This document shows positions 1 to 64,000 of a DNA stretch of 64,000 nt, piece after piece. The position numbers and the translations under genes were made by a program. Source of the stretch: Tahibacter aquaticus (lineage in GTDB: Bacteria > Pseudomonadota > Gammaproteobacteria > Xanthomonadales > Rhodanobacteraceae). Within the stretch, counting starts at the first letter, position 1. Every line of letters starts with the position of its first letter. The notes beneath the pieces were generated by a model that saw only the letters and a program-made list of their open reading frames with translations, did not search any database and was not told where the DNA came from. The stretch covers positions 334,451 through 398,450 of the forward strand of contig NZ_SNZH01000001.1 of NCBI RefSeq assembly GCF_004363655.1. Reading direction: 5' to 3'.

Positions 1-1082
1 GTCGTCGGCCACGATCAGCACGACCGGTGTCGTGGTCGAGCTGGAGTTGTTGCCCGGCGTCGGATCGGTCGTACCTGGCGGCGCCGTCACGGTCGCCGTG
101 TTGTTCAGCGTCGTCGCACTCGCAGGCGCAGTGCCGGTAATCGTGATCGTGACGCTGCCGCCATTGGGCAGGGTCGGTACCGTGCCGCTGACGGAATTGC
201 CCGCAACTGTCGGTGCGGCGCAGACCGCGCCACCGGTCGGCAAGGTGCAGGTCGCAGCAACGCCGGTGATGCCCGCCGGTACGTTGTCCGCATAGCTCGC
301 GTTGTTCGCCGCATCGGGGCCGGCATTGGTGATGAGCAGGCTGTAGCTGATCGCACCGTTTGCCGCGACCACGGCCGGGCCAGTCTTCGCGATACGCACA
401 TCGGCACTCGGCGCCGTGACGACGATGGTCACTGTCGCGTTATCGCAGATGGTCGGATTCGCCTGCGAGCAGATGCGGTAGACGATGGTGTAGCTGTTGG
501 CCGGCGTGCCCGGCGCAACCGCAACGATGCCCGTGGCCGGATCCAGCGTCACGCCCGCATTGCTGGCCGGCGTGACGATGCCGATCGTCACGTTGCCGAT
601 GGTTGCCGCAGCGCCGTTGAGCGAGTCGTTGCCGAGCACATTGCCGACATTCGCATTGCCGCTGTTGCCGTTGATCGAGCCGTAGCTGTCGTCGTCGGCC
701 ACGATCAGCACGACCGGTGTCGTGGTCGAACTGGAGTTGTTGCCCGGCGTCGGATCGGTCGTACCCGGCGGTGCCGTTACGGTCGCCGTGTTGTTCAGCG
801 TCGTCGCGGCCGCAGGCGCAGTGCCCGTGATCGTGATCGTGACGCTGCCGCCATTGGGCAGGGTCGGTACCGTGCCGCTGACCGCATTGCCGGCAACGGT
901 CGGCGCGGCGCAGACCGCGCCACCGGTCGGCAAAGTGCAGGTCGCAGCAACGCCCGTGATGCCCGCCGGTACGTTGTCCACATAGCTCGCGTTGTTCGCC
1001 GCATCGGGGCCGGCATTGGTGATGAGCAGGCTGTAGCTGATCGCACCGTTTGCCGCGACCACGGCCGGGCCGGTCTTGGCGA
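1..1082. repeat. Two near-identical direct repeats of about 392 bp, period 690 bp
   Basis: Bases 1-392 and 691-1082 match almost throughout, with scattered mostly synonymous differences. Both encode a DUF11 domain plus the beginning of the VADDDSYGS linker of the gene above. The exact 690-bp period is 230 codons, so gain or loss of a unit keeps the frame. The array may continue beyond base 1. Confidence 0.9.
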
Positions 1083-3621
1083 TGCCGAGATTCGCGACAG
1101 GCACGAAGAAGCTGGTGCTGCCGCTGGCACTGTCGTTGGCGGTGGTGACCTGGGGCGTGCTGGTGGAAATGCTCGCTGTCACCGGCACGGTGCCGCTGGC
1201 GGGTGCGGTATAGGTGAAGTTGATCGACACGCTCTGGCCCAGGGTCAGCTGGGCCGGCATGCCACTGAACAGCACCTCGCAGGTGCTGGTGTTGTAGCTC
1301 AGGGTGACGCCGGCAGGCGGTGCCGGGAAGGCGACACCGCTGGGGCAGCTGCCGGGCGTGCCGATGGTCGCGCTGTAGATGACGGTGTCGGCCGTGGCGT
1401 TGCCGGGGGAATAGTTGCCAAAGGTAATTGTTCCCGCGACAGTGGAACCGACCGCAGCGGTCGGCGGCACGCTGACGCTGGCGGCCACGTCGGCGACGGT
1501 GATTACCGTGACGCCGCTGGCGCTGTTGGGCGATACCGCACCGACGGTCTCGTTGCCGGCGATGGTGGTATTCACCGGCACCGTGCCCGAGGCCGGCGCG
1601 GGATAGGTGAAGCGGAACAGGTATTGCTGGCCCGCCGTCATCGTGGTGATGCCGGTGAAGGTCACGTTGCAGGTGGCCGCCGAATAGACCGCGGTCAGGC
1701 CCGGCGGCACATAGGTGAAGGTGACGCTGGCAGGGCAGTTGCCGGGCGTGCCGATGCTGGCAGTGACGCTGCTGACCGTGGCCGAGCCGGTACCGTCGTT
1801 GCGGAACACGAAGCTGCCGTAGACGGTCTGGCCCGGATTCGCGGCGGGGTCGACGGAGACGGCAGTGCCCAGGTCGCGCGTGACAGTCTGCGGCACGATG
1901 ATCAGGGTTTCGGTGATGTCGCCGGTCGAGGCATACGACCAGAGGTCCAGACCCTTGGCATCGCCGAAGGCCGAGGCCGCATTGTTGTTGCAGTCGGTGT
2001 TGTTATTGCCCGATGCGGTCCACCAGCGGTAGTAGCGGCCTGCTGTAGCGACGCTGGAATCCACGCCGATCAGGTTGTACGGCGGTGTCGGCGGCACCTG
2101 GGCCGAGCCGGCGCCGCAGAGGTTGCTGTTGATCGGTGCGCCGACGGTTACGTTGCGCCGCGTGACATAGCTGCGATCGTCGTAATACACGACGGAATCG
2201 CCGCTGGCATTGAGCTTGGTCATCGTCGGGCCGCCGCTGGCGTTGCCCTCGGTGTCGATGATGGGGAAATGGATTTCGCCGTTGCGGCCAGTGACGCGGT
2301 AGGAATACGGGCCGCCCGCGGGGAAATCGGTGCCGGCGTTGCTCTTGCCGTCCCAGACGATGGTGTGGGTGCCGGTGCCGGCCGTGCCGGTGATGACGCG
2401 ATTGCTGGTGTCGCCCGGATCGAAGTTCGCCCCCGCGCTGATCACGATCTGGAACGATACCGTGTTCACCGTGGTGAACTGGAAGGTACCGCCCGCGCCC
2501 TGTGTCGAGGTCGAGCCGCCGACATTGCCGGTGAAGGACACCGCCGACAGCTGCGGCACGGGCGGTGTCGAGGGAATGCCGAGGAAGGTGAAGACCTTGT
2601 TGACCTCGGCCGCGTTCGCGCCAGTGGGCGTGATGTCGCTGAAGAAAATCGGATCCTGCGGCCGCTGCGCCGTCACGCCGGCGGGAAAGCCCGAGTCAAC
2701 GAACTGGTTGTTGCCGCGAATGTCCTTGTACAGCGACGAACCTTCGTCCATGAAGCCGCCGGAGTTGGCGTACAGCGCGTAGGCATTCGGATCGATGCCC
2801 TGCATCTTCTGCCGATAGCGGTAGCCGTCGAGCGTGGTGTAGTACAGCGTGTGGTAGATCGCCCGCGGATTGCTGCCGGTATAGCCAACCCAGGCATAGG
2901 TGAACAGACGTCCGTTCAGGTCGGTGATGGAGCTGGCCGTGGCACGCACGGTGACGTCCCAGGCCGATACCTGCTGGGTCAGGATCTGCGGCGTGGCGAC
3001 CAGGCCGTCGACCGTAGTCCCCGACGCACCGCCGGCGAAGCGCACACCGTAGATGCCGCTGACCGGTGCACGGTAGGCGCAGGGTGCATAGCCGTTGGCG
3101 CCGACGGAAACGGAATTGTCAGCACTGTTGGGGCCGGCGAGTTCCGCTGCGCGCGAGCCGATCTGGCCCAGCGTGGTGCCGGAATAGCTGCCCGCCGGCG
3201 GCGTGGTCTGGGTACAGGCGAAGTTGGCCGTGCCCGGAATCGTCTCGGCGCCCTTGGTGCCGAAATTCTGCGGGTTGTAGACGAAGATCTCGCCGCTGGT
3301 GCCGTTATTGCGGTTGCGCGAGCCGAGCAGGATGTACTCGTTGGCCTCGGCGTAGACGTAGAGGAACTGGCGCGCCGGAATGATGCCCATGTAGTTGCCG
3401 TTGTTGCGCAAGTCCATGGTGGCGCGGAAGCCAGCGGCCTCGTAGCCGGCCGGATACATGGACCGGCTGCCTTCGGCCCAGGCACTCAGGCTGGCCGCGG
3501 CACCCAGCAGCAAGGCCATGCCTCGCAAGGCCCAGTTGCGCCTGGCCGAGCCGGCCGACGCGCGGCCGCTTGAATCGATGGCGCGCCGTTGCGCCGGATC
3601 GGTACCGCTGTGTGCAGTCAT
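1..3621 (-). CDS. Secreted DUF11/Ig-like repeat protein, C-terminus cut by the window edge
   Basis: The frame is open from an ATG at 3621 to base 1, giving 1207 visible residues with no stop, so the gene continues to the left. A long basic N-region is followed by a hydrophobic stretch ending in SLSAWA near residue 49, read as a signal peptide. Residues about 55-350 are a non-repetitive Tyr/Asn-rich part. About 380-460 resembles a FlgD-type Ig fold, and about 580-830 holds CARDB/Ig-like segments. Two nearly identical DUF11-type domains (starting near 842 and 1073, each with the phrase IAKTGPAVVAANG) are separated by a VADDDSYGS linker module. DUF11 proteins are usually long surface or exported proteins of unknown function. 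A weak AGGGG precedes the start. It is divergent from the exported protein at 4236. Export and the repeat architecture are well supported; the role is unknown. Confidence 0.85.
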   Translation of the reverse strand, partial: MTAHSGTDPAQRRAIDSSGRASAGSARRNWALRGMALLLGAAASLSAWAEGSRSMYPAGYEAAGFRATMDLRNNGNYMGIIPARQFLYVYAEANEYILLGSRNRNNGTSGEIFVYNPQNFGTKGAETIPGTANFACTQTTPPAGSYSGTTLGQIGSRAAELAGPNSADNSVSVGANGYAPCAYRAPVSGIYGVRFAGGASGTTVDGLVATPQILTQQVSAWDVTVRATASSITDLNGRLFTYAWVGYTGSNPRAIYHTLYYTTLDGYRYRQKMQGIDPNAYALYANSGGFMDEGSSLYKDIRGNNQFVDSGFPAGVTAQRPQDPIFFSDITPTGANAAEVNKVFTFLGIPSTPPVPQLSAVSFTGNVGGSTSTQGAGGTFQFTTVNTVSFQIVISAGANFDPGDTSNRVITGTAGTGTHTIVWDGKSNAGTDFPAGGPYSYRVTGRNGEIHFPIIDTEGNASGGPTMTKLNASGDSVVYYDDRSYVTRRNVTVGAPINSNLCGAGSAQVPPTPPYNLIGVDSSVATAGRYYRWWTASGNNNTDCNNNAASAFGDAKGLDLWSYASTGDITETLIIVPQTVTRDLGTAVSVDPAANPGQTVYGSFVFRNDGTGSATVSSVTASIGTPGNCPASVTFTYVPPGLTAVYSAATCNVTFTGITTMTAGQQYLFRFTYPAPASGTVPVNTTIAGNETVGAVSPNSASGVTVITVADVAASVSVPPTAAVGSTVAGTITFGNYSPGNATADTVIYSATIGTPGSCPSGVAFPAPPAGVTLSYNTSTCEVLFSGMPAQLTLGQSVSINFTYTAPASGTVPVTASISTSTPQVTTANDSASGSTSFFVPVANLGIAKTGPAVVAANGAISYSLLITNAGPDAANNASYVDNVPAGITGVAATCTLPTGGAVCAAPTVAGNAVSGTVPTLPNGGSVTITITGTAPAAATTLNNTATVTAPPGTTDPTPGNNSSSTTTPVVLIVADDDSYGSINGNSGNANVGNVLGNDSLNGAAATIGNVTIGIVTPASNAGVTLDPATGIVAVAPGTPANSYTIVYRICSQANPTICDNATVTIVVTAPSADVRIAKTGPAVVAANGAISYSLLITNAGPDAANNASYADNVPAGITGVAATCTLPTGGAVCAAPTVAGNSVSGTVPTLPNGGSVTITITGTAPASATTLNNTATVTAPPGTTDPTPGNNSSSTTTPVVLIVADD

Positions 3622-4008
3622 CTCGCCGTTCCCCTGAAACGTCAAAGACACCCGCATGGCTACGCAGCCGTTGCAGGCAATTTTCGTGGTGATTTTTTTG
3701 ATTGCTGGTCGAAGCGGGCCTGATGGCCTGCGCCGCTACGGGTTCGCACAAGAACTCGTGCCGCCGCTCCTGCGCTATTCGTGCCGAAGGGGCAATGCCT
3801 GCCCACTCAGTACTTTGGCGTATTCAAAGTAACACGGCAGAGCCCGCCGACAGCAGGATTGACACCAGGCCAGGACAGTTTTGTCCCAAATTTACAAAGG
3901 TGTCGCCGATGTAACGAACTCGGCACCTTCAATCCGCAGCCAAGCCTGAAGCCGACGGCAAAACGCCTGTGTTTTCAGCGTTATGAAATTTTCTCAATGG
4001 GTAATTGC

Positions 4009-4033
4009 ACGATTCTGCACAAAGCAGAATCGT
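4009..4033. promoter_or_regulatory. 10-bp perfect inverted repeat, possible operator
   Basis: Arms ACGATTCTGC (4009-4018) and GCAGAATCGT (4024-4033) flank a 5-base spacer, and GCAC/GTGC continue the symmetry across a small bulge. It has no T-run and lies about 200 bp upstream of the start at 4236, between divergent genes. A regulator-binding site is therefore more likely than a terminator. Confidence 0.5.
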
Positions 4034-4086
4034 TGTGCGACGCGGGTTTCAGCCATGAAGGGGGCAGAAATTCCGTGCCGCGTGAC

Positions 4087-4114
4087 ACATTAGTTAGCGA
4101 CTGTTAACTAATGT
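4087..4114. promoter_or_regulatory. 10-bp perfect inverted repeat, possible operator near the 4236 gene
   Basis: Arms ACATTAGTTA (4087-4096) and TAACTAATGT (4105-4114) flank 8 bases. The AT-rich dyad lies about 120 bp upstream of the next start and resembles a transcription-factor site in size and spacing. No specific regulator family is recognised. Confidence 0.5.
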
Positions 4115-4235
4115 TCAGCCTTGTGAATGGGACACCTGCGCCCGCTTTGCATGACTATACTTCCCCGGATACGTAGCCGTATGTCGAGCCTCGATACCGA
4201 CGCCGCTGCGGCCAGACAGGGGAACCAACCGACCC

Positions 4236-6314
4236 ATGCAGGCATTCGCGCTGTTATCGCGAAGCGGTGTTTCGGCCGTCAGCCGGCGCTGGGCGCCGCT
4301 CTTCGCGTCCGTTGCAACCGGTGTCATCGCGACGTGCGGCGTGGGCTTATTGCTGGGTCCGATAGCGGCGCACGGCGCGGCATTCCCTCCCCACGCCAAC
4401 GCCTCGCCGGCACGGCCTACGTATGCCGAGGCCGGCGATGGCGAACTGCATATCCGCTTCAATCACGAATTGCTCGCCCAGCTCGGCCTGCAAGCGCTGC
4501 AGGCAGACGGCCGCAGTGTGGCCACGGAGGGGCTTGCCATACCACTGAGTTCGCTGGGAAAAACCCGGCTGGAACTGCAGGGTGCCGGCCTGCGCGCCTG
4601 GCAGGGCGGCGAACTCAGGGCCGCCGCCGGCTTCGTCCTTGCCGACGGCGACGGCACTACCCGGCTCGATTTCCGCACACTGTCGCTGATACCGCGGCGT
4701 GGCAGCACCGAACTGGATTTCAGCGGCGCCACCACTGCGGCCCGGCTGCGGGCGGATTCGGTCATGGCCATACGCGCCAGCGACGCTGCGGCCTTGCAGG
4801 TGCTCTCGCTGGACCTGCGCCTGGCCCCGGAAGCCGCGGCGGAGCTGGGCCAACCCGGCTGGGCCGGACTGACCATCGCCGATGCGCAGCTCAGCCTGAA
4901 GCTGACCCGACCCAGCCCGGCGGGCGAATCCAGCTGCGCCGTGCCGAACTGGCCCGGCAGCGGCGACGGTGCGTATGCCGCCGACCTGCAGCTGGACGGC
5001 ATCACGGCGCAGATGATGCGTTGCGGCGAACCGGGCTGCAGCGGCAACGCCTGCACCTGCGATGGCCCGGGCGGCACCGACGCGGCGGTGGTGATCGCGC
5101 CGGCCGCCGAGCTGTCCAACCCCGACGACGACAACGGCGGCCTGCCCTGCACAGCGGCAGACCCCTGCAGCGCCGACCTGCCCTGGAATGCGCGCTTCTC
5201 GCCGCCGCGGCCGCCTCACGGCAACGACCAGCACCCGTTGCTGATCTGGAACCTGTACCGGCTGGATGCCGACGGCGGCATCAGCCAGATCGGCCGCTCC
5301 GGCGTCAAGCACGCCTTCGTCGCCCTGAACAGCCAGTGCGCCTGTGCCGACGCGCAGATCCTCGGCCGTGGCTGCAGCGACACCTACGCCAGCAACAACA
5401 ACGACAACAACGCCGCCCTGGGGGCACGCCGCGAAGTCGACCCGACCCAGGTGCGCTGGGGCCGCTGCGGCTCGCTCGACGATGACGAGGTCGTGCCACC
5501 CAACCCCGACCTCGGCGGCTGCGACGGCAAGCGCGACGCCAGCGGCAACACCGTGTGGAGCCATCGCCTGAGCGTGCGCGAATCGCAGCTCGATCCGGCG
5601 CAACACGTGGGATCGCGCTATCTGTTCGAGGCCTGGTACCTGGTCCGCGACGATGTAAACATTTATAACTCGATGGGTTTTATCGAAGTAGCGCCGCACT
5701 GGGAAGGCACCTGGCAATTGCCGCCGGCACCCGCTACGGCATTCCGGCGCGGTAGCGCGCTGGATGCCTGGGCACCACCGCAAGCTGCCGATCCGCTGCA
5801 ACTCGTCAGCAGCCATCGCGATGCGCGTGGCCAGCTGCGCCTGGCCACGCGCGTACGCGATCTCGGCCAGGGCCGCTGGCGCTACGACTACGCGCTAGTG
5901 AATTTCGACTACGCCCAGGTGCAGACCGCCGGCAGCGAACCGAACCTGCGTGTGCTCGGCAATGCCGGCCTTGCCGCCGTGTCGCTGCCGCTGCCCGCGT
6001 CGACGCGCGTGTTGGCCAGCGTCTTCGTCGACGGCGACCTGCTCGCCGGCAACGACTGGAACAGCCATCGCCTGGCGCAGGAACTGCGCTGGCAGGCCGT
6101 GCCCGGGACGAGCCTGGACTGGGGCAGCCTGTTTCGCTACTCGCTCATCGCCGACGCGGCCCCCGTGAGCGGCACGCTGCAGACCTGGCTGGATGCGGAT
6201 GCGCAACAGGCAGGCCCGGCGCTGGCCGCGCTGGTGCCGGGCGCGCCCGGTACCGGGTGGATTTTTTCCGATGCGTTCGAGGCACTGCTGCGCGGAGGCA
6301 CCCGCACACCATAA
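4236..6314 (+). CDS. Exported protein of unknown family with an F-x-D-x-F-E tail
   Basis: 692 residues starting at ATG 4236. The N-terminus has basic residues and a hydrophobic core (about residues 22-48), consistent with a signal peptide. The mature part is rich in Asp, Asn and Gly and carries a Cys-rich segment near residues 228-272 (CGEPGC, CTC). It also has an Asn/Asp run around the segment SNNNDNNAALG and several further Cys pairs, suggesting disulfide bonds outside the cytoplasm. No catalytic motif is recognised. The C-terminus reads GWIFSDAFEALLRGG, similar to the ending of the kelch protein at 15903-17090. It is divergent from the DUF11 protein and followed by a 200-bp AT-rich gap before the next giant exported protein. 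Function unknown. Confidence 0.8.
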   Translation: MQAFALLSRSGVSAVSRRWAPLFASVATGVIATCGVGLLLGPIAAHGAAFPPHANASPARPTYAEAGDGELHIRFNHELLAQLGLQALQADGRSVATEGLAIPLSSLGKTRLELQGAGLRAWQGGELRAAAGFVLADGDGTTRLDFRTLSLIPRRGSTELDFSGATTAARLRADSVMAIRASDAAALQVLSLDLRLAPEAAAELGQPGWAGLTIADAQLSLKLTRPSPAGESSCAVPNWPGSGDGAYAADLQLDGITAQMMRCGEPGCSGNACTCDGPGGTDAAVVIAPAAELSNPDDDNGGLPCTAADPCSADLPWNARFSPPRPPHGNDQHPLLIWNLYRLDADGGISQIGRSGVKHAFVALNSQCACADAQILGRGCSDTYASNNNDNNAALGARREVDPTQVRWGRCGSLDDDEVVPPNPDLGGCDGKRDASGNTVWSHRLSVRESQLDPAQHVGSRYLFEAWYLVRDDVNIYNSMGFIEVAPHWEGTWQLPPAPATAFRRGSALDAWAPPQAADPLQLVSSHRDARGQLRLATRVRDLGQGRWRYDYALVNFDYAQVQTAGSEPNLRVLGNAGLAAVSLPLPASTRVLASVFVDGDLLAGNDWNSHRLAQELRWQAVPGTSLDWGSLFRYSLIADAAPVSGTLQTWLDADAQQAGPALAALVPGAPGTGWIFSDAFEALLRGGTRTP

Positions 6315-6516
6315 CGACGCGACACGTTTGTTTTCTATTTTTATTAATAGCTTTAGTTCACTTGTATCGCTTGACTGAAACGAAGCGGCCGTACCCGCGC
6401 CGTTTCAGCGCACCGACCGGCACGCTCATTGCCGGGAAGACGGACGACAGGCTCGCCCGCGCACATCGCCCAGAGGCGGTCTACGCAGGCGATTTTCAGC
6501 ACTTGGGGATATAACA

Positions 6517-9500
6517 ATGCAAACACCCACAAAACGCGGCCGAAGGGCAGCGCATGTTCTGTTGTTGCTCGGATCAGGACTAAGCCCGGCCGCATTCGCG
6601 GCGATCTCGGGCACGGTATTCCAGGACTTCAATTCCAACGGCCAGCGCGATCTCGGCGGCGTCGCCGCCGCGGTCGACCGCGGCATCGGCGGGGTCAGCG
6701 TACGCGCCTACGACGTCAGCGGTGCCTGCGGCGTGGCGGCCACCACCAGCAGCGTGCCGGCCAGCCTCGGCAGCTTCACGCTGAACGTCACCGGCTGCAG
6801 TGCAGCGGCGCCTCTGCGTGTCGAGTTCACCGGCTATCCGGCCGGCCTGCAACCCAGCTTCCACTCCCGCGCCTCCTCCGGCGCACCGGTGGCAACGCGC
6901 GGCGGCACGACCGTGCAGTTCGTCGCCGACGGCGCCAACAATGTGGAAGTCGGACTTAATGCCCCGGTCGAGTTCTGCCAGGACGATCCGCTGGTGGCCG
7001 TCGCCGAGCAGGCCTTCGGCGATCCCCAGGCCGCGGCCAACGCCTCCATCGATGCGGTCGTGCGCTTCCCCTATTCGCTGACCGGCAGCGTCGGCACGCC
7101 GCAACCCACCGGTCCGGTCGGCATAGCCGGCGTACCCGAGGTCGGCACGGTCTACGGCATGGCCTACGACAAGCTGCAGGACAACCTGTTCATCGCCGCC
7201 TATCACAAGCGCCACGCAGGCTTCGGTCCCGGCGGCACCGGCACCATCTATCGCGTCAACGCCGCGTCCAGCGGCGCCCCGGCGGCACCGGCCAGCTTCG
7301 TCGACCTGAATGCGGTATTCGGCCCCGCCACCACCGGCACCGATACCGTGCGCGGCAACTACGAAGGCGGCGCCGGTGGCGACACCACCTGGGACCAGGT
7401 CGGCAAAAGCGCGTACGGCGACCTGGAACTGAGCCTCGACGGCGCAAGCCTGTTCGCGGTGAACATGGCCGACCGCCAGTTGTATACGATTCCCACCAGC
7501 GGCGCGCTCAACACCACCACCATCACACGGCGGCCGATTCCCTCGCCCTGCACCACGGCAGCGGACGCGCGTCCGTTCGGCCTGGCGATGCGCGGCACCA
7601 CCTTGTACGTCAGCGGCGTCTGTTCGGCACAGTCCACTCAGCTCGCCGCCGATCTGCGCGCCTGGGTGTATGCCTACGACACCGTCGCCGGCACGTTCGG
7701 CGCCACGCCGGTGCTGCAGTTCGCGCTCAATTATCCGCGCGCAGCGGGCAATAGCGACGCGGTCAACGACCCCAGCGGCGATGCGATCTGGCGCGCCTGG
7801 TCGTCGGTCGCCGGCACGCCGGCAGCGACCAACAATTCGGTGTACGCCGAACCAATGTTCTCTGACCTGACCTTCGACGGCCCCGATCTCGTACTCGGCC
7901 TGCGCGACCGCCACGGCGATCACACCGGCACAGGCAACGTCGGCACCATCCGCGGCATTACCGCGGGCGAAATCCTGCGCGCCTGCGCCAACGGCGCGGG
8001 CGGCTGGAATCTCGAACAGGAAGGCAGCTGCGGCGGCGTCACTGGTGCCGCCGGCACGGCCACCAACCAGGCGCGCGGCCCGAACTCCGCCGGCAATACG
8101 CGCGGTGGCGAGTTCTATCCGCTGGACCACTACTCGGATACCTCGCCGCCGTTCTTCATCAACGACACGCCGCCGGACTACAACGGCCGTCACGATGAAA
8201 ACGCCCAGGGCGCGCTGATCCAGGTGCCCGGCTACGCCACGGTCGCCTCGACCATCATGGACCCGTTCCGCTTCAACTCGGGCGGCCTGCGCTGGTACAG
8301 CAACCTCACGCCGGCCGATCCGGCCAGCTCGCGCGGCTATGAAATCTTCCAGACCGGCAGCGGCGGTTTCTCCAAGGCCAACGGCCTCGGCGACGCCGAC
8401 GCGCTGTGCCGCGCAGCGCCGGTGGAGGTGGGCAACTATGTGTGGAACGACAGCAATCACAACGGCGTGATGGACCCGGGCGAAGCGCCCATCGCCAACG
8501 TAGTACTGAACCTGTACAGCAGCAGCGGCGCGGTGCTCGGCAGCGCGACCACCGATGCGAACGGCGAGTACTACTTCGTCTTCAGCCAGGGCGCGGCCGA
8601 CGCGAGCACGACGGACAACCTCATCGTCGCGCCAAATCCGTATTTCTCCACCTATACCATCGGCATCGTGCCGGCCAATTTCAGCGCCGGCGGCGCACTG
8701 GTCAATCTGCGTGCGACCGTGGCGAATACCGGCGGCGGCGGCGTAGCCGACCTGCGCGATTCCGACGGCGTGGCCGTGACCATTCCCGCCTCGACCACCA
8801 CGCTGGGAGCCGCTTTCACCCTGGCCGGTGCGGGCGACAACAACCACAGCATCGACTTCGGCTTCGGCTCGTTCGACTACGGCGATCTGCCCGACACCGC
8901 CGCCGGCAATGGCAGCGGCAACTACAACACCCTGGCGGCGGACAACGGCGCGGCGCACGGCATCGTGCCCGGCCTGTTCCTCGGCGCGACGGTGGATGCG
9001 GAAGCCGACGGCCAGCCCAATGCTGCCGCCAGCGGCGACGACAGCAACGGCACGCCCGACGACGAAGACGGCGTCACCGTTGCCGACCTCGCCCTGCGCG
9101 TAGGCCGTGCGCCGGCGGTACGCGTCAACGCAACCAATACCAGCGGCGCCGCGGCACAGCTGTGCGGTTTCATCGACTACAACGGCGACGGCGACTTCGC
9201 CGATGCGGGCGAAAGCGCCAACCTCGGCGTGCCCAACGGCAGCAATAACGCGGCATTCACGCTGAACTTCGGCGTGGTGCCGGCCGGTTCCGCCACGGCC
9301 AGTTATGCACGCTTCCGCCTCAGTACCGATGCGGGCTGCAGCGCCAGCGGCATCGCGACCAATGGCGAAGTGGAAGACTATACCGCCACCATCGCCGCGC
9401 TCGACTTCGGCGACCTGCCCGACGCGGCCGCCGGCACCGGCACCGGCAACTACAACACGCGCGAAGCCGACAGCGGCGCCAGCCATGTCATCGTCGGCGG

Positions 9501-12500
9501 ACTGTTCCTCGGTGCCGGCGTGGATGCGGAAGGCGACGGCCAGCCGAATGCCGCCGCCAGCGGCGACGACACCACGGGCACACCGGACGACGAAGACGGC
9601 GTCACCATCGCCGACCTGAGCATGGTCAGCGGCACCAGCGCCAGCGTGCGCGTCAACGCCAGCAACAGCGGCGCGGCGGCGCGCCTTTGTGGATTCGTGG
9701 ACTTCAACGGCGACGGCGACTTCGCCGATGCGGGCGAAAGCGCGACCCAGCCGGTCGCTGCCGGTGCCAGCAATGCGACCGTCACGCTGAACTTCGGCAC
9801 GGTGCCGGCCAATGCAGCGGCCAGCACCTATGCCCGCTTCCGCCTGGATCGCGGCGCTGGCGCCTGCAGCGCCACCGGCCCGGCCAGCGAAGGCGAAGTG
9901 GAAGACTATCCCGTGTCCATCGGCCAGCTCGACTTCGGCGATCTGCCGGATACGGGCGCCGGCAACGGCCCGGGCAACTACGCCACCCTGCTCGCCGACA
10001 ACGGTCCGCGCCATCCCATCGTCGCCGGCCTGCGCCTGGGCGCGAACGAAGACGGCGAAGCCGATGGCCAGCCCAGCACCGGTGCCAACGGCGACGACGC
10101 CAGCGGCACGCCGGACGACGAAGACGGCGTTGTGGTCGGCGATCTGTCGCTGATCGCCGGCACGGTCGCCCGCGTGCGCACCGCAGCAACCAATACCCTG
10201 GCGGTACCGGCCCAGCTCTGCGGCTTCGTCGATTTCAACGGTGACGGCGACTTCGCCGATGCCGGCGAAACCGCGCCTGCGGTGACCGTGCCGGTGGGCA
10301 GCAACGCCGCGCCGTTCACGCTCGATTTCGGCATCGTGCCGAGCAATGCCGCGCGCAACACCTATGCACGCTTCCGCCTGAGCACCAGCACCGCCGCCTG
10401 CACACCGGTCGGCCTGGCACCGGACGGCGAAGTGGAAGACAACCCGATCGCCATCGCCGCCACCGACTTCGGCGACCTGCCGGATACGGGCGCCGGCAAC
10501 GGTGCAGGCAACTATTCCACATTGCTTTCCGACGACGGCGCGCGTCACAGCATCGTACCCGGCCTGTTCCTCGGTGCCGGCGTGGATGCGGAAGCCGACG
10601 GCCAGCCCGGTACCAGCGCCAACAACGACGATGCCAACGGCACGCCCGACGACGAAGACGGCGTCAACACTGCCGACCTTGCCCTGCAGCGCGGCGTGGC
10701 ACCGGCCGTGCGCGTGACCGGCAGCAACAGCACCGGCAGCGCGGCGACGATCTGCGGCTTCATCGACTACAACGGCGATGGCGCCTTCAGCGCACCGGGC
10801 GAAACCGCCCAGGGCAGCCTGCCCAACGGCAGCAGCAATGCCCTGGTCACGCTGAACTTCGGCAGCGTGCCGAACAACGCGGTAGCGGCCAGCTATGCAC
10901 GCTTCCGCGTCTCCACCGCGGGCACCTGTTCGCCGAGCGGTGCGGCCATCGACGGCGAAGTCGAAGACTATCCGGTGAACATCGGCGCCGGCGTGTTGAG
11001 CCTGGGCAACCTGGTCTGGAACGACCGCAACAACAACGGCCAGGTCGACGCGGGCGAAGCCGGCCTGCCGGCCGTCGCCGTCGCGCTGTACCAGGACAGC
11101 AACAACGACGGCACGCCCGATGGCGCCGCGCTGGCCAATACCAGCACCGACACCAACGGCAACTACCTGTTCCAGAACCTCGACCCCGACAGCTACATCG
11201 TCGAGATCGTGCCGCCCGCCGGCTACCTGGGCAGCAGCTGCAGCGGTTTCCCGTATGCAACCAGTGGAACGTGCGAGCCTGCCGCCGATCCGGACAACGA
11301 TGCCGACAACGACGACAACGGTACGCTGGGCGGCGCGGTCATCCGCTCCGGCACGGTGACCTTGACGGTAGGCGGCGAGCCGACCAACGACGGCGACGGC
11401 AGCAACGGCAACCTCAGCGTCGACTTCGGCCTGCTCGGCAATTTCGACCTGGCCCTGACCAAGCGCCTGACGGCGGGCCAGACCGGACCGTTCATCGCCG
11501 GCCAGGATGTGTCCTTCGATATCACGGTGATCAACCAGGGCGGCATCGCAGCGCAGAACATCCTGGTCAACGACTACATCCCGGCCGGCCTGGCCTTGAG
11601 TCCGGCAGAAACCAACTGGACCTCGGTCTCGCCGACGCTGGCGACGCGTACCATCGCCGGCCCGCTCGCGGCAGGCGCCAGCACCAGCGTGACGATACTG
11701 CTGCGGGTGCAGCCGGCCGCAGGGTCGCCGCTGGTCAACCGCGCGGAAATCGGCGGCGCCGATGACGACGGCGATGCCAGCAACACGCCGCCGACCGACA
11801 TCGACTCCACGCCGGACAGCAATCCGGGCAACGATGCCGGCGGCACGCCGAACACCCCGTCTGACGACGCCACCGGCGGCAACGGCAGCGGCACGCCCGG
11901 CGACGGCGATGCGAACGGCGACGAAGACGATGCCGACCCGGCCTCGATCGGCACCGGCAGCGGTTCGGCCGTGCTCGGCGTGGCCAAGGCCGCGCAGGTG
12001 CTCAGCGTCACCGGTGGCGGCGGCTACGGCAGCGGCGCAGCACCGGGCAATGCAGATGTGGCCTATGTGCTGACCGTGCGCAACTACTCCAGCCAGCCGG
12101 TGGACACTCTGCAGGTGACGGAAAACCTTGTCGCCACCTTTGGCGCCGCGGCCAACTGGAGCGTCACCGGCGTCACCGCACCGAGCCTGACCTTGAACCC
12201 GGCGTTCGACGGCCGCAGCGTCACCAACCTGCTCGCCGGCACCGACACGCTGGCCGCCGGGGCGACCACGACGATCCGCCTGAGCGTGAACATCCGCTTC
12301 GAACCGGGCCGCACCTACAGCAACCAGGTCACCGCCAGCGGTAGCGTCGGTGGCGTGCCGGTCAGCGATCTGTCGCACAACGGCGTCAACCCGGCACCCA
12401 GCGGCGATCCGGGCGGCGACAGCGAACCGACCGTGATCACCCTGGGCAGCACCGCGGTACCGGCCTTGTCGGCACCGATGGTGGCCTTGCTGATCGGCGT

Positions 12501-12549
12501 GCTGGCTTTTGCCGGTCTGCGCCGGCGCCGGAGCAGTAGCGTGATGTAA
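6517..12549 (+). CDS. Giant SdrD-B/GEVED/DUF11 surface protein with an IPTL-like C-terminal tail
   Basis: 2010 residues; ATG preceded by TTGGGGATATAACA. A signal peptide (to about residue 28, SPAAFA) leads into an SdrD B-like domain (about 29-140). A non-repeat region with propeller-like phrases follows (150-620), then a second SdrD-B domain (about 636-745). Next come four tandem 176-178-residue GEVED modules beginning at about 786, 964, 1140 and 1318, each with a DEDG core and ending GEVED(Y/N). After these are a third SdrD-B domain (about 1494-1635), a DUF11 domain (1643-1755), an Asp/Gly-rich linker and another DUF11-like domain. The tail VPALSAPMVALLIG plus RRRR resembles IPTL-CTERM sorting signals (Val-Pro-x-Leu-Ser, one membrane helix, Arg cluster). 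The many Asp residues suggest calcium binding. A surface adhesin or matrix protein is inferred, not shown. Confidence 0.9.
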   Translation: MQTPTKRGRRAAHVLLLLGSGLSPAAFAAISGTVFQDFNSNGQRDLGGVAAAVDRGIGGVSVRAYDVSGACGVAATTSSVPASLGSFTLNVTGCSAAAPLRVEFTGYPAGLQPSFHSRASSGAPVATRGGTTVQFVADGANNVEVGLNAPVEFCQDDPLVAVAEQAFGDPQAAANASIDAVVRFPYSLTGSVGTPQPTGPVGIAGVPEVGTVYGMAYDKLQDNLFIAAYHKRHAGFGPGGTGTIYRVNAASSGAPAAPASFVDLNAVFGPATTGTDTVRGNYEGGAGGDTTWDQVGKSAYGDLELSLDGASLFAVNMADRQLYTIPTSGALNTTTITRRPIPSPCTTAADARPFGLAMRGTTLYVSGVCSAQSTQLAADLRAWVYAYDTVAGTFGATPVLQFALNYPRAAGNSDAVNDPSGDAIWRAWSSVAGTPAATNNSVYAEPMFSDLTFDGPDLVLGLRDRHGDHTGTGNVGTIRGITAGEILRACANGAGGWNLEQEGSCGGVTGAAGTATNQARGPNSAGNTRGGEFYPLDHYSDTSPPFFINDTPPDYNGRHDENAQGALIQVPGYATVASTIMDPFRFNSGGLRWYSNLTPADPASSRGYEIFQTGSGGFSKANGLGDADALCRAAPVEVGNYVWNDSNHNGVMDPGEAPIANVVLNLYSSSGAVLGSATTDANGEYYFVFSQGAADASTTDNLIVAPNPYFSTYTIGIVPANFSAGGALVNLRATVANTGGGGVADLRDSDGVAVTIPASTTTLGAAFTLAGAGDNNHSIDFGFGSFDYGDLPDTAAGNGSGNYNTLAADNGAAHGIVPGLFLGATVDAEADGQPNAAASGDDSNGTPDDEDGVTVADLALRVGRAPAVRVNATNTSGAAAQLCGFIDYNGDGDFADAGESANLGVPNGSNNAAFTLNFGVVPAGSATASYARFRLSTDAGCSASGIATNGEVEDYTATIAALDFGDLPDAAAGTGTGNYNTREADSGASHVIVGGLFLGAGVDAEGDGQPNAAASGDDTTGTPDDEDGVTIADLSMVSGTSASVRVNASNSGAAARLCGFVDFNGDGDFADAGESATQPVAAGASNATVTLNFGTVPANAAASTYARFRLDRGAGACSATGPASEGEVEDYPVSIGQLDFGDLPDTGAGNGPGNYATLLADNGPRHPIVAGLRLGANEDGEADGQPSTGANGDDASGTPDDEDGVVVGDLSLIAGTVARVRTAATNTLAVPAQLCGFVDFNGDGDFADAGETAPAVTVPVGSNAAPFTLDFGIVPSNAARNTYARFRLSTSTAACTPVGLAPDGEVEDNPIAIAATDFGDLPDTGAGNGAGNYSTLLSDDGARHSIVPGLFLGAGVDAEADGQPGTSANNDDANGTPDDEDGVNTADLALQRGVAPAVRVTGSNSTGSAATICGFIDYNGDGAFSAPGETAQGSLPNGSSNALVTLNFGSVPNNAVAASYARFRVSTAGTCSPSGAAIDGEVEDYPVNIGAGVLSLGNLVWNDRNNNGQVDAGEAGLPAVAVALYQDSNNDGTPDGAALANTSTDTNGNYLFQNLDPDSYIVEIVPPAGYLGSSCSGFPYATSGTCEPAADPDNDADNDDNGTLGGAVIRSGTVTLTVGGEPTNDGDGSNGNLSVDFGLLGNFDLALTKRLTAGQTGPFIAGQDVSFDITVINQGGIAAQNILVNDYIPAGLALSPAETNWTSVSPTLATRTIAGPLAAGASTSVTILLRVQPAAGSPLVNRAEIGGADDDGDASNTPPTDIDSTPDSNPGNDAGGTPNTPSDDATGGNGSGTPGDGDANGDEDDADPASIGTGSGSAVLGVAKAAQVLSVTGGGGYGSGAAPGNADVAYVLTVRNYSSQPVDTLQVTENLVATFGAAANWSVTGVTAPSLTLNPAFDGRSVTNLLAGTDTLAAGATTTIRLSVNIRFEPGRTYSNQVTASGSVGGVPVSDLSHNGVNPAPSGDPGGDSEPTVITLGSTAVPALSAPMVALLIGVLAFAGLRRRRSSSVM
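8872..10990 (+). repeat. Four tandem GEVED-domain repeats, about 530 bp each
   Basis: Units begin at about 8872, 9406, 9934 and 10468 with codons for F-(D)-(Y/F)-G-D-L-P-D, spaced 534, 528 and 534 bp. Each contains GTPDDEDGV and ends GEVED. The protein copies are strongly alike but differ at many positions, so this is an older in-frame duplication rather than a fresh one. Confidence 0.9.
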
Positions 12550-12595
12550 GCACCAAGGCCGGCGTTGCTGCGGCAATGCCGGCTGGCGGAAAACG

Positions 12596-12626
12596 AAAAG
12601 CGCAGCCGTCTGGCTGCGCTTTTTTG
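12596..12626 (+). terminator. Rho-independent terminator after the giant surface protein gene
   Basis: The stem AAAAGCGCAGCC / GGCTGCGCTTTT with loop GTCT is followed by a T-run. It lies about 47 bp past the stop at 12549. The A-run on the left side means it could also stop transcription coming from trxC on the other strand. Confidence 0.9.
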
Positions 12627-12749
12627 TTGGCTGGCGACTGGATCGCGCGTAGCGGCGGAGCGATGCCAAAGCACGGGCAGGCCGCCACCGACAAACCCAC
12701 AACGATAAATTTTAAAAACGTATAGTAAAAGCTGGCCGGCCGTAGCCTT

Positions 12750-12833
12750 GCGTAGGGTGCGATGAGCACAGCGAATTGCACAGCACGGTGTACACAACAG
12801 CTACCAGGCGGAGACTGTGCGACGCAATTCGCT
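12750..12833. repeat. REP-like palindromic repeat downstream of trxC
   Basis: The phrase GTAGGGTGCGAT, then ATTGCAC at 12775-12781, forms a hairpin like the GTAGGGTGCG-type REP elements scattered in many bacterial genomes. A second symmetry overlaps it: AGCGAATTGC (12770-12779) pairs perfectly with GCAATTCGCT (12824-12833), with GCACAG/CTGTGC pairing inside. It lies directly downstream of the trxC stop. Only one copy is seen in this window, so the family assignment rests on resemblance. Confidence 0.45.
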
Positions 12834-12836
12834 GCC

Positions 12837-13274
12837 TCAGCTCAGGTAGCCGCGCACCCAGTCGACAATATCGCTGCGACCCATCGCACCGGACTGGCGT
12901 GCGATTTCGCGGCCGCGATGGAACAGGATCAGGGTCGGCACGCTGCGTATCTGGTAGCGCTGGGCCAGCGGCGCCTGCGCATCGATATCGACCTTGGCCG
13001 CCTGCAGCTGCGGCTCCAGCTGTGCCACCGCGGCCTCGTAGGCCGGCGCCATCTGCAGGCAGGGGCCGCACCAGCTAGCCCAGAAATCCACCAGCAGCGG
13101 CAGTTCCGAGCGCGTGAGAAAGCGGTCGAAGCCCGCCACGTCCAGCGCAAACGGCCCGTTGCCGAACAGTTGCAGCGCGCACTTGCCGCAGCGAGCTTCA
13201 ACGGCCGGCCTTGCCAGCGGCAAGCGGTTCAAGGTCAGGCAGCGCGGACAAGGCAGGATGCGTGATTCGTCCAT
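12837..13274 (-). CDS. trxC: Thioredoxin 2 (TrxC type) with N-terminal zinc ribbon
   Basis: 145 residues from ATG 13274. Two CxxC pairs at the N-terminus (CPRC 9-12, CGKC 29-32) form the zinc-binding module that sets TrxC apart from TrxA. The active site WCGPC is at 68-72, followed by the thioredoxin core with the conserved SVPT cis-proline loop and a final helix. It reduces protein disulfides in the cytoplasm; the zinc ribbon tunes redox properties in studied TrxC proteins. It is a single-gene unit read opposite to its neighbours, with a REP-like element just after the stop. A longer upstream reading frame exists, but its extra N-terminal residues look non-coding and this ATG aligns with the family start. 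Confidence 0.93.
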   Translation of the reverse strand: MDESRILPCPRCLTLNRLPLARPAVEARCGKCALQLFGNGPFALDVAGFDRFLTRSELPLLVDFWASWCGPCLQMAPAYEAAVAQLEPQLQAAKVDIDAQAPLAQRYQIRSVPTLILFHRGREIARQSGAMGRSDIVDWVRGYLS

Positions 13275-13450
13275 GACAGCTCCGGCGGAAAACCACAGGC
13301 TAGCATTGCCACTGCCTGCTTCGCGTATCCACTCCGGCACTGCCATGGCCGAGCGTGGTCGCGCGGCGCCTGGGTTATGCTCGGCCGGGTTTACCGGCGA
13401 GTGGCTGTCCGATCGGACGCTACTACGCACCGCACAACGGCAGCATCGGC

Positions 13451-15799
13451 ATGCGCAAGATCTACAGGTTCGCCGGCAGCACGCTCGACAGCGCAACGCG
13501 CGAGCTGGTGCACGGCACGCAACGGCAGCTGCTGCCGCCCCGGATGTTCGAATGTCTGAGCTGGCTGATCGAACACCGCGACCGCGCCGTCGGCCGCGAC
13601 GAATTGCTGGCCGCAGTCTGGGGCCAGGTCGACGCCGACGCGAACGTACTGGTACAGGTGATTGCGCGGCTGCGCCGCCTGATCGACGCCGACGGCGCCG
13701 ACAGCGCGATCCGTACCGTGCCGCGTTTCGGCTATCGCTGGGTGCTGCCGACGCAGATCGACAGCAGCGAGGCAGCCGACGCGGTTGCCCCGGCCGCGCC
13801 GGTGCCGCCGCCGCGCGCAAACTGGCTCTACCTGCGCTGGGCCTTGCTGCTGGTGCTGGCCCTGCTTTTTGCCGTGCAGCAGCCGCCGCGCCCTGCCCCG
13901 TCAGCACAGGCATACAGCCTGCGTGCCCTGGTTCTGCCGGCACGCATCGATGCCTCGGCCGACCACGCCTGGCTGCGGCTGGGCCTGATGGCGCTGGCGA
14001 TCGAACGCCTGCGCACGGCGGGACAGGCGGTAGTGCCAGCCGACAACGTGGTTGCGCTGACGCGCGGACTCGACCTGGTCAGCGGCGCCGCTGCCATCGA
14101 CGCGAACATTGCCGAGGCCTGGCCGCATAGCGGTGTGGTGCAGCTGTCGGCGCAGCAGCGCGAAGGCCACTGGCGGGTGCAGGCCGCACTGCTGCGCGAA
14201 GGTGCGGCCTCGCTGCACAGCGAGGCCAGCCACGCCGATGTACTGGAAGCAGCCCGCAACGCGACCGACGGCCTCGCCCGCCTGCTTGGGCATATCCCGC
14301 CGACGGCGGACACCGCCACTGGCGACGGCCTGCTACAGGTCGAAGCCGCCGCCCTGGCCGGCCATAGCGACGAAGCGTTTGCCCTGCTGGACCGGGTCGA
14401 CGAAGCCGGCCGGCAAAATCCCGAATACCGCTACCAGCGCGCCTGGAGCACGTTCCTCGCCGGCCAGCTCGACCAGGCCGCGACAGAATTCCAGGGCCTG
14501 CTGGCGCAGCTGTCCGCTGCCGATGCACCGGTGCTGCGCGCGCGCGCGCTGAACGGCCTGGCCAACGTGTACTACCAGCGCGGCGATTTCGCCGCGCAGC
14601 GCGCCGCCGCCGACGAAGCGATTGCACTGCTGCAGGCCGAGGACGCACCGGTGGAACTGGGCCGCGCACTGATGGGCCGAGCCGTCGCGCAGGTGCGGCA
14701 GAACGCGATCGATGCCGCCCGGCGCGACTTCCAACTGGCTCGCGTTGCCCTGGAAAGCGGCGGCGACCGCCTTGGCATGGCCAGGGCCGACCTGGCCCTG
14801 GGCGTGGTCTACAAGCGCCAGGGCCGCTTCGGCGAGGCGCGTGCACTGTTCCAGGGGGCCCTGCTCAACCTGGGCGCCCTGCGCGATGTCCACGACGAAC
14901 TGCTGGCCTGCGTGCATCTGCTGGAAACGCATCTGCAGCTGCTGGAACCGGCCGACGCACTGGCGCTGGAGCCGCGCCTGCGCAACCTGATCGAGCGCGC
15001 GCCGGACTCGGCCGCGCGCAGCCTGGCCCAGCTCACCCGGCTGGAAGTGCTGCAGGCCAACGGCCGCCTGGGCGAAGTGCGGGCCGGCCTGGCGCTGCTC
15101 TGCCCGGTCCAGGCTGCACAAGGCTGTGCGCAGCATCCCTGGCGCCTGCAGCTGGCCGCCTTGCGCGTGCAACTGGAGGGCAACGCACCTGTCGCGCTGC
15201 AGGAGCTGGCCGACAGCCTGCAACCGGCATCGGCCGATGCCAGCGCGCGCAAGCCCGGCGGCCGCGACCAGGGCCGCGCCTGGCTGCTGCTGTTGCGCGA
15301 GCGCCTGACCCGCGATGCCGCCGACGCCGAGCGCGTGCTCGCGCGCATGCAGGCCTGGGCCGATGCCGACCCGGCGCCGGAGACCCCGGTCTACGCCACC
15401 CTGGCCCGGGCCGAGCTCGCCGCCGCGCGGGGCAATGCCACCGCAGCCCGCAGCGCCTTCGAACGCGCGCTGGCCACGGCCGACGCAAACCAGACCCCGA
15501 GCGACCTGCTGGCCATCGCCCAGCCTTACGTCGCCTGGCTGCTGGCCCAGGGCAATGCGGCAGAAGCCGGTGTCGTGGCCGGCCGCGTCGCCGCCTGGGC
15601 GCGGGCCGATTTCGCTGCTGCCCTCGTGCAACTGCGCGTACAGGCTGCGCTGGGCCGCCCGGCAGCCTGGCAGGCTGCCTTGCTGCAGGCACAGGCGCTG
15701 GCCGGCGAGCGCGCGATACCCGCCGAGCTGAGCCGCCCGCCACAGCGCGCCGCCGCGGCGGCCGACCTGCCCACGCCCAGCCATACGCCAGCGCGCTAA
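13451..15799 (+). CDS. CadC-like membrane-anchored winged-helix regulator with TPR sensor domain
   Basis: 782 residues from ATG 13451; an upstream start at 13355 would only add residues lacking domain character. Residues 1-105 form an OmpR/Trans_reg_C winged helix (LPPRMFECLSWLIEHRDRAV, then AVWG and the wing FGYRWVLP). A Pro-rich linker and one membrane helix (about 125-146) follow, and then about 600 residues of Ala/Leu-rich helical repeats typical of TPRs, placed in the periplasm. The family (CadC, ToxR) couples an external signal directly to DNA binding without phosphorylation. No receiver domain is present. The target genes are unknown; the adjacent kelch gene is a candidate. It reads divergently from trxC. 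Confidence 0.85.
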   Translation: MRKIYRFAGSTLDSATRELVHGTQRQLLPPRMFECLSWLIEHRDRAVGRDELLAAVWGQVDADANVLVQVIARLRRLIDADGADSAIRTVPRFGYRWVLPTQIDSSEAADAVAPAAPVPPPRANWLYLRWALLLVLALLFAVQQPPRPAPSAQAYSLRALVLPARIDASADHAWLRLGLMALAIERLRTAGQAVVPADNVVALTRGLDLVSGAAAIDANIAEAWPHSGVVQLSAQQREGHWRVQAALLREGAASLHSEASHADVLEAARNATDGLARLLGHIPPTADTATGDGLLQVEAAALAGHSDEAFALLDRVDEAGRQNPEYRYQRAWSTFLAGQLDQAATEFQGLLAQLSAADAPVLRARALNGLANVYYQRGDFAAQRAAADEAIALLQAEDAPVELGRALMGRAVAQVRQNAIDAARRDFQLARVALESGGDRLGMARADLALGVVYKRQGRFGEARALFQGALLNLGALRDVHDELLACVHLLETHLQLLEPADALALEPRLRNLIERAPDSAARSLAQLTRLEVLQANGRLGEVRAGLALLCPVQAAQGCAQHPWRLQLAALRVQLEGNAPVALQELADSLQPASADASARKPGGRDQGRAWLLLLRERLTRDAADAERVLARMQAWADADPAPETPVYATLARAELAAARGNATAARSAFERALATADANQTPSDLLAIAQPYVAWLLAQGNAAEAGVVAGRVAAWARADFAAALVQLRVQAALGRPAAWQAALLQAQALAGERAIPAELSRPPQRAAAAADLPTPSHTPAR

Positions 15800-15902
15800 G
15801 CGCGCCGATACGCCAATCTCACCGCTATCTCAGCGATCGCGAAAGCCGCGGCCAGGTACCGCCGCAATACTGCAATCTCGATCCTGTCGCGGAGTTGTGG
15901 CC

Positions 15903-17090
15903 ATGTCCTTGCTGTCTTTCCCCGCGGCGACTGCCGCTTCCCGCGTCGTCGGCGCGCTGTTGTGCGCCCTGGCCGCCGGCACGGCCGCCGCGGCGTTCGT
16001 GCCCAGCGGCAGCATGGTGTTTCCGCGCACCGTGCATAGCGCAACCCTGATGGCCGACGGCCGCGTACTCATCGCCGGTGGCAACCGTCCCAGCGACGAG
16101 CGCCCGCGCAACGCCGGTCCGGTAGTGCGGGCACCCAGTGCGCTGGCGGAAATCTACGACCCCGCCAGCGGCAGTTTCAGTGCTACCGGCGAAATGACCG
16201 TGCCGCGCTTCGACCACGCCGCGGCGGCGCTGGCCGACGGCCGCGTGCTCATCGTCGGCGGCTATGGAAACGAAGAAACCCAGTCCAACGGCGAGCTGTT
16301 CGATCCGGTCACCGGCACGTTCAGCGCCATCGCCAGCAGCGTCAGCGTCGGCGGCGAGCGCAGCACCGCGACCGTACTGCTGGACGGGCGGGTTCTGATC
16401 GTCGGCGGCTTCCGCATGGGCGTGCTCAGCGGCGCGCAGATTTTCGACCCGGCCACGAACAGCTTCAGCACCACTGGCAACCTGACCATAGGCCGCTACG
16501 TCCACACGGCGACGCGCCTGAATGACGGCCGCGTGCTGGTAGTCGGCGGTCTTGGCGGCAGCGCCGTGCGCAGCGACGCGGAAATCTACGATCCGGCCAC
16601 CGGCAGCTTCCAGCTGCTGCCGGCCAGCATGGGCGTTTCGCGCGAACGCCATGCCGCCGCGCTGCTGGCCGACGGCCGCGTACTGATCGCCGGCGGCTAT
16701 ACCGTGGGCGAGCAGCTCACCTCGGCCGAACTGTTCGACCCGGCCAGCAGCACCTTCCAGCCCGCTGCCAACGCCATGGCCGTGCCGCGTGTCGACTACC
16801 GCCTGCGTACGTTGGGCAACGGCCAGGTGCTCGCCATCGGCAGCCAGCGCTACGACCTCACCGCGTCGACCGCCGAACTGTTCTCGCCGGCGACGAACAC
16901 CTTCAGTTCCATCGAACCCGGCCCGGCCACTGAACGCGGCAGCGGCGACGCAACCGTGCTGCCCGACGGCCGCGTCCTGCTCAGCGGCGGCAGCGACCTG
17001 CTCGACCCCAAGGGCGGCCGGGTGGAATACGGCGAGTTGTATACACCCGACAGCGCCGATGCGCTGTTTGCCGACGGTTTCGAGCCGTAG
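15903..17090 (+). CDS. Secreted kelch-repeat protein with an F-A-D-G-F-E tail
   Basis: 395 residues if started at ATG 15903, which has GGAG eight bases upstream; a GTG six bases earlier is too close to that site. The first 33 residues are a clear signal peptide (Ala-rich core). The rest is built of about six kelch blades, each with DGRVL(I/V)(A/V)GG and a following (E/A)-(I/L)-(Y/F)-D-P-A motif, predicting a complete beta-propeller. It ends DALFADGFEP, the same type of ending as the protein at 4236-6314. Such propellers often bind sugars or proteins; nothing here gives a ligand. It lies about 100 bp downstream of the CadC-like regulator in the same direction. Confidence 0.87.
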   Translation: MSLLSFPAATAASRVVGALLCALAAGTAAAAFVPSGSMVFPRTVHSATLMADGRVLIAGGNRPSDERPRNAGPVVRAPSALAEIYDPASGSFSATGEMTVPRFDHAAAALADGRVLIVGGYGNEETQSNGELFDPVTGTFSAIASSVSVGGERSTATVLLDGRVLIVGGFRMGVLSGAQIFDPATNSFSTTGNLTIGRYVHTATRLNDGRVLVVGGLGGSAVRSDAEIYDPATGSFQLLPASMGVSRERHAAALLADGRVLIAGGYTVGEQLTSAELFDPASSTFQPAANAMAVPRVDYRLRTLGNGQVLAIGSQRYDLTASTAELFSPATNTFSSIEPGPATERGSGDATVLPDGRVLLSGGSDLLDPKGGRVEYGELYTPDSADALFADGFEP

Positions 17091-17218
17091 CCCCGCAGGC
17101 CGTCGCCGGCGCATCCCTTTCGATTTGCCCTGGTCGCGGCGGCCTGCAACATCCCAGCGCAGCCGCACCAGCCGTTCCGCCGTATTTCGTCGACGCTGTG
17201 ACCCACAGGCCCAGGGCG

Positions 17219-17725
17219 CTACAGGGTGGCAAGAAAGGCCTGCACATCCTGGCGCGATGCCAGCACGACGACATGCTTGCCCGCCGCCCTGGCCGCCTCC
17301 AGTTTCGCCAGGACGGCAGGCCGGCGGCGGTAGCGGTAGCTCAGCGCCCAGTAGACGAAATCCAGCCCGAGCTTTTCGGCGCAGCCTTCGGCCATATCCG
17401 GCCGGCTGCGCCCGCGGAACTGCCAGCGCCGCCGCAGGATGCGCCAGACACACAGATACGCCGGCATATCCAGGAAGACGACGCTATCGCAGGCGGCCAG
17501 TCGCCGGTCCAGCGTGCCGCCGTAGTTGCCATCCATGATCCAGGCATCGGCCTGGATCATGCCTTCAACCGTGCGAACCCACTCTTCGCGTGGCGTCTCC
17601 ACCCAGCCGGCGCGCCAGAAAATAGTATCCAGGTGAACAACGGGAATTTTTGTGCGCGACGCGATCGCCGCGGCAAGCGTGGACTTGCCGGAGCCGCCGG
17701 GACCGATCAGGAGCAGTTTGCGCAT
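17219..17725 (-). CDS. P-loop adenylate-kinase-like / 'topology modulation' family protein
   Basis: 168 residues from ATG 17725 (an in-frame ATG five codons upstream is also possible). Walker A GPGGSGKST lies at residues 8-16, followed by HLDTIFW, the typical phrase of the small kinases annotated as DNA topology modulation (FlaR-related) proteins. DGNYGGTLDRRL and a Tyr/Arg-rich lid region also match that family. The substrate of these kinases is not established; nucleotide or sugar phosphorylation is often guessed. It is convergent with the kelch gene and lies upstream of nothing obvious in an operon sense. The family call is good and the function is uncertain. Confidence 0.75.
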   Translation of the reverse strand: MRKLLLIGPGGSGKSTLAAAIASRTKIPVVHLDTIFWRAGWVETPREEWVRTVEGMIQADAWIMDGNYGGTLDRRLAACDSVVFLDMPAYLCVWRILRRRWQFRGRSRPDMAEGCAEKLGLDFVYWALSYRYRRRPAVLAKLEAARAAGKHVVVLASRQDVQAFLATL

Positions 17726-17814
17726 GGGCAGCCAGGGCATTCGTCGTATCGCGGGAGGCACTCCACGCGGCAGCATTATCGCAGCGACAGCGGTTGCCGC
17801 AGCACACTGCGGGC

Positions 17815-20694
17815 CTAGCGCAGGCGTTCGTTGTCGAGGACAAGCTCGCTCGCGGCAATCACGTCGAGATTGGGATAGCTCGCGCGCAGGCCGTCGACGA
17901 ACCGCCTGGCATCGCCCACCACGACGATGCTCGCGCCCGACGGATCCAGCCACCGCGCCGCCGCGGCGCGCACCGCCCTGGCATCGACACGATCGACCGC
18001 GCGCGCAAAGCGCGTGGCCTCGGTCAGCGGCACCGACTGCAAGGCGAGATTGCCCAGCAGGTTCGCCAGCCCGTCCGCCGTTTCGATGGCACGGCCGAAG
18101 TTCCCGACCAGCAATTGCCGGCGCGTCGCGAGTTCGGTGGTCGGCACAAGCGCATCGGCGAGATTGCGCATTTGCGCCGTCATCAGTTCGACGACTTGCG
18201 CGGCGGCATCGTTTGCCGTCAGCGTCGCCGCGACGACGGCGCCGGGGCTGCGTCCGTCGAGCACAGCGCTGCCTGCGTCATAGCTCAGCGCGCGCTTGTA
18301 GCGGATCTCGCTGTTCAGCCGCGAGGAACCGCCGCCGCCCAGTGTCGCGTTCGCGACCAGCAGCGCATGGTAGGCGCGATCGCTGCGCGCCGCCGCCGGG
18401 TGCATGACCACGACCGCCGCTTCGGCAGCATCCGGCATATCGACCACGACGACTCGCGCTGCCGGCAACGCGGCGCGGCCCGGTTCGGCCCGCGGCACGG
18501 CCTCGGCGACACGCCAGTCGCCGAACGCCTGTTCGGCAAGCCGCCGCGCCGCCGCCGGCGCAACATCGCCGACAATCACCAGCGTGGCCGTCGCCGGCCG
18601 CCAGGCACGCGTATACGTCTGCACAATATCGTTCCGCACTATCGCCTTCAGCGCCGCCACGGTTCCGCTCTTCGGACTGCCGTAGGGCGTGTTGCCGAAC
18701 GCCACCCGCGCAGCGACCAGGCGGGCGAGCGCCATTGCATCCTGGCGCTGATCGTCCAGCACTTCGATGGCCTGCTCGCGGGCGCCGTCGATGTCGGCGA
18801 CGGCAAAGCGCGGGTTTCTCGCCACATCACCAAGCACGCCGAACCCCGCGGCGACGACATCGGATCGCACCGTCACGCTGATCGACGCGCCGTCCCAGCC
18901 GGCGCCGGTGCCGATGCTGCCGCCCAGCGACTCGATCTCGTTCGCAATATCGGCGCCGGATCGCGTCGCAGTGCCTTTCGTCATCAGGCTGGCGGTGAGT
19001 GCGGCGAGACCTGCCCGTCCGGGCGGATCTTCCGCACTGCCGGCCGGCGCGACCATCTTCAGGCTTGCCAGCGGCGCGCCATGGCGTTCGACCAGCACTA
19101 CGCGCAGGCCGTTGCGCAGGCGCCATTGCATCGGCGTCAAGGCAAAGCCGGCAGGCTTGCCGGCCGGCGGCAGCGCAATGCGCTGCTCCGCGTCGGCCGG
19201 TTTCACCACGCGCACGCCGGCCGGCGCCAGCAGCGTTTTCTGCACTACCGACGGGGGCACGTCGATGATGTCGGCCGGCGCGCCCGCCGCCGCAGCCTCG
19301 GCCGGCTGGTAGTGAATGATCGCAACGCGCCGGTCGACGAGATAGGTCGCCGCAACTCGCTGCACGTCCTGCGCCGTCACCGCGGCGATCGCAGCGAGCC
19401 GTTGCGCCGGCGCTGCCGGGTCATTCAGCACGACGACCGCCTTGGCGATTTCCGCGGCTTTGCCGTCCAGCGTTTCGCGCGCGCGCACGACGCGCGTCAG
19501 GATCTGATTCTTCGCACGGTGCAATTCCTGCGGCGTGACCGGCGCATCGCGCAGGCGTGCAACTTCCGCCTGCAATGCTGCCTCGCCATCGGCCGTCGCG
19601 ACCTCGCCCGACAGAATCGCGTAGACCGCCAGCGCGCCGCCGAGCTGGCGCTGCTCCAGCAGCGAAGCCGACTTTTGCGCGATGCGTTTGCCCTCGACCA
19701 GCGCTTGCTGCAGGCGCGAGCCGGCACCGGCAGAAAGCACGGCATCGAGCACCATCAGCGCGGGTGTGTCGGCGTGCGCTTCTGGCGGCACGGCGTAGCT
19801 CGCCACAACTGCCGGCGACGGCGTGCCGGTTTCATACACGACATGGCGAGTCGGCGCGGTACGCTCCGGCTCGACCACGTCGACACGCGGAACCGGCCAG
19901 ACGGGCTGCGCAATCGGCGCGAAATAATGGTCCACCAACGCGTCCAGCTGCGCCGGTTCGTAGTTGCCGGCAACCATCAGCACCGCATTGTCCGGCCGGT
20001 AATAGATCGCGTGGAACGCGCGCGCTTCGTCGACCGTCGCCGCATCGAGGTCGGCGATACTGCCCAGCGTAGGCCGCGCGTAGGGCAAGCGGCTGTACGA
20101 CACTTCGGGCAAATACATCTGCACCAGCTTGCCGTAGGCCTCGCCGAATACGCGCATACGGATTTCGTTCTTCACCACCTCGCGTTCCGCGGCGAAATCG
20201 GCCGGCTCGATGACCAGCCCCGACATCCGTTCCGCTTCGGCGAACAGGATGCGTTCAAGATACGCGGCAGGAACCGTCGTGTAGTAGCGCGTGTAGTCGT
20301 CTTCTGTCGAGGCATCGTTGGTGCCACCGACATCCTCCGCCAGCCCGACAAAACTGCCGGCGGGCAGATTGCGGGTCTGCTTGAACATCAGATGTTCGAA
20401 CAGGTGCGCGAAACCGAGCCCGCCTTTCGGGTCGTCCTTGCCACCGACCCGATACCAGACCTGCACCGAAACATTCGGCGTCGTCGTATCGCGGATCGCC
20501 AGCACACGCAGGCCGTTGGCGAGCGTTCGCTGCACATAGGCAGGCGGCGCAGCGCCGGCGTTGGCGAGTACCGGGGCGCCAGTCACCGGCTGCAACACGC
20601 ACAGGCCGACGAACACGGCGGCCAGCCAGCAGCGGAATCCACCCGCTGCCGGCCGCGCATCAGGCTTGCATTTCGGTATCACGATGGCTGCCAC
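17815..20694 (-). CDS. Secreted or periplasmic fused M16 zinc metallopeptidase
   Basis: 959 residues. The frame starts at GTG 20694; no in-frame ATG precedes the signal peptide (hydrophobic residues about 21-40, ending VTGA). The first M16 half carries the inverted zinc motif HLFEH (97-101) with the downstream Glu in AAEREVVKNE. The second half (from about 525) keeps the M16 fold phrases (MQWRLRNGLRVVLVE) but has lost the zinc motif. This is the usual arrangement of an active plus a structural domain in fused bacterial M16 enzymes such as pitrilysin relatives. It is expected to degrade small proteins or peptides outside the cytoplasm. It is the last ordinary chromosomal gene before the probable island. 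Confidence 0.9.
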   Translation of the reverse strand: MAAIVIPKCKPDARPAAGGFRCWLAAVFVGLCVLQPVTGAPVLANAGAAPPAYVQRTLANGLRVLAIRDTTTPNVSVQVWYRVGGKDDPKGGLGFAHLFEHLMFKQTRNLPAGSFVGLAEDVGGTNDASTEDDYTRYYTTVPAAYLERILFAEAERMSGLVIEPADFAAEREVVKNEIRMRVFGEAYGKLVQMYLPEVSYSRLPYARPTLGSIADLDAATVDEARAFHAIYYRPDNAVLMVAGNYEPAQLDALVDHYFAPIAQPVWPVPRVDVVEPERTAPTRHVVYETGTPSPAVVASYAVPPEAHADTPALMVLDAVLSAGAGSRLQQALVEGKRIAQKSASLLEQRQLGGALAVYAILSGEVATADGEAALQAEVARLRDAPVTPQELHRAKNQILTRVVRARETLDGKAAEIAKAVVVLNDPAAPAQRLAAIAAVTAQDVQRVAATYLVDRRVAIIHYQPAEAAAAGAPADIIDVPPSVVQKTLLAPAGVRVVKPADAEQRIALPPAGKPAGFALTPMQWRLRNGLRVVLVERHGAPLASLKMVAPAGSAEDPPGRAGLAALTASLMTKGTATRSGADIANEIESLGGSIGTGAGWDGASISVTVRSDVVAAGFGVLGDVARNPRFAVADIDGAREQAIEVLDDQRQDAMALARLVAARVAFGNTPYGSPKSGTVAALKAIVRNDIVQTYTRAWRPATATLVIVGDVAPAAARRLAEQAFGDWRVAEAVPRAEPGRAALPAARVVVVDMPDAAEAAVVVMHPAAARSDRAYHALLVANATLGGGGSSRLNSEIRYKRALSYDAGSAVLDGRSPGAVVAATLTANDAAAQVVELMTAQMRNLADALVPTTELATRRQLLVGNFGRAIETADGLANLLGNLALQSVPLTEATRFARAVDRVDARAVRAAAARWLDPSGASIVVVGDARRFVDGLRASYPNLDVIAASELVLDNERLR

Positions 20695-20824
20695 TCCCCG
20701 GATATACGGACTCGATCGCTGCGTTGCCGGCTAAGCGACCCATGGTCGCCTGGCGAGCCTGCCAACGGTATGCGACAGCGCCGGCCGGTGGATCAGCCAT
20801 TCGTACCGGGGCTGTCTCACACTT

Positions 20825-20965
20825 GAGCACCCTTGCGTCGGGCGCCTTGACCCAGAGCACGTCCTTCAGCCACATGCCGTCCCGGATATTTGTGCGCATC
20901 GCGTTTTCCGCGTAGCCGGACACCTCACTGAACTTGGGGATAGTGACGAACCTGATGCAGGTCAT
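20825..20965 (-). pseudogene. Excisionase (Xis)-like remnant, C-terminus lost
   Basis: From ATG 20965 the first 47 residues (ITIPKF-like opening RFVTIPKF, then SGYAENAMR, IRDGMWL, VWVKAPDARVL) match the helix-turn-helix part of phage/ICE excisionases. In those proteins KAPDGR-L is normally followed by a short IDxEGYExW ending. Here the frame instead continues into an unrelated stretch to 20660. Excisionases bend DNA and steer integrases toward excision. The truncated ending and the missing integrase suggest a dead remnant. Confidence 0.6.
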
Positions 20966-21200
20966 GTATTCGCTACCGCTGGACGATCCCGCCCGACTGC
21001 GATGCTGCACCCCGGCTCAGCGATGTCCGCACTCTTCTGCTCGTTTTGCATAAATCTCCGTCGATTTGGGCGTACGCGGCAGCAAATAAGAACGAGCGGC
21101 CAACCCAAATAAGCATTAATACAAAGATACCTTTCAACATAAGAAATATTTTGATACCAAAAACTTATGCTCTTATCACCATAAATCAACAGGTTACCAC

Positions 21201-21281
21201 CCTTCACGTGGAAGGCCCGAAGAAGGGCGTAGACTCAGGATGTTCCTCGCGAACATCTACGGGAACCTTCTACGTGGAAGA
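21201..21281. promoter_or_regulatory. Cluster of palindromes in front of the KaiC cassette
   Basis: CCTTC-ACGTG-GAAGG (21201-21215) recurs as CCTTC-TACGTG-GAAG (21266-21280). Between them lies GATGTTC-CTCGC-GAACATC (21239-21257), a perfect 7-bp dyad. The AT-rich block at 21040-21200 just upstream is the likely promoter region. The cluster overlaps candidate GTG starts, so a role in RNA structure or regulator binding is possible. Neither is proven. Confidence 0.4.
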
Positions 21282-21699
21282 CACGTTCAGCCCGCGGATT
21301 GCCGCCACTCTGAACCATAGACTCGGCCAGGATGCGACGTCGCCCCACATCGCCGATGTCGTGGTCGCCGTCTATCGGGAAATCGAGGGGGCTCTGACGC
21401 CCATTGTTGGACCAGGCGGCGTGGTCGCGCTCTATCAGCGCAGTCTGCATCTTGCCAAGGCGACCCATCACTGGATCGACATCTCCTCACCAGCGCAAAC
21501 CCCTCGCGTTGATTTTTCCACACTGCGAACTCTGCTGGCACAACAGACCGACGAGACGGCACTGGCCGGCGGCGTGGAAATACTGGAGAGATTCTCCCGG
21601 TTGCTCGTCAGTTTGATCGGCCTTTCGCTTTCGGAACAATTGCTCGGGGCGGTGTGGATTCAACCGCCCGCGGGTTCACCTGTCCAGGATGCCCCATGA
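21274..21699 (+). CDS. Small helical protein of unknown function, first gene of the KaiC cassette
   Basis: 141 residues if started at GTG 21274. No ATG occurs in this frame, a GTG at 21208 is an alternative, and the more upstream frame looks untranslated. The sequence is almost wholly predicted helix with heptad-like Leu/Ile/Val spacing (phrases RIAATLNHRLG, IVGPGGVVALYQRS, LLVSLIGLSLSEQLL). No membrane segment or catalytic motif is seen. Its stop overlaps the ATG of the KaiC-like gene (ATGA, 21696-21699), so the two are probably translationally coupled and act together. I do not recognise a named family; a regulatory partner of the ATPase or kinase is an inference from context. Start uncertain. 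Confidence 0.6.
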   Translation: MEDTFSPRIAATLNHRLGQDATSPHIADVVVAVYREIEGALTPIVGPGGVVALYQRSLHLAKATHHWIDISSPAQTPRVDFSTLRTLLAQQTDETALAGGVEILERFSRLLVSLIGLSLSEQLLGAVWIQPPAGSPVQDAP

Positions 21700-23201
21700 A
21701 CCACACAGCTACCATCCAGCGCCTCGGCACAGGCGTCCCCGGTTTGGACGAGGTTCTCGGCGGCGGACTGCCGGAGTTTTCGTTCAACCTCATTGCTGGT
21801 GCCCCCGGCTGTGGCAAGACAACACTGGCACACCAGATGATGTTTGCGATGGCGACCCCCGAGCGTCCGGCGATCTACTTCACGGTGCTGGGCGAACCGC
21901 CGTTGAAGATGCTCCGGTACCAGCAGCAGTTTTCCTATTTCGACAGCACGGCGATCAATCGTTCGATCCGTTTCGTCAACCTTTCGGACGACACGCTCAA
22001 GGGTGATCTGGGCGCGGTGCTGCAGCGCATCGTCGCGGAAGTTCGTGCCCACGATTCGGCGCTGGTTTTCGTCGATTCATTTCGATCGGTTGTGCTGGCC
22101 AGCACGACCGAGGGCAAGCCGAACCACGCCCTTCAACAGTTCGTACAGCAGCTGGGTGTGCTCATGACCAGCTGGCAAGCCACGACGTTTCTGATTGGCG
22201 AATATTTTGCGGAATCCGACGCCAATCCGGTGTTCACGGTGTGCGACGGCCTGATCTGGTTGCGCCAAAGCGTGGAGCGCAACTCGATGGTCCGCAAAAT
22301 GGAAATCGTGAAGATGCGGGGACAGTCTTCGTTGCCGGGCTTGCATACGTTCCGCATCACTTCGGCCGGCATCCAGGTCTTCGCACCCGCGCGTGCGGCC
22401 GCCATCGACGATCGCCCTGACTCAGGCGCGCTGGACTTTCGTCTGGGGATGGGGGTGCCCGGCCTGGACGACATGTTGGGCGGTGGCCTGCCGCGGGGCT
22501 ACTCCCTGCTGGTGGCCGGCCCCTCGGGTTCGGGCAAGAGCGTGCTGGCCGCAGCGTTCCTCGCAGAAGGCGCACGCCGCGGCGAGTCGGGCGTCATCGC
22601 GGCTTTCGAACGCCGGCCCAATCCCTTCTACAACCGGGCGCTGGCCGAACTGATTCGTAGCGATCGTGTGGCCCTGGTCGATCCCCAGGCTCCCGATCTG
22701 TCCATCGATGAAATCGTGCGTTTGTTGCTCGATGAGATCCATCGTCTGAAGGCCACACGTGTAGTCATCGATTCCCTGTCGGGCTTTGAGCTGGCGATCG
22801 CGCCAACCTTCCGCGCCGACTTTCGCGAATCACTGGCTCGCCTGGTCATGGCATTGGCTCATGCGGGCGTTTCGGTGCTGATGACATCGGAACTGGAAGA
22901 CCGATACACCGACCTTCGCTTCAGCCCCTACGGCACGGCGTTTCTGACCGACGCGATTATTGTTCAGCGATACATCGAAGTGCACAGCGAAATCAGACGC
23001 GTCATGGCGGTGGTCAAGGTGCGCGGAAGCACCCATTCGCACGAATTGCGCGAGTTCACCATTTCAACGGAAGGCATTTGCATCGGCGACAAACTGCCTG
23101 ACTACGTGGGCCTCCTGGGCGGTCGGCCAACGACGCACCATCCCGTTCAGGAGTGGGTTTCGAACCCACCCGCCGGTATGGGCACGGTCCCGGCGTCGTG
23201 A
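21696..23201 (+). CDS. KaiC-like double-RecA ATPase
   Basis: 501 residues with two tandem RecA/KaiC domains. The first begins RLGTGVPGLDEVLGGGLP and has Walker A GAPGCGKTT (35-43). The second begins LGMGVPGLDDMLGGGLP and has Walker A GPSGSGKS (about 275-282), with FERRP in the position of the KaiC catalytic-Glu segment. The C-terminal end (LTDAIIVQRYIEV, VKVRG, ELREFTIS) aligns with cyanobacterial KaiC, but the residues in the place of the autophosphorylated Ser-Thr pair appear to be Ala-Phe. No kaiA or kaiB is nearby. It overlaps the preceding gene by ATGA and the next by GTGA. A nucleotide-driven signalling hub or timer is plausible; a circadian role is not supported. Confidence 0.88.
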   Translation: MNHTATIQRLGTGVPGLDEVLGGGLPEFSFNLIAGAPGCGKTTLAHQMMFAMATPERPAIYFTVLGEPPLKMLRYQQQFSYFDSTAINRSIRFVNLSDDTLKGDLGAVLQRIVAEVRAHDSALVFVDSFRSVVLASTTEGKPNHALQQFVQQLGVLMTSWQATTFLIGEYFAESDANPVFTVCDGLIWLRQSVERNSMVRKMEIVKMRGQSSLPGLHTFRITSAGIQVFAPARAAAIDDRPDSGALDFRLGMGVPGLDDMLGGGLPRGYSLLVAGPSGSGKSVLAAAFLAEGARRGESGVIAAFERRPNPFYNRALAELIRSDRVALVDPQAPDLSIDEIVRLLLDEIHRLKATRVVIDSLSGFELAIAPTFRADFRESLARLVMALAHAGVSVLMTSELEDRYTDLRFSPYGTAFLTDAIIVQRYIEVHSEIRRVMAVVKVRGSTHSHELREFTISTEGICIGDKLPDYVGLLGGRPTTHHPVQEWVSNPPAGMGTVPAS

Positions 23202-24826
23202 ACGATCTGCCGGATCAGGCCGCGCTCGACGCAATGGAAGCGGCTTTGGAGCTGGCTGCCGTTCGACGCCAAACCCAGGTTGCCCGGGAGATGCTGACTC
23301 GACTGCGGCAGACCATCGTGGAGGCGATGAACGCAGCAGACAGCGATGCCGCGTCGCCCCTGCGGGCGGTCAACGAGCGGCTGGTTTGCTCGGCACTCAA
23401 GGCCCAGCTCGACGCCGACGATTGCAACAGGACCCTTGGCGAGGTTTCCCGCGCAGCCGAACATGATCCGTTGACGGAGCTACCCAACCGGGTGCTCTTC
23501 CATGATCGCCTCGAACAAGCCATCGCGCAGGCGCATCGCCACGGCACGCGATTGGCCGTGTTGTTTGTGGACCTCAACCACTTCAAGCAGATCAACGATA
23601 CGCTGGGCCACGCGATCGGCGACCAGGTCCTTCAACGGGCGGCCCACTCTTTGGCCGGCTGCATCCGCGAGAGCGACACCGTCAGTCGCCACGGAGGCGA
23701 TGAGTTCCTGGTCTTGCTCACCGAGGTGAAGCTGGCCGTTGATGCGGTCGCCATTGCCGACAAAATGACAACCACGCTCGGCGCGCCCAGCCGCTTCGGA
23801 AACAACGTACTTCGCCTGACAGCAAGCATTGGCATCAGTTTGTATCCCGACGACGGAGACGAGGCCGACGTACTTATTGATCGTGCCGACGCCGCCATGT
23901 ACCTGGCCAAGCGCCATGGCGTCGGGCGCTTTGTTTCACACGGCGCCTTGTTGGCCGGAAAGCAGCCTCCGCCAGCGCTGCCTTTGGCCGCACTTCGGCA
24001 GCCGCCGAACGCGCCGGAGGGGACAACCAGCGAAACCGAATACCATCTCAACCAATTGCGCGATGCCAACGAACAGCTCGTCAAGGCCGCCATCAGCGCA
24101 CAAGTCTTGCAAGGCAATGCCGAGCAGTCGCAACGTGATCAGATCCAATTTCTCGCCCTGCTGGCCCACGAACTGCGTTCGCCACTCGGGCCCATTCGCA
24201 TGGCTGCCAACTTGATGGGACGGCTCCCGGTGGCCGAGCACCCGAAGATGCATTCCATCATTGAGCGAGAGATCGGGCACATGACGCGGCTGGTCGATGA
24301 CCTGCTTGACGCTGGGCGCATCAACAGCGGCAAGATGAACTTGGAACGTCAGATCGTCAGTTTGGCCCATGTTGTCGATGGCGCAGCGAATGCGTGTCGA
24401 CCGGCGATGGATTTGCGGTTGCAGCACTTGGATGTTCGTCTTCCGTCATCGTCGACCAACATGCAGGGTGATCCCGTTCGCCTGGCTCAGATCGTTCGCA
24501 ATCTGCTCGACAACGCATCCAAATACACGGGCAACGGTGGACACATCATCCTTTCGCTCGAAGAGCCGGAAGGCCATCTCGTTCTGACCGTGGCGGATGA
24601 CGGTATCGGAATTGCTGCCGAAGCATTGCTCACCATCTTCGATCCCTACGTTCAAGAGAAGACGGCGGTCAATTTCAACCGCGCCGGCCTGGGCATCGGA
24701 CTCGCGGTCGTGCGGGAGCTGGTGGAAGCCCACGGCGGAACTGTCGTCGCTACCAGTGCCGGCGGCGGGAAAGGTAGCGAATTTGTCGTCAAATTTCCCG
24801 GATATAGCGGAGAAATACGCGAGTAG
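23198..24826 (+). CDS. GGDEF diguanylate cyclase fused to a histidine kinase
   Basis: 542 residues from GTG 23198, which overlaps the stop of the KaiC-like gene (GTGA). Residues 1-85 are a helical N-terminus without a known sensor. A GGDEF domain follows (about 90-255) with an intact RHGGDEF active site (166-170) and an RxxD inhibitory site (RESD) exactly five residues before it. After a helical linker comes a HisKA domain with the phosphorylatable His in LLAHELRSPL (H324). The HATPase domain has N-box NLLDNASKYT, DDGIGI and GLGIGLAVVR. All catalytic motifs look intact, predicting both c-di-GMP synthesis and autophosphorylation in one soluble protein. No receiver domain or cognate regulator lies nearby. 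Confidence 0.9.
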   Translation: MNDLPDQAALDAMEAALELAAVRRQTQVAREMLTRLRQTIVEAMNAADSDAASPLRAVNERLVCSALKAQLDADDCNRTLGEVSRAAEHDPLTELPNRVLFHDRLEQAIAQAHRHGTRLAVLFVDLNHFKQINDTLGHAIGDQVLQRAAHSLAGCIRESDTVSRHGGDEFLVLLTEVKLAVDAVAIADKMTTTLGAPSRFGNNVLRLTASIGISLYPDDGDEADVLIDRADAAMYLAKRHGVGRFVSHGALLAGKQPPPALPLAALRQPPNAPEGTTSETEYHLNQLRDANEQLVKAAISAQVLQGNAEQSQRDQIQFLALLAHELRSPLGPIRMAANLMGRLPVAEHPKMHSIIEREIGHMTRLVDDLLDAGRINSGKMNLERQIVSLAHVVDGAANACRPAMDLRLQHLDVRLPSSSTNMQGDPVRLAQIVRNLLDNASKYTGNGGHIILSLEEPEGHLVLTVADDGIGIAAEALLTIFDPYVQEKTAVNFNRAGLGIGLAVVRELVEAHGGTVVATSAGGGKGSEFVVKFPGYSGEIRE

Positions 24827-25026
24827 CAATCGATCAACGAATCGCTCGGCAACGCGGACCCGGCTGCACGCCGACATCGCTGCTCGCCGACAACCGCTGG
24901 CATCGGCGCCAGAACGAAGCCGCCCGACTTCAGGCCAACGCAATTTCTTCACACGTGCTGCACCTTCTACGGAGGACGCTGCTGTTCTGAGAAAAAATTA
25001 CAGATATGCTCATCAAAAGGTGATAA

Positions 25027-26325
25027 ATGATGGTGCCGTTTGCGCCTATACGCCCGGCCTTGCCAAGATTTCCCCAGTGCCATAGGCGGATGTCCGGAGC
25101 AGATTCCCTGTTTCTTCAATCGCTGCTCGAAGCACAAGGCATTATTGTCGGTGCAGGTACGGAACCTGGCAGCGTGATTGAAGCGATTTTGGAACAGGCG
25201 CAGGCCCTTACCGGCTCGGCTGGCGCTGTACTTGAGATGCTGGATGGCGATCAGCTGATCTACGGAGCTGCCAGTGGGAGCATGCAGCGGTTTCTCGGGC
25301 AGAAGTGCAGCGCGGAGAAAAGTCTGTCAGGCCTTTGCTCCCGGCTGAAATGCGTGCTCGTCTGCGACGACAGCGAAAACGACGCAAGAATCGATCACAA
25401 GGCCAGTATTCGCGACGGGACCCGTTCGCTGATCGTTGCTCCCCTGCCGTTTGACAACCGGACTATTGCAATCCTTAAAGTCGTTTCGCCCTACGCGTTT
25501 TCTTACGGGCCGGGTGACGTCATGGCTCTGGAACACCTCAGTGTCCTCATGGGGTTCGCGCTGGGCCAGGCCCGGGAACGCATGTTCGACAAGACTCTCG
25601 ATCGTGAAGAGTCTGAACTCCTACAGCAGACGCGCGAACGTGTTGAAGCCGTGATCGCCAGTGAATCTTTTGACATGGTCTATCAACCGATCTTCGATAT
25701 TGGCGAGCGACGCGAAGTAGGTCTGGAGGCGTTGGCACGCTTCCCTAACGCCAGCGAACCGACAGAATGGTGGTTGAGGGCAGCTGCGAATGTAGGACTC
25801 GGCGTCGAGTTTGAACTTGCCCTCGCAAAACGAGCGTTGGTCGAATTGGCTGTCGTGCCAGAAGAGTTATATGTCGCCGTCAACGTCTCCCCGGCAACCA
25901 TGATTTCCGACGGTCTGGCTCAACTGTGCGTGTCGCACAAAGCTGAGCGCATCATCCTGGAGCTCACGGAACATAGTTCCGTAGACGACTATGCAGAGCT
26001 ACTGGAGAGGACCCACTGGCTACGCCGGCACGGTGTGAAGATTGCCGTTGACGATGCCGGCGCAGGCTTCAGCACACTTCGCCATGTACTGCATGTGCAA
26101 CCGGACCTGATCAAACTTGACCGATCGATTACAGCATCCATTGACCAGAAGCCCGTGCATCAAACCTTGGTATCGGCGATGCTGACTTTCGCGAACGGTA
26201 CCGCAGCGGCCCTGGTTGCGGAAGGAATTGAAACTGACGCCGAGTTTGAAGTACTCGTCGAACTAGGAGTTCAGTTCGGGCAAGGCTTCTTCCTGGGCCG
26301 GCCGGCACCGCGCCCTGCTCGTTAG
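25027..26325 (+). CDS. GAF-EAL cyclic-di-GMP phosphodiesterase
   Basis: 432 residues. ATG 25027 is preceded by AAGGTG at good spacing; ATG 25090 is an alternative. Residues about 30-185 form a GAF-like sensor (QALTGSAGAVLEML, later SLIVAPL, ILKVVSP). The EAL domain covers about 205-428 with the key residues in place: E in GLEALARF (234), N in VNVSP, E in LELTEH, the DD of VDDAGAGFSTL, K in DLIKLDRS and E in AEGIETDAE. It should hydrolyse c-di-GMP in the cytoplasm under control of the GAF ligand. It follows the GGDEF-kinase gene by a 200-bp gap, so it may have its own promoter but belongs functionally to the cassette. Confidence 0.9.
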   Translation: MMVPFAPIRPALPRFPQCHRRMSGADSLFLQSLLEAQGIIVGAGTEPGSVIEAILEQAQALTGSAGAVLEMLDGDQLIYGAASGSMQRFLGQKCSAEKSLSGLCSRLKCVLVCDDSENDARIDHKASIRDGTRSLIVAPLPFDNRTIAILKVVSPYAFSYGPGDVMALEHLSVLMGFALGQARERMFDKTLDREESELLQQTRERVEAVIASESFDMVYQPIFDIGERREVGLEALARFPNASEPTEWWLRAAANVGLGVEFELALAKRALVELAVVPEELYVAVNVSPATMISDGLAQLCVSHKAERIILELTEHSSVDDYAELLERTHWLRRHGVKIAVDDAGAGFSTLRHVLHVQPDLIKLDRSITASIDQKPVHQTLVSAMLTFANGTAAALVAEGIETDAEFEVLVELGVQFGQGFFLGRPAPRPAR

Positions 26326-26525
26326 GGGCGAGAGTCCGCACGCAGCCTGCGCATCGACAGAGACCGCGGCGAGCCTATCTGCTGTGTCGGTTGATTTTTC
26401 CACCCACAGCCTATCCGAAACGGTTTGCCGGCGAACTGCGGGCTAGCCTCCCGCACCGCTGCGTACCTGCCACCGCGATAGGTTGCAGCGAACTCGCCTC
26501 GAATGGCCCACTCCGGAGCACCGTC

Positions 26526-26732
26526 ATGCAGCAACCATCCTTACCCGCCGCGATAGTCAATCAGCACTGGACGCAAACGTTACGCGACAGAAATCGCGTC
26601 GTTATCCGTCCGATTGCTGCGTCCGATGCCAAGGAAGAGCGGACTTTCATCGAAGGGCTCTCTGCAACGAGCCGAAGGCTCCGGTTTCTCGGGCGGCCAT
26701 CGCGGTGTACCGCACAGAGAACGCAATCATGA
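26526..26732 (+). pseudogene. Truncated GNAT acetyltransferase fragment overlapping xfp
   Basis: 68 codons from ATG 26526. The stretch [20 protein letters not shown], with [16 protein letters not shown] after it, is the N-terminal signature of GNAT domains of the type seen next to or fused with stress and acyl-CoA synthetase genes. The acetyl-CoA-binding part is absent. After RFLGR the frame drifts into unrelated residues and ends at a TGA overlapping the phosphoketolase ATG (ATGA, 26729-26732). It is probably a deletion remnant that may still be translated as a leader and couple ribosomes to xfp. Confidence 0.6.
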
Positions 26733-29101
26733 ACGCTCCGACGCTCGCGCCCGAACTGTCGCGGAAAATGGACGCCTACTGGCGCGCTGCCAACTACTTG
26801 TCTGTGGGCCAGATCTACCTGTTCGACAATCCGTTGCTGAGACGGCCGCTGATGCTGAGCGACGTGAAACCGATGTTGCTCGGCCACTGGGGCACGACAC
26901 CGGGACAGAACTTCATCTACGTGCATCTCAACCGGGTCATTCGCCAGTACGACCTCGACATGATTTACGTGTGCGGCCCAGGGCACGGCGGGCCGGCCGT
27001 AGTGGCGAACACGTATCTGGAGGGCAGCTACAGCGAGATTTACCCGCACATCGGCCAGGACGAAGCTGGGCTGCAAAAGCTCTTTCTCCAGTTTTCATTT
27101 CCCGGCGGCATTCCCAGCCACGCATCGCCGGAGTGTCCCGGCTCGATCCACGAAGGCGGCGAGCTGGGCTATTCACTGAGTCATTCGTTCGGCGCGGTGT
27201 TCGACAACCCATCGCTCGTCGTCGCGTGCGTGGTCGGCGATGGCGAGGCCGAGACCGGCCCGCTGGCCACGGCCTGGCACTCCAATAAATTTCTCGACCC
27301 GGCTTCCGACGGCGCTGTGCTGCCGATCTTGCACCTCAACGGCTACAAGATCGCCAACCCCAGCGTGCTGGCGCGCATAACACACGAAGAACTGGAACAA
27401 CTGTTCCTCGGCTACGGGTGGTCTCCGTTGTTCGTCGAAGGTTCCGACCCTGCACTCATGCACGAAGCGATGGCCAGCGCGCTCGACAGTGCGATTTTCC
27501 AGATCAAAGCCATCCAGCACAGGGCGCGCGTCGACGGAGATCTCGCCCGACCGCGCTGGCCGATGATCGTGCTGTCGTCGCCCAAAGGCTGGACCGGCCC
27601 TAAAGTTGTCGACGGTAAAACGATCGAAGGTACCTCTCGCTCACACCAGGTGCCTATATCGGCGCCCTCCGCTCAGCCGGCGCACCTAAAGCTGCTGGAA
27701 GATTGGCTGAAGAGTTACCGGCCAGAAGAACTGTTCGACGAGCGCGGACGGCTGAACGCCGAACTCACTGAACTGGCGCCTCAAGGCAACAGGCGCATGG
27801 GTGCAAACCCCCACGCAAACGGCGGCGCGCTCCTGCACGATCTACAGTTACCAGACTTCCGCGAGTATGCCGCGCCCGTTCCTGCGCCAGGTACTCCGGG
27901 CATCGGCGATACGCGCGTGCTGGGTCCGTTCCTGCGCGACGTGGCGAAGCGCAACGAGACACCTCGCAACTTCCGCGTGTTCGGACCGGACGAGACAGCC
28001 TCCAACGGATTGGCGGCGCTCTTCGATGTGACAAGCCGGCAGTGGGAAGCGGCGACTCTGCCGAACGACGAGTTCCTTGCGCACAGTGGCGGCGTGGTCG
28101 ATTCGATGCTGAGCGAGCACCAATGCCAGGGCTGGCTTGAAGGCTACCTCCTGACCGGGCGGCATGGCTTGTTCAACTGCTACGAGGCCTTCATCCACAT
28201 TGTGGATTCGATGTTCAACCAGCACGCCAAATGGCTGAAGGTCAGCGCCCAGTTACCGTGGCGCCGCCCGGTCGCGTCGCTGAACTACCTTCTGGCTTCG
28301 CACGTCTGGCGCCAGGACCACAACGGCTTTTCGCACCAGGATCCCGGTTTCATCGACCACGTCACCAACAAGAAGTCCGGCGTGGTACGCGTTTATCTGC
28401 CGCCCGATGCGAACTGCCTGTTGTCGGTGATGGACCACTGCCTGCGCAGCCGCCACTACGTCAATGTCGTCGTTGCCGGCAAGCATCCGGCACCGCAATG
28501 GCTGGACATGGATGCGGCGGCCGAACACTGCGCGGCCGGCATCGGCATCTGGTCCTTCGCAAGCAACGATGCAGGCCAGGAGCCGGATGTCGTCATGGCG
28601 TGCTGTGGCGACGTGCCGACACTGGAGACGCTGGCCGCGGTTTCCATCCTGCGCGAACACCTGCCGGCGCTGAAAATTCGCGTGGTCAATGTCGTCGACC
28701 TGATGCGCTTGCAACCGCGGAGCGAACACCCGCATGGATTGAGCGATGCGAACTTCGACGCGCTGTTCACGTGCGACAGGCCTGTGATCTTCGCGTTTCA
28801 TGCGTATCCGTCGCTGATTCACAAGTTGACGTACCGCCGCACCAACCACCGCAACATCCACGTTCGCGGCTACAAGGAAGAAGGCACGACCACCACGCCC
28901 TTCGACATGACTGTACTCAACGACATGGATCGGTTCCATCTCGCGATCGACACCATAAATCGCCTGCCAAAAACCGGCGACGAGGGCTTGGAACTCAAGC
29001 AGCGGCTTGAGGCGAAGCTGATCGAGCACAGGCTGTACATCAATCGAAACGGCCAGGACATGCCCGAGATCCGGAACTGGCGCTGGGCGCACAGACCATG
29101 A
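26729..29101 (+). CDS. xfp: Xylulose-5-phosphate/fructose-6-phosphate phosphoketolase
   Basis: 790 residues, the normal length for the family. It starts at ATG 26729 with a typical opening ([20 protein letters not shown]). Signature phrases are present: [27 protein letters not shown] and the thiamine-diphosphate site [18 protein letters not shown]. The enzyme splits xylulose-5-P or fructose-6-P with phosphate to acetyl-phosphate plus a triose or tetrose phosphate, using ThDP and Mg in the cytoplasm. It is often partnered by acetate kinase or phosphotransacetylase, but neither is in this window, so acetyl-phosphate would have to be used elsewhere. It overlaps the stop of the GNAT fragment and lies in the probable island next to a transposase remnant, consistent with acquisition by transfer. 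Confidence 0.95.
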
Positions 29102-29183
29102 CTCTGCTGTGTGCCGCCCTGTGCAGGTCACCCGGCACGCCGTCGAGCTGGAAAGGGAGTGTCGGATGAGCGATGAGCTGTGG

Positions 29184-29554
29184 CTACGGAGAAATGCTCG
29201 TTGCTCGTCAGCTGCTTGGGCTGCGCCACCAGCACGGTGTTGTCGAAGAACTGCTGGGCGCCCTCCTCGTCGAACAACCGCTCACGATTGAAAGAGAATG
29301 TCGAGGGATCCGATACCGCCTCATCGATGTTGAAGACGACAAACCAGCGGAACAGCAAGTTGTAGTCCGACTGCTCCATCAACAGAAGCTCGCTCTTTCA
29401 CGCTGTAGACCACGTGCAGCAGCGAAGCGCGTAGCAGACGCTCCGGCGGAATCGATGGCCGGCCGGTTTTCGCATAACGCGCTTCGAATAGCCCACACAT
29501 CTCCCGCAGAACACCGTCCACCAGTTCACGCAGCTTGAGGATCGGATGCTCCGC
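29184..29554 (-). pseudogene. Frameshifted IS5-family transposase fragment
   Basis: Read leftwards from about 29554, one frame gives HPILKLRELVDGVL, then GRPSIPPERLLRASLLHVVY. The match then jumps frame near 29386 and continues as MEQSDYNLLFRWFV, then DPSTFSFNRERLF and TSNEHFSV. Together these are the N-terminal domain of IS5-type (DDE) transposases. The catalytic part is missing and no terminal inverted repeats were seen. It is an inactive relic at the tRNA end of the probable island. Confidence 0.75.
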
Positions 29555-29776
29555 CGCACGCGCGCATCCACTGACGAGTACGAGAACAGTCCTAGCAGTA
29601 TCGGTCAGTGCCATTGGGGCTATCAGCCTTGCGAGTTAGCGCGATGCCCCCAAAAGTGCCCTCACCTTTGTCAGGTTCTCAACGGACAGAGTCGGACACT
29701 GCCCGACGAAGAACCCGCTGTGGCGCGGTTTCTGGGGGGGCTGTGGATGCCGGCGGACGTTGCCGGACTAGTTTGT

Positions 29777-29851
29777 GGTGGGCCGTGATGGACTCGAACC
29801 ATCGACCAACGGATTAAAAGTCCGATGCTCTACCACTGAGCTAACGGCCCA
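29777..29851 (-). tRNA. tRNA-Lys (anticodon TTT)
   Basis: The reverse complement folds as a cloverleaf: acceptor GGGCCGT/ACGGCCC, D-arm GCTC/GAGC, anticodon loop CTTTTAA, T-arm GATGG-TTCGAGT-CCATC and an encoded 3' CCA (75 nt with CCA). The anticodon stem has an apparent U-U at its outermost pair, where related tRNA-Lys genes usually have G-U. The 3' end faces the probable island. Confidence 0.96.
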
Positions 29852-30006
29852 CGGAGGGTGCTTCTGGGCGCTGGCGGGAAGGCCGGCGCGCGAGGGAGGC
29901 GAAGTTTAGTGCCTGGGACGGCCAGGGACAAGCGGCTTTATGCAGGTAGCACCGCCGCATTTGTCGCTCGCGCGAGCGCGCAGTGCGGCAAGCCGGAGTG
30001 TGGCGC

Positions 30007-30675
30007 TCAGCGGTAACGCGTCGGATCGATCATGCCTGCGTCGCGGAAGCCTTCGGCACGCAGGCGGCAGGCGTCGCAGTGGGCGCAGGCGCGGCCTTTT
30101 TCGTCGGCCTGATAGCACGACACGGTGACGGCGAAGTCGACGCCCAGGCGCTGGCCTTGCCGGGCGATGTCGGCCTTGCTCATGCGCATCAGCGGCGCGT
30201 GGACGCGGATACCGGCGCCTTCGACGCCCGCCTTGGTGGCGAGGTTGGCCAACTGCTGGAAACTGTCGATGAACGCGGGGCGGCAGTCGGGATAGCCGGA
30301 GTAGTCGACTGCGTTGACGCCGCAGAAGATGTCGCTGGAGCCCAGCACCTCGGCCCAGCCCAGGGCGATGGACAGCATGATGGTGTTGCGCGCGGGCACG
30401 TAGGTGATCGGGATACCGGCGCCACCCTGTTCGGGCACGGCGATGTCGGCCGTAAGGGCAGAGCCGCCGATGCTGCGCAGGTCGACGGTGACGGTCTTGT
30501 GGGCGGCGGCGCCGAGCAGGGCGCAGACGCGGTCGGAAGCGTCCAGCTCGGACACGTGGCGCTGGCCGTAGGCCACGCTGAGGGCGTGGCAGCTGAAGCC
30601 CTGTTCGCGCGCAATGGCGAGGACGACGGCGGAATCCATGCCACCGGAAACGAGTACGACTGCGGGTTTGCTCAT
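30007..30675 (-). CDS. queC: 7-cyano-7-deazaguanine synthase QueC
   Basis: 222 residues from ATG 30675. The PP-loop SGGMDS (10-15) binds ATP. YGQRH and ARNTIMLS are family phrases, and the C-terminal Cys cluster ([17 protein letters not shown]) binds zinc. It converts 7-carboxy-7-deazaguanine with ammonia and ATP to preQ0, the step before the queuosine precursor preQ1. It is read with queE from one transcript, 16 bases apart, just as in related genomes, and ends about 155 bp before tRNA-Lys. No queD, queF or preQ1 riboswitch was seen in the window. Confidence 0.95.
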
Positions 30676-30691
30676 GGGTTAGTTCTGACCT

Positions 30692-31396
30692 TCAATGCCC
30701 GGGCTCATCGCCCCAGAGCAGTTTGTGCAATTGCAATTGCATGCGCACGGGCAGGCGGTCGGCGAGTATCCACTCGGCCAGCGCGCGCGGTTTCAGGCTG
30801 GCGTGCACGGGGGAAAACAGCACCTGGCAGGTTTGTGCCAGCTGATGCTCTTCGACGGTGGCACGTGCCCATTCGTAGTCGGCACGGCCAGCCAGGACGA
30901 ATTTGACTTGGTCGTGTGCGCGCAGGTGGGCGAGATTGCTCCAGCGGTTGCGTTTGAACTCGCCCGAGTCGGGCGCCTTGAGATCCATCACCTTGCGCAC
31001 GCGGCCATCGACGGCAGCGACGTCGAGCGCACCGGAAGTTTCCAGCGACACGTCGTAGCCCGCATCGCAGAGCCTGCGCAGCAGGACGAGGCAGCGTTTC
31101 TGCGACAGGGGCTCGCCGCCAGTGACGCAGACATGGCGCGCGCCGTGCCGGCCGACTTCTGCCAGGATCTCGTCGATGCTGTGCCACTGGCCGCCATGGA
31201 AGGAATACGTGGTGTCGCACCAGGTGCAGCGCAGCGGGCAGCCGGTCAGGCGTACGAACACCGTCGGCCAGCCCACCGCATCCGCCTCGCCCTGGATGGA
31301 GTGGAAGATTTCGGTGATGCGCAGGCGCTGATCCAGCGGCACGGCATCGGCCCGGGATGCAGCAGCGGGCACAGACTGGCCAGCACCGGCCGTCAT
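30692..31396 (-). CDS. queE: 7-carboxy-7-deazaguanine synthase QueE (radical SAM)
   Basis: 234 residues from ATG 31396; the frame stays open further upstream only through TTG/GTG codons, and the added residues do not match the family. Phrases TEIFHSIQGEAD and GWPTVFVRLTGC precede the radical-SAM cluster ligands C53-x3-C57-x2-C60 (CPLRCTWC). VTGGEPL is the SAM-binding GGE motif. It converts 6-carboxytetrahydropterin to 7-carboxy-7-deazaguanine using SAM and a 4Fe-4S cluster. It is followed at once by queC. No Shine-Dalgarno is obvious, so the start is less certain than the gene. Confidence 0.92.
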   Translation of the reverse strand: MTAGAGQSVPAAASRADAVPLDQRLRITEIFHSIQGEADAVGWPTVFVRLTGCPLRCTWCDTTYSFHGGQWHSIDEILAEVGRHGARHVCVTGGEPLSQKRCLVLLRRLCDAGYDVSLETSGALDVAAVDGRVRKVMDLKAPDSGEFKRNRWSNLAHLRAHDQVKFVLAGRADYEWARATVEEHQLAQTCQVLFSPVHASLKPRALAEWILADRLPVRMQLQLHKLLWGDEPGH

Positions 31397-31612
31397 CGCG
31401 CTGACACCGGACAGGGACTCAGGTTGGAAGGGAAAAAATGCATCGGGCTGGCTTCTGTCTCGCAAGTAGTTTCAATCGTGGCGGCGGGGTTTCGTCGGAC
31501 GACGCGGCCGTGCCGCCAGTGAAGTACAGCGCGCCCCGTTGGCACGGGCGGCGGGATCGCTGCAGCCTCAGGGTCCGGCCAGCAAGCCATTCGCATGGCT
31601 GCCGCAAAATGG

Positions 31613-31639
31613 AAAAAGCCGACAGCAATGCTGTCGGCC
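31613..31639 (-). terminator. Rho-independent terminator after cpoB
   Basis: On the minus strand GCCGACAGC-ATT-GCTGTCGGC is followed by TTTTT. It lies about 55 bases past the cpoB stop and upstream of queE, so it ends the Tol-Pal operon and separates it from the queuosine genes. Confidence 0.92.
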
Positions 31640-31691
31640 CTGGCTGTTTCCCTGCAAACCGGCCACTGGCACCGAAGGCAGCGGGTGCTGC

Positions 31692-32597
31692 TTACTGGCG
31701 TGCGCCCTCGGACTGCAGCGCGCGCAGACGGCCTTGGGCCAGGCGCGCCACCGTGGTGTCCGGATACTTCTGCACGACGCGGGTCAGCGTCGCCTTGGCC
31801 GGCTCCCACTGTTTCAGTTCGTACTGGCAGTAGCCGGTCTTGAGCATCGCATCCGGCGCTTTCTGGCTGTCCGGATAGGTCTTCAGCAAGGTCTGGAAGG
31901 TATCCAGCGAGACGCGGTAGTTCTGCGTCACGTAGTACGACTCGCCTAGCCAGTAATAGGCGTTGGCAGTCAGTTCGGAGTTCGGATAGGCGTCGATGAA
32001 GGCCTGGAAACGGCGCGCGGATTCCGCGTAGCGGCCGTCCTTGAGCGCAGCAAAGGCTTCGTCATAACCCGCCTTTTCCGCTGCCGGGTCGAACCGCGGC
32101 GAAGCCGGCGGCGGGACCGCCGCGGGTTCCGGCGTATGCGAGGGGGTTGAGCTGGCACCGCCCAGATCCAGTGCAGGATCGGTCGACGGTGGCGGCAGAG
32201 TGCTGGCCGCACCGGCTGGCGCGTTCAGCTGAATATCCTGGAGTTGGCCGTTGTTCGCCGGCGCACTGGCCGGGGCAGCACCGCCACCACCGCCTTCGAG
32301 GCGGCCGAGACGGGAATCGAGGTCGCCGTATTGCTGCTTGTTGCGTTCCTTGGTTTCGTCGAGCTGGTGGCGAAGCTGTTCGACCAGCCCGTTGAGCTGC
32401 TGAACTTCCGTCTGCAGCGCCTGGATCTGGTTGACCATGTCGACATTGCCCTTGCCGGCCTGAGCCTGGGCTTCCAGGGCAGCCACGCGCTCGGCGAGGC
32501 TCAGTCGTTCTGCGGCTACCGGCATGGAAACAGTCGCGGCGGCCAAGGCCGCCGCGACTGTGATGCGGGCACCGAACGAGGTGGTGATCACGCGCAT
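31692..32597 (-). CDS. cpoB: Cell-division coordinator CpoB (YbgF)
   Basis: 301 residues. A signal peptide (to about residue 29) is followed by a coiled-coil segment (about 30-98, LSLAERVAALEAQ onward) that trimerises in studied homologues. A Gly/Ala/Pro-rich linker and a C-terminal TPR domain (about 175-295; KDGRYAESARRFQAFID, YWLGESYYV) follow. CpoB works in the periplasm, linking the Tol complex to peptidoglycan synthesis by PBP1B during constriction. It is the last gene of the Tol-Pal operon, 16 bases after pal, with a terminator behind it. Confidence 0.95.
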   Translation of the reverse strand: MRVITTSFGARITVAAALAAATVSMPVAAERLSLAERVAALEAQAQAGKGNVDMVNQIQALQTEVQQLNGLVEQLRHQLDETKERNKQQYGDLDSRLGRLEGGGGGAAPASAPANNGQLQDIQLNAPAGAASTLPPPSTDPALDLGGASSTPSHTPEPAAVPPPASPRFDPAAEKAGYDEAFAALKDGRYAESARRFQAFIDAYPNSELTANAYYWLGESYYVTQNYRVSLDTFQTLLKTYPDSQKAPDAMLKTGYCQYELKQWEPAKATLTRVVQKYPDTTVARLAQGRLRALQSEGARQ

Positions 32598-32613
32598 CGC
32601 CTTCCTTTACTGC

Positions 32614-33129
32614 TTAGTTCTTGGTGTAGACGATTTCGACGCGACGGTTCTTCGACCAGCAGTCTTCGCTGTGGTCTTTGCAGGTCGGACGCTCTTCGCC
32701 GTAGGACACCACGTTCAGCTGGTTGCCCGGGGCGCCGGCCGAGGACAGGCCGCTCTGCACGGCATTGCCGCGACGCTCGCCCAGACCCAGGTTGTATTCG
32801 CGCGAACCGCGCTCGTCGGCGTTGCCTTCCAGCGTGACGTTGTAGTTCGGGAACTGGCGGATGAACTTGGAATGGCAGGCGATCTGGGCCTGGAATTCGC
32901 CCTTGATCTCGGTCTTGTCCAGATCGAAGTAGATCACGCGCTGGCGCAGGCAGGAGTCCGAGGTCAGGTCGGTTTCCTTGTAGCCGCCGGCTTCGGTGCT
33001 GCCGCCGGTGGTGGGCTGCGAGGTGGATTCGGTGTTGCCCGACGGCTGGGTCTTGACGGCTTTCTTGGCGCAACCAACAGCGGTGACGCAAAGCAGCGCG
33101 GCGATAGCAAGGCGAAGCGAGGTGTTCAT
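32614..33129 (-). CDS. pal: Peptidoglycan-associated lipoprotein Pal
   Basis: 171 residues with a lipobox ending at C20 (VTAVGC) for outer-membrane anchoring. A Ser/Thr/Gly-rich tether follows, then an OmpA-like peptidoglycan-binding domain (about 60-171) with YFDLDKTEI, LEGNADERGSREYN and NRRVEIVY. The Asp and Arg of those phrases are the diaminopimelate-binding residues in OmpA-family proteins. Pal links the outer membrane to the cell wall and binds TolB. It lies between tolB and cpoB in the operon. Confidence 0.97.
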   Translation of the reverse strand: MNTSLRLAIAALLCVTAVGCAKKAVKTQPSGNTESTSQPTTGGSTEAGGYKETDLTSDSCLRQRVIYFDLDKTEIKGEFQAQIACHSKFIRQFPNYNVTLEGNADERGSREYNLGLGERRGNAVQSGLSSAGAPGNQLNVVSYGEERPTCKDHSEDCWSKNRRVEIVYTKN

Positions 33130-33205
33130 GGTGTAGTCCTTAGGAGGTCAGGTCAGTCAGATAAAACAAGGTCAGTAGCTAGCGCCGGTCACCCGGCGTC
33201 TTCAT

Positions 33206-34564
33206 TTATCGCTGTCGGAATGGGCCCCACGACGGCTCCCGCACATCACCGTCTGCCAGAACTAGCCGCTGGCGCACTCGGCCATCCGCCGACACCGCAT
33301 ACAACACACCGCGCGGTCCGTCGGTAGCGGCGTAAAGCAGCATGCTTCCATTCGGTGCGAAGCTCGGCGACTCGTCCACGCTGCCTGGCGAGAGGACATT
33401 CATGCCCGCCGCGGACTTGCTCCGGTCCAAAACCGCAATACGATACACATTTCCAGTGCCTTGCGCCATAGCGAACTTCTTGCCGTCGTAGGAGATGGAC
33501 GACTTGGCGTTGTATTCGCCCTGGAACGTAAGGCGGGTAGCGTCTCCGCCCGCGGTCGATACGGTATACAGCTGCGGCTTGCCCGAGCGGTCGGAAGTGA
33601 ACACCAGGGACTGGCCGTCCGGCATCCATTGGGCTTCGGTATCGATGGAGAAATGGTTGGTCACGCGCTTCAGTTCGCGGCTGGCCAGATCCATGATGAA
33701 GATGTCGGGATTGCCCAGGTAAGACAGGGTCAGGGCCAGCTTGCTGCCGTCCGGCGAGAACGCGGGCGCGCCATTGATGCCCTTGCGGTTGGACACGACC
33801 TGGCGCGAACCGGTGGCGATTTCCTGGATGTAGATGGCCGAATCGCCGCGCTCGAACGAGACATAGGCCAGCTTCTTGCCGTCCGGCGACCACGACGGCG
33901 ACAGCAGCGGCTCGCGCGACTTCACCAATACCTGCGGGTTGTAACCGTCGGAATCGGCCACCATCAGCGCATAGTTGATGTTCGGGCTGACGCCGGCAGC
34001 GGTGACATAGGCCACTCGCGTCCAGAACGCACCGCGCAGGCCGGTGATCTTTTCGTAGATCAGGTCGGCGATCTGGTGGCCGACGCCGCGCAGGTCGCTG
34101 CGCTGGCCGGTGATGGCCAGGCCGAGCAGGCGTTCCTGCTTGGCTACGTCGTAAAGCTCGAACTCGACCCGCATGGCGCCGCCATCGGCATCGGTCACGC
34201 GGCCGACAGCGATGAACTGCTGCTTGAGCAGGTTCCAGGTGGCGTATTTGATGTCGTTGCCGCGGGTCGGGAATTCGACGACGTCTTTCTTGTCCAGCGG
34301 GGCAAACGTGCCGGAGCGGGACAGATCCATGCGCACGACATCGGACACATCGGTCTCGACCGGCGCGCCGGCAGCTTCGAAGGCGAAGGGGACGACAGCA
34401 ATCTTGAGCTGGGCAGCCGTGCCGGTATTGATGACAATGGTCGGCACGTCACTGCTGAGCCCCGCCTGCGGCGCCTGGGCCAGGGCCGGGCCCAGTCCAA
34501 GCAGGCTCAAGGCGAGCAGGCAAAGCAGGTGATTGGCGAATCGGATGAGGGGTTTTGCTCGCAT
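33206..34564 (-). CDS. tolB: Tol-Pal system protein TolB
   Basis: 452 residues with a signal peptide to about residue 30 (GPALAQA). The N-terminal alpha/beta domain is followed by a six-bladed propeller with repeated SPDG(K/S) and WSPDGKKLAYVSF-type blades. The periplasmic TolB shuttles between Pal and TolA. The start ATG 34564 lies 14 bases after the stop of the extra TolA-like small gene, so all are probably on one transcript. Length and motifs are normal for the family. Confidence 0.97.
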   Translation of the reverse strand: MRAKPLIRFANHLLCLLALSLLGLGPALAQAPQAGLSSDVPTIVINTGTAAQLKIAVVPFAFEAAGAPVETDVSDVVRMDLSRSGTFAPLDKKDVVEFPTRGNDIKYATWNLLKQQFIAVGRVTDADGGAMRVEFELYDVAKQERLLGLAITGQRSDLRGVGHQIADLIYEKITGLRGAFWTRVAYVTAAGVSPNINYALMVADSDGYNPQVLVKSREPLLSPSWSPDGKKLAYVSFERGDSAIYIQEIATGSRQVVSNRKGINGAPAFSPDGSKLALTLSYLGNPDIFIMDLASRELKRVTNHFSIDTEAQWMPDGQSLVFTSDRSGKPQLYTVSTAGGDATRLTFQGEYNAKSSISYDGKKFAMAQGTGNVYRIAVLDRSKSAAGMNVLSPGSVDESPSFAPNGSMLLYAATDGPRGVLYAVSADGRVRQRLVLADGDVREPSWGPFRQR

Positions 34565-34578
34565 AGATCGGGTCCGCC

Positions 34579-34953
34579 CTAGTGGCCGTTGTACGTGAAA
34601 ACGAGGGAAATCCGGCGCTGAAGCGCTTGTTCAAAGCCGGCAAAAGGTTGTGGCGATGTGCGCCGCACAGCCCGTTCGATGGCGTTGCGCGAGGCCACAT
34701 CAGCATTGCAGGGCTTGCCGAAGCTGACCTGAACGACGTCGCCACCACCAGGCTGAATACTGTCGGCCGGGCAACTCAGGCAACTCCTGGCCGTTGCCGC
34801 TTGTACCCAATTCGCCATGACTGCCGCGTGCACGGCAGCCACGGGGCCGGCCAGCTCACGGCGAATTTCCGCAGATATGGAAGAGTCCGCCAGAACGTCG
34901 TCAGCGGCAAGCAATCCCGTATCGACGGTTATCGCGTACACATCAGCCGTCAT
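34579..34953 (-). CDS. Small free-standing TolA C-terminal-domain-like protein
   Basis: 124 residues from ATG 34953, which lies inside the last codons of tolA in another frame (11-base overlap, ATGACGGCTGA), and ending 14 bases before tolB. Its last 75 residues repeat the pattern of the TolA C-terminal domain. NW, GGDVV, PCNAD, R, SP-P, G-E, RR and F-Y-G are shared in order, including the Cys of PCNAD and a second Cys. It has no signal peptide or membrane helix, and none of the coiled coil. TolA's C-domain normally contacts TolB and Pal in the periplasm, but this protein would stay in the cytoplasm unless exported another way. A tandem duplication of the tolA 3' end is inferred. Confidence 0.65.
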   Translation of the reverse strand: MTADVYAITVDTGLLAADDVLADSSISAEIRRELAGPVAAVHAAVMANWVQAATARSCLSCPADSIQPGGGDVVQVSFGKPCNADVASRNAIERAVRRTSPQPFAGFEQALQRRISLVFTYNGH

Positions 34954-35779
34954 ACTTGAACTCGAAGCGCAAGCGGCGCTTGAACACCGACTCGTAGCCG
35001 GTATACGGCAAGGGCGAGGCCCGCATCGGCGCCTGCTCCAGCGAGGTGCGGGTGGGCTGGTCGGCATTGCAGGGGTTAACCACCACGGCACTGACCACGT
35101 CGCCCCCGACATACTGGACAATTTCCAGGGTGCAGCGCAGCCCGGCCGGCGTGCTTTCGGGCCGCAGCCAGTTGTCCGTGACCACGCGCTGGATGGCGGC
35201 GTAATACTCGGCCTCCAGGCTGGTATCGGTACCTTCCTGGCCACTCTTGGCTTCGTCGGCGATCATCGCCAGCAGATGCGCGGCCTCTTCCTTCTTGGCC
35301 TTTTCCGCAGCGGCCTTGGCCTCGCGATCGCGCTTCTGCTGCGCCTTTTCTTCTTCCAGCTTTTTCTTTTTCTCGGCTTCGGCGGCTTGCTTCTCGGCCA
35401 GCTCGATCTGGTCCTGCTTCTTGCGCAGTTCTTCCTGCACCTTGGCGTCGTCGTCGGCTTTCTGCTGGGTGATCTTGTCGGTGACCTTTTCCTGGTCTTT
35501 CCGGTCCAGCTTGGGCGGTTCCGGTGCTGGCTCTTCGACCTTGGGCTTTTCCGTTTCGGGCTTGGCCTCGACCGGCTTGGGCGGCTTGACCTCGGCTTTC
35601 TTTCGCGGCGGTGGTGTCGCTGCCTTGCCGATGAAAACGCCCTCGATGATCGGCCCCGGAATGCTCACGACCACGGCCTTGCTGCTCCACCAGATACCGG
35701 CAAAGACCAATGCTGCCACGCCGAGATGGCAGAGCAGGGAATACACCCAGGGCAGCAGGCTGTCGTCGTCGCTATACAT
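34943..35779 (-). CDS. tolA: Tol-Pal energy-transducing protein TolA
   Basis: 278 residues. One membrane helix near the N-terminus (about 10-32) is followed by a Pro/Lys-rich stretch and a long Lys/Glu/Ala coiled coil (about 95-175, QKRDREAKAAAEKAKKEE). A compact C-terminal domain (about 195-278, NWLRPES, GGDVVSAVVVNPCNAD, RRLRFEFKYDG) completes it. TolA spans the periplasm and uses proton-motive force via TolQR to act on Pal/TolB at the division site. It starts 10 bases after tolR. Its 3' end overlaps the small TolA-like gene. Confidence 0.95.
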   Translation of the reverse strand: MYSDDDSLLPWVYSLLCHLGVAALVFAGIWWSSKAVVVSIPGPIIEGVFIGKAATPPPRKKAEVKPPKPVEAKPETEKPKVEEPAPEPPKLDRKDQEKVTDKITQQKADDDAKVQEELRKKQDQIELAEKQAAEAEKKKKLEEEKAQQKRDREAKAAAEKAKKEEAAHLLAMIADEAKSGQEGTDTSLEAEYYAAIQRVVTDNWLRPESTPAGLRCTLEIVQYVGGDVVSAVVVNPCNADQPTRTSLEQAPMRASPLPYTGYESVFKRRLRFEFKYDG

Positions 35780-35789
35780 CAGGCGGCGC

Positions 35790-36227
<438 letters not shown>

Positions 36228-36267
36228 CGGCGGCTCCAACGGTACGGATTCGAACGCGGGGTTGCGC

Positions 36268-36951
36268 TCAATCCTCGACGTGCGCCTGGCGCTGCAGGAT
36301 GGCGGAGAACTCTTCGGTGAAGGTATCGAAGCGCGTAGCGACACGCTCGACCTTGTTGGAATAGCGGTTGTAGGCCCAGGAAGCCGGGATGGCCGCGATC
36401 AGGCCCATGGCGGTGGCGACCAGGGCTTCGGAAATACCGGGCGCGACGCTGGCGATGGTCGCTTCCTTCAACGTGGCCAGGCCCTGGAATGAGATCATGA
36501 TGCCGTAGACGGTACCGAGCAGGCCGACGTAGGGGCTGATCGAGCCGACATTGGCAAGAAATTCCAGATTGCCTTCGAGGCGATCGATCTCGCGCGTCTG
36601 GGCGACGCGCATGGCACGCTGGGCGCCTTCGAGCAGGGTACGCGGGTCGACCCCGCGGCGCTGGCGCTGGCGCGCGAACTCTCGGAAGCCCGCCTCGAAG
36701 ATGCCTTCGATGCCACTGATCTGTCCGCCACGGCCGGTCACTTCGCGGAACAGCGCGGCCAGATCCGCGCCGGACCAGAAGCGCTCTTCGAATTCGTTCG
36801 CGCCGGTCAGCGCCGTCTTCAGCATGGTGTGCTTGCGGAAGATGATGCCCCAGGACAGGAACGAGAACGCCAGCAGCACCAGCATGACGAACTTGACGAA
36901 CAGGCTTGCGTGCAGGACCAGCTGCCAAATATTCAAATCACCAGCGTTCAT
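36268..36951 (-). CDS. tolQ: Tol-Pal proton-channel subunit TolQ
   Basis: 227 residues with three membrane helices (about 14-36, 135-157, 170-190), the MotA/TolQ/ExbB pattern. Phrases VGSISPYVGLLGTVYGIM and ISEALVATAMGLIAAIPA are family signatures. TolQ and TolR form the proton channel of the Tol-Pal machine at the division septum. Its ATG overlaps the ybgC stop (ATGA), so translation of the two is coupled. Confidence 0.97.
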   Translation of the reverse strand: MNAGDLNIWQLVLHASLFVKFVMLVLLAFSFLSWGIIFRKHTMLKTALTGANEFEERFWSGADLAALFREVTGRGGQISGIEGIFEAGFREFARQRQRRGVDPRTLLEGAQRAMRVAQTREIDRLEGNLEFLANVGSISPYVGLLGTVYGIMISFQGLATLKEATIASVAPGISEALVATAMGLIAAIPASWAYNRYSNKVERVATRFDTFTEEFSAILQRQAHVED

Positions 36952-37361
36952 GCCTTGGAAATCTCCGCAAACAAGCCGTCGGGAATGGGACGTGGACGGA
37001 AACCCGCTGCAGCGACACAGGCGGCGCGCACGCGCGCCTGCACCAGTACTACCGCATCGGACTCGCGCAGGATCTGTTGCTGGAACACCAGGCTGGCCGG
37101 ACGCCGTTCCACCAGCGCCACGGTAACACCCAGCAGATCGTCGAGCCGCGCCGGTTTCTCGAAACCGATCGCAAGATCGCGCACCACGAAGACCAGGTTA
37201 TTGTCCTTGCGCAGCCCCTCCTGCTCAATACCGAGATGACGCAGGTACTCGGTACGGGCTCGCTCGAGGAAACGCAGGTAGCTCGCATGGTAGACCACCC
37301 CGCCCGCATCCGTGTCTTCCCAATACACTCGGACAGACCAGCGGAACTGAGCAGCGACCAT
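36948..37361 (-). CDS. ybgC: Tol-Pal-associated acyl-CoA thioesterase YbgC
   Basis: 137 residues from ATG 37361 with AAGGA at good spacing; the longer upstream frame is not needed. The hot-dog fold thioesterase motif is intact: VYWEDTDAGGVVYHASYLRF with the catalytic Asp, then FLERARTEYLR. YbgC hydrolyses acyl-CoAs in the cytoplasm and by location is linked to the Tol-Pal operon, which it opens here. A 116-bp gap separates it from ruvB. Confidence 0.94.
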   Translation of the reverse strand: MVAAQFRWSVRVYWEDTDAGGVVYHASYLRFLERARTEYLRHLGIEQEGLRKDNNLVFVVRDLAIGFEKPARLDDLLGVTVALVERRPASLVFQQQILRESDAVVLVQARVRAACVAAAGFRPRPIPDGLFAEISKA

Positions 37362-37477
37362 GACGCATCCTTGGACGGGGACAGTGCCGCCGGACAACAG
37401 CGACGGTGATTTCTGCGCGCAAAACGAGGCGGCGATCATAGCTGGCCGCGCCTGAACACGGCCGCACCCAGGTATCG

Positions 37478-38515
37478 CTAGGGCTCAGCCCCGAACAGAT
37501 CCGGCGCCTGATCGGCCCGCCGCGGCGGCTTCAGGCCAAAATGCTGATAGGCCCGCGCGGTCACCATGCGGCCGCGCGCGGTGCGCACCAGGTAGCCCTG
37601 CTGGATCAGATAGGGCTCCAGCACATCTTCGATAGTGCCGCGCTCTTCCGACAACGCCGCAGCCAGCGACTCAGCCCCGACAGGACCGCCGTCGAAACTT
37701 TCCATGATGGTGCGCAGCAGGCGCCGGTCGAGTGCGTCGAAGCCTTCGGGGTCGACCTTGAGCATGTCCATCGCCGCCTTGGCGACATCGAGCGTGATGA
37801 CGCCACCGGCGCGCACCTCGGCAAAGTCACGAGCCCGGCGCAGCAGGCGGTTGGCAATGCGCGGCGTACCGCGGGAACGCCGTGCGATCTCGGCCGCGCC
37901 GGCCGGCTCGCAGGGAATGCCGAGGATGCGCGACGAGCGCCGCACGATCGCGCCGAGCTCCTCCGGCGTATAGAACTCCAGCCGCTGCACGATGCCGAAG
38001 CGGTCGCGCAGCGGACTGGTGAGCAGGCCGGCGCGGGTGGTTGCGCCGATCAGGGTAAACGGCGGCAGGTCGAGCTTGATCGAACGGGCAGCTGGCCCTT
38101 CACCGATCATGATGTCGATCTGGAAGTCTTCCATGGCCGGATACAGCACTTCCTCGACCACGGGCGACAGCCGGTGGATCTCGTCGACGAACAGCACGTC
38201 GTGGGGCTGCAGGTTGGTCAGCAGCGCCGCCAGGTCGCCGGCACGCTCGATCACCGGCCCCGAGGTCGTGCGCAGGTTCACGCCCATCTCGTTGGCAATC
38301 ACGTGGGCGAGGGTGGTCTTGCCCAGGCCGGGCGGGCCGAAGATCAGAACGTGGTCCAGCGCACCGGCGCGCCGGCGTGCTGCCTCGATGTAGATGCTCA
38401 GCTGCTCGCGCGCGGCCTGCTGGCCCAGGTACTCGGCCAGGCGCTGCGGCCGGATCGAGGCTTCCAGCAATTCGTCCTCGCGCGTGGATGCGCTGGAGCT
38501 GACGCGATCGTTCAT
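37478..38515 (-). CDS. ruvB: Holliday-junction helicase motor RuvB
   Basis: 345 residues from ATG 38515 with AGGTGG upstream. It is an AAA+ motor with Walker [10 protein letters not shown] (60-68), Walker [10 protein letters not shown], sensor TTRAG and the Arg finger region [10 protein letters not shown]. The C-terminal winged helix ([20 protein letters not shown]) binds DNA. RuvB hexamers drive branch migration with RuvA. It is separated from ruvA by the kup gene, although both are on the same strand. Confidence 0.97.
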
Positions 38516-38576
38516 CGTTCCACCTGTATACGAATTACCGCAGCGCCGCGGCCGTGCGCACTGCCCTGGCCAGGCA

Positions 38577-40454
38577 TCAGATCTCCACCTGCGTGCCCAG
38601 CTCGATGAGGCGATTGCCGGGAATCTGAAAGAACGCCGTCGCCGGCAAGGCGTTGCGCTGCATGAAGGCAAACAGCTTGTCGCGCCATTTCGGCATGCCG
38701 CGGTTGTCGGTCGCGACGATACTTTCGCGGCTGAGGAAGAACGTGGTGTCCATCATGTCGAATACCAGCCCGGCCTTCTCGCACTTGGCCAGCATGTCGG
38801 GCACATCGGGGTCTTCGGCAAAGCCGTAGCGGATGGTCAGCTGGTGGAATTCGTGCCCCAGTGCAATCAGCTCGATGCGCTCTTCCGGCTCAGCCGTAGG
38901 CGTTTCCAGCCATTCCACCGTCAGTACCACGTTCTGCTCGTGCAGCACCTTGTTGTGCTTGAGGTTGTGCAGCAAGGCGTGCGGCACGGCATCGATCTGC
39001 GCGGTCAGGAATACCGCCTGCCCTGGCACGCGCAGCGGCGGATGTTCGGCGATGGATTCGATGAACGGGCGCAGAGCGAGTCCGGCGTTCTTCAGTTCGC
39101 GGATGACCAGATCGCGGCCACGGCGCCAGGTCGTCATCACGGTGAACACGACCAGGCCCAGCACCAGGGGGAACCAGCCGCCATGCTCCACTTTTTCCAG
39201 ATTGGCGCCGAGGAAGGCCAGGTCGACGGCGAGGAACAAGCCGCCCAGCGCCGCCACGTGCCAGCGCTGCCAGGCCCAGATGCGCCGCGCCACGATCATC
39301 ACCAGCACCGAGTCGATGGTCATGGTGCCAATCACCGCGATGCCGTAGGCCGCCGCCAGATTGGTCGAGCTGTGGAAGCCGATCACCACCGCAACGGTGA
39401 GTACCAGCAGCACGCGGTTGAGCCCGGGCAGGTAGATCTGGCCCATGGTTTCGCGCGAGGTATGCACCACTTCCATGCGCGGCAGATAGCCCAGCTGTAT
39501 CGCCTGGCGCGTGACCGAGAAGGCGCCGGAGATCACCGCCTGCGAAGCGATCACCGCCGCCATTGTCGCCAGTGCGATCATCGGGTAGAGCAGCACCGGC
39601 GGTACCAGCAGGTAGAACGGATTCTGCGCCGCGGCCGGATCGGCCAGCAGCAAGGCACCCTGCCCCAGATAATTGAGCATCAATGCCGGCAGCACGAAAG
39701 CGAACCAGGCGCGGCGGATCGGCCGCTTGCCGAAATGCCCCATGTCCGCATACAGCGCCTCGGCGCCGGTCAGCGCCAGGATGACCGAGGCCAGTGCGAA
39801 GAAACCGACGCGGCCGTTCTCGTAGAAGAACTCCATCGCGTAGTAGGGATTCAGTGCGTTCAATACCTGCGGCGCATCGATGATCTTGATCACGCCCAGC
39901 ACGGCCAGCGCCAGGAACCAGATCACCATGATCGGCGCGAACACGCGTGCCACCTTGGCTGTGCCGTTGCGCTGCAGTGCAAACAGCGCGATCAGCACCA
40001 CGACCGCAATCGGCACGACGAAACGGTCCAGCGCCGGCGTGGCCACCTTGAGGCCTTCCACCGCCGACAGCACCGACATGGCCGGCGTGATCACGCTGTC
40101 GCCGAAGAACAGGGCCGCGCCGAACAGGCCCAGCACCATGATGATCCAGCGCGCACGGGCGCTGGATCGCACGCCGCGGTGCGCCAGCGTGGTCAGGGCC
40201 ATGATGCCGCCCTCGCCCTTGTTGTCCGCCGACATGATGAAAGTGGCGTATTTGATCGACACCACCACGATCAGCGACCAGAAGATCAGTGACAGCACGC
40301 CAAGGACGTTGTCGGGCGTAACCGCCACGCCGTGCGGGCCGAAGGCTTCTTTCAGTGTGTAAAGCGGGCTGGTGCCGATGTCGCCGTAGACGACGCCGAT
40401 CGCGCCCAGCGCCAGGGCATACAGATTCTTATTGCCGTGCTCTTGGCTGCTCAT
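38577..40454 (-). CDS. kup: Low-affinity potassium:proton symporter Kup
   Basis: 625 residues, typical length. It opens with [20 protein letters not shown], the Kup signature, then about 12 membrane helices to about residue 450, and a cytoplasmic C-terminal domain (about 470-625). Kup imports K+ with H+ and matters under acid or hyperosmotic conditions in studied bacteria. It lies between ruvA (36 bases upstream) and ruvB (61 bases downstream) on the same strand, so it may be co-transcribed with DNA-repair genes. No K+-specific regulatory element was recognised. Confidence 0.96.
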
Positions 40455-40489
40455 GGGGAAGGCATCGAAAAAAAGGGAAATGTAGAGCT

Positions 40490-41083
40490 TCAGCGCAGCG
40501 CGGCGCGCAACGCCTTGCGAATGATCGCTTCGGCTGTGTCGCCGGGGGCTGACGCGTCCTTGACCAGGCGGCTGACCTCGGCTGGCTTGTAGCCCAGCTG
40601 CTGCAGCGCGACGCTGGCTTCGGCGACGGGGTCGTGGGGCACGGCACCGCCAAGGCTGATACCGGCAATGCCACCGCCGAGGCCGTCTACACGATCGCGC
40701 AGCTCGACGATGATGCGTTCGGCGGTCTTCTTGCCGATGCCGGGAATGCGCGTCAGCGCGGCGATGTCACCGGTCTGTACAAGGCGCGAAAACTCTTCCA
40801 CCGAGGCGCCGGAAAGAATCGCCAGGGCGATCTTCGCGCCGATGCCGCTGACCTTCTGCACGGTGCGGAACAGCAGCCGCTCGCTTTCGCGCAGAAAGCC
40901 GTACAGCGCGACCGAATCTTCCTTGACCGCATAGTGCGTGCACAGGGTCACTTCGCGGCCGACCTCGGGCAGGTCGTAGAACGTGGACATCGGCGCTTCC
41001 AGCTCGTAGCCCACGCCGTTGACGTCGATCAGCAGCCAGGGCGGCTGCTTGCTCGCGAGTACGCCTTTGAGTCGACCAATCAT
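40490..41083 (-). CDS. ruvA: Holliday-junction branch-migration subunit RuvA
   Basis: 197 residues from ATG 41083, overlapping the ruvC stop (ATGA). It has an N-terminal OB fold ([21 protein letters not shown]) and a double helix-hairpin-helix region ([29 protein letters not shown]). A flexible linker leads to the C-terminal domain that contacts RuvB ([16 protein letters not shown]). Tetramers clamp the Holliday junction and guide RuvB. Confidence 0.97.
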
Positions 41084-41598
41084 CGCCTGCGCCTCCATGC
41101 GGTGCGCGGTATGCCGATACGTTGCGTCGTCGCCCGGGTATGCGCGTGCGTCAGCGCAATAGCCAGGGCATCGGCCGCATCGGCCTGGAGTTTACCCGGC
41201 AATTGCAGCAGCACGCCGACCATATGCTGGATCTGGCTCTTGTCCGCCGCGCCGCCGCCGACCACGGCCTGCTTGATTTCCTTGGGGGCGTATTCGGCCA
41301 CGCTGAGATTGCGATGCACGACAGCGCAGATCGCCGCGCCGCGCGCCTGCCCCAGCTTCAGCGCGGAATCGGCGTTCTTCGCCATGAAGACGCGTTCGAT
41401 AGCCACTTCGGTCGGCTGGTGCGCTTCGATCACCGCGCCTATTTCGTCGAAGATCTGCTTCAGGCGCAGGGCGAAGCTGTCGTTGGCGAGCAGGTTGATC
41501 GCCGCATGGAAGATGTGGCGCGCATTGCCCTGGGCATCGGTTTCGATCACGCCGACGCCAGTGCGCTGCGAGCCCGGATCGATGCCCAGGATGCGCAT
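41080..41598 (-). CDS. ruvC: Crossover-junction endonuclease RuvC
   Basis: 172 residues from ATG 41598. Catalytic acidic residues are in place: D7 ([10 protein letters not shown]), E68 (VAIERVF) and the Asp pair in [12 protein letters not shown]. RuvC cuts Holliday junctions after RuvAB migration. Translation is coupled to ruvA by a 4-base overlap. It follows the hydrolase gene by 56 bases. Confidence 0.97.
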
Positions 41599-41654
41599 CG
41601 GCGGCAGGGCCGTGTTGGTGGGCGCAACCCACTGGCGCACGCCGATCAGGACGG

Positions 41655-42293
41655 TCAAGACGGCATTGCCTCGTTGTGGAAATTTCCCGAACGCAGAAAA
41701 TTCACGGTCAGCCTGGCCGCTTCGCGCGACAAGGTTAGGCCGGTATGCGAGGTATCCACGGCGCAGTGCGCACTGGCACCGGGCCAGCGTGTTTCGGACA
41801 GGCCGACGGTGCCGTCGTTGGGCTCGTCGAACACGCCAGCCAGCTGGCCCAGACCGAAGGCGCGCGTACCGGCGATGACGCCGACGCTGGCCGCCGGCCT
41901 GGCCTCGCCCAGCCCCTTGCACAGCGGATCGCGGCTGCCGCCGAGAATGCGCGGTCCCAGCGGCCAGCGCTCGACGCGACGCGCCACCGCACTGCCGTTC
42001 AAGGGCGAGCCCAGGCAGACGATACGGCCGCTGAGTCCCTGCGGCAGGCGCTGCAGACTTTGCAGGGCGAGCAGGCCGCCCATGCTGTGGCCAACCAGAT
42101 GTACTGTGCTTGCACGCTGCGCCTGCACGCGCCGGCACAGGCGTTCGACACCGCGCTCGCCGCGGCCGAATACGCTGGCATAGTCGAACAGTTCGGTATG
42201 GAAGCCGGCTTCGCGCAGCCGCCGGCGCAAGACCAGCAGGCTGAATGCGCGCATCCAGACGCCGTGGACCAGGATCACTGCCTCGTCACTCAT
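41655..42293 (-). CDS. Alpha/beta hydrolase (lipase/thioesterase-like)
   Basis: 212 residues from ATG 42293. The opening [14 protein letters not shown] places the HG oxyanion motif, the nucleophile elbow is GHSMGG, and a late Asp/His region (DGTVGLSET, then HTGL) supplies the rest of the triad. The short size and PGAP1/lipase-like look suggest an esterase acting on acyl esters. No signal peptide is seen, so it is cytoplasmic. It lies between aspS and ruvC on the same strand and is probably co-transcribed. The substrate cannot be told from sequence. Confidence 0.85.
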
Positions 42294-42346
42294 GCGCGCA
42301 TCCTGCTCGTGCTGCGGCCTGCCATGCAAGCCGCGGCCGTTTCATC

Positions 42347-44119
42347 TCAGCTCTTCACCGGCTTGACCACGCGCACGTGCAATTCCTGCAACTGCGCTTC
42401 GGGCACGCTGGACGGCGCCGAGGTCAGCAGGCATTGCGCGCTGGCGGTCTTGGGGAAGGCGATCACGTCGCGGATCGACTCGGTTCCCGCCATCAGCGCG
42501 GCGATGCGATCGATACCGAACGCAATGCCGCCGTGCGGCGGTGCGCCGTATTTGAGCGCATCGAGCAGGAAGCCGAACTTGGCCTCGGCTTCTTCCGCGC
42601 CGATGCCGAGCAGCTCGAACACGGTGCTCTGCATTTCCGGCCGGTGGATACGGATGGAGCCGCCGCCGATCTCGTTGCCGTTGAGCACCATGTCGTAGCC
42701 GCGCGACACCGAAATCGCCGCATTCGCGCGCAGGTCGGAGACATCGTCGACCTTGGGCGCGGTGAACGGATGATGCAGGGCAACGTAGCGCTTGGCGTCG
42801 AAGTCGTATTCGAACATCGGGAAATCGACTATCCAGAGTGGACGCCAGGCGTTGGCGACCAGGCCCAGGTCGCGGGCGACCTTCAGGCGCAGCGCACCGA
42901 GGAAATCACTGACCGTCTTGTAGGGGCCGGCGCCGAAGAAGATCACGTCGCCGGTCTGCGCGCCGACCGCGGCGAAGATGGCCTTGATCGCATCATCGCC
43001 GAGGAATTTCACGATCGGTGAAGTCAGTCCTTCGCGCCCCTTGTCGAGGTCGTCGATGCGTATCCAGGCCAGCCCCTTGGCGCCGCACTTCTGCACGTAG
43101 ACGCCGTAGTCGTCGAGCTGCTTGCGCGTGAGTTCGGCCCCGCTGGGCACGCGCAGCGCCGCAACGCGACCGCCGATGTCATTGGCCGGACCGGAAAACA
43201 CCTTGAAGTCGCAGCTCTTCACGGCGTCCGCCACGTCGACCAGTTCCAGCTCGATGCGCAGATCGGGCTTGTCCGAACCGTAGCGGCGCATGGCCTCGGC
43301 ATAGGTCAGGCGCGGGAATTCGGCGACCAGGTCGACATCGACCACCTGCTTGAAGATGGAGCGGATCATGCCTTCGACGAAATCCTGCACATCGCGCTCG
43401 CCGACGAAGGCGAATTCCATGTCGAGCTGGGTGAATTCGGGCTGGCGGTCGGCACGCAGGTCTTCGTCGCGGAAGCAGCGCGCAATCTGGTAGTAACGGT
43501 CCATGCCGGCCATCATCAGCAGCTGCTTGAACAGCTGCGGCGACTGCGGCAAGGCGAAGAATTCGCCCGGATGCACGCGGCTGGGCACGAGATAGTCGCG
43601 CGCACCTTCGGGCGTGGCCTTGGTCAGGATCGGCGTTTCGATGTCCTGGAAGCCCTTGTCGTCCAGGTAATGGCGCAGCGCCGAGACCAGGCGCGTGCGC
43701 ATGCGCAGCTTGCGCTGCATGTCGGGGCGGCGGATATCCAGATAGCGGTAGCGCAGACGCGTGTCTTCGCCAACGCTGTCGTCCAGCATGAAAGGCAGTG
43801 GTGCCGCGGCGTTGAGGATTTCCACACTATCGGCGATCACTTCGATCTTGCCGCTGCGCAAGTTCTCGTTCACCTGGCTGGCCGGTCGCGCCTGCACCTT
43901 GCCGACGATGCGCAGGCAGTATTCGTAGCGCACGCCTTCGGCCGGCTTGAAAGCGGCCTCATTCTCCGGCTCTGCCACGCACTGGACGATGCCTTCGTGG
44001 TCGCGCAGGTCGATGAAAATCAGCTTGCCGTGGTCGCGCCGGGTATCAGCCCATCCGCACAAGGTGACGGTCTGACCGATCAGGGTCTCGTCGACGAGAC
44101 CGCAGTAATGGCTGCGCAT
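42347..44119 (-). CDS. aspS: Aspartyl-tRNA synthetase
   Basis: 590 residues from ATG 44119 ([11 protein letters not shown]), the normal bacterial length. It has an N-terminal OB anticodon-binding fold, then a class II catalytic core with motif 2 [14 protein letters not shown] and motif 3 GIDRIA, and the bacterial GAD insertion between about 290 and 420. It charges tRNA-Asp in the cytoplasm. I did not determine whether it is the discriminating or non-discriminating (Asp/Asn) type. It is first in a cluster running through the hydrolase to ruvC-ruvA. Confidence 0.97.
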
Positions 44120-44275
44120 ACGCTCAAGGCTCCGGAATAGACTGTCCGCCTGGCACAGGCGGAAAGGCCGGAATCCTACGGAGGAATTTGTTGCGCTGCA
44201 AACAAAAGCCGGCACTAAGGCCGCCGGGACGGATCTGTCCGTCGTTGTCGCCGCGGCCCGTTGCAGGCCCGGCGG

Positions 44276-44309
44276 CTGCCACCTTCTGCGTCTCAGCAGG
44301 AGGTGGCAG
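44276..44309 (-). terminator. Strong hairpin after the DUF3011 gene
   Basis: A 14-bp stem (44276-44289 with 44296-44309, one wobble pair) closes a 6-base loop, 31 bases past the stop at 44340. No T-run follows on the minus strand, so it may work as an imperfect terminator or as an RNA 3'-end stabiliser. Confidence 0.5.
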
Positions 44310-44339
44310 GCATTTCAGCAGGTTATTGCCGGCTGGGGA

Positions 44340-44885
44340 TCAGCGCCAACGGCGCTCCACCACGAACTCGGCAGCACAGCCCTGGTCGACCCAGACGCCG
44401 GCGCGGTTATAGCCCCAGGTACGGCCCTGGACGCAGCGCGTGCTGGAGATCTGGCGCACGAGGCGTACTTCGCCGCCACGACCGACATCGACCTGACACA
44501 TGTTGTAGCGGTAGTCGCTGCTGCGGCAGACGAAGCTGATGTCGCGGTCCCAGTCCGGACCCGGATTCCAGCCACCGCCACCACCACCGCCGTGACCACC
44601 TCCGCCGCCGCCTGCTTCGACGAAGACGCCGGAACAGCCGCGGTCTACCCAGATGCTGCCACGACGGTCGATGCCCCAGGTCTGGCCACGTACACAACTG
44701 CTGCCCGACAGCTGGCGCACCAGGCGGGCGTCGCGCCAGCCGGCATCGCAGCGGGCGTAACGGTAATTCTCGCTACGGCATTCGATCGAATCGCGACCGC
44801 CGCCCCGTTGAGCCTGGGCCACGGACGAAGTCCCCAACAATGCCCCCAGAAACAGAGCGGCTATTCCCAGCACACGCGTGATCAT
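44340..44885 (-). CDS. Exported protein with two DUF3011 domains
   Basis: 181 residues from ATG 44885, with a very good AAGGAG site. A signal peptide (to about residue 24, SSVAQA) precedes two copies of the DUF3011 unit. Each unit has C-x-S-x-(N/D)-Y-R-Y, C, RLVRQ(L/I)S, C-x-x-G-x-TWG and W-V-D-x-G-C. The copies are joined by a poly-Gly/His linker. Conserved Cys in each unit suggest disulfides outside the cytoplasm. DUF3011 has no known function. It stands between aspS and fmdB with its own ribosome site. Confidence 0.88.
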   Translation of the reverse strand: MITRVLGIAALFLGALLGTSSVAQAQRGGGRDSIECRSENYRYARCDAGWRDARLVRQLSGSSCVRGQTWGIDRRGSIWVDRGCSGVFVEAGGGGGGHGGGGGGGWNPGPDWDRDISFVCRSSDYRYNMCQVDVGRGGEVRLVRQISSTRCVQGRTWGYNRAGVWVDQGCAAEFVVERRWR

Positions 44886-44992
44886 TGCACCTTCTCCTTT
44901 GGCCAAACGCCTGCCTAGTGTAAGTGCTGAACACCTGACAGGTGCGTGAGGACCACGCTGCAGCACGGCAATGGTTCAGGCCGCAGCAAAAC

Positions 44993-45316
44993 TCAGCCCG
45001 ACGACGGCGTCGTGGTAGCAGTCGCCGGCTTGTCGCTGCTCGGCGTCGCTGCCGCGGGCTCGCTCTTGGCCGGTTCGCTCTTGGCTGCACCGCTGTCGCT
45101 GCCGCCTTCGGCCAGATTGCGCTTCTTGTCGCCGTCTTTCTTGAAATCGGTCTCGTACCAGCCCGAGCCGGCCAGCCGGAACGACGGTGCGGTCACGCGG
45201 CGACGCACGCCGGGCTTGGCGCAGGCCGGGCAGTCGGTGGGATCGGGGTCGGACAATTTCTGCAGGCGATCGAAGCGCTTGCCGCACTCGCTGCATTCGA
45301 ACTCATAGATCGGCAT
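44993..45316 (-). CDS. FmdB-type zinc-ribbon protein
   Basis: 107 residues. MPIYEFECSECGKRF is the FmdB/FmdE opening; CxxC pairs CSEC and CPAC bind zinc. The tail (residues 75-107) is a low-complexity Ser/Lys/Ala/Thr stretch. The family is often named 'regulatory protein FmdB' without clear function. In related genomes it commonly sits just upstream of aspS, as here, with the DUF3011 gene inserted between. Confidence 0.88.
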   Translation of the reverse strand: MPIYEFECSECGKRFDRLQKLSDPDPTDCPACAKPGVRRRVTAPSFRLAGSGWYETDFKKDGDKKRNLAEGGSDSGAAKSEPAKSEPAAATPSSDKPATATTTPSSG

Positions 45317-45334
45317 TGCTGCACCTGGATAGGC

Positions 45335-45360
45335 AAAAACGCGCCGCAGGAAGCGGCGCC
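45335..45360 (-). terminator. Rho-independent terminator after clpB
   Basis: On the minus strand GCGCCGC-TTCCT-GCGGCGC is followed by GTTTTT, about 60 bases after the clpB stop and before the fmdB-type gene. It ends the heat-shock transcript. Confidence 0.9.
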
Positions 45361-45417
45361 GGCCCGCATTGTGCGGACCGGCGCGGGGTTTTCAAGCAAT
45401 TTCGGCCGGACGGCGTC

Positions 45418-48021
<2,604 letters not shown>

Positions 48022-48071
48022 GGGTCACCCGGAGGAAAGAAGGAGGCCGGGTAATCCCGGCGATGGCGCAT

Positions 48072-48099
48072 GAATAAGGCCGCGGCGCGCCGATTCAAG
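48072..48099 (-). promoter_or_regulatory. Sigma-32 (heat-shock) promoter of clpB
   Basis: On the minus strand CTTGAAT (48099-48093) and CCTTATTC (48079-48072), 13 bases apart, fit the RpoH consensus CTTGAAA ... CCCCATnT at the main positions. They are placed about 50 bases before the clpB ATG. clpB is a classic RpoH target, which supports the call. Confidence 0.65.
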
Positions 48100-48177
48100 C
48101 ACAGGTGTGGCGCCCGGCAGCATTGCAGGCGGTTGGCACGGCGCGGTTACCATGGCGTTTTTGCGGCGACGTCGCTT

Positions 48178-49302
48178 ATGTCCTGGACCGTATTGCTGCT
48201 CGGCGCCTACGGCTTGTTCGGCACGCGCATCGCGCAACGCCTGGCGCGGCAGAACGGCTGGCGCCTGCTGCTGGCCGGTCGCGATGCAAGTCGCGCCCAG
48301 GCCCTGGCCGTGCGCTGCCGCGCCGATCCGGACTGCCTTGCCGAACTCGTCCCCGTCCTCGTGGATGCTCACACCGCGGGCTTCGCAGCGCTACTGCAAC
48401 GCGAACGGCCTCAGCTCGTCATTCACTGCGCCGGACCGTTCCAGCAGCAGGGCTATGCGATCGCGCAGGCCTGCCTGGAAGCCGGCGCGCACTACGTCGA
48501 TCTCGCCGACGGCCGCGACTACGTGCTCGGCTTCGGCCCGGCGCTGGATGCGCTGGCCCGCAAGTACGACCGCCTTGCTGTCACCGGCGCCAGCACCGTG
48601 CCGGGCCTGTCGGCTGCCGTCGTCGACCAGTGCCGTGGCGAATTCTCGCGCCTGGACGGCATCGACATCGGCATCAGCCCGGGCAACCGTACCGAGCGCG
48701 GGCTCGCCACCGTCGCGGCCATCCTGTCCTACGTCGGCCGCCCCCTGCCCTGGCGCGAACACGCGCGGCCGGTGGCGGTATACGGCTGGCAGGCCCTGCA
48801 ACGGCACGTCTACGCAACGCCGGTGGGGCCGCGCTGGCTGGCCGCCTGCGACGTGCCGGACCTTGCGCTGTTCGAACCGCGCTACGGCCCGCTGCAGCAT
48901 CTGCGTTTTCGCGCCGGGCTGGAACTCAAACACCTGCATTTCGGCCTTTGGCTGCTGTCCTGGCTGGTGCGAGCCGGCCTGGTGCGCGACCTGGCCCGCC
49001 ACGCGCCCACGCTCAAGCGCCTGAGCGAATGGTTCGCCCGGGACGGCAGCGAGCAAGGCGCCATGCACGTCGCACTGAGCGGCGTGGGCAATAGCGGCAG
49101 CGCGCACGAGCGCTGCTGGGAAATCATCGCCCGCGACGGCGACGGCCCGCAGATTCCGGCGACGGCCGCCGTCGTCGTCGCGATCAAACTTGCCCGTGGC
49201 GAGCTTGCCGTGCGCGGCGCGCTGCCCTGCATCGGTCTGTTCACGCTAGCCGAATGCCTGCGCTCGCTCCAGCCGTACGCGATCGAAACCCGGCTGCGCT
49301 GA
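48178..49302 (+). CDS. Saccharopine-dehydrogenase-like NAD(P)-binding protein
   Basis: 374 residues from ATG 48178. The Rossmann motif LLLGAYGLFGTRIAQRLA is followed by AGRD and HCAGPF, the pattern of saccharopine-dehydrogenase-like oxidoreductases. GASTVPGLSAAVVDQ also fits. No true lysine-pathway role is implied, because these relatives act on unknown substrates and often carry or neighbour a DUF4166 domain. Here the DUF4166 domain is 1.2 kb away, on the other strand, fused to PgeF. It is divergent from clpB. Confidence 0.8.
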   Translation: MSWTVLLLGAYGLFGTRIAQRLARQNGWRLLLAGRDASRAQALAVRCRADPDCLAELVPVLVDAHTAGFAALLQRERPQLVIHCAGPFQQQGYAIAQACLEAGAHYVDLADGRDYVLGFGPALDALARKYDRLAVTGASTVPGLSAAVVDQCRGEFSRLDGIDIGISPGNRTERGLATVAAILSYVGRPLPWREHARPVAVYGWQALQRHVYATPVGPRWLAACDVPDLALFEPRYGPLQHLRFRAGLELKHLHFGLWLLSWLVRAGLVRDLARHAPTLKRLSEWFARDGSEQGAMHVALSGVGNSGSAHERCWEIIARDGDGPQIPATAAVVVAIKLARGELAVRGALPCIGLFTLAECLRSLQPYAIETRLR

Positions 49303-49550
49303 CAGCCGGCAGCCATTCCACGCCCTATCGATGCACGATGTGGAAACCGCTTTTTCCCAAACTGCGCTGTTGAAGCGAAGTGAACTTGATCACATCGCCG
49401 CGGTTTTTGCGAATAGCTTGGTTGGTCCGGAACCAATCCGGCCCGTCCGGCAGCGCGCCGCTCTCACCGCAGCCGAACGCGCATCGCCCGCGTCGGCGCC
49501 GTCATTACGCTGGCCGGCGCGGGTCTATCCCCGTCGAGTTGGCGAAAGCC

Positions 49551-49903
49551 ATGAATCTGTTTCGCACTACCCTGCTGGCGCTGGCCCTGACGCTGCCCGG
49601 CGCAGCCTTCGCCTCGGTCAGTCTGGACTGCTCGACCACCAACATCTGCTTCGCCTTCGCCAGCAGCCCGGTTCGCCGACGCCGTTCAAATACAGCTGGA
49701 ACTGGTCGTACGCCGAAGGCCCGCCGCATTCCAGCGTGGTGATTCCCTCGCCCTGCGAAAACCGCTCGACCTGTACCTTTCGCTGTCCGCAGGAAAACGG
49801 CGGCAGCCAGTTGCTGCAGATCGGCGTAACCGTGCTCGACGCGAACAACCAGCTGCTGGGTACCGGCAGCTCAACGCGCAACTGCGGCAGGTCCGACGGC
49901 TGA
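49551..49903 (+). pseudogene. Small exported Cys-rich protein, broken by a one-base frameshift
   Basis: From ATG 49551 one frame encodes a signal peptide (MNLFRTTLLALALTLPGAAF) and then SVSLDCSTTNICFAFASS. The continuation is in another frame (SPTPFKYSWNWSYAEG, CENRSTCTFRCPQ, to a stop at 49901-49903). The switch lies between about 49655 and 49690. Joined, the product would be about 117 residues with six Cys and no known domain. No slippery heptamer is seen, so a mutation or sequencing error is more likely than programmed shifting. Confidence 0.65.
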
Positions 49904-49956
49904 GCGGACGTCGCCGCACCACGGCGGAAGCTCCGCCCAAGGGGCTTCCGTCGTTG

Positions 49957-50388
49957 TCAGTCGAGAAAGCGCGGCGCCGTCGCCGCATCGGGCAGCAGGC
50001 AGGTATCGCGCCGGCCGAACCAGCGGTAGCGGTTGCGCGCGACCAAGCGGTAGCCCGCATCGCGCAGCGGTCGCGGCACCAGCCGTAGCGCACGAAGCAG
50101 GCGCCAGGCACCACCGAAGCTGTCGACGATGCGCAGGATCGCATCGCTGTCGCGATATCCCTGGCCGGCGTCGATCCAGAGGAACGACAAAGGATCGTCC
50201 GCATCCAGCCCGTGCTGCTGCAGCAAGCGGCGGCCGCTGGCCGACTGCATGGGCGCAAAGCGGATACGACCAGCCTTGTCATGCCTGAGCAGGAACTGCA
50301 CCCAGCCGCTGCACAGGCGACAGACCCCGTCGAACACGACGACCGGCGCGCCGCCGTTGTCCACAGGCACAGGCTCAGTCGCCGCCAT
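49957..50388 (-). CDS. DCC-family thiol-disulfide oxidoreductase (DUF393)
   Basis: 143 residues from ATG 50388, which overlaps the end of the PgeF-DUF4166 gene by 14 bases. The family mark FDGVCRLCSG (DxxCxxC) opens the domain. FAPMQSASGRRLL, then SFLWID and RLVPRPLRD-type phrases match DUF393. A redox role is inferred from the CxxC motif; the family is poorly studied. DCC proteins are often found next to DUF4166 and saccharopine-dehydrogenase-like genes, as here. Confidence 0.85.
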   Translation of the reverse strand: MAATEPVPVDNGGAPVVVFDGVCRLCSGWVQFLLRHDKAGRIRFAPMQSASGRRLLQQHGLDADDPLSFLWIDAGQGYRDSDAILRIVDSFGGAWRLLRALRLVPRPLRDAGYRLVARNRYRWFGRRDTCLLPDAATAPRFLD

Positions 50389-51886
50389 CGCCACCACCGT
50401 CGCCACTATCGGCATTGCCGTGGCGCTCGCTGTCGTAGTCGTCGCTACTGTCGTAGTCGTCGCGAGCCTCATCGGCGAGGGGCTGGTCGGGCCATTCGTT
50501 TTCGACCCAGGCCGGATCGGCATCGAGCCAGCCGCTGTAATGAACCAGTTCGCCCGCCAGCGGCAGCGCGGCGGCGACCTCGAAGCAATAGCGTCCGTCG
50601 CGTTCGAACTCGCGCGCCTTCACGCCAGAGAACCAGCTGGCCGGCAAGGGCAGACCCAGCGCCCGTACGCGGTCCACTGTCCAGACCAGCGCAGCGTTTT
50701 GCACCGACAGGCGGAAATGGAAGGTGACCAGGCCAAGACGTTCGCACAGACGGCCTTTGCGCTTCCACATCGCCGAACCCATGCGATGGCCGTCGAAATT
50801 GCGCAGCCAGTGTTCGCGCCGGGGCGTCGCGGTGATTTCCACGCACAGCGGCGCATCCTGCATGGCGGGCGGCAGTCCGGTGACCCGTCCGCATAGCCTC
50901 GCCAGCCAATGACTGCCGCGGCGTATCGTCGCCGCACCCTGGAATGTTTGCAGACCCCGGCGCAGATGCAGCGCCTGCACCGTCCTGGGCAGCTTGGCGA
51001 AGGCGCTGCCGAGCAGGCGCGGGAACATCAGCCGGGTCGCGCGCCGATGCGCCGCGAGCGCAGTTGGCCTTGCCGTATGCTGCGCCGGCTGTGCCGACGC
51101 CAGCGGCTCGATCCAGATCAGGCTGGCGAAACGTCCCGTCGGCCGCGAGCGCCGGTGCGAATAGAAGCGCGGGTCGGTAAACGTGTCGAAGCCGCCGCCG
51201 CTGACAGCGTCGACGCCTACGGCGGCCAGGCGCTGCCGCGCCAGTTCATACAGATCGCATAGCCAGTGGCCGGGCCGCGTCTCGCTGAACGCCCTGTGCG
51301 CAGTGGCATCGTGGGCGACAAAGGCAGCGCGCACTTCCTCGCCCACTTCGTAGCTCGCCGGCCCTATCGCCGGCCCCAGCCAGACGCGCAACTGCGCGGC
51401 CGGCGCCTCGAAGCGGGCCAGGGTCGCCTCGATCACACCGGCGGCCAGCCCGCGCCAGCCTGCGTGCACGGCAGCGACTTCGCGCCCATCGTCGCTGCAG
51501 ATAAGCAGCGGCAGGCAGTCGGCCGTCTGCACCAGGCAGACCAGGCCGGGGCGGTTGGTATAGGCCGCGTCGGCGACCGGATCGTCGTGATGGTCGCCAT
51601 CCGGGTTGCCCTGCTGCGCCACCGAATGCACGGCAACGCCGTGCACCTGGCGCAACCAGACCGGCTCGGACGGCAAGGCGAGGGTGTGGCGTAGCACGAC
51701 ACGATTCGCCACCACATTGGCCGGCGCATCGCCGCAGCGCGAACCCAGGTTGCCCGAATCGAACGGCGACGGCGAAACACCGGCGAGCCGGCGCGTCGTC
51801 ACCGCTGCCCGCACGCCGGGAGGCAGCTCCCAGGCAGGAATCAACAAGCCGCCGGCCCGATGCACAAGACCGCCGGCTGTCGTCAT
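50375..51886 (-). CDS. PgeF (YfiH) purine-nucleoside phosphorylase-like enzyme fused to DUF4166
   Basis: 503 residues. Residues 1-262 are the PgeF/YfiH multicopper-polyphenol-oxidase-like domain with zinc ligands in VHGVAVH, TADCLPLL and HAGWRGL, and the usual ending RFASLIWI. Studied members act on peptidoglycan-linked or purine nucleoside substrates. Instead of stopping, the frame runs through a 25-residue linker into a DUF4166 domain (from MFPRLLGSAFAKLP, about 287, to about 470), then an acidic Asp/Ser/Gly tail. An internal ATG at 51028 sits where free-standing DUF4166 proteins begin, so a second product is possible. It lies three bases after rluD and overlaps the DCC gene, forming one operon. 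Confidence 0.85.
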   Translation of the reverse strand: MTTAGGLVHRAGGLLIPAWELPPGVRAAVTTRRLAGVSPSPFDSGNLGSRCGDAPANVVANRVVLRHTLALPSEPVWLRQVHGVAVHSVAQQGNPDGDHHDDPVADAAYTNRPGLVCLVQTADCLPLLICSDDGREVAAVHAGWRGLAAGVIEATLARFEAPAAQLRVWLGPAIGPASYEVGEEVRAAFVAHDATAHRAFSETRPGHWLCDLYELARQRLAAVGVDAVSGGGFDTFTDPRFYSHRRSRPTGRFASLIWIEPLASAQPAQHTARPTALAAHRRATRLMFPRLLGSAFAKLPRTVQALHLRRGLQTFQGAATIRRGSHWLARLCGRVTGLPPAMQDAPLCVEITATPRREHWLRNFDGHRMGSAMWKRKGRLCERLGLVTFHFRLSVQNAALVWTVDRVRALGLPLPASWFSGVKAREFERDGRYCFEVAAALPLAGELVHYSGWLDADPAWVENEWPDQPLADEARDDYDSSDDYDSERHGNADSGDGGGDGGD

Positions 51887-51889
51887 GGT

Positions 51890-52882
51890 CTAGCGCCGCT
51901 TCGCATTGTCGGCTTCGCCGTTGACCTTGGTATCGCCGCGCAAGGCCACGACCAGCGCCGCCAGGTCGGCCGGACGTTCGGCCTCGACCGAGATCGTCTT
52001 GCCGCCGACCGGATGGGTGAATTCCAGCTTCTCCGCGTGCAAGGCCTGGCGCTTGAAGCCGCGCAGCACTTCGGTCAGCTCCGGCGTAGCCCCCTTGGGC
52101 AGGCGCAAGCCGCCGCCGTACATGATGTCGCCCACCAGCGGATGGCGGATATGCGACATATGCACGCGAATCTGGTGGGTACGGCCGGTTTCCAGGTTGC
52201 ATTGCACCAGGGTGTGGGCGCGGAAGCGCTCGCGCACGCGGTAGTGCGTCACCGCCGGCCGGCCGGCCGGTTCGTCGACCACGGCCTGCTTGACCCGGTC
52301 CTTGGGATGGCGGCCGATCGGCGCATCGACACTGCCGCCGGAAATCATCGGCCCCATGACCAGGGCCTCGTACTGGCGGTGCATGGCGCGTTCGGACAGC
52401 TGTTCCACCAGGGTGGTGTGGGCACGCAGGCTGCGCGCAATCACCATCAGGCCGGAAGTGTCCTTGTCCAGGCGGTGCACGATGCCGGCGCGGGGAATCT
52501 CGATCAGCTTGGCATCGTAGTGCAGCAGCGCGTTCTGCAAAGTGCCGGCCGGGTTGCCGGCGCCCGGATGCACCACCAGGCCGACGGGCTTGTTGATCAC
52601 CAGCACGTCGGCGTCTTCGAAGCGGATGTCCAGCTCGATGTCCTCGGGCGCCATCGGCACCTCTTGCGAGGCCACGGCCACCAGGCTGATGCGCTGGCCG
52701 CCCTTGACCAGCTGGCGCGGCGCCACCAGGGCACCGTCGAGCAAGGCATCGCCAGATTTGATCCAGCTGCTCAGACGCGAGCGGGAATAGTCCGGAAACA
52801 GCTCGGCCAGCACTTGATCGAAGCGGCGGCCCGCGTGTTCGAACGGAATTTCAACGGTAAGGACAGCAGAGGATTCATTCAT
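51890..52882 (-). CDS. rluD: 23S rRNA pseudouridine synthase RluD
   Basis: 330 residues from ATG 52882. An N-terminal S4 RNA-binding domain (about 20-75) is followed by the RluA-family catalytic core with [11 protein letters not shown] carrying the active-site Asp and [10 protein letters not shown]. It isomerises uridines 1911/1915/1917 of helix 69 in E. coli numbering. It is divergent from bamD with only 82 bases between starts, an arrangement common in gammaproteobacteria, and it heads the operon with pgeF. Confidence 0.95.
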
Positions 52883-52964
52883 GCGGGGTTTTGCCTGGCC
52901 GGGGCGAGGCTCGATTCTTTGGGCTATGATCGCGGCCCGCATTTTCGCAGAGCGTGGCCCTACC

Positions 52965-53786
52965 ATGCGAGTTTCCTTGCTGATCCGACTGACCCTGCTT
53001 GTTGCACTGCTGGCGCTGGGCGCCTGCTCGCGCAGTGGCAAGAAGGGCGATCCGATCGAAACCCTGCCGGTGGACCAGGTCTACTCCCTGGGCAAAGAGG
53101 CCTTGCAAAACAATAACCTCGAACGCGCCGCCCGTACTTATGAACGACTGATCGCGCGCTTTCCCTTCGGCCCTTATACGGAACAGGCACAGCTGGAACT
53201 GGCCTACGCCCAGTACAAGGACCACAAGGAGGAAGAGGCCTACTCCGCGATCAACCGCTTCATCAAGACCTATCCCACGCACAAACACATCGACTACGCC
53301 TACTACTTGCGCGGTCTGATCAACTTCAACCGGTCCAACGGCCTGCTCGAGCGCTATATCAGCCGCGACGAGACCAAGCGCGACCAGGCCTTCGCCCTGC
53401 AGTCGTTCGAAGACTTCAGCGAACTGATCAAGCGCTATCCCGACAGCCGCTTCAGCAACGATGCCCGCCAGCGCATGATCTACCTGCGCAACAACATGGC
53501 CCAGGCGGAAATCGGCGTCGCCCTGTTCTATCTGCGCCAGAAGGCCTATGTGGCCGCCGCCAACCGCGCCGAGAAAATCATCGAAAACTACCAGCGCACG
53601 CCGCAGGCCGGCGACGCCCTGGCCGTGCTGGCCGAGTCGTATGCGCGCCTGGGCCAGGACAAGCTCAGTACCGACGCCAAGCGCGTGCTGGAGCTGAACT
53701 ATCCGGAACACCCGTATCTGCAGGGCAAGTACCCGCCCAAGCGGAAGAGCTGGAAGCGCCTGATTCCGTTCACCGAGCGCGGCTGA
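52965..53786 (+). CDS. bamD: Outer-membrane assembly lipoprotein BamD
   Basis: 273 residues from ATG 52965. The lipobox LALGAC ends at C21. Five TPR units follow ([20 protein letters not shown], then [20 protein letters not shown]). BamD is the essential lipoprotein of the Bam complex that inserts beta-barrels in the outer membrane. TATGAT at 52925-52930 could be its -10 element, though no matching -35 is clear. A strong hairpin follows the gene. Confidence 0.96.
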
Positions 53787-53820
53787 TTGCCGCGGCCACG
53801 GCCGCGGTCCTTATGCATCC

Positions 53821-53866
53821 CCGAAATGTTGCGCAGGCGATAGACTCTGCCTGCGCATTGTTTCGG
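53821..53866 (+). terminator. Long hairpin between bamD and the ECF sigma gene
   Basis: CCGAAA (53821-53826) pairs with TTTCGG (53861-53866). Inside it TGCGCAGGC (53830-53838) pairs with GCCTGCGCA (53849-53857), with two wobbles and one mismatch in between, giving a stem of about 18 bp. Weak T-richness (TTGTTT) lies in the descending arm. It most likely ends bamD; a regulatory role for the ECF gene 50 bases further is also possible. Confidence 0.6.
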
Positions 53867-53915
53867 GAGGATCTATAGCCCCCGCAGGCAAACGCTTCCG
53901 ACCGGGGGAAGTTTC

Positions 53916-54467
53916 ATGAGTCAAATCACGCTGTTGCTCGAACAGGCCCACGCCGGTGACGACGCAGCCTGGCAACAGGTCGTCGCCCTGCTGTATGGCG
54001 ATCTGCTGCGGCTGGCCCGCTGCGCCAGCACCTCGGGCCGGCCCAACACCCTGAATGCCACTGCGCTGGTGCACGAGTGCTACCTGCGCATCGCCAGCAA
54101 CAGCGGCGAGAACGGCATCGGCAGCCGCTCGCACTTTCTCGCCCTGGCCGGCCGTGCCATGCGCCAGATCCTGGTCAATCATGCCCGTGACCGCATGGCG
54201 GCCAAGCGCGGCGGCGGCGCTGAACACACCACGCTGGACCAGCACGAACTCGCCGCCGACCGCGAAGCGGAAGAACTCATCGGCGTGGACTCGGTACTGC
54301 AACAACTCGGACGCGAAGACGAGCGCATGGTGCGCATCGTCGATTGCCGCATCTTCGGCGGACTGACCGAAGTCGAGACCGCCGAAGCCTTGCGCATGCC
54401 GCTGCGCTCGGTGCAACGCCTCTGGGCGCAGGCGCGGGAACGCCTGCAGAACCTGCTGGCGGCCTAG
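53916..54467 (+). CDS. ECF sigma factor of the kinase-associated type
   Basis: 183 residues. Sigma region 2 (about 25-90, NATALVHECYLRI, LAGRAMRQILVNHARDR) and region 4 (about 125-180, FGGLTEVETAEALRMPLRSV with the helix-turn-helix) are both present. The phrase HECYLRI and the neighbouring kinase place it among the ECF factors of the TIGR02999 type that occur with Ser/Thr kinases instead of anti-sigma factors. AGTTTC precedes the start. It is followed seven bases later by the kinase gene. Confidence 0.9.
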   Translation: MSQITLLLEQAHAGDDAAWQQVVALLYGDLLRLARCASTSGRPNTLNATALVHECYLRIASNSGENGIGSRSHFLALAGRAMRQILVNHARDRMAAKRGGGAEHTTLDQHELAADREAEELIGVDSVLQQLGREDERMVRIVDCRIFGGLTEVETAEALRMPLRSVQRLWAQARERLQNLLAA

Positions 54468-54474
54468 CCCGGCA

Positions 54475-56781
54475 ATGGCCGGCCTGATCGAGCGCATGTT
54501 CGAACCAGGCCAACTGCTGCAGGGCGCGCTGGTGCGCAGCCTGCTGCGCTCGGCCGGCCTGGCCGAACTGGCGCCCGGCCGCACGCTGGGGCCGTTCCGC
54601 ATCGCTCGCGAGATCGCCCGCGGCGGCATGGGGATCGTCTATCTCGCCGCCCGCGCCGACGGCGAATACGAACAGGACGTCGCCATCAAATGGCTGCCGC
54701 TGGGCCGGCTCGACGCCGTCGCGCTGCAGTTGTTCCGGCACGAGCGGCAGATTCTGGCCGGACTGCGCCATCCGCATATCGCCCGCCTGCTCGACGGCGG
54801 CCATGGCGAAGACGGCCACCTCTGGTTTGCGATGGAATACGTAGAGGGCACAACCATCGACCAGCACGCCGCCGAACAGGGCCTGGGCTGGCGCGAACGC
54901 GTGCAACTGCTGCTGCCCGTCGTCGATGCTGTGCAGTTCGCCCATGGCCGGCTGCTGCTGCACCGGGACATCAAGCCGGCCAACGTGCGCGTCGATGCGG
55001 ACGGCCGCGCCAAGCTGCTGGATTTCGGCATCGCCACCCTGGTGACCGACAGCACGGCGCAACGCGCCTTCACCCCCGGCTATGCCAGCCCGGAACAACT
55101 GGCCGGCGCCGCGCCGCAGGTCGCCTCGGACATCTGGCAGCTGGGCCGGCTGCTGCACGACGTGCTGGCCGCCGGCAACAGCCCGGCCGCGCCGCGCGAT
55201 CTCGCCGCTGTCGTGGCCAAGGCCATGGCCGACGATCCGGCGCGGCGCTACGCCACGGTTTCCGCATTGCAAGCCGATCTCAAACGCCTGCTGGCCTACC
55301 AGCCGGTCAGTGCGCGGCCGCCGCACTTGGCGCACAGGGCACACCTGCTGCTGCAGGCCTATCCACTGGGTTCGCTCGCCGCCGGCCTGCTGGTGCTGGC
55401 CTTTGTCGCCATCATCGCCGGCTTCATGCTCAAGCTGGCGCGCCAACGCGATGCGGCCGAACAGGCGCGCGAAGTGGCCCAGGCAGTCAACCGCTTCATC
55501 AACGAGGATTTCCTGCCCGGCGCCGATCCGCTGCAGCGCGGCAGTGGCGACATTCGCGTGGCCGAGCTGATGGCCGGCGCGCTGGACAAGGTCGAGCAGC
55601 GCCTGTCCGGCATGCCCGAAGTGGCCGGCGAAATCGACCTGAGCCTGGGCCGCTCGCTGGCCGGCCTGGGCCGCTACGACCTGGCCGAAGTCGCCCTGGG
55701 CCGTGCCATCGCCCGCCTGGGCCAGGTGCGCGGGGCTACGCATGTCAGCGTGCTGCAGGCGCGTCTGAGCCTGAGCCAAGTGCGCATCGGCGCCGCCGGC
55801 CTGGCCCAGAACGAAGCCGACCTGCACGTCCTGCGCAGCGATGCCCTTGCAGCGCTGGGCGACCGCGCCGAGCTGGTCGCCGACATCGACAACCAGATCG
55901 GCCGTGCCGCCTTCCTGCGTGAAGAATTCGCCCTGTGCGAAGCGCGCTATCTGGCCTTGCTGCCGCGCACCGCGCAGATGACGCCCGCCTCGCAGGCCGA
56001 TACCTACATGGGCCTGAGCCTGTGCGAATCGCGCCTGGGGCATTTCGACGCCGCCCTGCAGCACGCGCGGCGTGCGCGCGAACTGTATGCGGGCGTACGC
56101 GGCGCCGATCACGCATTCACCCTGGAAACGCATATCGCGATCGAAACCGCCCTGGTCGGGCTGGGCCGCTACGACGAAGCGGTCGTACTGCTGCGCGAAC
56201 TGCAGCGGCAGCTGTCCCACCGCTACGGCGCGGCGCACCCGACCACGCTGACGGTAACCCACGACCTGGGCTTCGCCCTGACTTGCGCCGGCCAGGCCGA
56301 AGGCGCGAGCTGGCTGCGCCAGGCCGCGCAGGGCCGTGCCCGCGAACTGGGCGAGCAACATCCCTGGCATGCGATGAGCCTGGCTGTACTCAGCATGGCC
56401 TTGCTGCGCCAGGGCGATACCACCGGCGCGGCGCAGGCACTCGACGAAGCCGACGCCATCCTCGATGCATCCGGCCCAACAACGCCGTTCGTCAAGGCCA
56501 TCGTGCTGGAAAACCGCGCCGACCTGGCCCTGGCGCAGCACCGCTATGCCTGGGCGATCCCTCTGTTCGACCGTGCCATCGCTGCAGCCCAGCCGCTTTA
56601 TGCGCCGCAACACCAGCGCCTGACCATCCTCCAGCTGGGCCGCGGCCTGGCCCTGACCCAGGCCGGCCGCCGCAGCGAGGGCCAAGCCTTGCTCGCTGCC
56701 GCACTGGACCACCTGGGCAACAGCCCCGACTGCCGCGCCAACCAGATCGAGCAGGCGCGGCAGCTGCTGGCGACTCGCTAA
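54475..56781 (+). CDS. Membrane Ser/Thr protein kinase with TPR domain, partner of the ECF factor
   Basis: 768 residues. The kinase domain (about 40-290) has the Gly loop ARGGMGIVYLA, Lys72 (VAIKWLP), the catalytic HRDIKPANV (163-171) and DFG (183-185), so it should be active. One membrane helix lies at about 297-321. The rest (330-768) is TPR-like helical repeats of the TPR_12 type (LGRYDEAVVLLRELQRQLSH). The topology gives a cytoplasmic kinase and a periplasmic TPR sensor. By analogy with other ECF-kinase pairs it probably phosphorylates the sigma factor encoded seven bases upstream. The signal is unknown. Confidence 0.92.
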   Translation: MAGLIERMFEPGQLLQGALVRSLLRSAGLAELAPGRTLGPFRIAREIARGGMGIVYLAARADGEYEQDVAIKWLPLGRLDAVALQLFRHERQILAGLRHPHIARLLDGGHGEDGHLWFAMEYVEGTTIDQHAAEQGLGWRERVQLLLPVVDAVQFAHGRLLLHRDIKPANVRVDADGRAKLLDFGIATLVTDSTAQRAFTPGYASPEQLAGAAPQVASDIWQLGRLLHDVLAAGNSPAAPRDLAAVVAKAMADDPARRYATVSALQADLKRLLAYQPVSARPPHLAHRAHLLLQAYPLGSLAAGLLVLAFVAIIAGFMLKLARQRDAAEQAREVAQAVNRFINEDFLPGADPLQRGSGDIRVAELMAGALDKVEQRLSGMPEVAGEIDLSLGRSLAGLGRYDLAEVALGRAIARLGQVRGATHVSVLQARLSLSQVRIGAAGLAQNEADLHVLRSDALAALGDRAELVADIDNQIGRAAFLREEFALCEARYLALLPRTAQMTPASQADTYMGLSLCESRLGHFDAALQHARRARELYAGVRGADHAFTLETHIAIETALVGLGRYDEAVVLLRELQRQLSHRYGAAHPTTLTVTHDLGFALTCAGQAEGASWLRQAAQGRARELGEQHPWHAMSLAVLSMALLRQGDTTGAAQALDEADAILDASGPTTPFVKAIVLENRADLALAQHRYAWAIPLFDRAIAAAQPLYAPQHQRLTILQLGRGLALTQAGRRSEGQALLAAALDHLGNSPDCRANQIEQARQLLATR

Positions 56782-56883
56782 ACATTAAATAAAGCTACAA
56801 ATGCGATTTTCTGGTCTTGCGCAAGATGCTACCGGCCGGAACCCAACAGGCCCCCTCCCCGCTCCGGCCGGCGCACCCCTCGC

Positions 56884-57465
56884 CTAGCGGTTCATACGCA
56901 GCGTATGCGTCCAGGTATGGTCATACGGCGCCGAAACGGTCCAGTTGTAGTTGGACCAGGTAAAGCCTTCGCCCGGCCAGGGGTTCATATAGGCCACGCG
57001 CTGGGTACCGCTGCGGTCGTCGTAGCCATAGCCGACGATGAAATGCCCGCCGCCGCTGTACCAGCCGAACCGCAGCACGAAGGGGCGATTGGCGTTGATG
57101 TCGCTGACCACCGCATTCCAGCTCAAGGCATACCCATAGCCGGAACTGGACAGGCCCCAGTTGGACAGGATGGACTGGATGCTGCCGCCCGTGCCGTACA
57201 TGGAATTGGCCGTATTTGCGCCGGAATTCCAGTTGAAATTGCTGTTGCCGCAGGCGTCGCTGCGGCCGTAGGCCCAGTTGACCACGCCGCACTGGCTGGG
57301 CGTGGAGCCGTACCAGCGCAGCACGTCGACTGCGGTGGCGGCCCAGCACCAGTTGCTGTGCTCCTGGGTGACAAGGTTCACATTGAGATAACGGTACGCG
57401 GCATTGCTGCTGGCACTGGCGGCCAGCAAGGCGGCCAGCACGGCATGACGGATCAAGGCTTTCAT
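56884..57465 (-). CDS. Secreted papain-like cysteine protease (C39/C70 type)
   Basis: 193 residues from ATG 57465 with GGGAG upstream. A signal peptide (to about residue 23) precedes the catalytic phrase SNWCWAATAVDVL (Cys40), then GGHFIVGYG with the catalytic His and MNPWPGEG with the expected Asn. This is the pattern of AvrRpt2-like (C70) and C39-like papain-fold peptidases. Without a propeptide of its own, control may come from the companion gene just upstream. Target proteins are unknown; a role in attacking other cells or in nutrition is possible. Confidence 0.85.
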   Translation of the reverse strand: MKALIRHAVLAALLAASASSNAAYRYLNVNLVTQEHSNWCWAATAVDVLRWYGSTPSQCGVVNWAYGRSDACGNSNFNWNSGANTANSMYGTGGSIQSILSNWGLSSSGYGYALSWNAVVSDINANRPFVLRFGWYSGGGHFIVGYGYDDRSGTQRVAYMNPWPGEGFTWSNYNWTVSAPYDHTWTHTLRMNR

Positions 57466-57479
57466 GGAGGCTCCCGGCT

Positions 57480-58166
57480 TCAGCGATCGAGGTTGCGCGC
57501 GACGGCGTCGCGCAGTTCGGGCAGCAGTTCGGCTTCGGCCATCAGGCCGTCGCCGCCGCGTTGCGCCAGCAGCAGCGATTCGCGCGCCGCCCGCAGCGGC
57601 GCGAAGCGTGCCGCCGTGCCGTTGCCGCGTACCTCGATGAAGTCCGCCGTCGCCTGCGGCAGGCGCAGATAGCGCAGCTGCGCACCGCGCACCTGCGCCC
57701 GCACTACCGCGTCCATATCCTTGACCAGGCCGGCGCCGCCGAAGGAAACCGCCTGCCATTGCACACCGTCCTGCACCATGGTCACCAGGCCGACCGAGCG
57801 GCCGTTCACGCTGACGGCGAAGCGCCAGGTGCCGGTCGCCCGCGCTGCATCGCTGAGGCTGGCGCCGCCGGCGAGACTTGCCGCATCCACGTCATACACC
57901 TGGAAACCGTAGCCGAGGCTGGCGTTCTGCAGCTGCGCCACATCGTCCAGCTCCAGCGGAAAGCCCTGCGGCAAGGTGCCCGCTTCGCTGCGGAACTGCG
58001 CCGCGAACTGGTGCAGCGCCGCCTCGGCACTGCTGCGTGCCGGCGTGGCCACGCGCGCCGGTGCGGCGGCGAAATCCGCCTCTGCCACCGGTGTTGCCGC
58101 GTTTGCGGCGCAAGCGATGCCGGCCAGCAGGGCAAAGCCCGCCGGAATCAGATACCTGGTTTTCAT
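57480..58166 (-). CDS. Exported partner protein of the papain-like protease
   Basis: 228 residues from ATG 58166. A signal peptide (to about residue 23, CAANAA) is followed by a soluble domain with no recognised motif (phrases LGYGFQVYDVD, TGTWRFAVSVNGR, VTMVQDGVQWQAVSFGG). It is predicted mixed alpha/beta and has no Cys in the mature part. It ends 14 bases before the protease start, so the pair is co-transcribed with the partner made first. By analogy with other secreted cysteine proteases it could be a separate pro-domain, inhibitor or chaperone. This is inference from context only. Confidence 0.75.
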   Translation of the reverse strand: MKTRYLIPAGFALLAGIACAANAATPVAEADFAAAPARVATPARSSAEAALHQFAAQFRSEAGTLPQGFPLELDDVAQLQNASLGYGFQVYDVDAASLAGGASLSDAARATGTWRFAVSVNGRSVGLVTMVQDGVQWQAVSFGGAGLVKDMDAVVRAQVRGAQLRYLRLPQATADFIEVRGNGTAARFAPLRAARESLLLAQRGGDGLMAEAELLPELRDAVARNLDR

Positions 58167-58379
58167 TGCTCACTCCTACGATGTCATTACGGACGCGACA
58201 CCGCTGCGCAATCGCGCTGATCGGGCCGCACGCAGGACGCCCCCGCTCCCCGGATGGACGCTCCCCAGGTATTCAATACACGGAAACGCAGCGATTCCCG
58301 CCAACGTGCCGGCTGCTGCAGCGCTAGCGCCGTAGTGCACGAAGTAACAAACGTCTTTTGGGATTTTTTCTTCTGCGCC

Positions 58380-59471
58380 TCAGCCCAAGCGCTCGCCGCT
58401 GCCCGCGGCGAAGTACTGCAGGCGCTGCGGCGCATAGGCCAGCCGCAGGCGGCTGCCCGCTGCCGGCACTTCCCCCGGCGCAATGCGCGCCACCAGCGCC
58501 TGTTCGCCCAGGCGCAGATTGAGGAAAGTCTCGCTGCCGACAGGCTCGGCCAGATCGAGCACCGCCTCGACCACACCCGCCGGCGACAGGCTGCCGGGCC
58601 GAATCCAGGCAAGATCTTCCGGACGCAGACCGACGACGATCTCCTCGCCCGCTACCGCCGGCACCTGTTCGCGCGATCCCAGCGCCAGGCGCAGGCCGTA
58701 GCCCAGCTCCAGCGCCACGCCGTCGGCCGCCACGCGGCCACGCAGCAGGTTCATGCCGGGGCTGCCGAGAAACGCCGCCACGAACACATTGGCCGGCCGC
58801 GCATACAGTGCCAGTGGCGTATCGATCTGCTGGATAGCGCCGTCGTTCATCACCACGATGCGATGGCCCAGGGTCATCGCCTCGACCTGGTCGTGGGTGA
58901 CATAGACCATGGTTGCACCCAGCTCGCGGTGCAGCCGCGCAATCTCTACGCGCATCGCCGCGCGCAGCCTGGCATCGAGGTTGGACAGCGGCTCGTCGAG
59001 CAGAAACACCTTGGGCTGGCGCACCAGCGCACGGCCCAGCGCGACGCGCTGGCGCTGCCCGCCGGAAAGCTCGGCCGGGCGCAGTTTCAGCATGGATTGC
59101 AAACCCAGCATGGCCGCCGCCGTGGCAATGCGCCGCTGCATCTCGTCCTTGGGCGTAGCGCGCAGCTTCAGCCCGAAGGCCAGGTTTTCCGCCACGCTCA
59201 TGTGCGGATACAGGGCGTAGTTCTGGAACACCATGGCGATGTCGCGATCGCGCGGCGCCAGTTCGTTGACGCGCTTACCGGCAATACACAGCTCACCGGC
59301 GCTGACGTCTTCCAGTCCGGCGATCATGCGCAGCAGGGTCGATTTGCCGCAGCCGGACGGCCCGACCAGCACAAGCAGCTCGCCCTCGGCGATGGCGAAA
59401 CTGGCGCCGGCCACGGCAACGCGGCCGTTTGCATACACCTTGCGTACCCCGTCCAGACTTACCGTCGCCAT
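58380..59471 (-). CDS. MalK/UgpC-type sugar ABC transporter ATPase
   Basis: 363 residues. The ATPase domain has Walker A GPSGCGKST, the signature LSGGQRQRVALGRALVRQP, Walker B VFLLDEPLSNLDARLR and the switch His in VTHDQ. The C-terminal regulatory (TOBE/MOE) domain occupies about 240-363, as in MalK and UgpC. It would energise import of sugars or glycerol-3-phosphate, but no permease or binding protein lies in the window, so it may serve several importers. It diverges from the GH1 gene across a LacI-type operator. Confidence 0.93.
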   Translation of the reverse strand: MATVSLDGVRKVYANGRVAVAGASFAIAEGELLVLVGPSGCGKSTLLRMIAGLEDVSAGELCIAGKRVNELAPRDRDIAMVFQNYALYPHMSVAENLAFGLKLRATPKDEMQRRIATAAAMLGLQSMLKLRPAELSGGQRQRVALGRALVRQPKVFLLDEPLSNLDARLRAAMRVEIARLHRELGATMVYVTHDQVEAMTLGHRIVVMNDGAIQQIDTPLALYARPANVFVAAFLGSPGMNLLRGRVAADGVALELGYGLRLALGSREQVPAVAGEEIVVGLRPEDLAWIRPGSLSPAGVVEAVLDLAEPVGSETFLNLRLGEQALVARIAPGEVPAAGSRLRLAYAPQRLQYFAAGSGERLG

Positions 59472-59572
59472 GCGCCTGCCCGTTGGCGGCGCCAGCGCCG
59501 CAGTGCCTGTATCGTCCGATGGTCGCGCCTCGGGCCGGCAGCCCTTCCGCGTTGCGCCGCATTATGCTGCAA

Positions 59573-59586
59573 TGTAATCGTTTTCA
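59573..59586. promoter_or_regulatory. LacI-family operator between the ABC ATPase and GH1 genes
   Basis: TGTAATCGTTTTCA fits the LacI/GalR-family pattern TGnAAnCGnTTnCA at every fixed position, with the central CG. It lies 24 bases before the GH1 start and about 100 before the ATPase start. It should repress the GH1 gene, and perhaps both, until a sugar ligand is present. The regulator gene is not in the window. Confidence 0.75.
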
Positions 59587-59609
59587 TCGACCTGGGACCA
59601 GCGTTCGCC

Positions 59610-60962
59610 ATGACCTCCGCCATCGAATTTCCCGCCGGCTTCCTCTGGGGCTGCGCTACCTCGGCCTACCAGATCGAAGGCTCGCCGCTGGCCGACGGCG
59701 CCGGCCCCAGCATCTGGCACCGCTTTACCCGCACACCCGGCCTGGTGCGCGACGGCGACAGCGGCGACCTCGCCTGCGACCACTACCGCCGCTATGCCGG
59801 CGACGTAAAGCTGATGCAGCAGCTCGGCCTCAACGCCTATCGGTTTTCCATCGCCTGGGGCCGGGTAATGCCCGAGGGCCGCGGCCGGGTCAACGCCGCC
59901 GGCCTGGATTTCTACGAACGCCTGGTCGACAGCCTGCTCGAGGCAGGCATCCAGCCCATGGCCACGCTCTACCACTGGGACTTGCCTGCCGCCCTGGACG
60001 ACCGCGGCGGCTGGCTCAATCCGGATATTGCCGACTGGTTTGCCGACTACGCCAGCGCCGTCTACCAGCGCCTGGACGGCCGCGTCAAACTCTGGGCCAC
60101 CTTGAACGAACCCTGGGTCGTCACCGACGGCGGCTACCTGCACGGCGCGCTGGCGCCCGGACACAAGAACCGCTTCGAAGCGCCGATCGCCTCGCATCAC
60201 CTGATGCGCGCCCACGGCGCCGCGGTGAAGGCGTATCGCGCCATCGGCAAGCACCAGGTCGGCCTGGTGGTGAATATCGAACCCAAATACCCCGCTTCGG
60301 ATTCCACGGCGGACAAGGCAGCCACCCAGCGCGCCGACGCCTACATGAACCGGCAGTACCTCGACCCGGCCCTGCGCGGCCACTATCCGCCGGAAATGAA
60401 GGAAATCTTCGGCGAGGCCTGGCCCGACTGGCCGGCGCAGGATTTCGAACTGATCCAGCAGCCGCTGGATTTCATCGGTCTGAACTACTACACCCGCAGC
60501 GTCACGCGGCATGACGACAAGGCCTGGCCGCTGTACGCCAGTGCCGTGCGCCAGCCCCAGGCCACGTATAGCGAAACCGGCTGGGAAGTGTTTCCCCAGG
60601 GCCTGACCGACACGCTGAACTGGATCCGCGAACGCTACGGCAACCCGCCGCTGTACATCACCGAAAACGGCTCGGCCTTCTACGATCCGCCGGTTGCGCC
60701 AGCCGACGGACTGCCCGATCCACTGCGCGTGGACTATCTGCAAAAACACCTGCGCGCCACCCACCAGGCGCGCGCCGACGGTTGCGACATCCGCGGCTAT
60801 TTCGCCTGGTCGCTGCTGGATAACTTCGAATGGTCGCTGGGCTTTTCCAAGCGCTTCGGCATCATCCATGTGGACTTCGCCACGCAGAAGCGCACCTTGA
60901 AATCCAGCGCGAAATGCTACGCCGAAGTGATTGCGAGCCAGGGACGTTTGCTCGGTAGCTAG
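59610..60962 (+). CDS. GH1 beta-glucosidase
   Basis: 450 residues from ATG 59610, the normal length; the frame is open far upstream but those residues overlap the ABC gene and are not real. The opening FPAGFLWGCATSAYQIEG is the GH1 signature, the acid/base is Glu167 in TLNEPW and the nucleophile Glu352 in YITENGSAF. No signal peptide is seen, so it hydrolyses beta-glucosides such as cellobiose taken up into the cytoplasm. It has a LacI-type operator just upstream and is followed by glucokinase, which would use the glucose released. Confidence 0.96.
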   Translation: MTSAIEFPAGFLWGCATSAYQIEGSPLADGAGPSIWHRFTRTPGLVRDGDSGDLACDHYRRYAGDVKLMQQLGLNAYRFSIAWGRVMPEGRGRVNAAGLDFYERLVDSLLEAGIQPMATLYHWDLPAALDDRGGWLNPDIADWFADYASAVYQRLDGRVKLWATLNEPWVVTDGGYLHGALAPGHKNRFEAPIASHHLMRAHGAAVKAYRAIGKHQVGLVVNIEPKYPASDSTADKAATQRADAYMNRQYLDPALRGHYPPEMKEIFGEAWPDWPAQDFELIQQPLDFIGLNYYTRSVTRHDDKAWPLYASAVRQPQATYSETGWEVFPQGLTDTLNWIRERYGNPPLYITENGSAFYDPPVAPADGLPDPLRVDYLQKHLRATHQARADGCDIRGYFAWSLLDNFEWSLGFSKRFGIIHVDFATQKRTLKSSAKCYAEVIASQGRLLGS

Positions 60963-61080
60963 CCGATAGTCGCGGGCGACGCGCCGTGCCGCTTCGTCCG
61001 CGCGCGGCGCGTTGCGGGGATCGCTGCGCGATTTCCCTCGCCGCAGCTATGCTTGTCGATCCGTCCGTCCGGAACCGACC

Positions 61081-62073
61081 ATGCCCGACGCCAACCTGAT
61101 CCTGCTCGCCGACATCGGCGGCACCAACCTGCGCTTCGCCCTGTGCGAATCGGCCCAGGTGCCGCTGCGCACCGACAGCATCCGCCGCTACCGCGCGGCC
61201 GCGCATTCGTCGCTGGGCGAGGCGGCGGCGAAATACCTGGACGAAATCGGCGCCAAGCCGCGCCAGGCCGTATTCGCCATTGCCGGCCGCGTCGATGCGG
61301 GCGAAGTGAACCTGACCAACCTGCCCTGGAGCGTTTCCGCCGCGGCCGTGGCGCAGCAGCTGAATCTGGATTCGGTCCGCCTGGTCAACGATTTCGCCGC
61401 GCAAAGCCGCTGCCTGCCGCTGCTGCGCGGCGACGATCTGGAAATCCTCGGCGCGCCGGCCGCGCCCACGCTCGACGGCAGCCGCGACCGCTGCGTCGCC
61501 GTGGTCGGCCCCGGCACCGGCCTGGGTGTCGGCGCCCTGCTGCTGCGCGAAGGCCGCGCCATCGTGCTGGAAACCGAAGGCGGCCACCTGAGCTTCGCGC
61601 CGGGCAGCGACGAGGAAATAGCCATCCTCGAACAGCTGCGCCGCGACTACGGCCGCGTCTCCAACGAACGCGTGATCTGCGGCAGCGGCCTGGTCAATCT
61701 CTACGGCGCCATCTGCGCCATCGCCGCTGCACCTAAACTCGCCACCACGCCGGAACAAGTCATGCACAGCGCCACCCAGGCCGACGATGCGCAGGCCGTG
61801 CGCGCGGTCGAACTGTTCGGCGAAATCCTCGGTGCCATCGCCGGCGACCTGGTCCTCGCCTACGGCGCCTGGGACGGCGTATTTCTTGCCGGCGGCCTGC
61901 TCGACCCGCTGCTGCCGACGCTGCGCCGCGGCGGCTTCCGCGCGCGTTTCGACGCCAAGGGCCGCTTTACCCCGACCATGCTGCAGATACCCACCGTGGC
62001 GGTGCGTCATCCGAACCCGGGCTTGCTCGGTGCGGCAGCTATTGCTTTGGATGGGCGCGCAGCACAGGGCTGA
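61081..62073 (+). CDS. glk: Glucokinase
   Basis: 330 residues from ATG 61081. The ATP-binding opening LLADIGGTNLRFAL, catalytic Asp in LVNDFAAQ, then GPGTGLGVG and ETEGGHLSFAP, match bacterial Glk. It phosphorylates glucose to glucose-6-phosphate in the cytoplasm. It follows the GH1 gene by 118 bases and probably shares its control, giving a beta-glucoside degradation unit. It is convergent with the partial glycosidase-like gene. Confidence 0.95.
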   Translation: MPDANLILLADIGGTNLRFALCESAQVPLRTDSIRRYRAAAHSSLGEAAAKYLDEIGAKPRQAVFAIAGRVDAGEVNLTNLPWSVSAAAVAQQLNLDSVRLVNDFAAQSRCLPLLRGDDLEILGAPAAPTLDGSRDRCVAVVGPGTGLGVGALLLREGRAIVLETEGGHLSFAPGSDEEIAILEQLRRDYGRVSNERVICGSGLVNLYGAICAIAAAPKLATTPEQVMHSATQADDAQAVRAVELFGEILGAIAGDLVLAYGAWDGVFLAGGLLDPLLPTLRRGGFRARFDAKGRFTPTMLQIPTVAVRHPNPGLLGAAAIALDGRAAQG

Positions 62074-62105
62074 GCGCAGTACACAGCGGCTGCGGGCGCC
62101 ACACC

Positions 62106-64000
62106 TCAGCTGCCGGCCAGGCCGGCCTGCACCGGCGGGATCCTGCGTATCTCGACCTTCGCCGGAAACGTGGTAATTTTCAGTTCACCACCTTTCCACT
62201 CTGCGGCATGCCCGTTCACCGTGGTCGCACCCGGCGCTCCGTCGATGGGCCAGGCCAGCACCACGCCGCCGTGCGGGGCCAGGCCGTCGCCTTCGATGCT
62301 CAGCTTCAGGCCGACACGGTCGCGCCATAACGCATAGGAAAGTCCGCCGTAAGGCGTGCGCAGACCGCGTACGGCGATGCCCTTGCCCTCCAGCCATGCG
62401 GCTGGAATGCCGGCGGCAATGACCAGCGCCTGGGTTTCGTAGCGCTCGTAGGCGAACAGGTCCAGCGCCGCGCGGATGAAATCCGAGCTGACCCAGGCAT
62501 GCGGCATATCGCCGATGAAACGCGGCTCGCGCGGATCGCGGCCGATCACTTCGGCCCACTGGTTCCAGGCCTGCGGGCGGCGATCGGCCATGAAATACTC
62601 GACCGCCTGCCAGGCACGTTCGCGCTGGCCCAGGCGCACCAGGCTGGAAACGTTGCGCCATTCGTACGGCGTGTAGTCCTTCCATTCGCGCTCGCCGTCG
62701 CGGCGCGCGACGAACTCGCTCCAGTAGCGCTCGTAGGTGTTGCGCAGCAGATTCTGCGGCAGCGCCGCCTGTTCGCCAGCCGGTGACAGGGCGATGGTGG
62801 TCGAGGTGGCATCGAAGTCGCCCAGTTCGGCGCAGCCGGGCAGATAGTCGATGCCATGCTGCGCGGTAGCCGTGTGCAGCGACGCCAGCAGATCGCCGCG
62901 GAATTCATCGCGCGCCGCCGCTATCCTCCGCACCTCGTCGCCAAGGCCCAGCGCCTGCCCCATCGCGACCGCATCCTTGTAGCCGGCCAGTGCCCAGAAA
63001 TCGTCCCAGTAGGAATGCATGGGCTTGGCCGAATAGCCTTCGTGGCTGATCGACGCGGGCATCAGGCCGTAGAACGCCTCACGCCCGGCTTGCCGGTTCG
63101 CCGGTGTGCGTTCGCTCGCGCGCAGCGTGTCCATGTAGCGCACCGCGGCAGAGACGTGTGGCCAGTACTGCGCCAGCACGCGCGTGTCGCCGCCGTAGCG
63201 CCAGACCAGCGCAGCCAGGTGGATGAATTCGCCGTGGCTGTCGTTCTCCGGCACCGGGTCGGCACCGCGCGCGTCCACGCAACAGGGTACTTTTCCATTC
63301 TTGAACTGGTACGGCGCATACCAATGCAGGTAGTCGCGTGCGACCGTGTCATCGCCCAGGCGCAGCAGGCCCTGGGCAATCATGGCGCCGTCGCGTATCC
63401 ACGAGCGCGCATACGAGCGCGTGCCCGGCCGCAGCATCGGCCCATGGCGCGACAGCAGGATATGCGCCAACGAACTGCGCACGCTGTCGGCCAGGGCCTG
63501 GCCTTGCGCCGGCACGATCAGCTCGACCCGGTCCAGGCGCCGGCGCCAGTACGCCGCACTCGCTTCGTAGCGCTGTTGCAGCCAGGCTTCGGCGGCATCC
63601 GCGGCCGGCAGCTCGGGCGGGGCGGTGCCGAGCAAGGGCGCGACCACGCCGACGCTGGTACTCGCGCCCGCGGCCAAGGTCATTTCGTAGACCAGCGCCG
63701 CCGTCGCCAGGCCGTTCGCATCCTGCGCACGCAGCAGGCGCGGCGGCGGCGATTGCGCCAGTTGTTCGTCGACGGCGCCCGCATCATCGCCGCCCGCGAA
63801 CGCGTAGGCCGGCGGCGTCAGCGCATAGACACGGGCGCGACCGTCGACGCGCAAGGCCTGCGTCTGTGGATCCCATGCCATCGCCTGCGCTGCGGCGACG
63901 CCGCCGGGCGTGGTCAGGAACTGGGCCGGTGCATTCACCTGGAACGGACGCAGCGCCAACGCAAGGCGCAGACGCCGCGGCGCATTCGATTCGTTGTGCA
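62106..64000 (-). CDS. Alpha/alpha-barrel glycosidase-like protein, N-terminus cut by the window edge
   Basis: The frame is open from the right edge to a stop at 62106, giving 631 visible C-terminal residues; the true start lies beyond 64000. Phrases such as RSYARSWIRDGAMIAQGLLR, then YAPYQFKNGKVP, HSYWDDFWALAGYKDA and QWAEVIGRDP look like the (alpha/alpha)6 barrel of inverting glycosidases of the GH15/GH78-like kind. The Trp/Asp-rich positions are candidate catalytic and sugar-stacking residues. The exact family cannot be named from this part. The position beside glucokinase and GH1 supports a carbohydrate role. Confidence 0.75.
   Translation of the reverse strand, partial: HNESNAPRRLRLALALRPFQVNAPAQFLTTPGGVAAAQAMAWDPQTQALRVDGRARVYALTPPAYAFAGGDDAGAVDEQLAQSPPPRLLRAQDANGLATAALVYEMTLAAGASTSVGVVAPLLGTAPPELPAADAAEAWLQQRYEASAAYWRRRLDRVELIVPAQGQALADSVRSSLAHILLSRHGPMLRPGTRSYARSWIRDGAMIAQGLLRLGDDTVARDYLHWYAPYQFKNGKVPCCVDARGADPVPENDSHGEFIHLAALVWRYGGDTRVLAQYWPHVSAAVRYMDTLRASERTPANRQAGREAFYGLMPASISHEGYSAKPMHSYWDDFWALAGYKDAVAMGQALGLGDEVRRIAAARDEFRGDLLASLHTATAQHGIDYLPGCAELGDFDATSTTIALSPAGEQAALPQNLLRNTYERYWSEFVARRDGEREWKDYTPYEWRNVSSLVRLGQRERAWQAVEYFMADRRPQAWNQWAEVIGRDPREPRFIGDMPHAWVSSDFIRAALDLFAYERYETQALVIAAGIPAAWLEGKGIAVRGLRTPYGGLSYALWRDRVGLKLSIEGDGLAPHGGVVLAWPIDGAPGATTVNGHAAEWKGGELKITTFPAKVEIRRIPPVQAGLAGS

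Follow-up and report, generated by a model that had tools for sequence, protein, structure and literature searches.

A conserved module of a small helical protein, a KaiC-like ATPase and coil-bearing output proteins at a Tahibacter aquaticus locus

Known KaiC systems and the Tahibacter locus

In the cyanobacterial clock, the KaiC ring controls a soluble histidine kinase, SasA. KaiC homologues are also common outside cyanobacteria, where their function is often unclear; those of environmental Pseudomonas were reportedly the subject of work by Terrettaz et al. in 2023. KaiC genes next to kinase or GGDEF/EAL genes have been published since 2011 (PMC3164672). As far as the accessible text of that paper, on Ramlibacter tataouinensis, goes, its group 3 ('black') of bacterial KaiCs has poorly conserved phosphosites, with an AF profile among those listed, and lies near kinase, receiver or GGDEF/EAL genes; however, that text describes no conserved small partner, coil or fixed three-gene order, and calls the arrangement less conserved (PMC3164672). 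In group 2 of the same paper, KaiC is directly followed by a kinase without kaiB (the KaiC-Nt_HK pairs, Rta_04330/Rta_04340); the N-terminus of this kinase (RtaNt) is described as similar to a receiver and, more faintly, to SasA and KaiB, and the phosphosites given are SY, TY or SF (PMC3164672). Those of the KaiC described here are AF. The text available for BcsE presents a protein that is predicted to fold like RecA/KaiC and is tied to c-di-GMP and to a GGDEF-like module, but with divergent ATPase motifs and within the same chain (PMC7439463), whereas separate proteins and intact ATPase motifs are found here.

The window analysed is a 64,000-nucleotide stretch of T. aquaticus DNA. An earlier note, made from its letters, had described a small gene, a KaiC gene and a GGDEF-HisKA gene that overlap end to start (ATGA, then GTGA), with a GAF-EAL gene downstream, and all of these are present (Table 1). 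By Pfam, the KaiC protein consists of two KaiC domains, the third protein carries just GGDEF, HisKA and HATPase_c behind its N-terminal coil, and the fourth carries GAF_2 and EAL. Compared to KaiC-SasA, the module lacks a KaiB-like domain on the kinase by Pfam, has the coil instead, adds a GGDEF domain and has no clock phosphosites. The GTG start of the small gene agrees with the onset of similarity to T. soli, and its frame stays open further upstream. For the GAF-EAL gene, the RBS-like GGCGG makes a start at 25090 more likely than one at 25027, which would leave a gap of about 263 bp. A promoter scan of 20800-26700 gave none, and RNA structure in the gap did not exceed that of shuffled sequences (z 1.14).

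Table 1. Features of the locus, in window positions
Feature	Position	Strand	Remarks
Small all-helical protein, 141 aa, GTG start	21274..21699	+	Unnamed family, conserved KaiC partner
KaiC-like double RecA-fold ATPase, 501 aa, ATG start	21696..23201	+	ATGA overlap with small gene
First KaiC (CI) domain	21726..22388	+	Walker A GAPGCGKTT; TVLGEPP at the place of the clock-KaiC Glu pair
Second KaiC (CII) domain	22449..23090	+	Walker A GPSGSGKSV; A/F in place of S431/T432; first catalytic Glu retained
Output protein, 542 aa, GTG start	23198..24826	+	Coil-GGDEF-coil-HisKA-HATPase_c; GTGA overlap with KaiC
Module coil copy 1, ahead of GGDEF	23360..23449	+	16 bits
GGDEF domain	23456..23920	+	Active site and RxxD I-site present
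Module coil copy 2, ahead of HisKA	24056..24145	+	45 bits
HisKA and HATPase_c	24140..24799	+	H, N, G1 and G2 boxes present; without receiver domain
GAF-EAL phosphodiesterase	25090..26325	+	Downstream in this genome; outside the conserved module

Conservation of the gene set

Conserved co-occurrence of the small protein, KaiC and the GGDEF-kinase, which the earlier note had named as a check, is seen across loci. The small gene is directly followed by this type of KaiC in 58 of 63 distinct small-protein relatives, and the two genes share the ATGA overlap in 48 of the 58. The census of 63 was taken at a cut of 38 bits and includes the profile's own sequences; the plasmid loci L140-L142, the divergent L129 and L128 are outside it, and L107 and L111 were removed as duplicates of L042 and L039 and remain in the motif counts, which cover 44 GGDEF and 44 kinase domains. 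The iterated profile was built with L129 in it, so its 80 bits for that locus are circular and were set aside; L142 and L070 did not contribute to it. Third genes were tallied in the 52 loci with more than 2.9 kb of downstream sequence, those with 2.9 kb or less being excluded: 33 encode GGDEF with a kinase, 4 GGDEF without a kinase, 9 a kinase without GGDEF, and 6 neither, so that a GGDEF domain comes next in 37. At L046, the GGDEF and the kinase are encoded in separate frames. The T. aquaticus genome holds 36 GGDEF matches, and with about 6,000 genes assumed, a random neighbour would carry the domain in less than 1% of cases; together with the KaiC adjacency, this rules out a chance cluster.

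Searching from the KaiC side gave a similar picture. Of 339 class genomes, 8 have hits at E<=1e-100, and 7 of the 8 carry the small gene upstream of KaiC; six of these seven small genes were found independently, and the one in G232 reaches 23.9 bits only. In G076, KaiC is present, and neither the small gene nor the output gene was seen. The distribution is patchy, with 7 of 369 genomes at class level and 23 of 233 at family level. Copies of the module also exist on plasmids, two of them near IS elements, and these plasmids were typed as non-mobilizable. On the KaiC tree, the fewest output changes number 9, and those for GGDEF presence 7, among the 46 labelled rows; the other 9 of the 55 rows received no label because their outputs were doubtful. 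Distances among the module proteins correlate at r 0.68-0.78 for six pairs, as is expected from shared descent too. PADLOC gave partial matches to the ATPase and kinase regions only (best E 4e-14, mad8) and none to the small protein, and a role in anti-phage defence was rejected.

The small protein itself has no convincing match to a Pfam family or a solved fold. That of the window (P0001) has no Pfam match, and none of 38 members passes a curated cut-off, the best matches below threshold being DUF4235 (E 0.0034, one member) and FCD (E 0.006, best of two). The invariant His expected of a histidine phosphotransfer protein is not found across the 38 sequences. A PDB sequence search with its profile gave a best E of 0.38, and a fold search gave no confident match; KaiA is absent among the matches listed, an absence that is uninformative. 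One match in G035 (L013/L020) falls on the antisense strand of a 917-aa ORF and was discarded as chance.

KaiC motifs, coil-bearing outputs and the EAL gene

The KaiC of the window belongs to family PF06745, with Walker A and B in both RecA-type domains, and the Walker motifs are kept in all 53 distinct KaiC sequences. On the other hand, the CII positions that we take to align with Ser431 and Thr432 hold Ala in 51 and Phe in 52 of the 53, and the window's KaiC, with A and F there, lacks the phosphosites of the KaiABC clock. The KaiA (PF07688) and KaiB (PF07689) profiles match nothing in this genome, and each finds its match in the control, S. elongatus. The earlier note was thus right that kaiA and kaiB are missing. 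Its statement that all catalytic motifs are intact was too strong: it holds for Walker A/B, GGDEF, the I-site, the kinase boxes and the EAL residues, but the KaiC phosphosites are lost and the catalytic glutamate pairs are changed. A time-dependent switch, which it offered as one possibility, is unlikely to be of the KaiABC sort because the clock phosphosites are gone.

In the output protein of the window, the active-site, metal and I-site residues are those of a diguanylate cyclase, judged by sequence motifs, and the phospho-His, N, G1 and G2 boxes are those of a histidine kinase. In 51 of the 52 third genes, a coil of about 30 residues (>5 bits) stands ahead of an output domain; the scan used a model of 37 segments from these same proteins. 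In four kinase-only outputs, two coils stand in tandem without GGDEF, the first copy reaching just 6-7 bits in two of them. With a 12-sequence coil profile, 17 chosen genomes gave 9 matches, all in module output genes and 5 of them in proteins used for the profile, and the 8 of these genomes that lack the module gave none; the informative part is this absence of matches elsewhere, valid only at the sensitivity of a profile that misses real members (G334, G187 and the fused G214). Among 369 class genomes there were 6 matches, 5 in module output genes and 1 beside a shortened KaiC frame. The coil offers a simple handle for finding outputs. A hybrid kinase adjoining, not within, the module of a Caballeronia plasmid also carries it.

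The EAL gene behaves differently. The gene at 25090-26325 has the EAL motif and the metal and catalytic residues of an EAL phosphodiesterase. Among the 42 loci with 6.5 kb of downstream sequence, 8 have a same-strand EAL domain in that stretch, 3 times inside a GGDEF-EAL output and 5 times as a separate gene, counts from a single-sequence search that may miss divergent EAL domains. The GAF-EAL of the window is the sole GAF-EAL neighbour among the loci mapped. In the nearest relative, T. soli, no EAL was found at the module, and the GAF-EAL homologue (42% identical) is on a different contig. The opposing phosphodiesterase that the earlier note had included is therefore not conserved with the module.

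Proposed mechanism and alternative readings

Taken together, a KaiC without clock phosphosites within a conserved gene set points to an ATP-driven switch and not to a clock. On balance, it is probable from the sequences that this is a conserved, patchily spread module in which exchangeable outputs that carry the coil, mostly for c-di-GMP synthesis, are controlled by the small protein together with a KaiC ring. The small protein and the ring would form the input core and act, presumably as a complex, on a partner protein via the dedicated coil in front of its output domain. Since the partner in this genome is a GGDEF-histidine kinase, the output here would be c-di-GMP synthesis, probably with phosphotransfer to some receiver. 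KaiC would most likely act through whether its ring holds ATP or ADP rather than through cyclic autophosphorylation at the clock sites, and the small protein may dock near the coil as an adaptor or effector.

It is possible, if rather unlikely, that the small protein is instead a direct regulator (a sensor subunit) of the cyclase/kinase, with KaiC serving as an additional scaffold or gain control. L070 encodes a fusion of the small protein with GGDEF, in which no coil is recognisable. Moreover, 5 of the 63 small genes have no adjoining KaiC, and in three of these (L056, L110, L112) the gene directly precedes a coil-bearing GGDEF or GGDEF-kinase output, so KaiC may be dispensable for the module or act in trans. 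However, KaiC directly follows the small gene at 58 of the 63 loci, and among the six pairs the closest agreement in distances, by a small margin, is between small protein and KaiC (r 0.78; small protein-kinase, 0.77). That the four genes act as one switch, with the GAF-EAL enzyme opposing the GGDEF enzyme, is quite improbable: the same-strand position, the catalytic residues and the EAL domains at other loci speak for it, but the gap, the T. soli arrangement and the lack of a second GAF-EAL neighbour do not.

That KaiC is a timer, hourglass or clock, behind rhythms in c-di-GMP is very improbable. The double-domain KaiC with intact Walker motifs is in keeping with it; the accessible texts also propose a timer role for the Ramlibacter KaiC-kinase pair (PMC3164672) and report an effect of c-di-GMP on the clock of S. 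elongatus (PMC13001216). Against it stand the Ala and Phe at the phosphosite positions, the missing KaiA and KaiB matches, and the view, in the accessible text of the Ramlibacter paper, that a KaiC which cannot phosphorylate two residues probably does not keep a cycle going (PMC3164672). The patchy distribution and the plasmid copies, two of them near IS elements, would suit genes that merely travel together as a mobile or selfish cluster, but the coil stays while the output domain changes, matches to it outside the module were nearly absent, and the plasmids are of a non-mobilizable type; this reading is likewise very improbable.

A bolder form of the preferred reading, of small protein and KaiC ring controlling coil-tagged outputs, can be offered only tentatively and is itself on the unlikely side: a new phosphorylation-independent class of KaiC, in which the small protein replaces KaiA and KaiB as dedicated regulator and the pair senses ATP/ADP and drives interchangeable outputs through a plug-like, module-specific coil. 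These outputs would be a c-di-GMP cyclase, cyclase-kinase, cyclase-phosphodiesterase, kinase or kinase-receiver. With this module it becomes testable by what means a KaiC might function in the absence of KaiA, KaiB and phosphorylation, and KaiC is tied to c-di-GMP. In the literature searched, whose coverage is incomplete, no description of this module was found. Within that literature, the earlier note's statement that it knew of no such system holds for the small protein and the fused output but not for KaiC beside kinase or GGDEF/EAL genes, which was already known (PMC3164672).

The genome also holds another KaiC (C4) with Ser-Tyr phosphosites, followed by a PAS-kinase-receiver protein; as group 2 of Ramlibacter is described in the accessible text (PMC3164672), C4 looks more like that group than the module KaiC does.

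Gene order, outputs and spread of the module

In the window, the genes for the small helical protein, the KaiC-like ATPase and the GGDEF-kinase output protein overlap end to start (21274-24826) through ATGA (small/KaiC) and GTGA (KaiC/output), just as the earlier note had described. The recurrence of this set in other organisms is confirmed: in the combined set, the KaiC type directly follows the small gene in 58 of 63 distinct small-protein genes, with an ATGA overlap joining 48 of the 58 adjacent pairs. Among 52 KaiC-bearing loci with more than 2.9 kb downstream, the output combines GGDEF and kinase in 33, is kinase only in 9, carries GGDEF without kinase in 4 (three of them GGDEF-EAL) and has neither in 6. 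Kinase-receiver hybrids (L068, L069 and L100) make up three of the six kinase-only proteins scanned with Pfam. On the KaiC tree, the output type changes at least 9 times, a minimum count over 46 labelled rows, with some forks weakly supported.

Searching the named genome collection with a profile built from five of the small proteins turned up 36 loci, from beta- and gammaproteobacteria and Oryzomonas (Geobacteraceae). With a 38-sequence profile, matches occurred in 7/369 class, 4/398 phylum and 23/233 family genomes; the genome of the window is among the matches at each level. The reverse search from KaiC (E<=1e-100) returned 8/339 class genomes, in six of which the small gene was found independently; it was not found in another of the eight, G076. 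In G232, a weak small-gene match (23.9 bits) lies directly upstream of KaiC. At L070, one reading frame encodes the small protein and a GGDEF domain, and no KaiC was found beside it. Three Caballeronia plasmids carry the small gene and KaiC, and the KaiC frame is broken in one of them, pSBC2-3. On a Paracoccus plasmid, KaiC is accompanied by an HWE kinase, a separate receiver and a distant small protein, which scores 29.7 bits against the 38-sequence profile and 47.9 bits against a wider one.

The earlier note had also placed an opposing phosphodiesterase in the cassette. A separate same-strand EAL gene lies within 6.5 kb in only 5 of 42 loci, the GAF-EAL type is seen only in the window (the others are GGDEF-EAL), and in the congener Tahibacter soli the GAF-EAL homologue (42%) is on a different contig from the module; the phosphodiesterase is therefore outside the conserved set.

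Features of the window and of related loci
Feature	Location	Position	Strand	Remark
Very long ORFs	window	6517-12702	both	2010 and 2040 codons, opposite strands of the same stretch
M16-type peptidase	window	17815-20694	-	upstream of cassette
A+T-rich stretch	window	21000-21199		just upstream of small gene; GC 0.435 vs ~0.60 around; possibly regulatory
Small protein, 141 aa	window	21274-21699	+	no Pfam match
Double KaiC-domain ATPase	window	21696-23201	+	Pfam
GGDEF-HisKA-HATPase_c protein	window	23198-24826	+	Pfam
GAF-EAL gene	window	probable start 25090	+	~263 bp past output gene
Phosphoketolase	window	26483-29101		downstream of cassette
Second module copy	L015 (contig C17, same genome)	5207-8348
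Other KaiC type	L016 (contig C4, same genome)	4150-7720
Small protein-GGDEF fusion	L070	6519-7637
Extra small-protein gene	L115	9209-9703		downstream of complete module; opposite-strand gene follows
Hybrid kinase	L140 (Caballeronia plasmid)	8531-9913		convergent with adjacent module
Module copy, broken KaiC	L141 (pSBC2-3)	4995-7300		IS110 transposase nearby
Distant module	L142 (Paracoccus plasmid)	4038-7156		IS elements on both sides

Catalytic residues and the small protein

Motifs were counted in 53 distinct full-length KaiCs aligned to solved KaiCs; the S431 and T432 labels for the aligned CII positions follow S. elongatus numbering. The earlier claim of intact catalytic motifs stands for Walker A and B, whose residues are retained across the 53 sequences, and for the GGDEF, I-site and kinase boxes, but not for the KaiC phosphosite positions and glutamates. 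Ala occupies the S431 position in 51/53 and Phe the T432 position in 52/53, the second CII glutamate is Gln in 43/53 (the window has Arg), and all 53 have Gly-Glu as the CI pair. Judged from these residues, the module KaiC is likely an ATP-using ring, and a phosphorylation cycle at the S431/T432 positions is not likely. The distant Paracoccus KaiC has Ser-Phe there, as read by eye. The KaiC on contig C4, which has Ser-Tyr and a PAS-kinase-receiver protein after it, is similar to the Ramlibacter KaiC-kinase type.

Most relatives, like the window, keep the boxes of the output protein intact: the I-site Arg and Asp are present in 38 and 41 of 44 GGDEF domains, the GGDEF Asp in 42/44 and the phospho-acceptor His in 43/44 kinase domains, both sets of 44 including the duplicates L107 and L111.

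The small protein is confidently predicted (mean pLDDT 85) to be all-helical with one 40-residue helix, and gave no convincing match in Pfam, PDB sequences or a fold search. Residues G46, L53, F107, G116, L119, E121, L123 and W128 are invariant in 38 sequences. Since no His, Asp or Cys is invariant among them, the pattern would suit an adaptor more than either an enzyme or a phosphotransfer protein.

The earlier note knew of no described system with this set, which holds in part. In PMC3164672, bacterial kaiC genes adjoining kinase or GGDEF/EAL genes are already reported, and AF is listed among the phosphosite profiles of a varied-context KaiC group. For the small protein, coil and GGDEF-kinase output, no description turned up in the literature searched, which covered part of the relevant work.

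The coil of the output proteins

A coil resembling LREANEQLVxAALxAQxLxxxAExAxxRQ precedes an output domain in nearly all output proteins. Layouts were assigned with a model of 37 segments from these same proteins at a cut of 5 bits, many first copies scoring only 5-20 bits. Among the 52 third genes, the layouts are coil-GGDEF-coil-HK (29), coil-GGDEF (6), coil-HK (5), coil-coil-HK (4), GGDEF-coil-HK (3), coil-GGDEF-EAL (3), coil-GGDEF-HK (1) and GGDEF-EAL without coil (1), HK being the HisKA and HATPase_c kinase. In layout, the four coil-coil-HK proteins resemble the standard output protein minus GGDEF; the output of the second module copy in the window's genome is a kinase without GGDEF and with two coils.

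Another profile, A3, was made from 12 copies of the coil and searched against 17 chosen genomes, of which 9 carry the module and 8 lack it. All nine matches are in module output genes, four of them in proteins not used to build the profile, and there were none in the 8 genomes without the module or in the module genome G334. On 369 class genomes, a set overlapping the first, A3 gave 6 matches in 5 genomes. Five fall in module output genes, and the sixth, in G367, is in a GGDEF gene that overlaps a shortened KaiC frame; no match came from G187, G214 or G334, all of which carry the small protein. With matches nearly confined to module output genes, the coil is close to a marker for the module's partner proteins. 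It is not recognisable in the L070 fusion (0.4 bits), while three loci that lack KaiC but have a separate small gene retain it; these few cases hint that the coil may serve the small protein. The L140 hybrid kinase next to a Caballeronia module also bears the coil and is a possible phosphotransfer partner.
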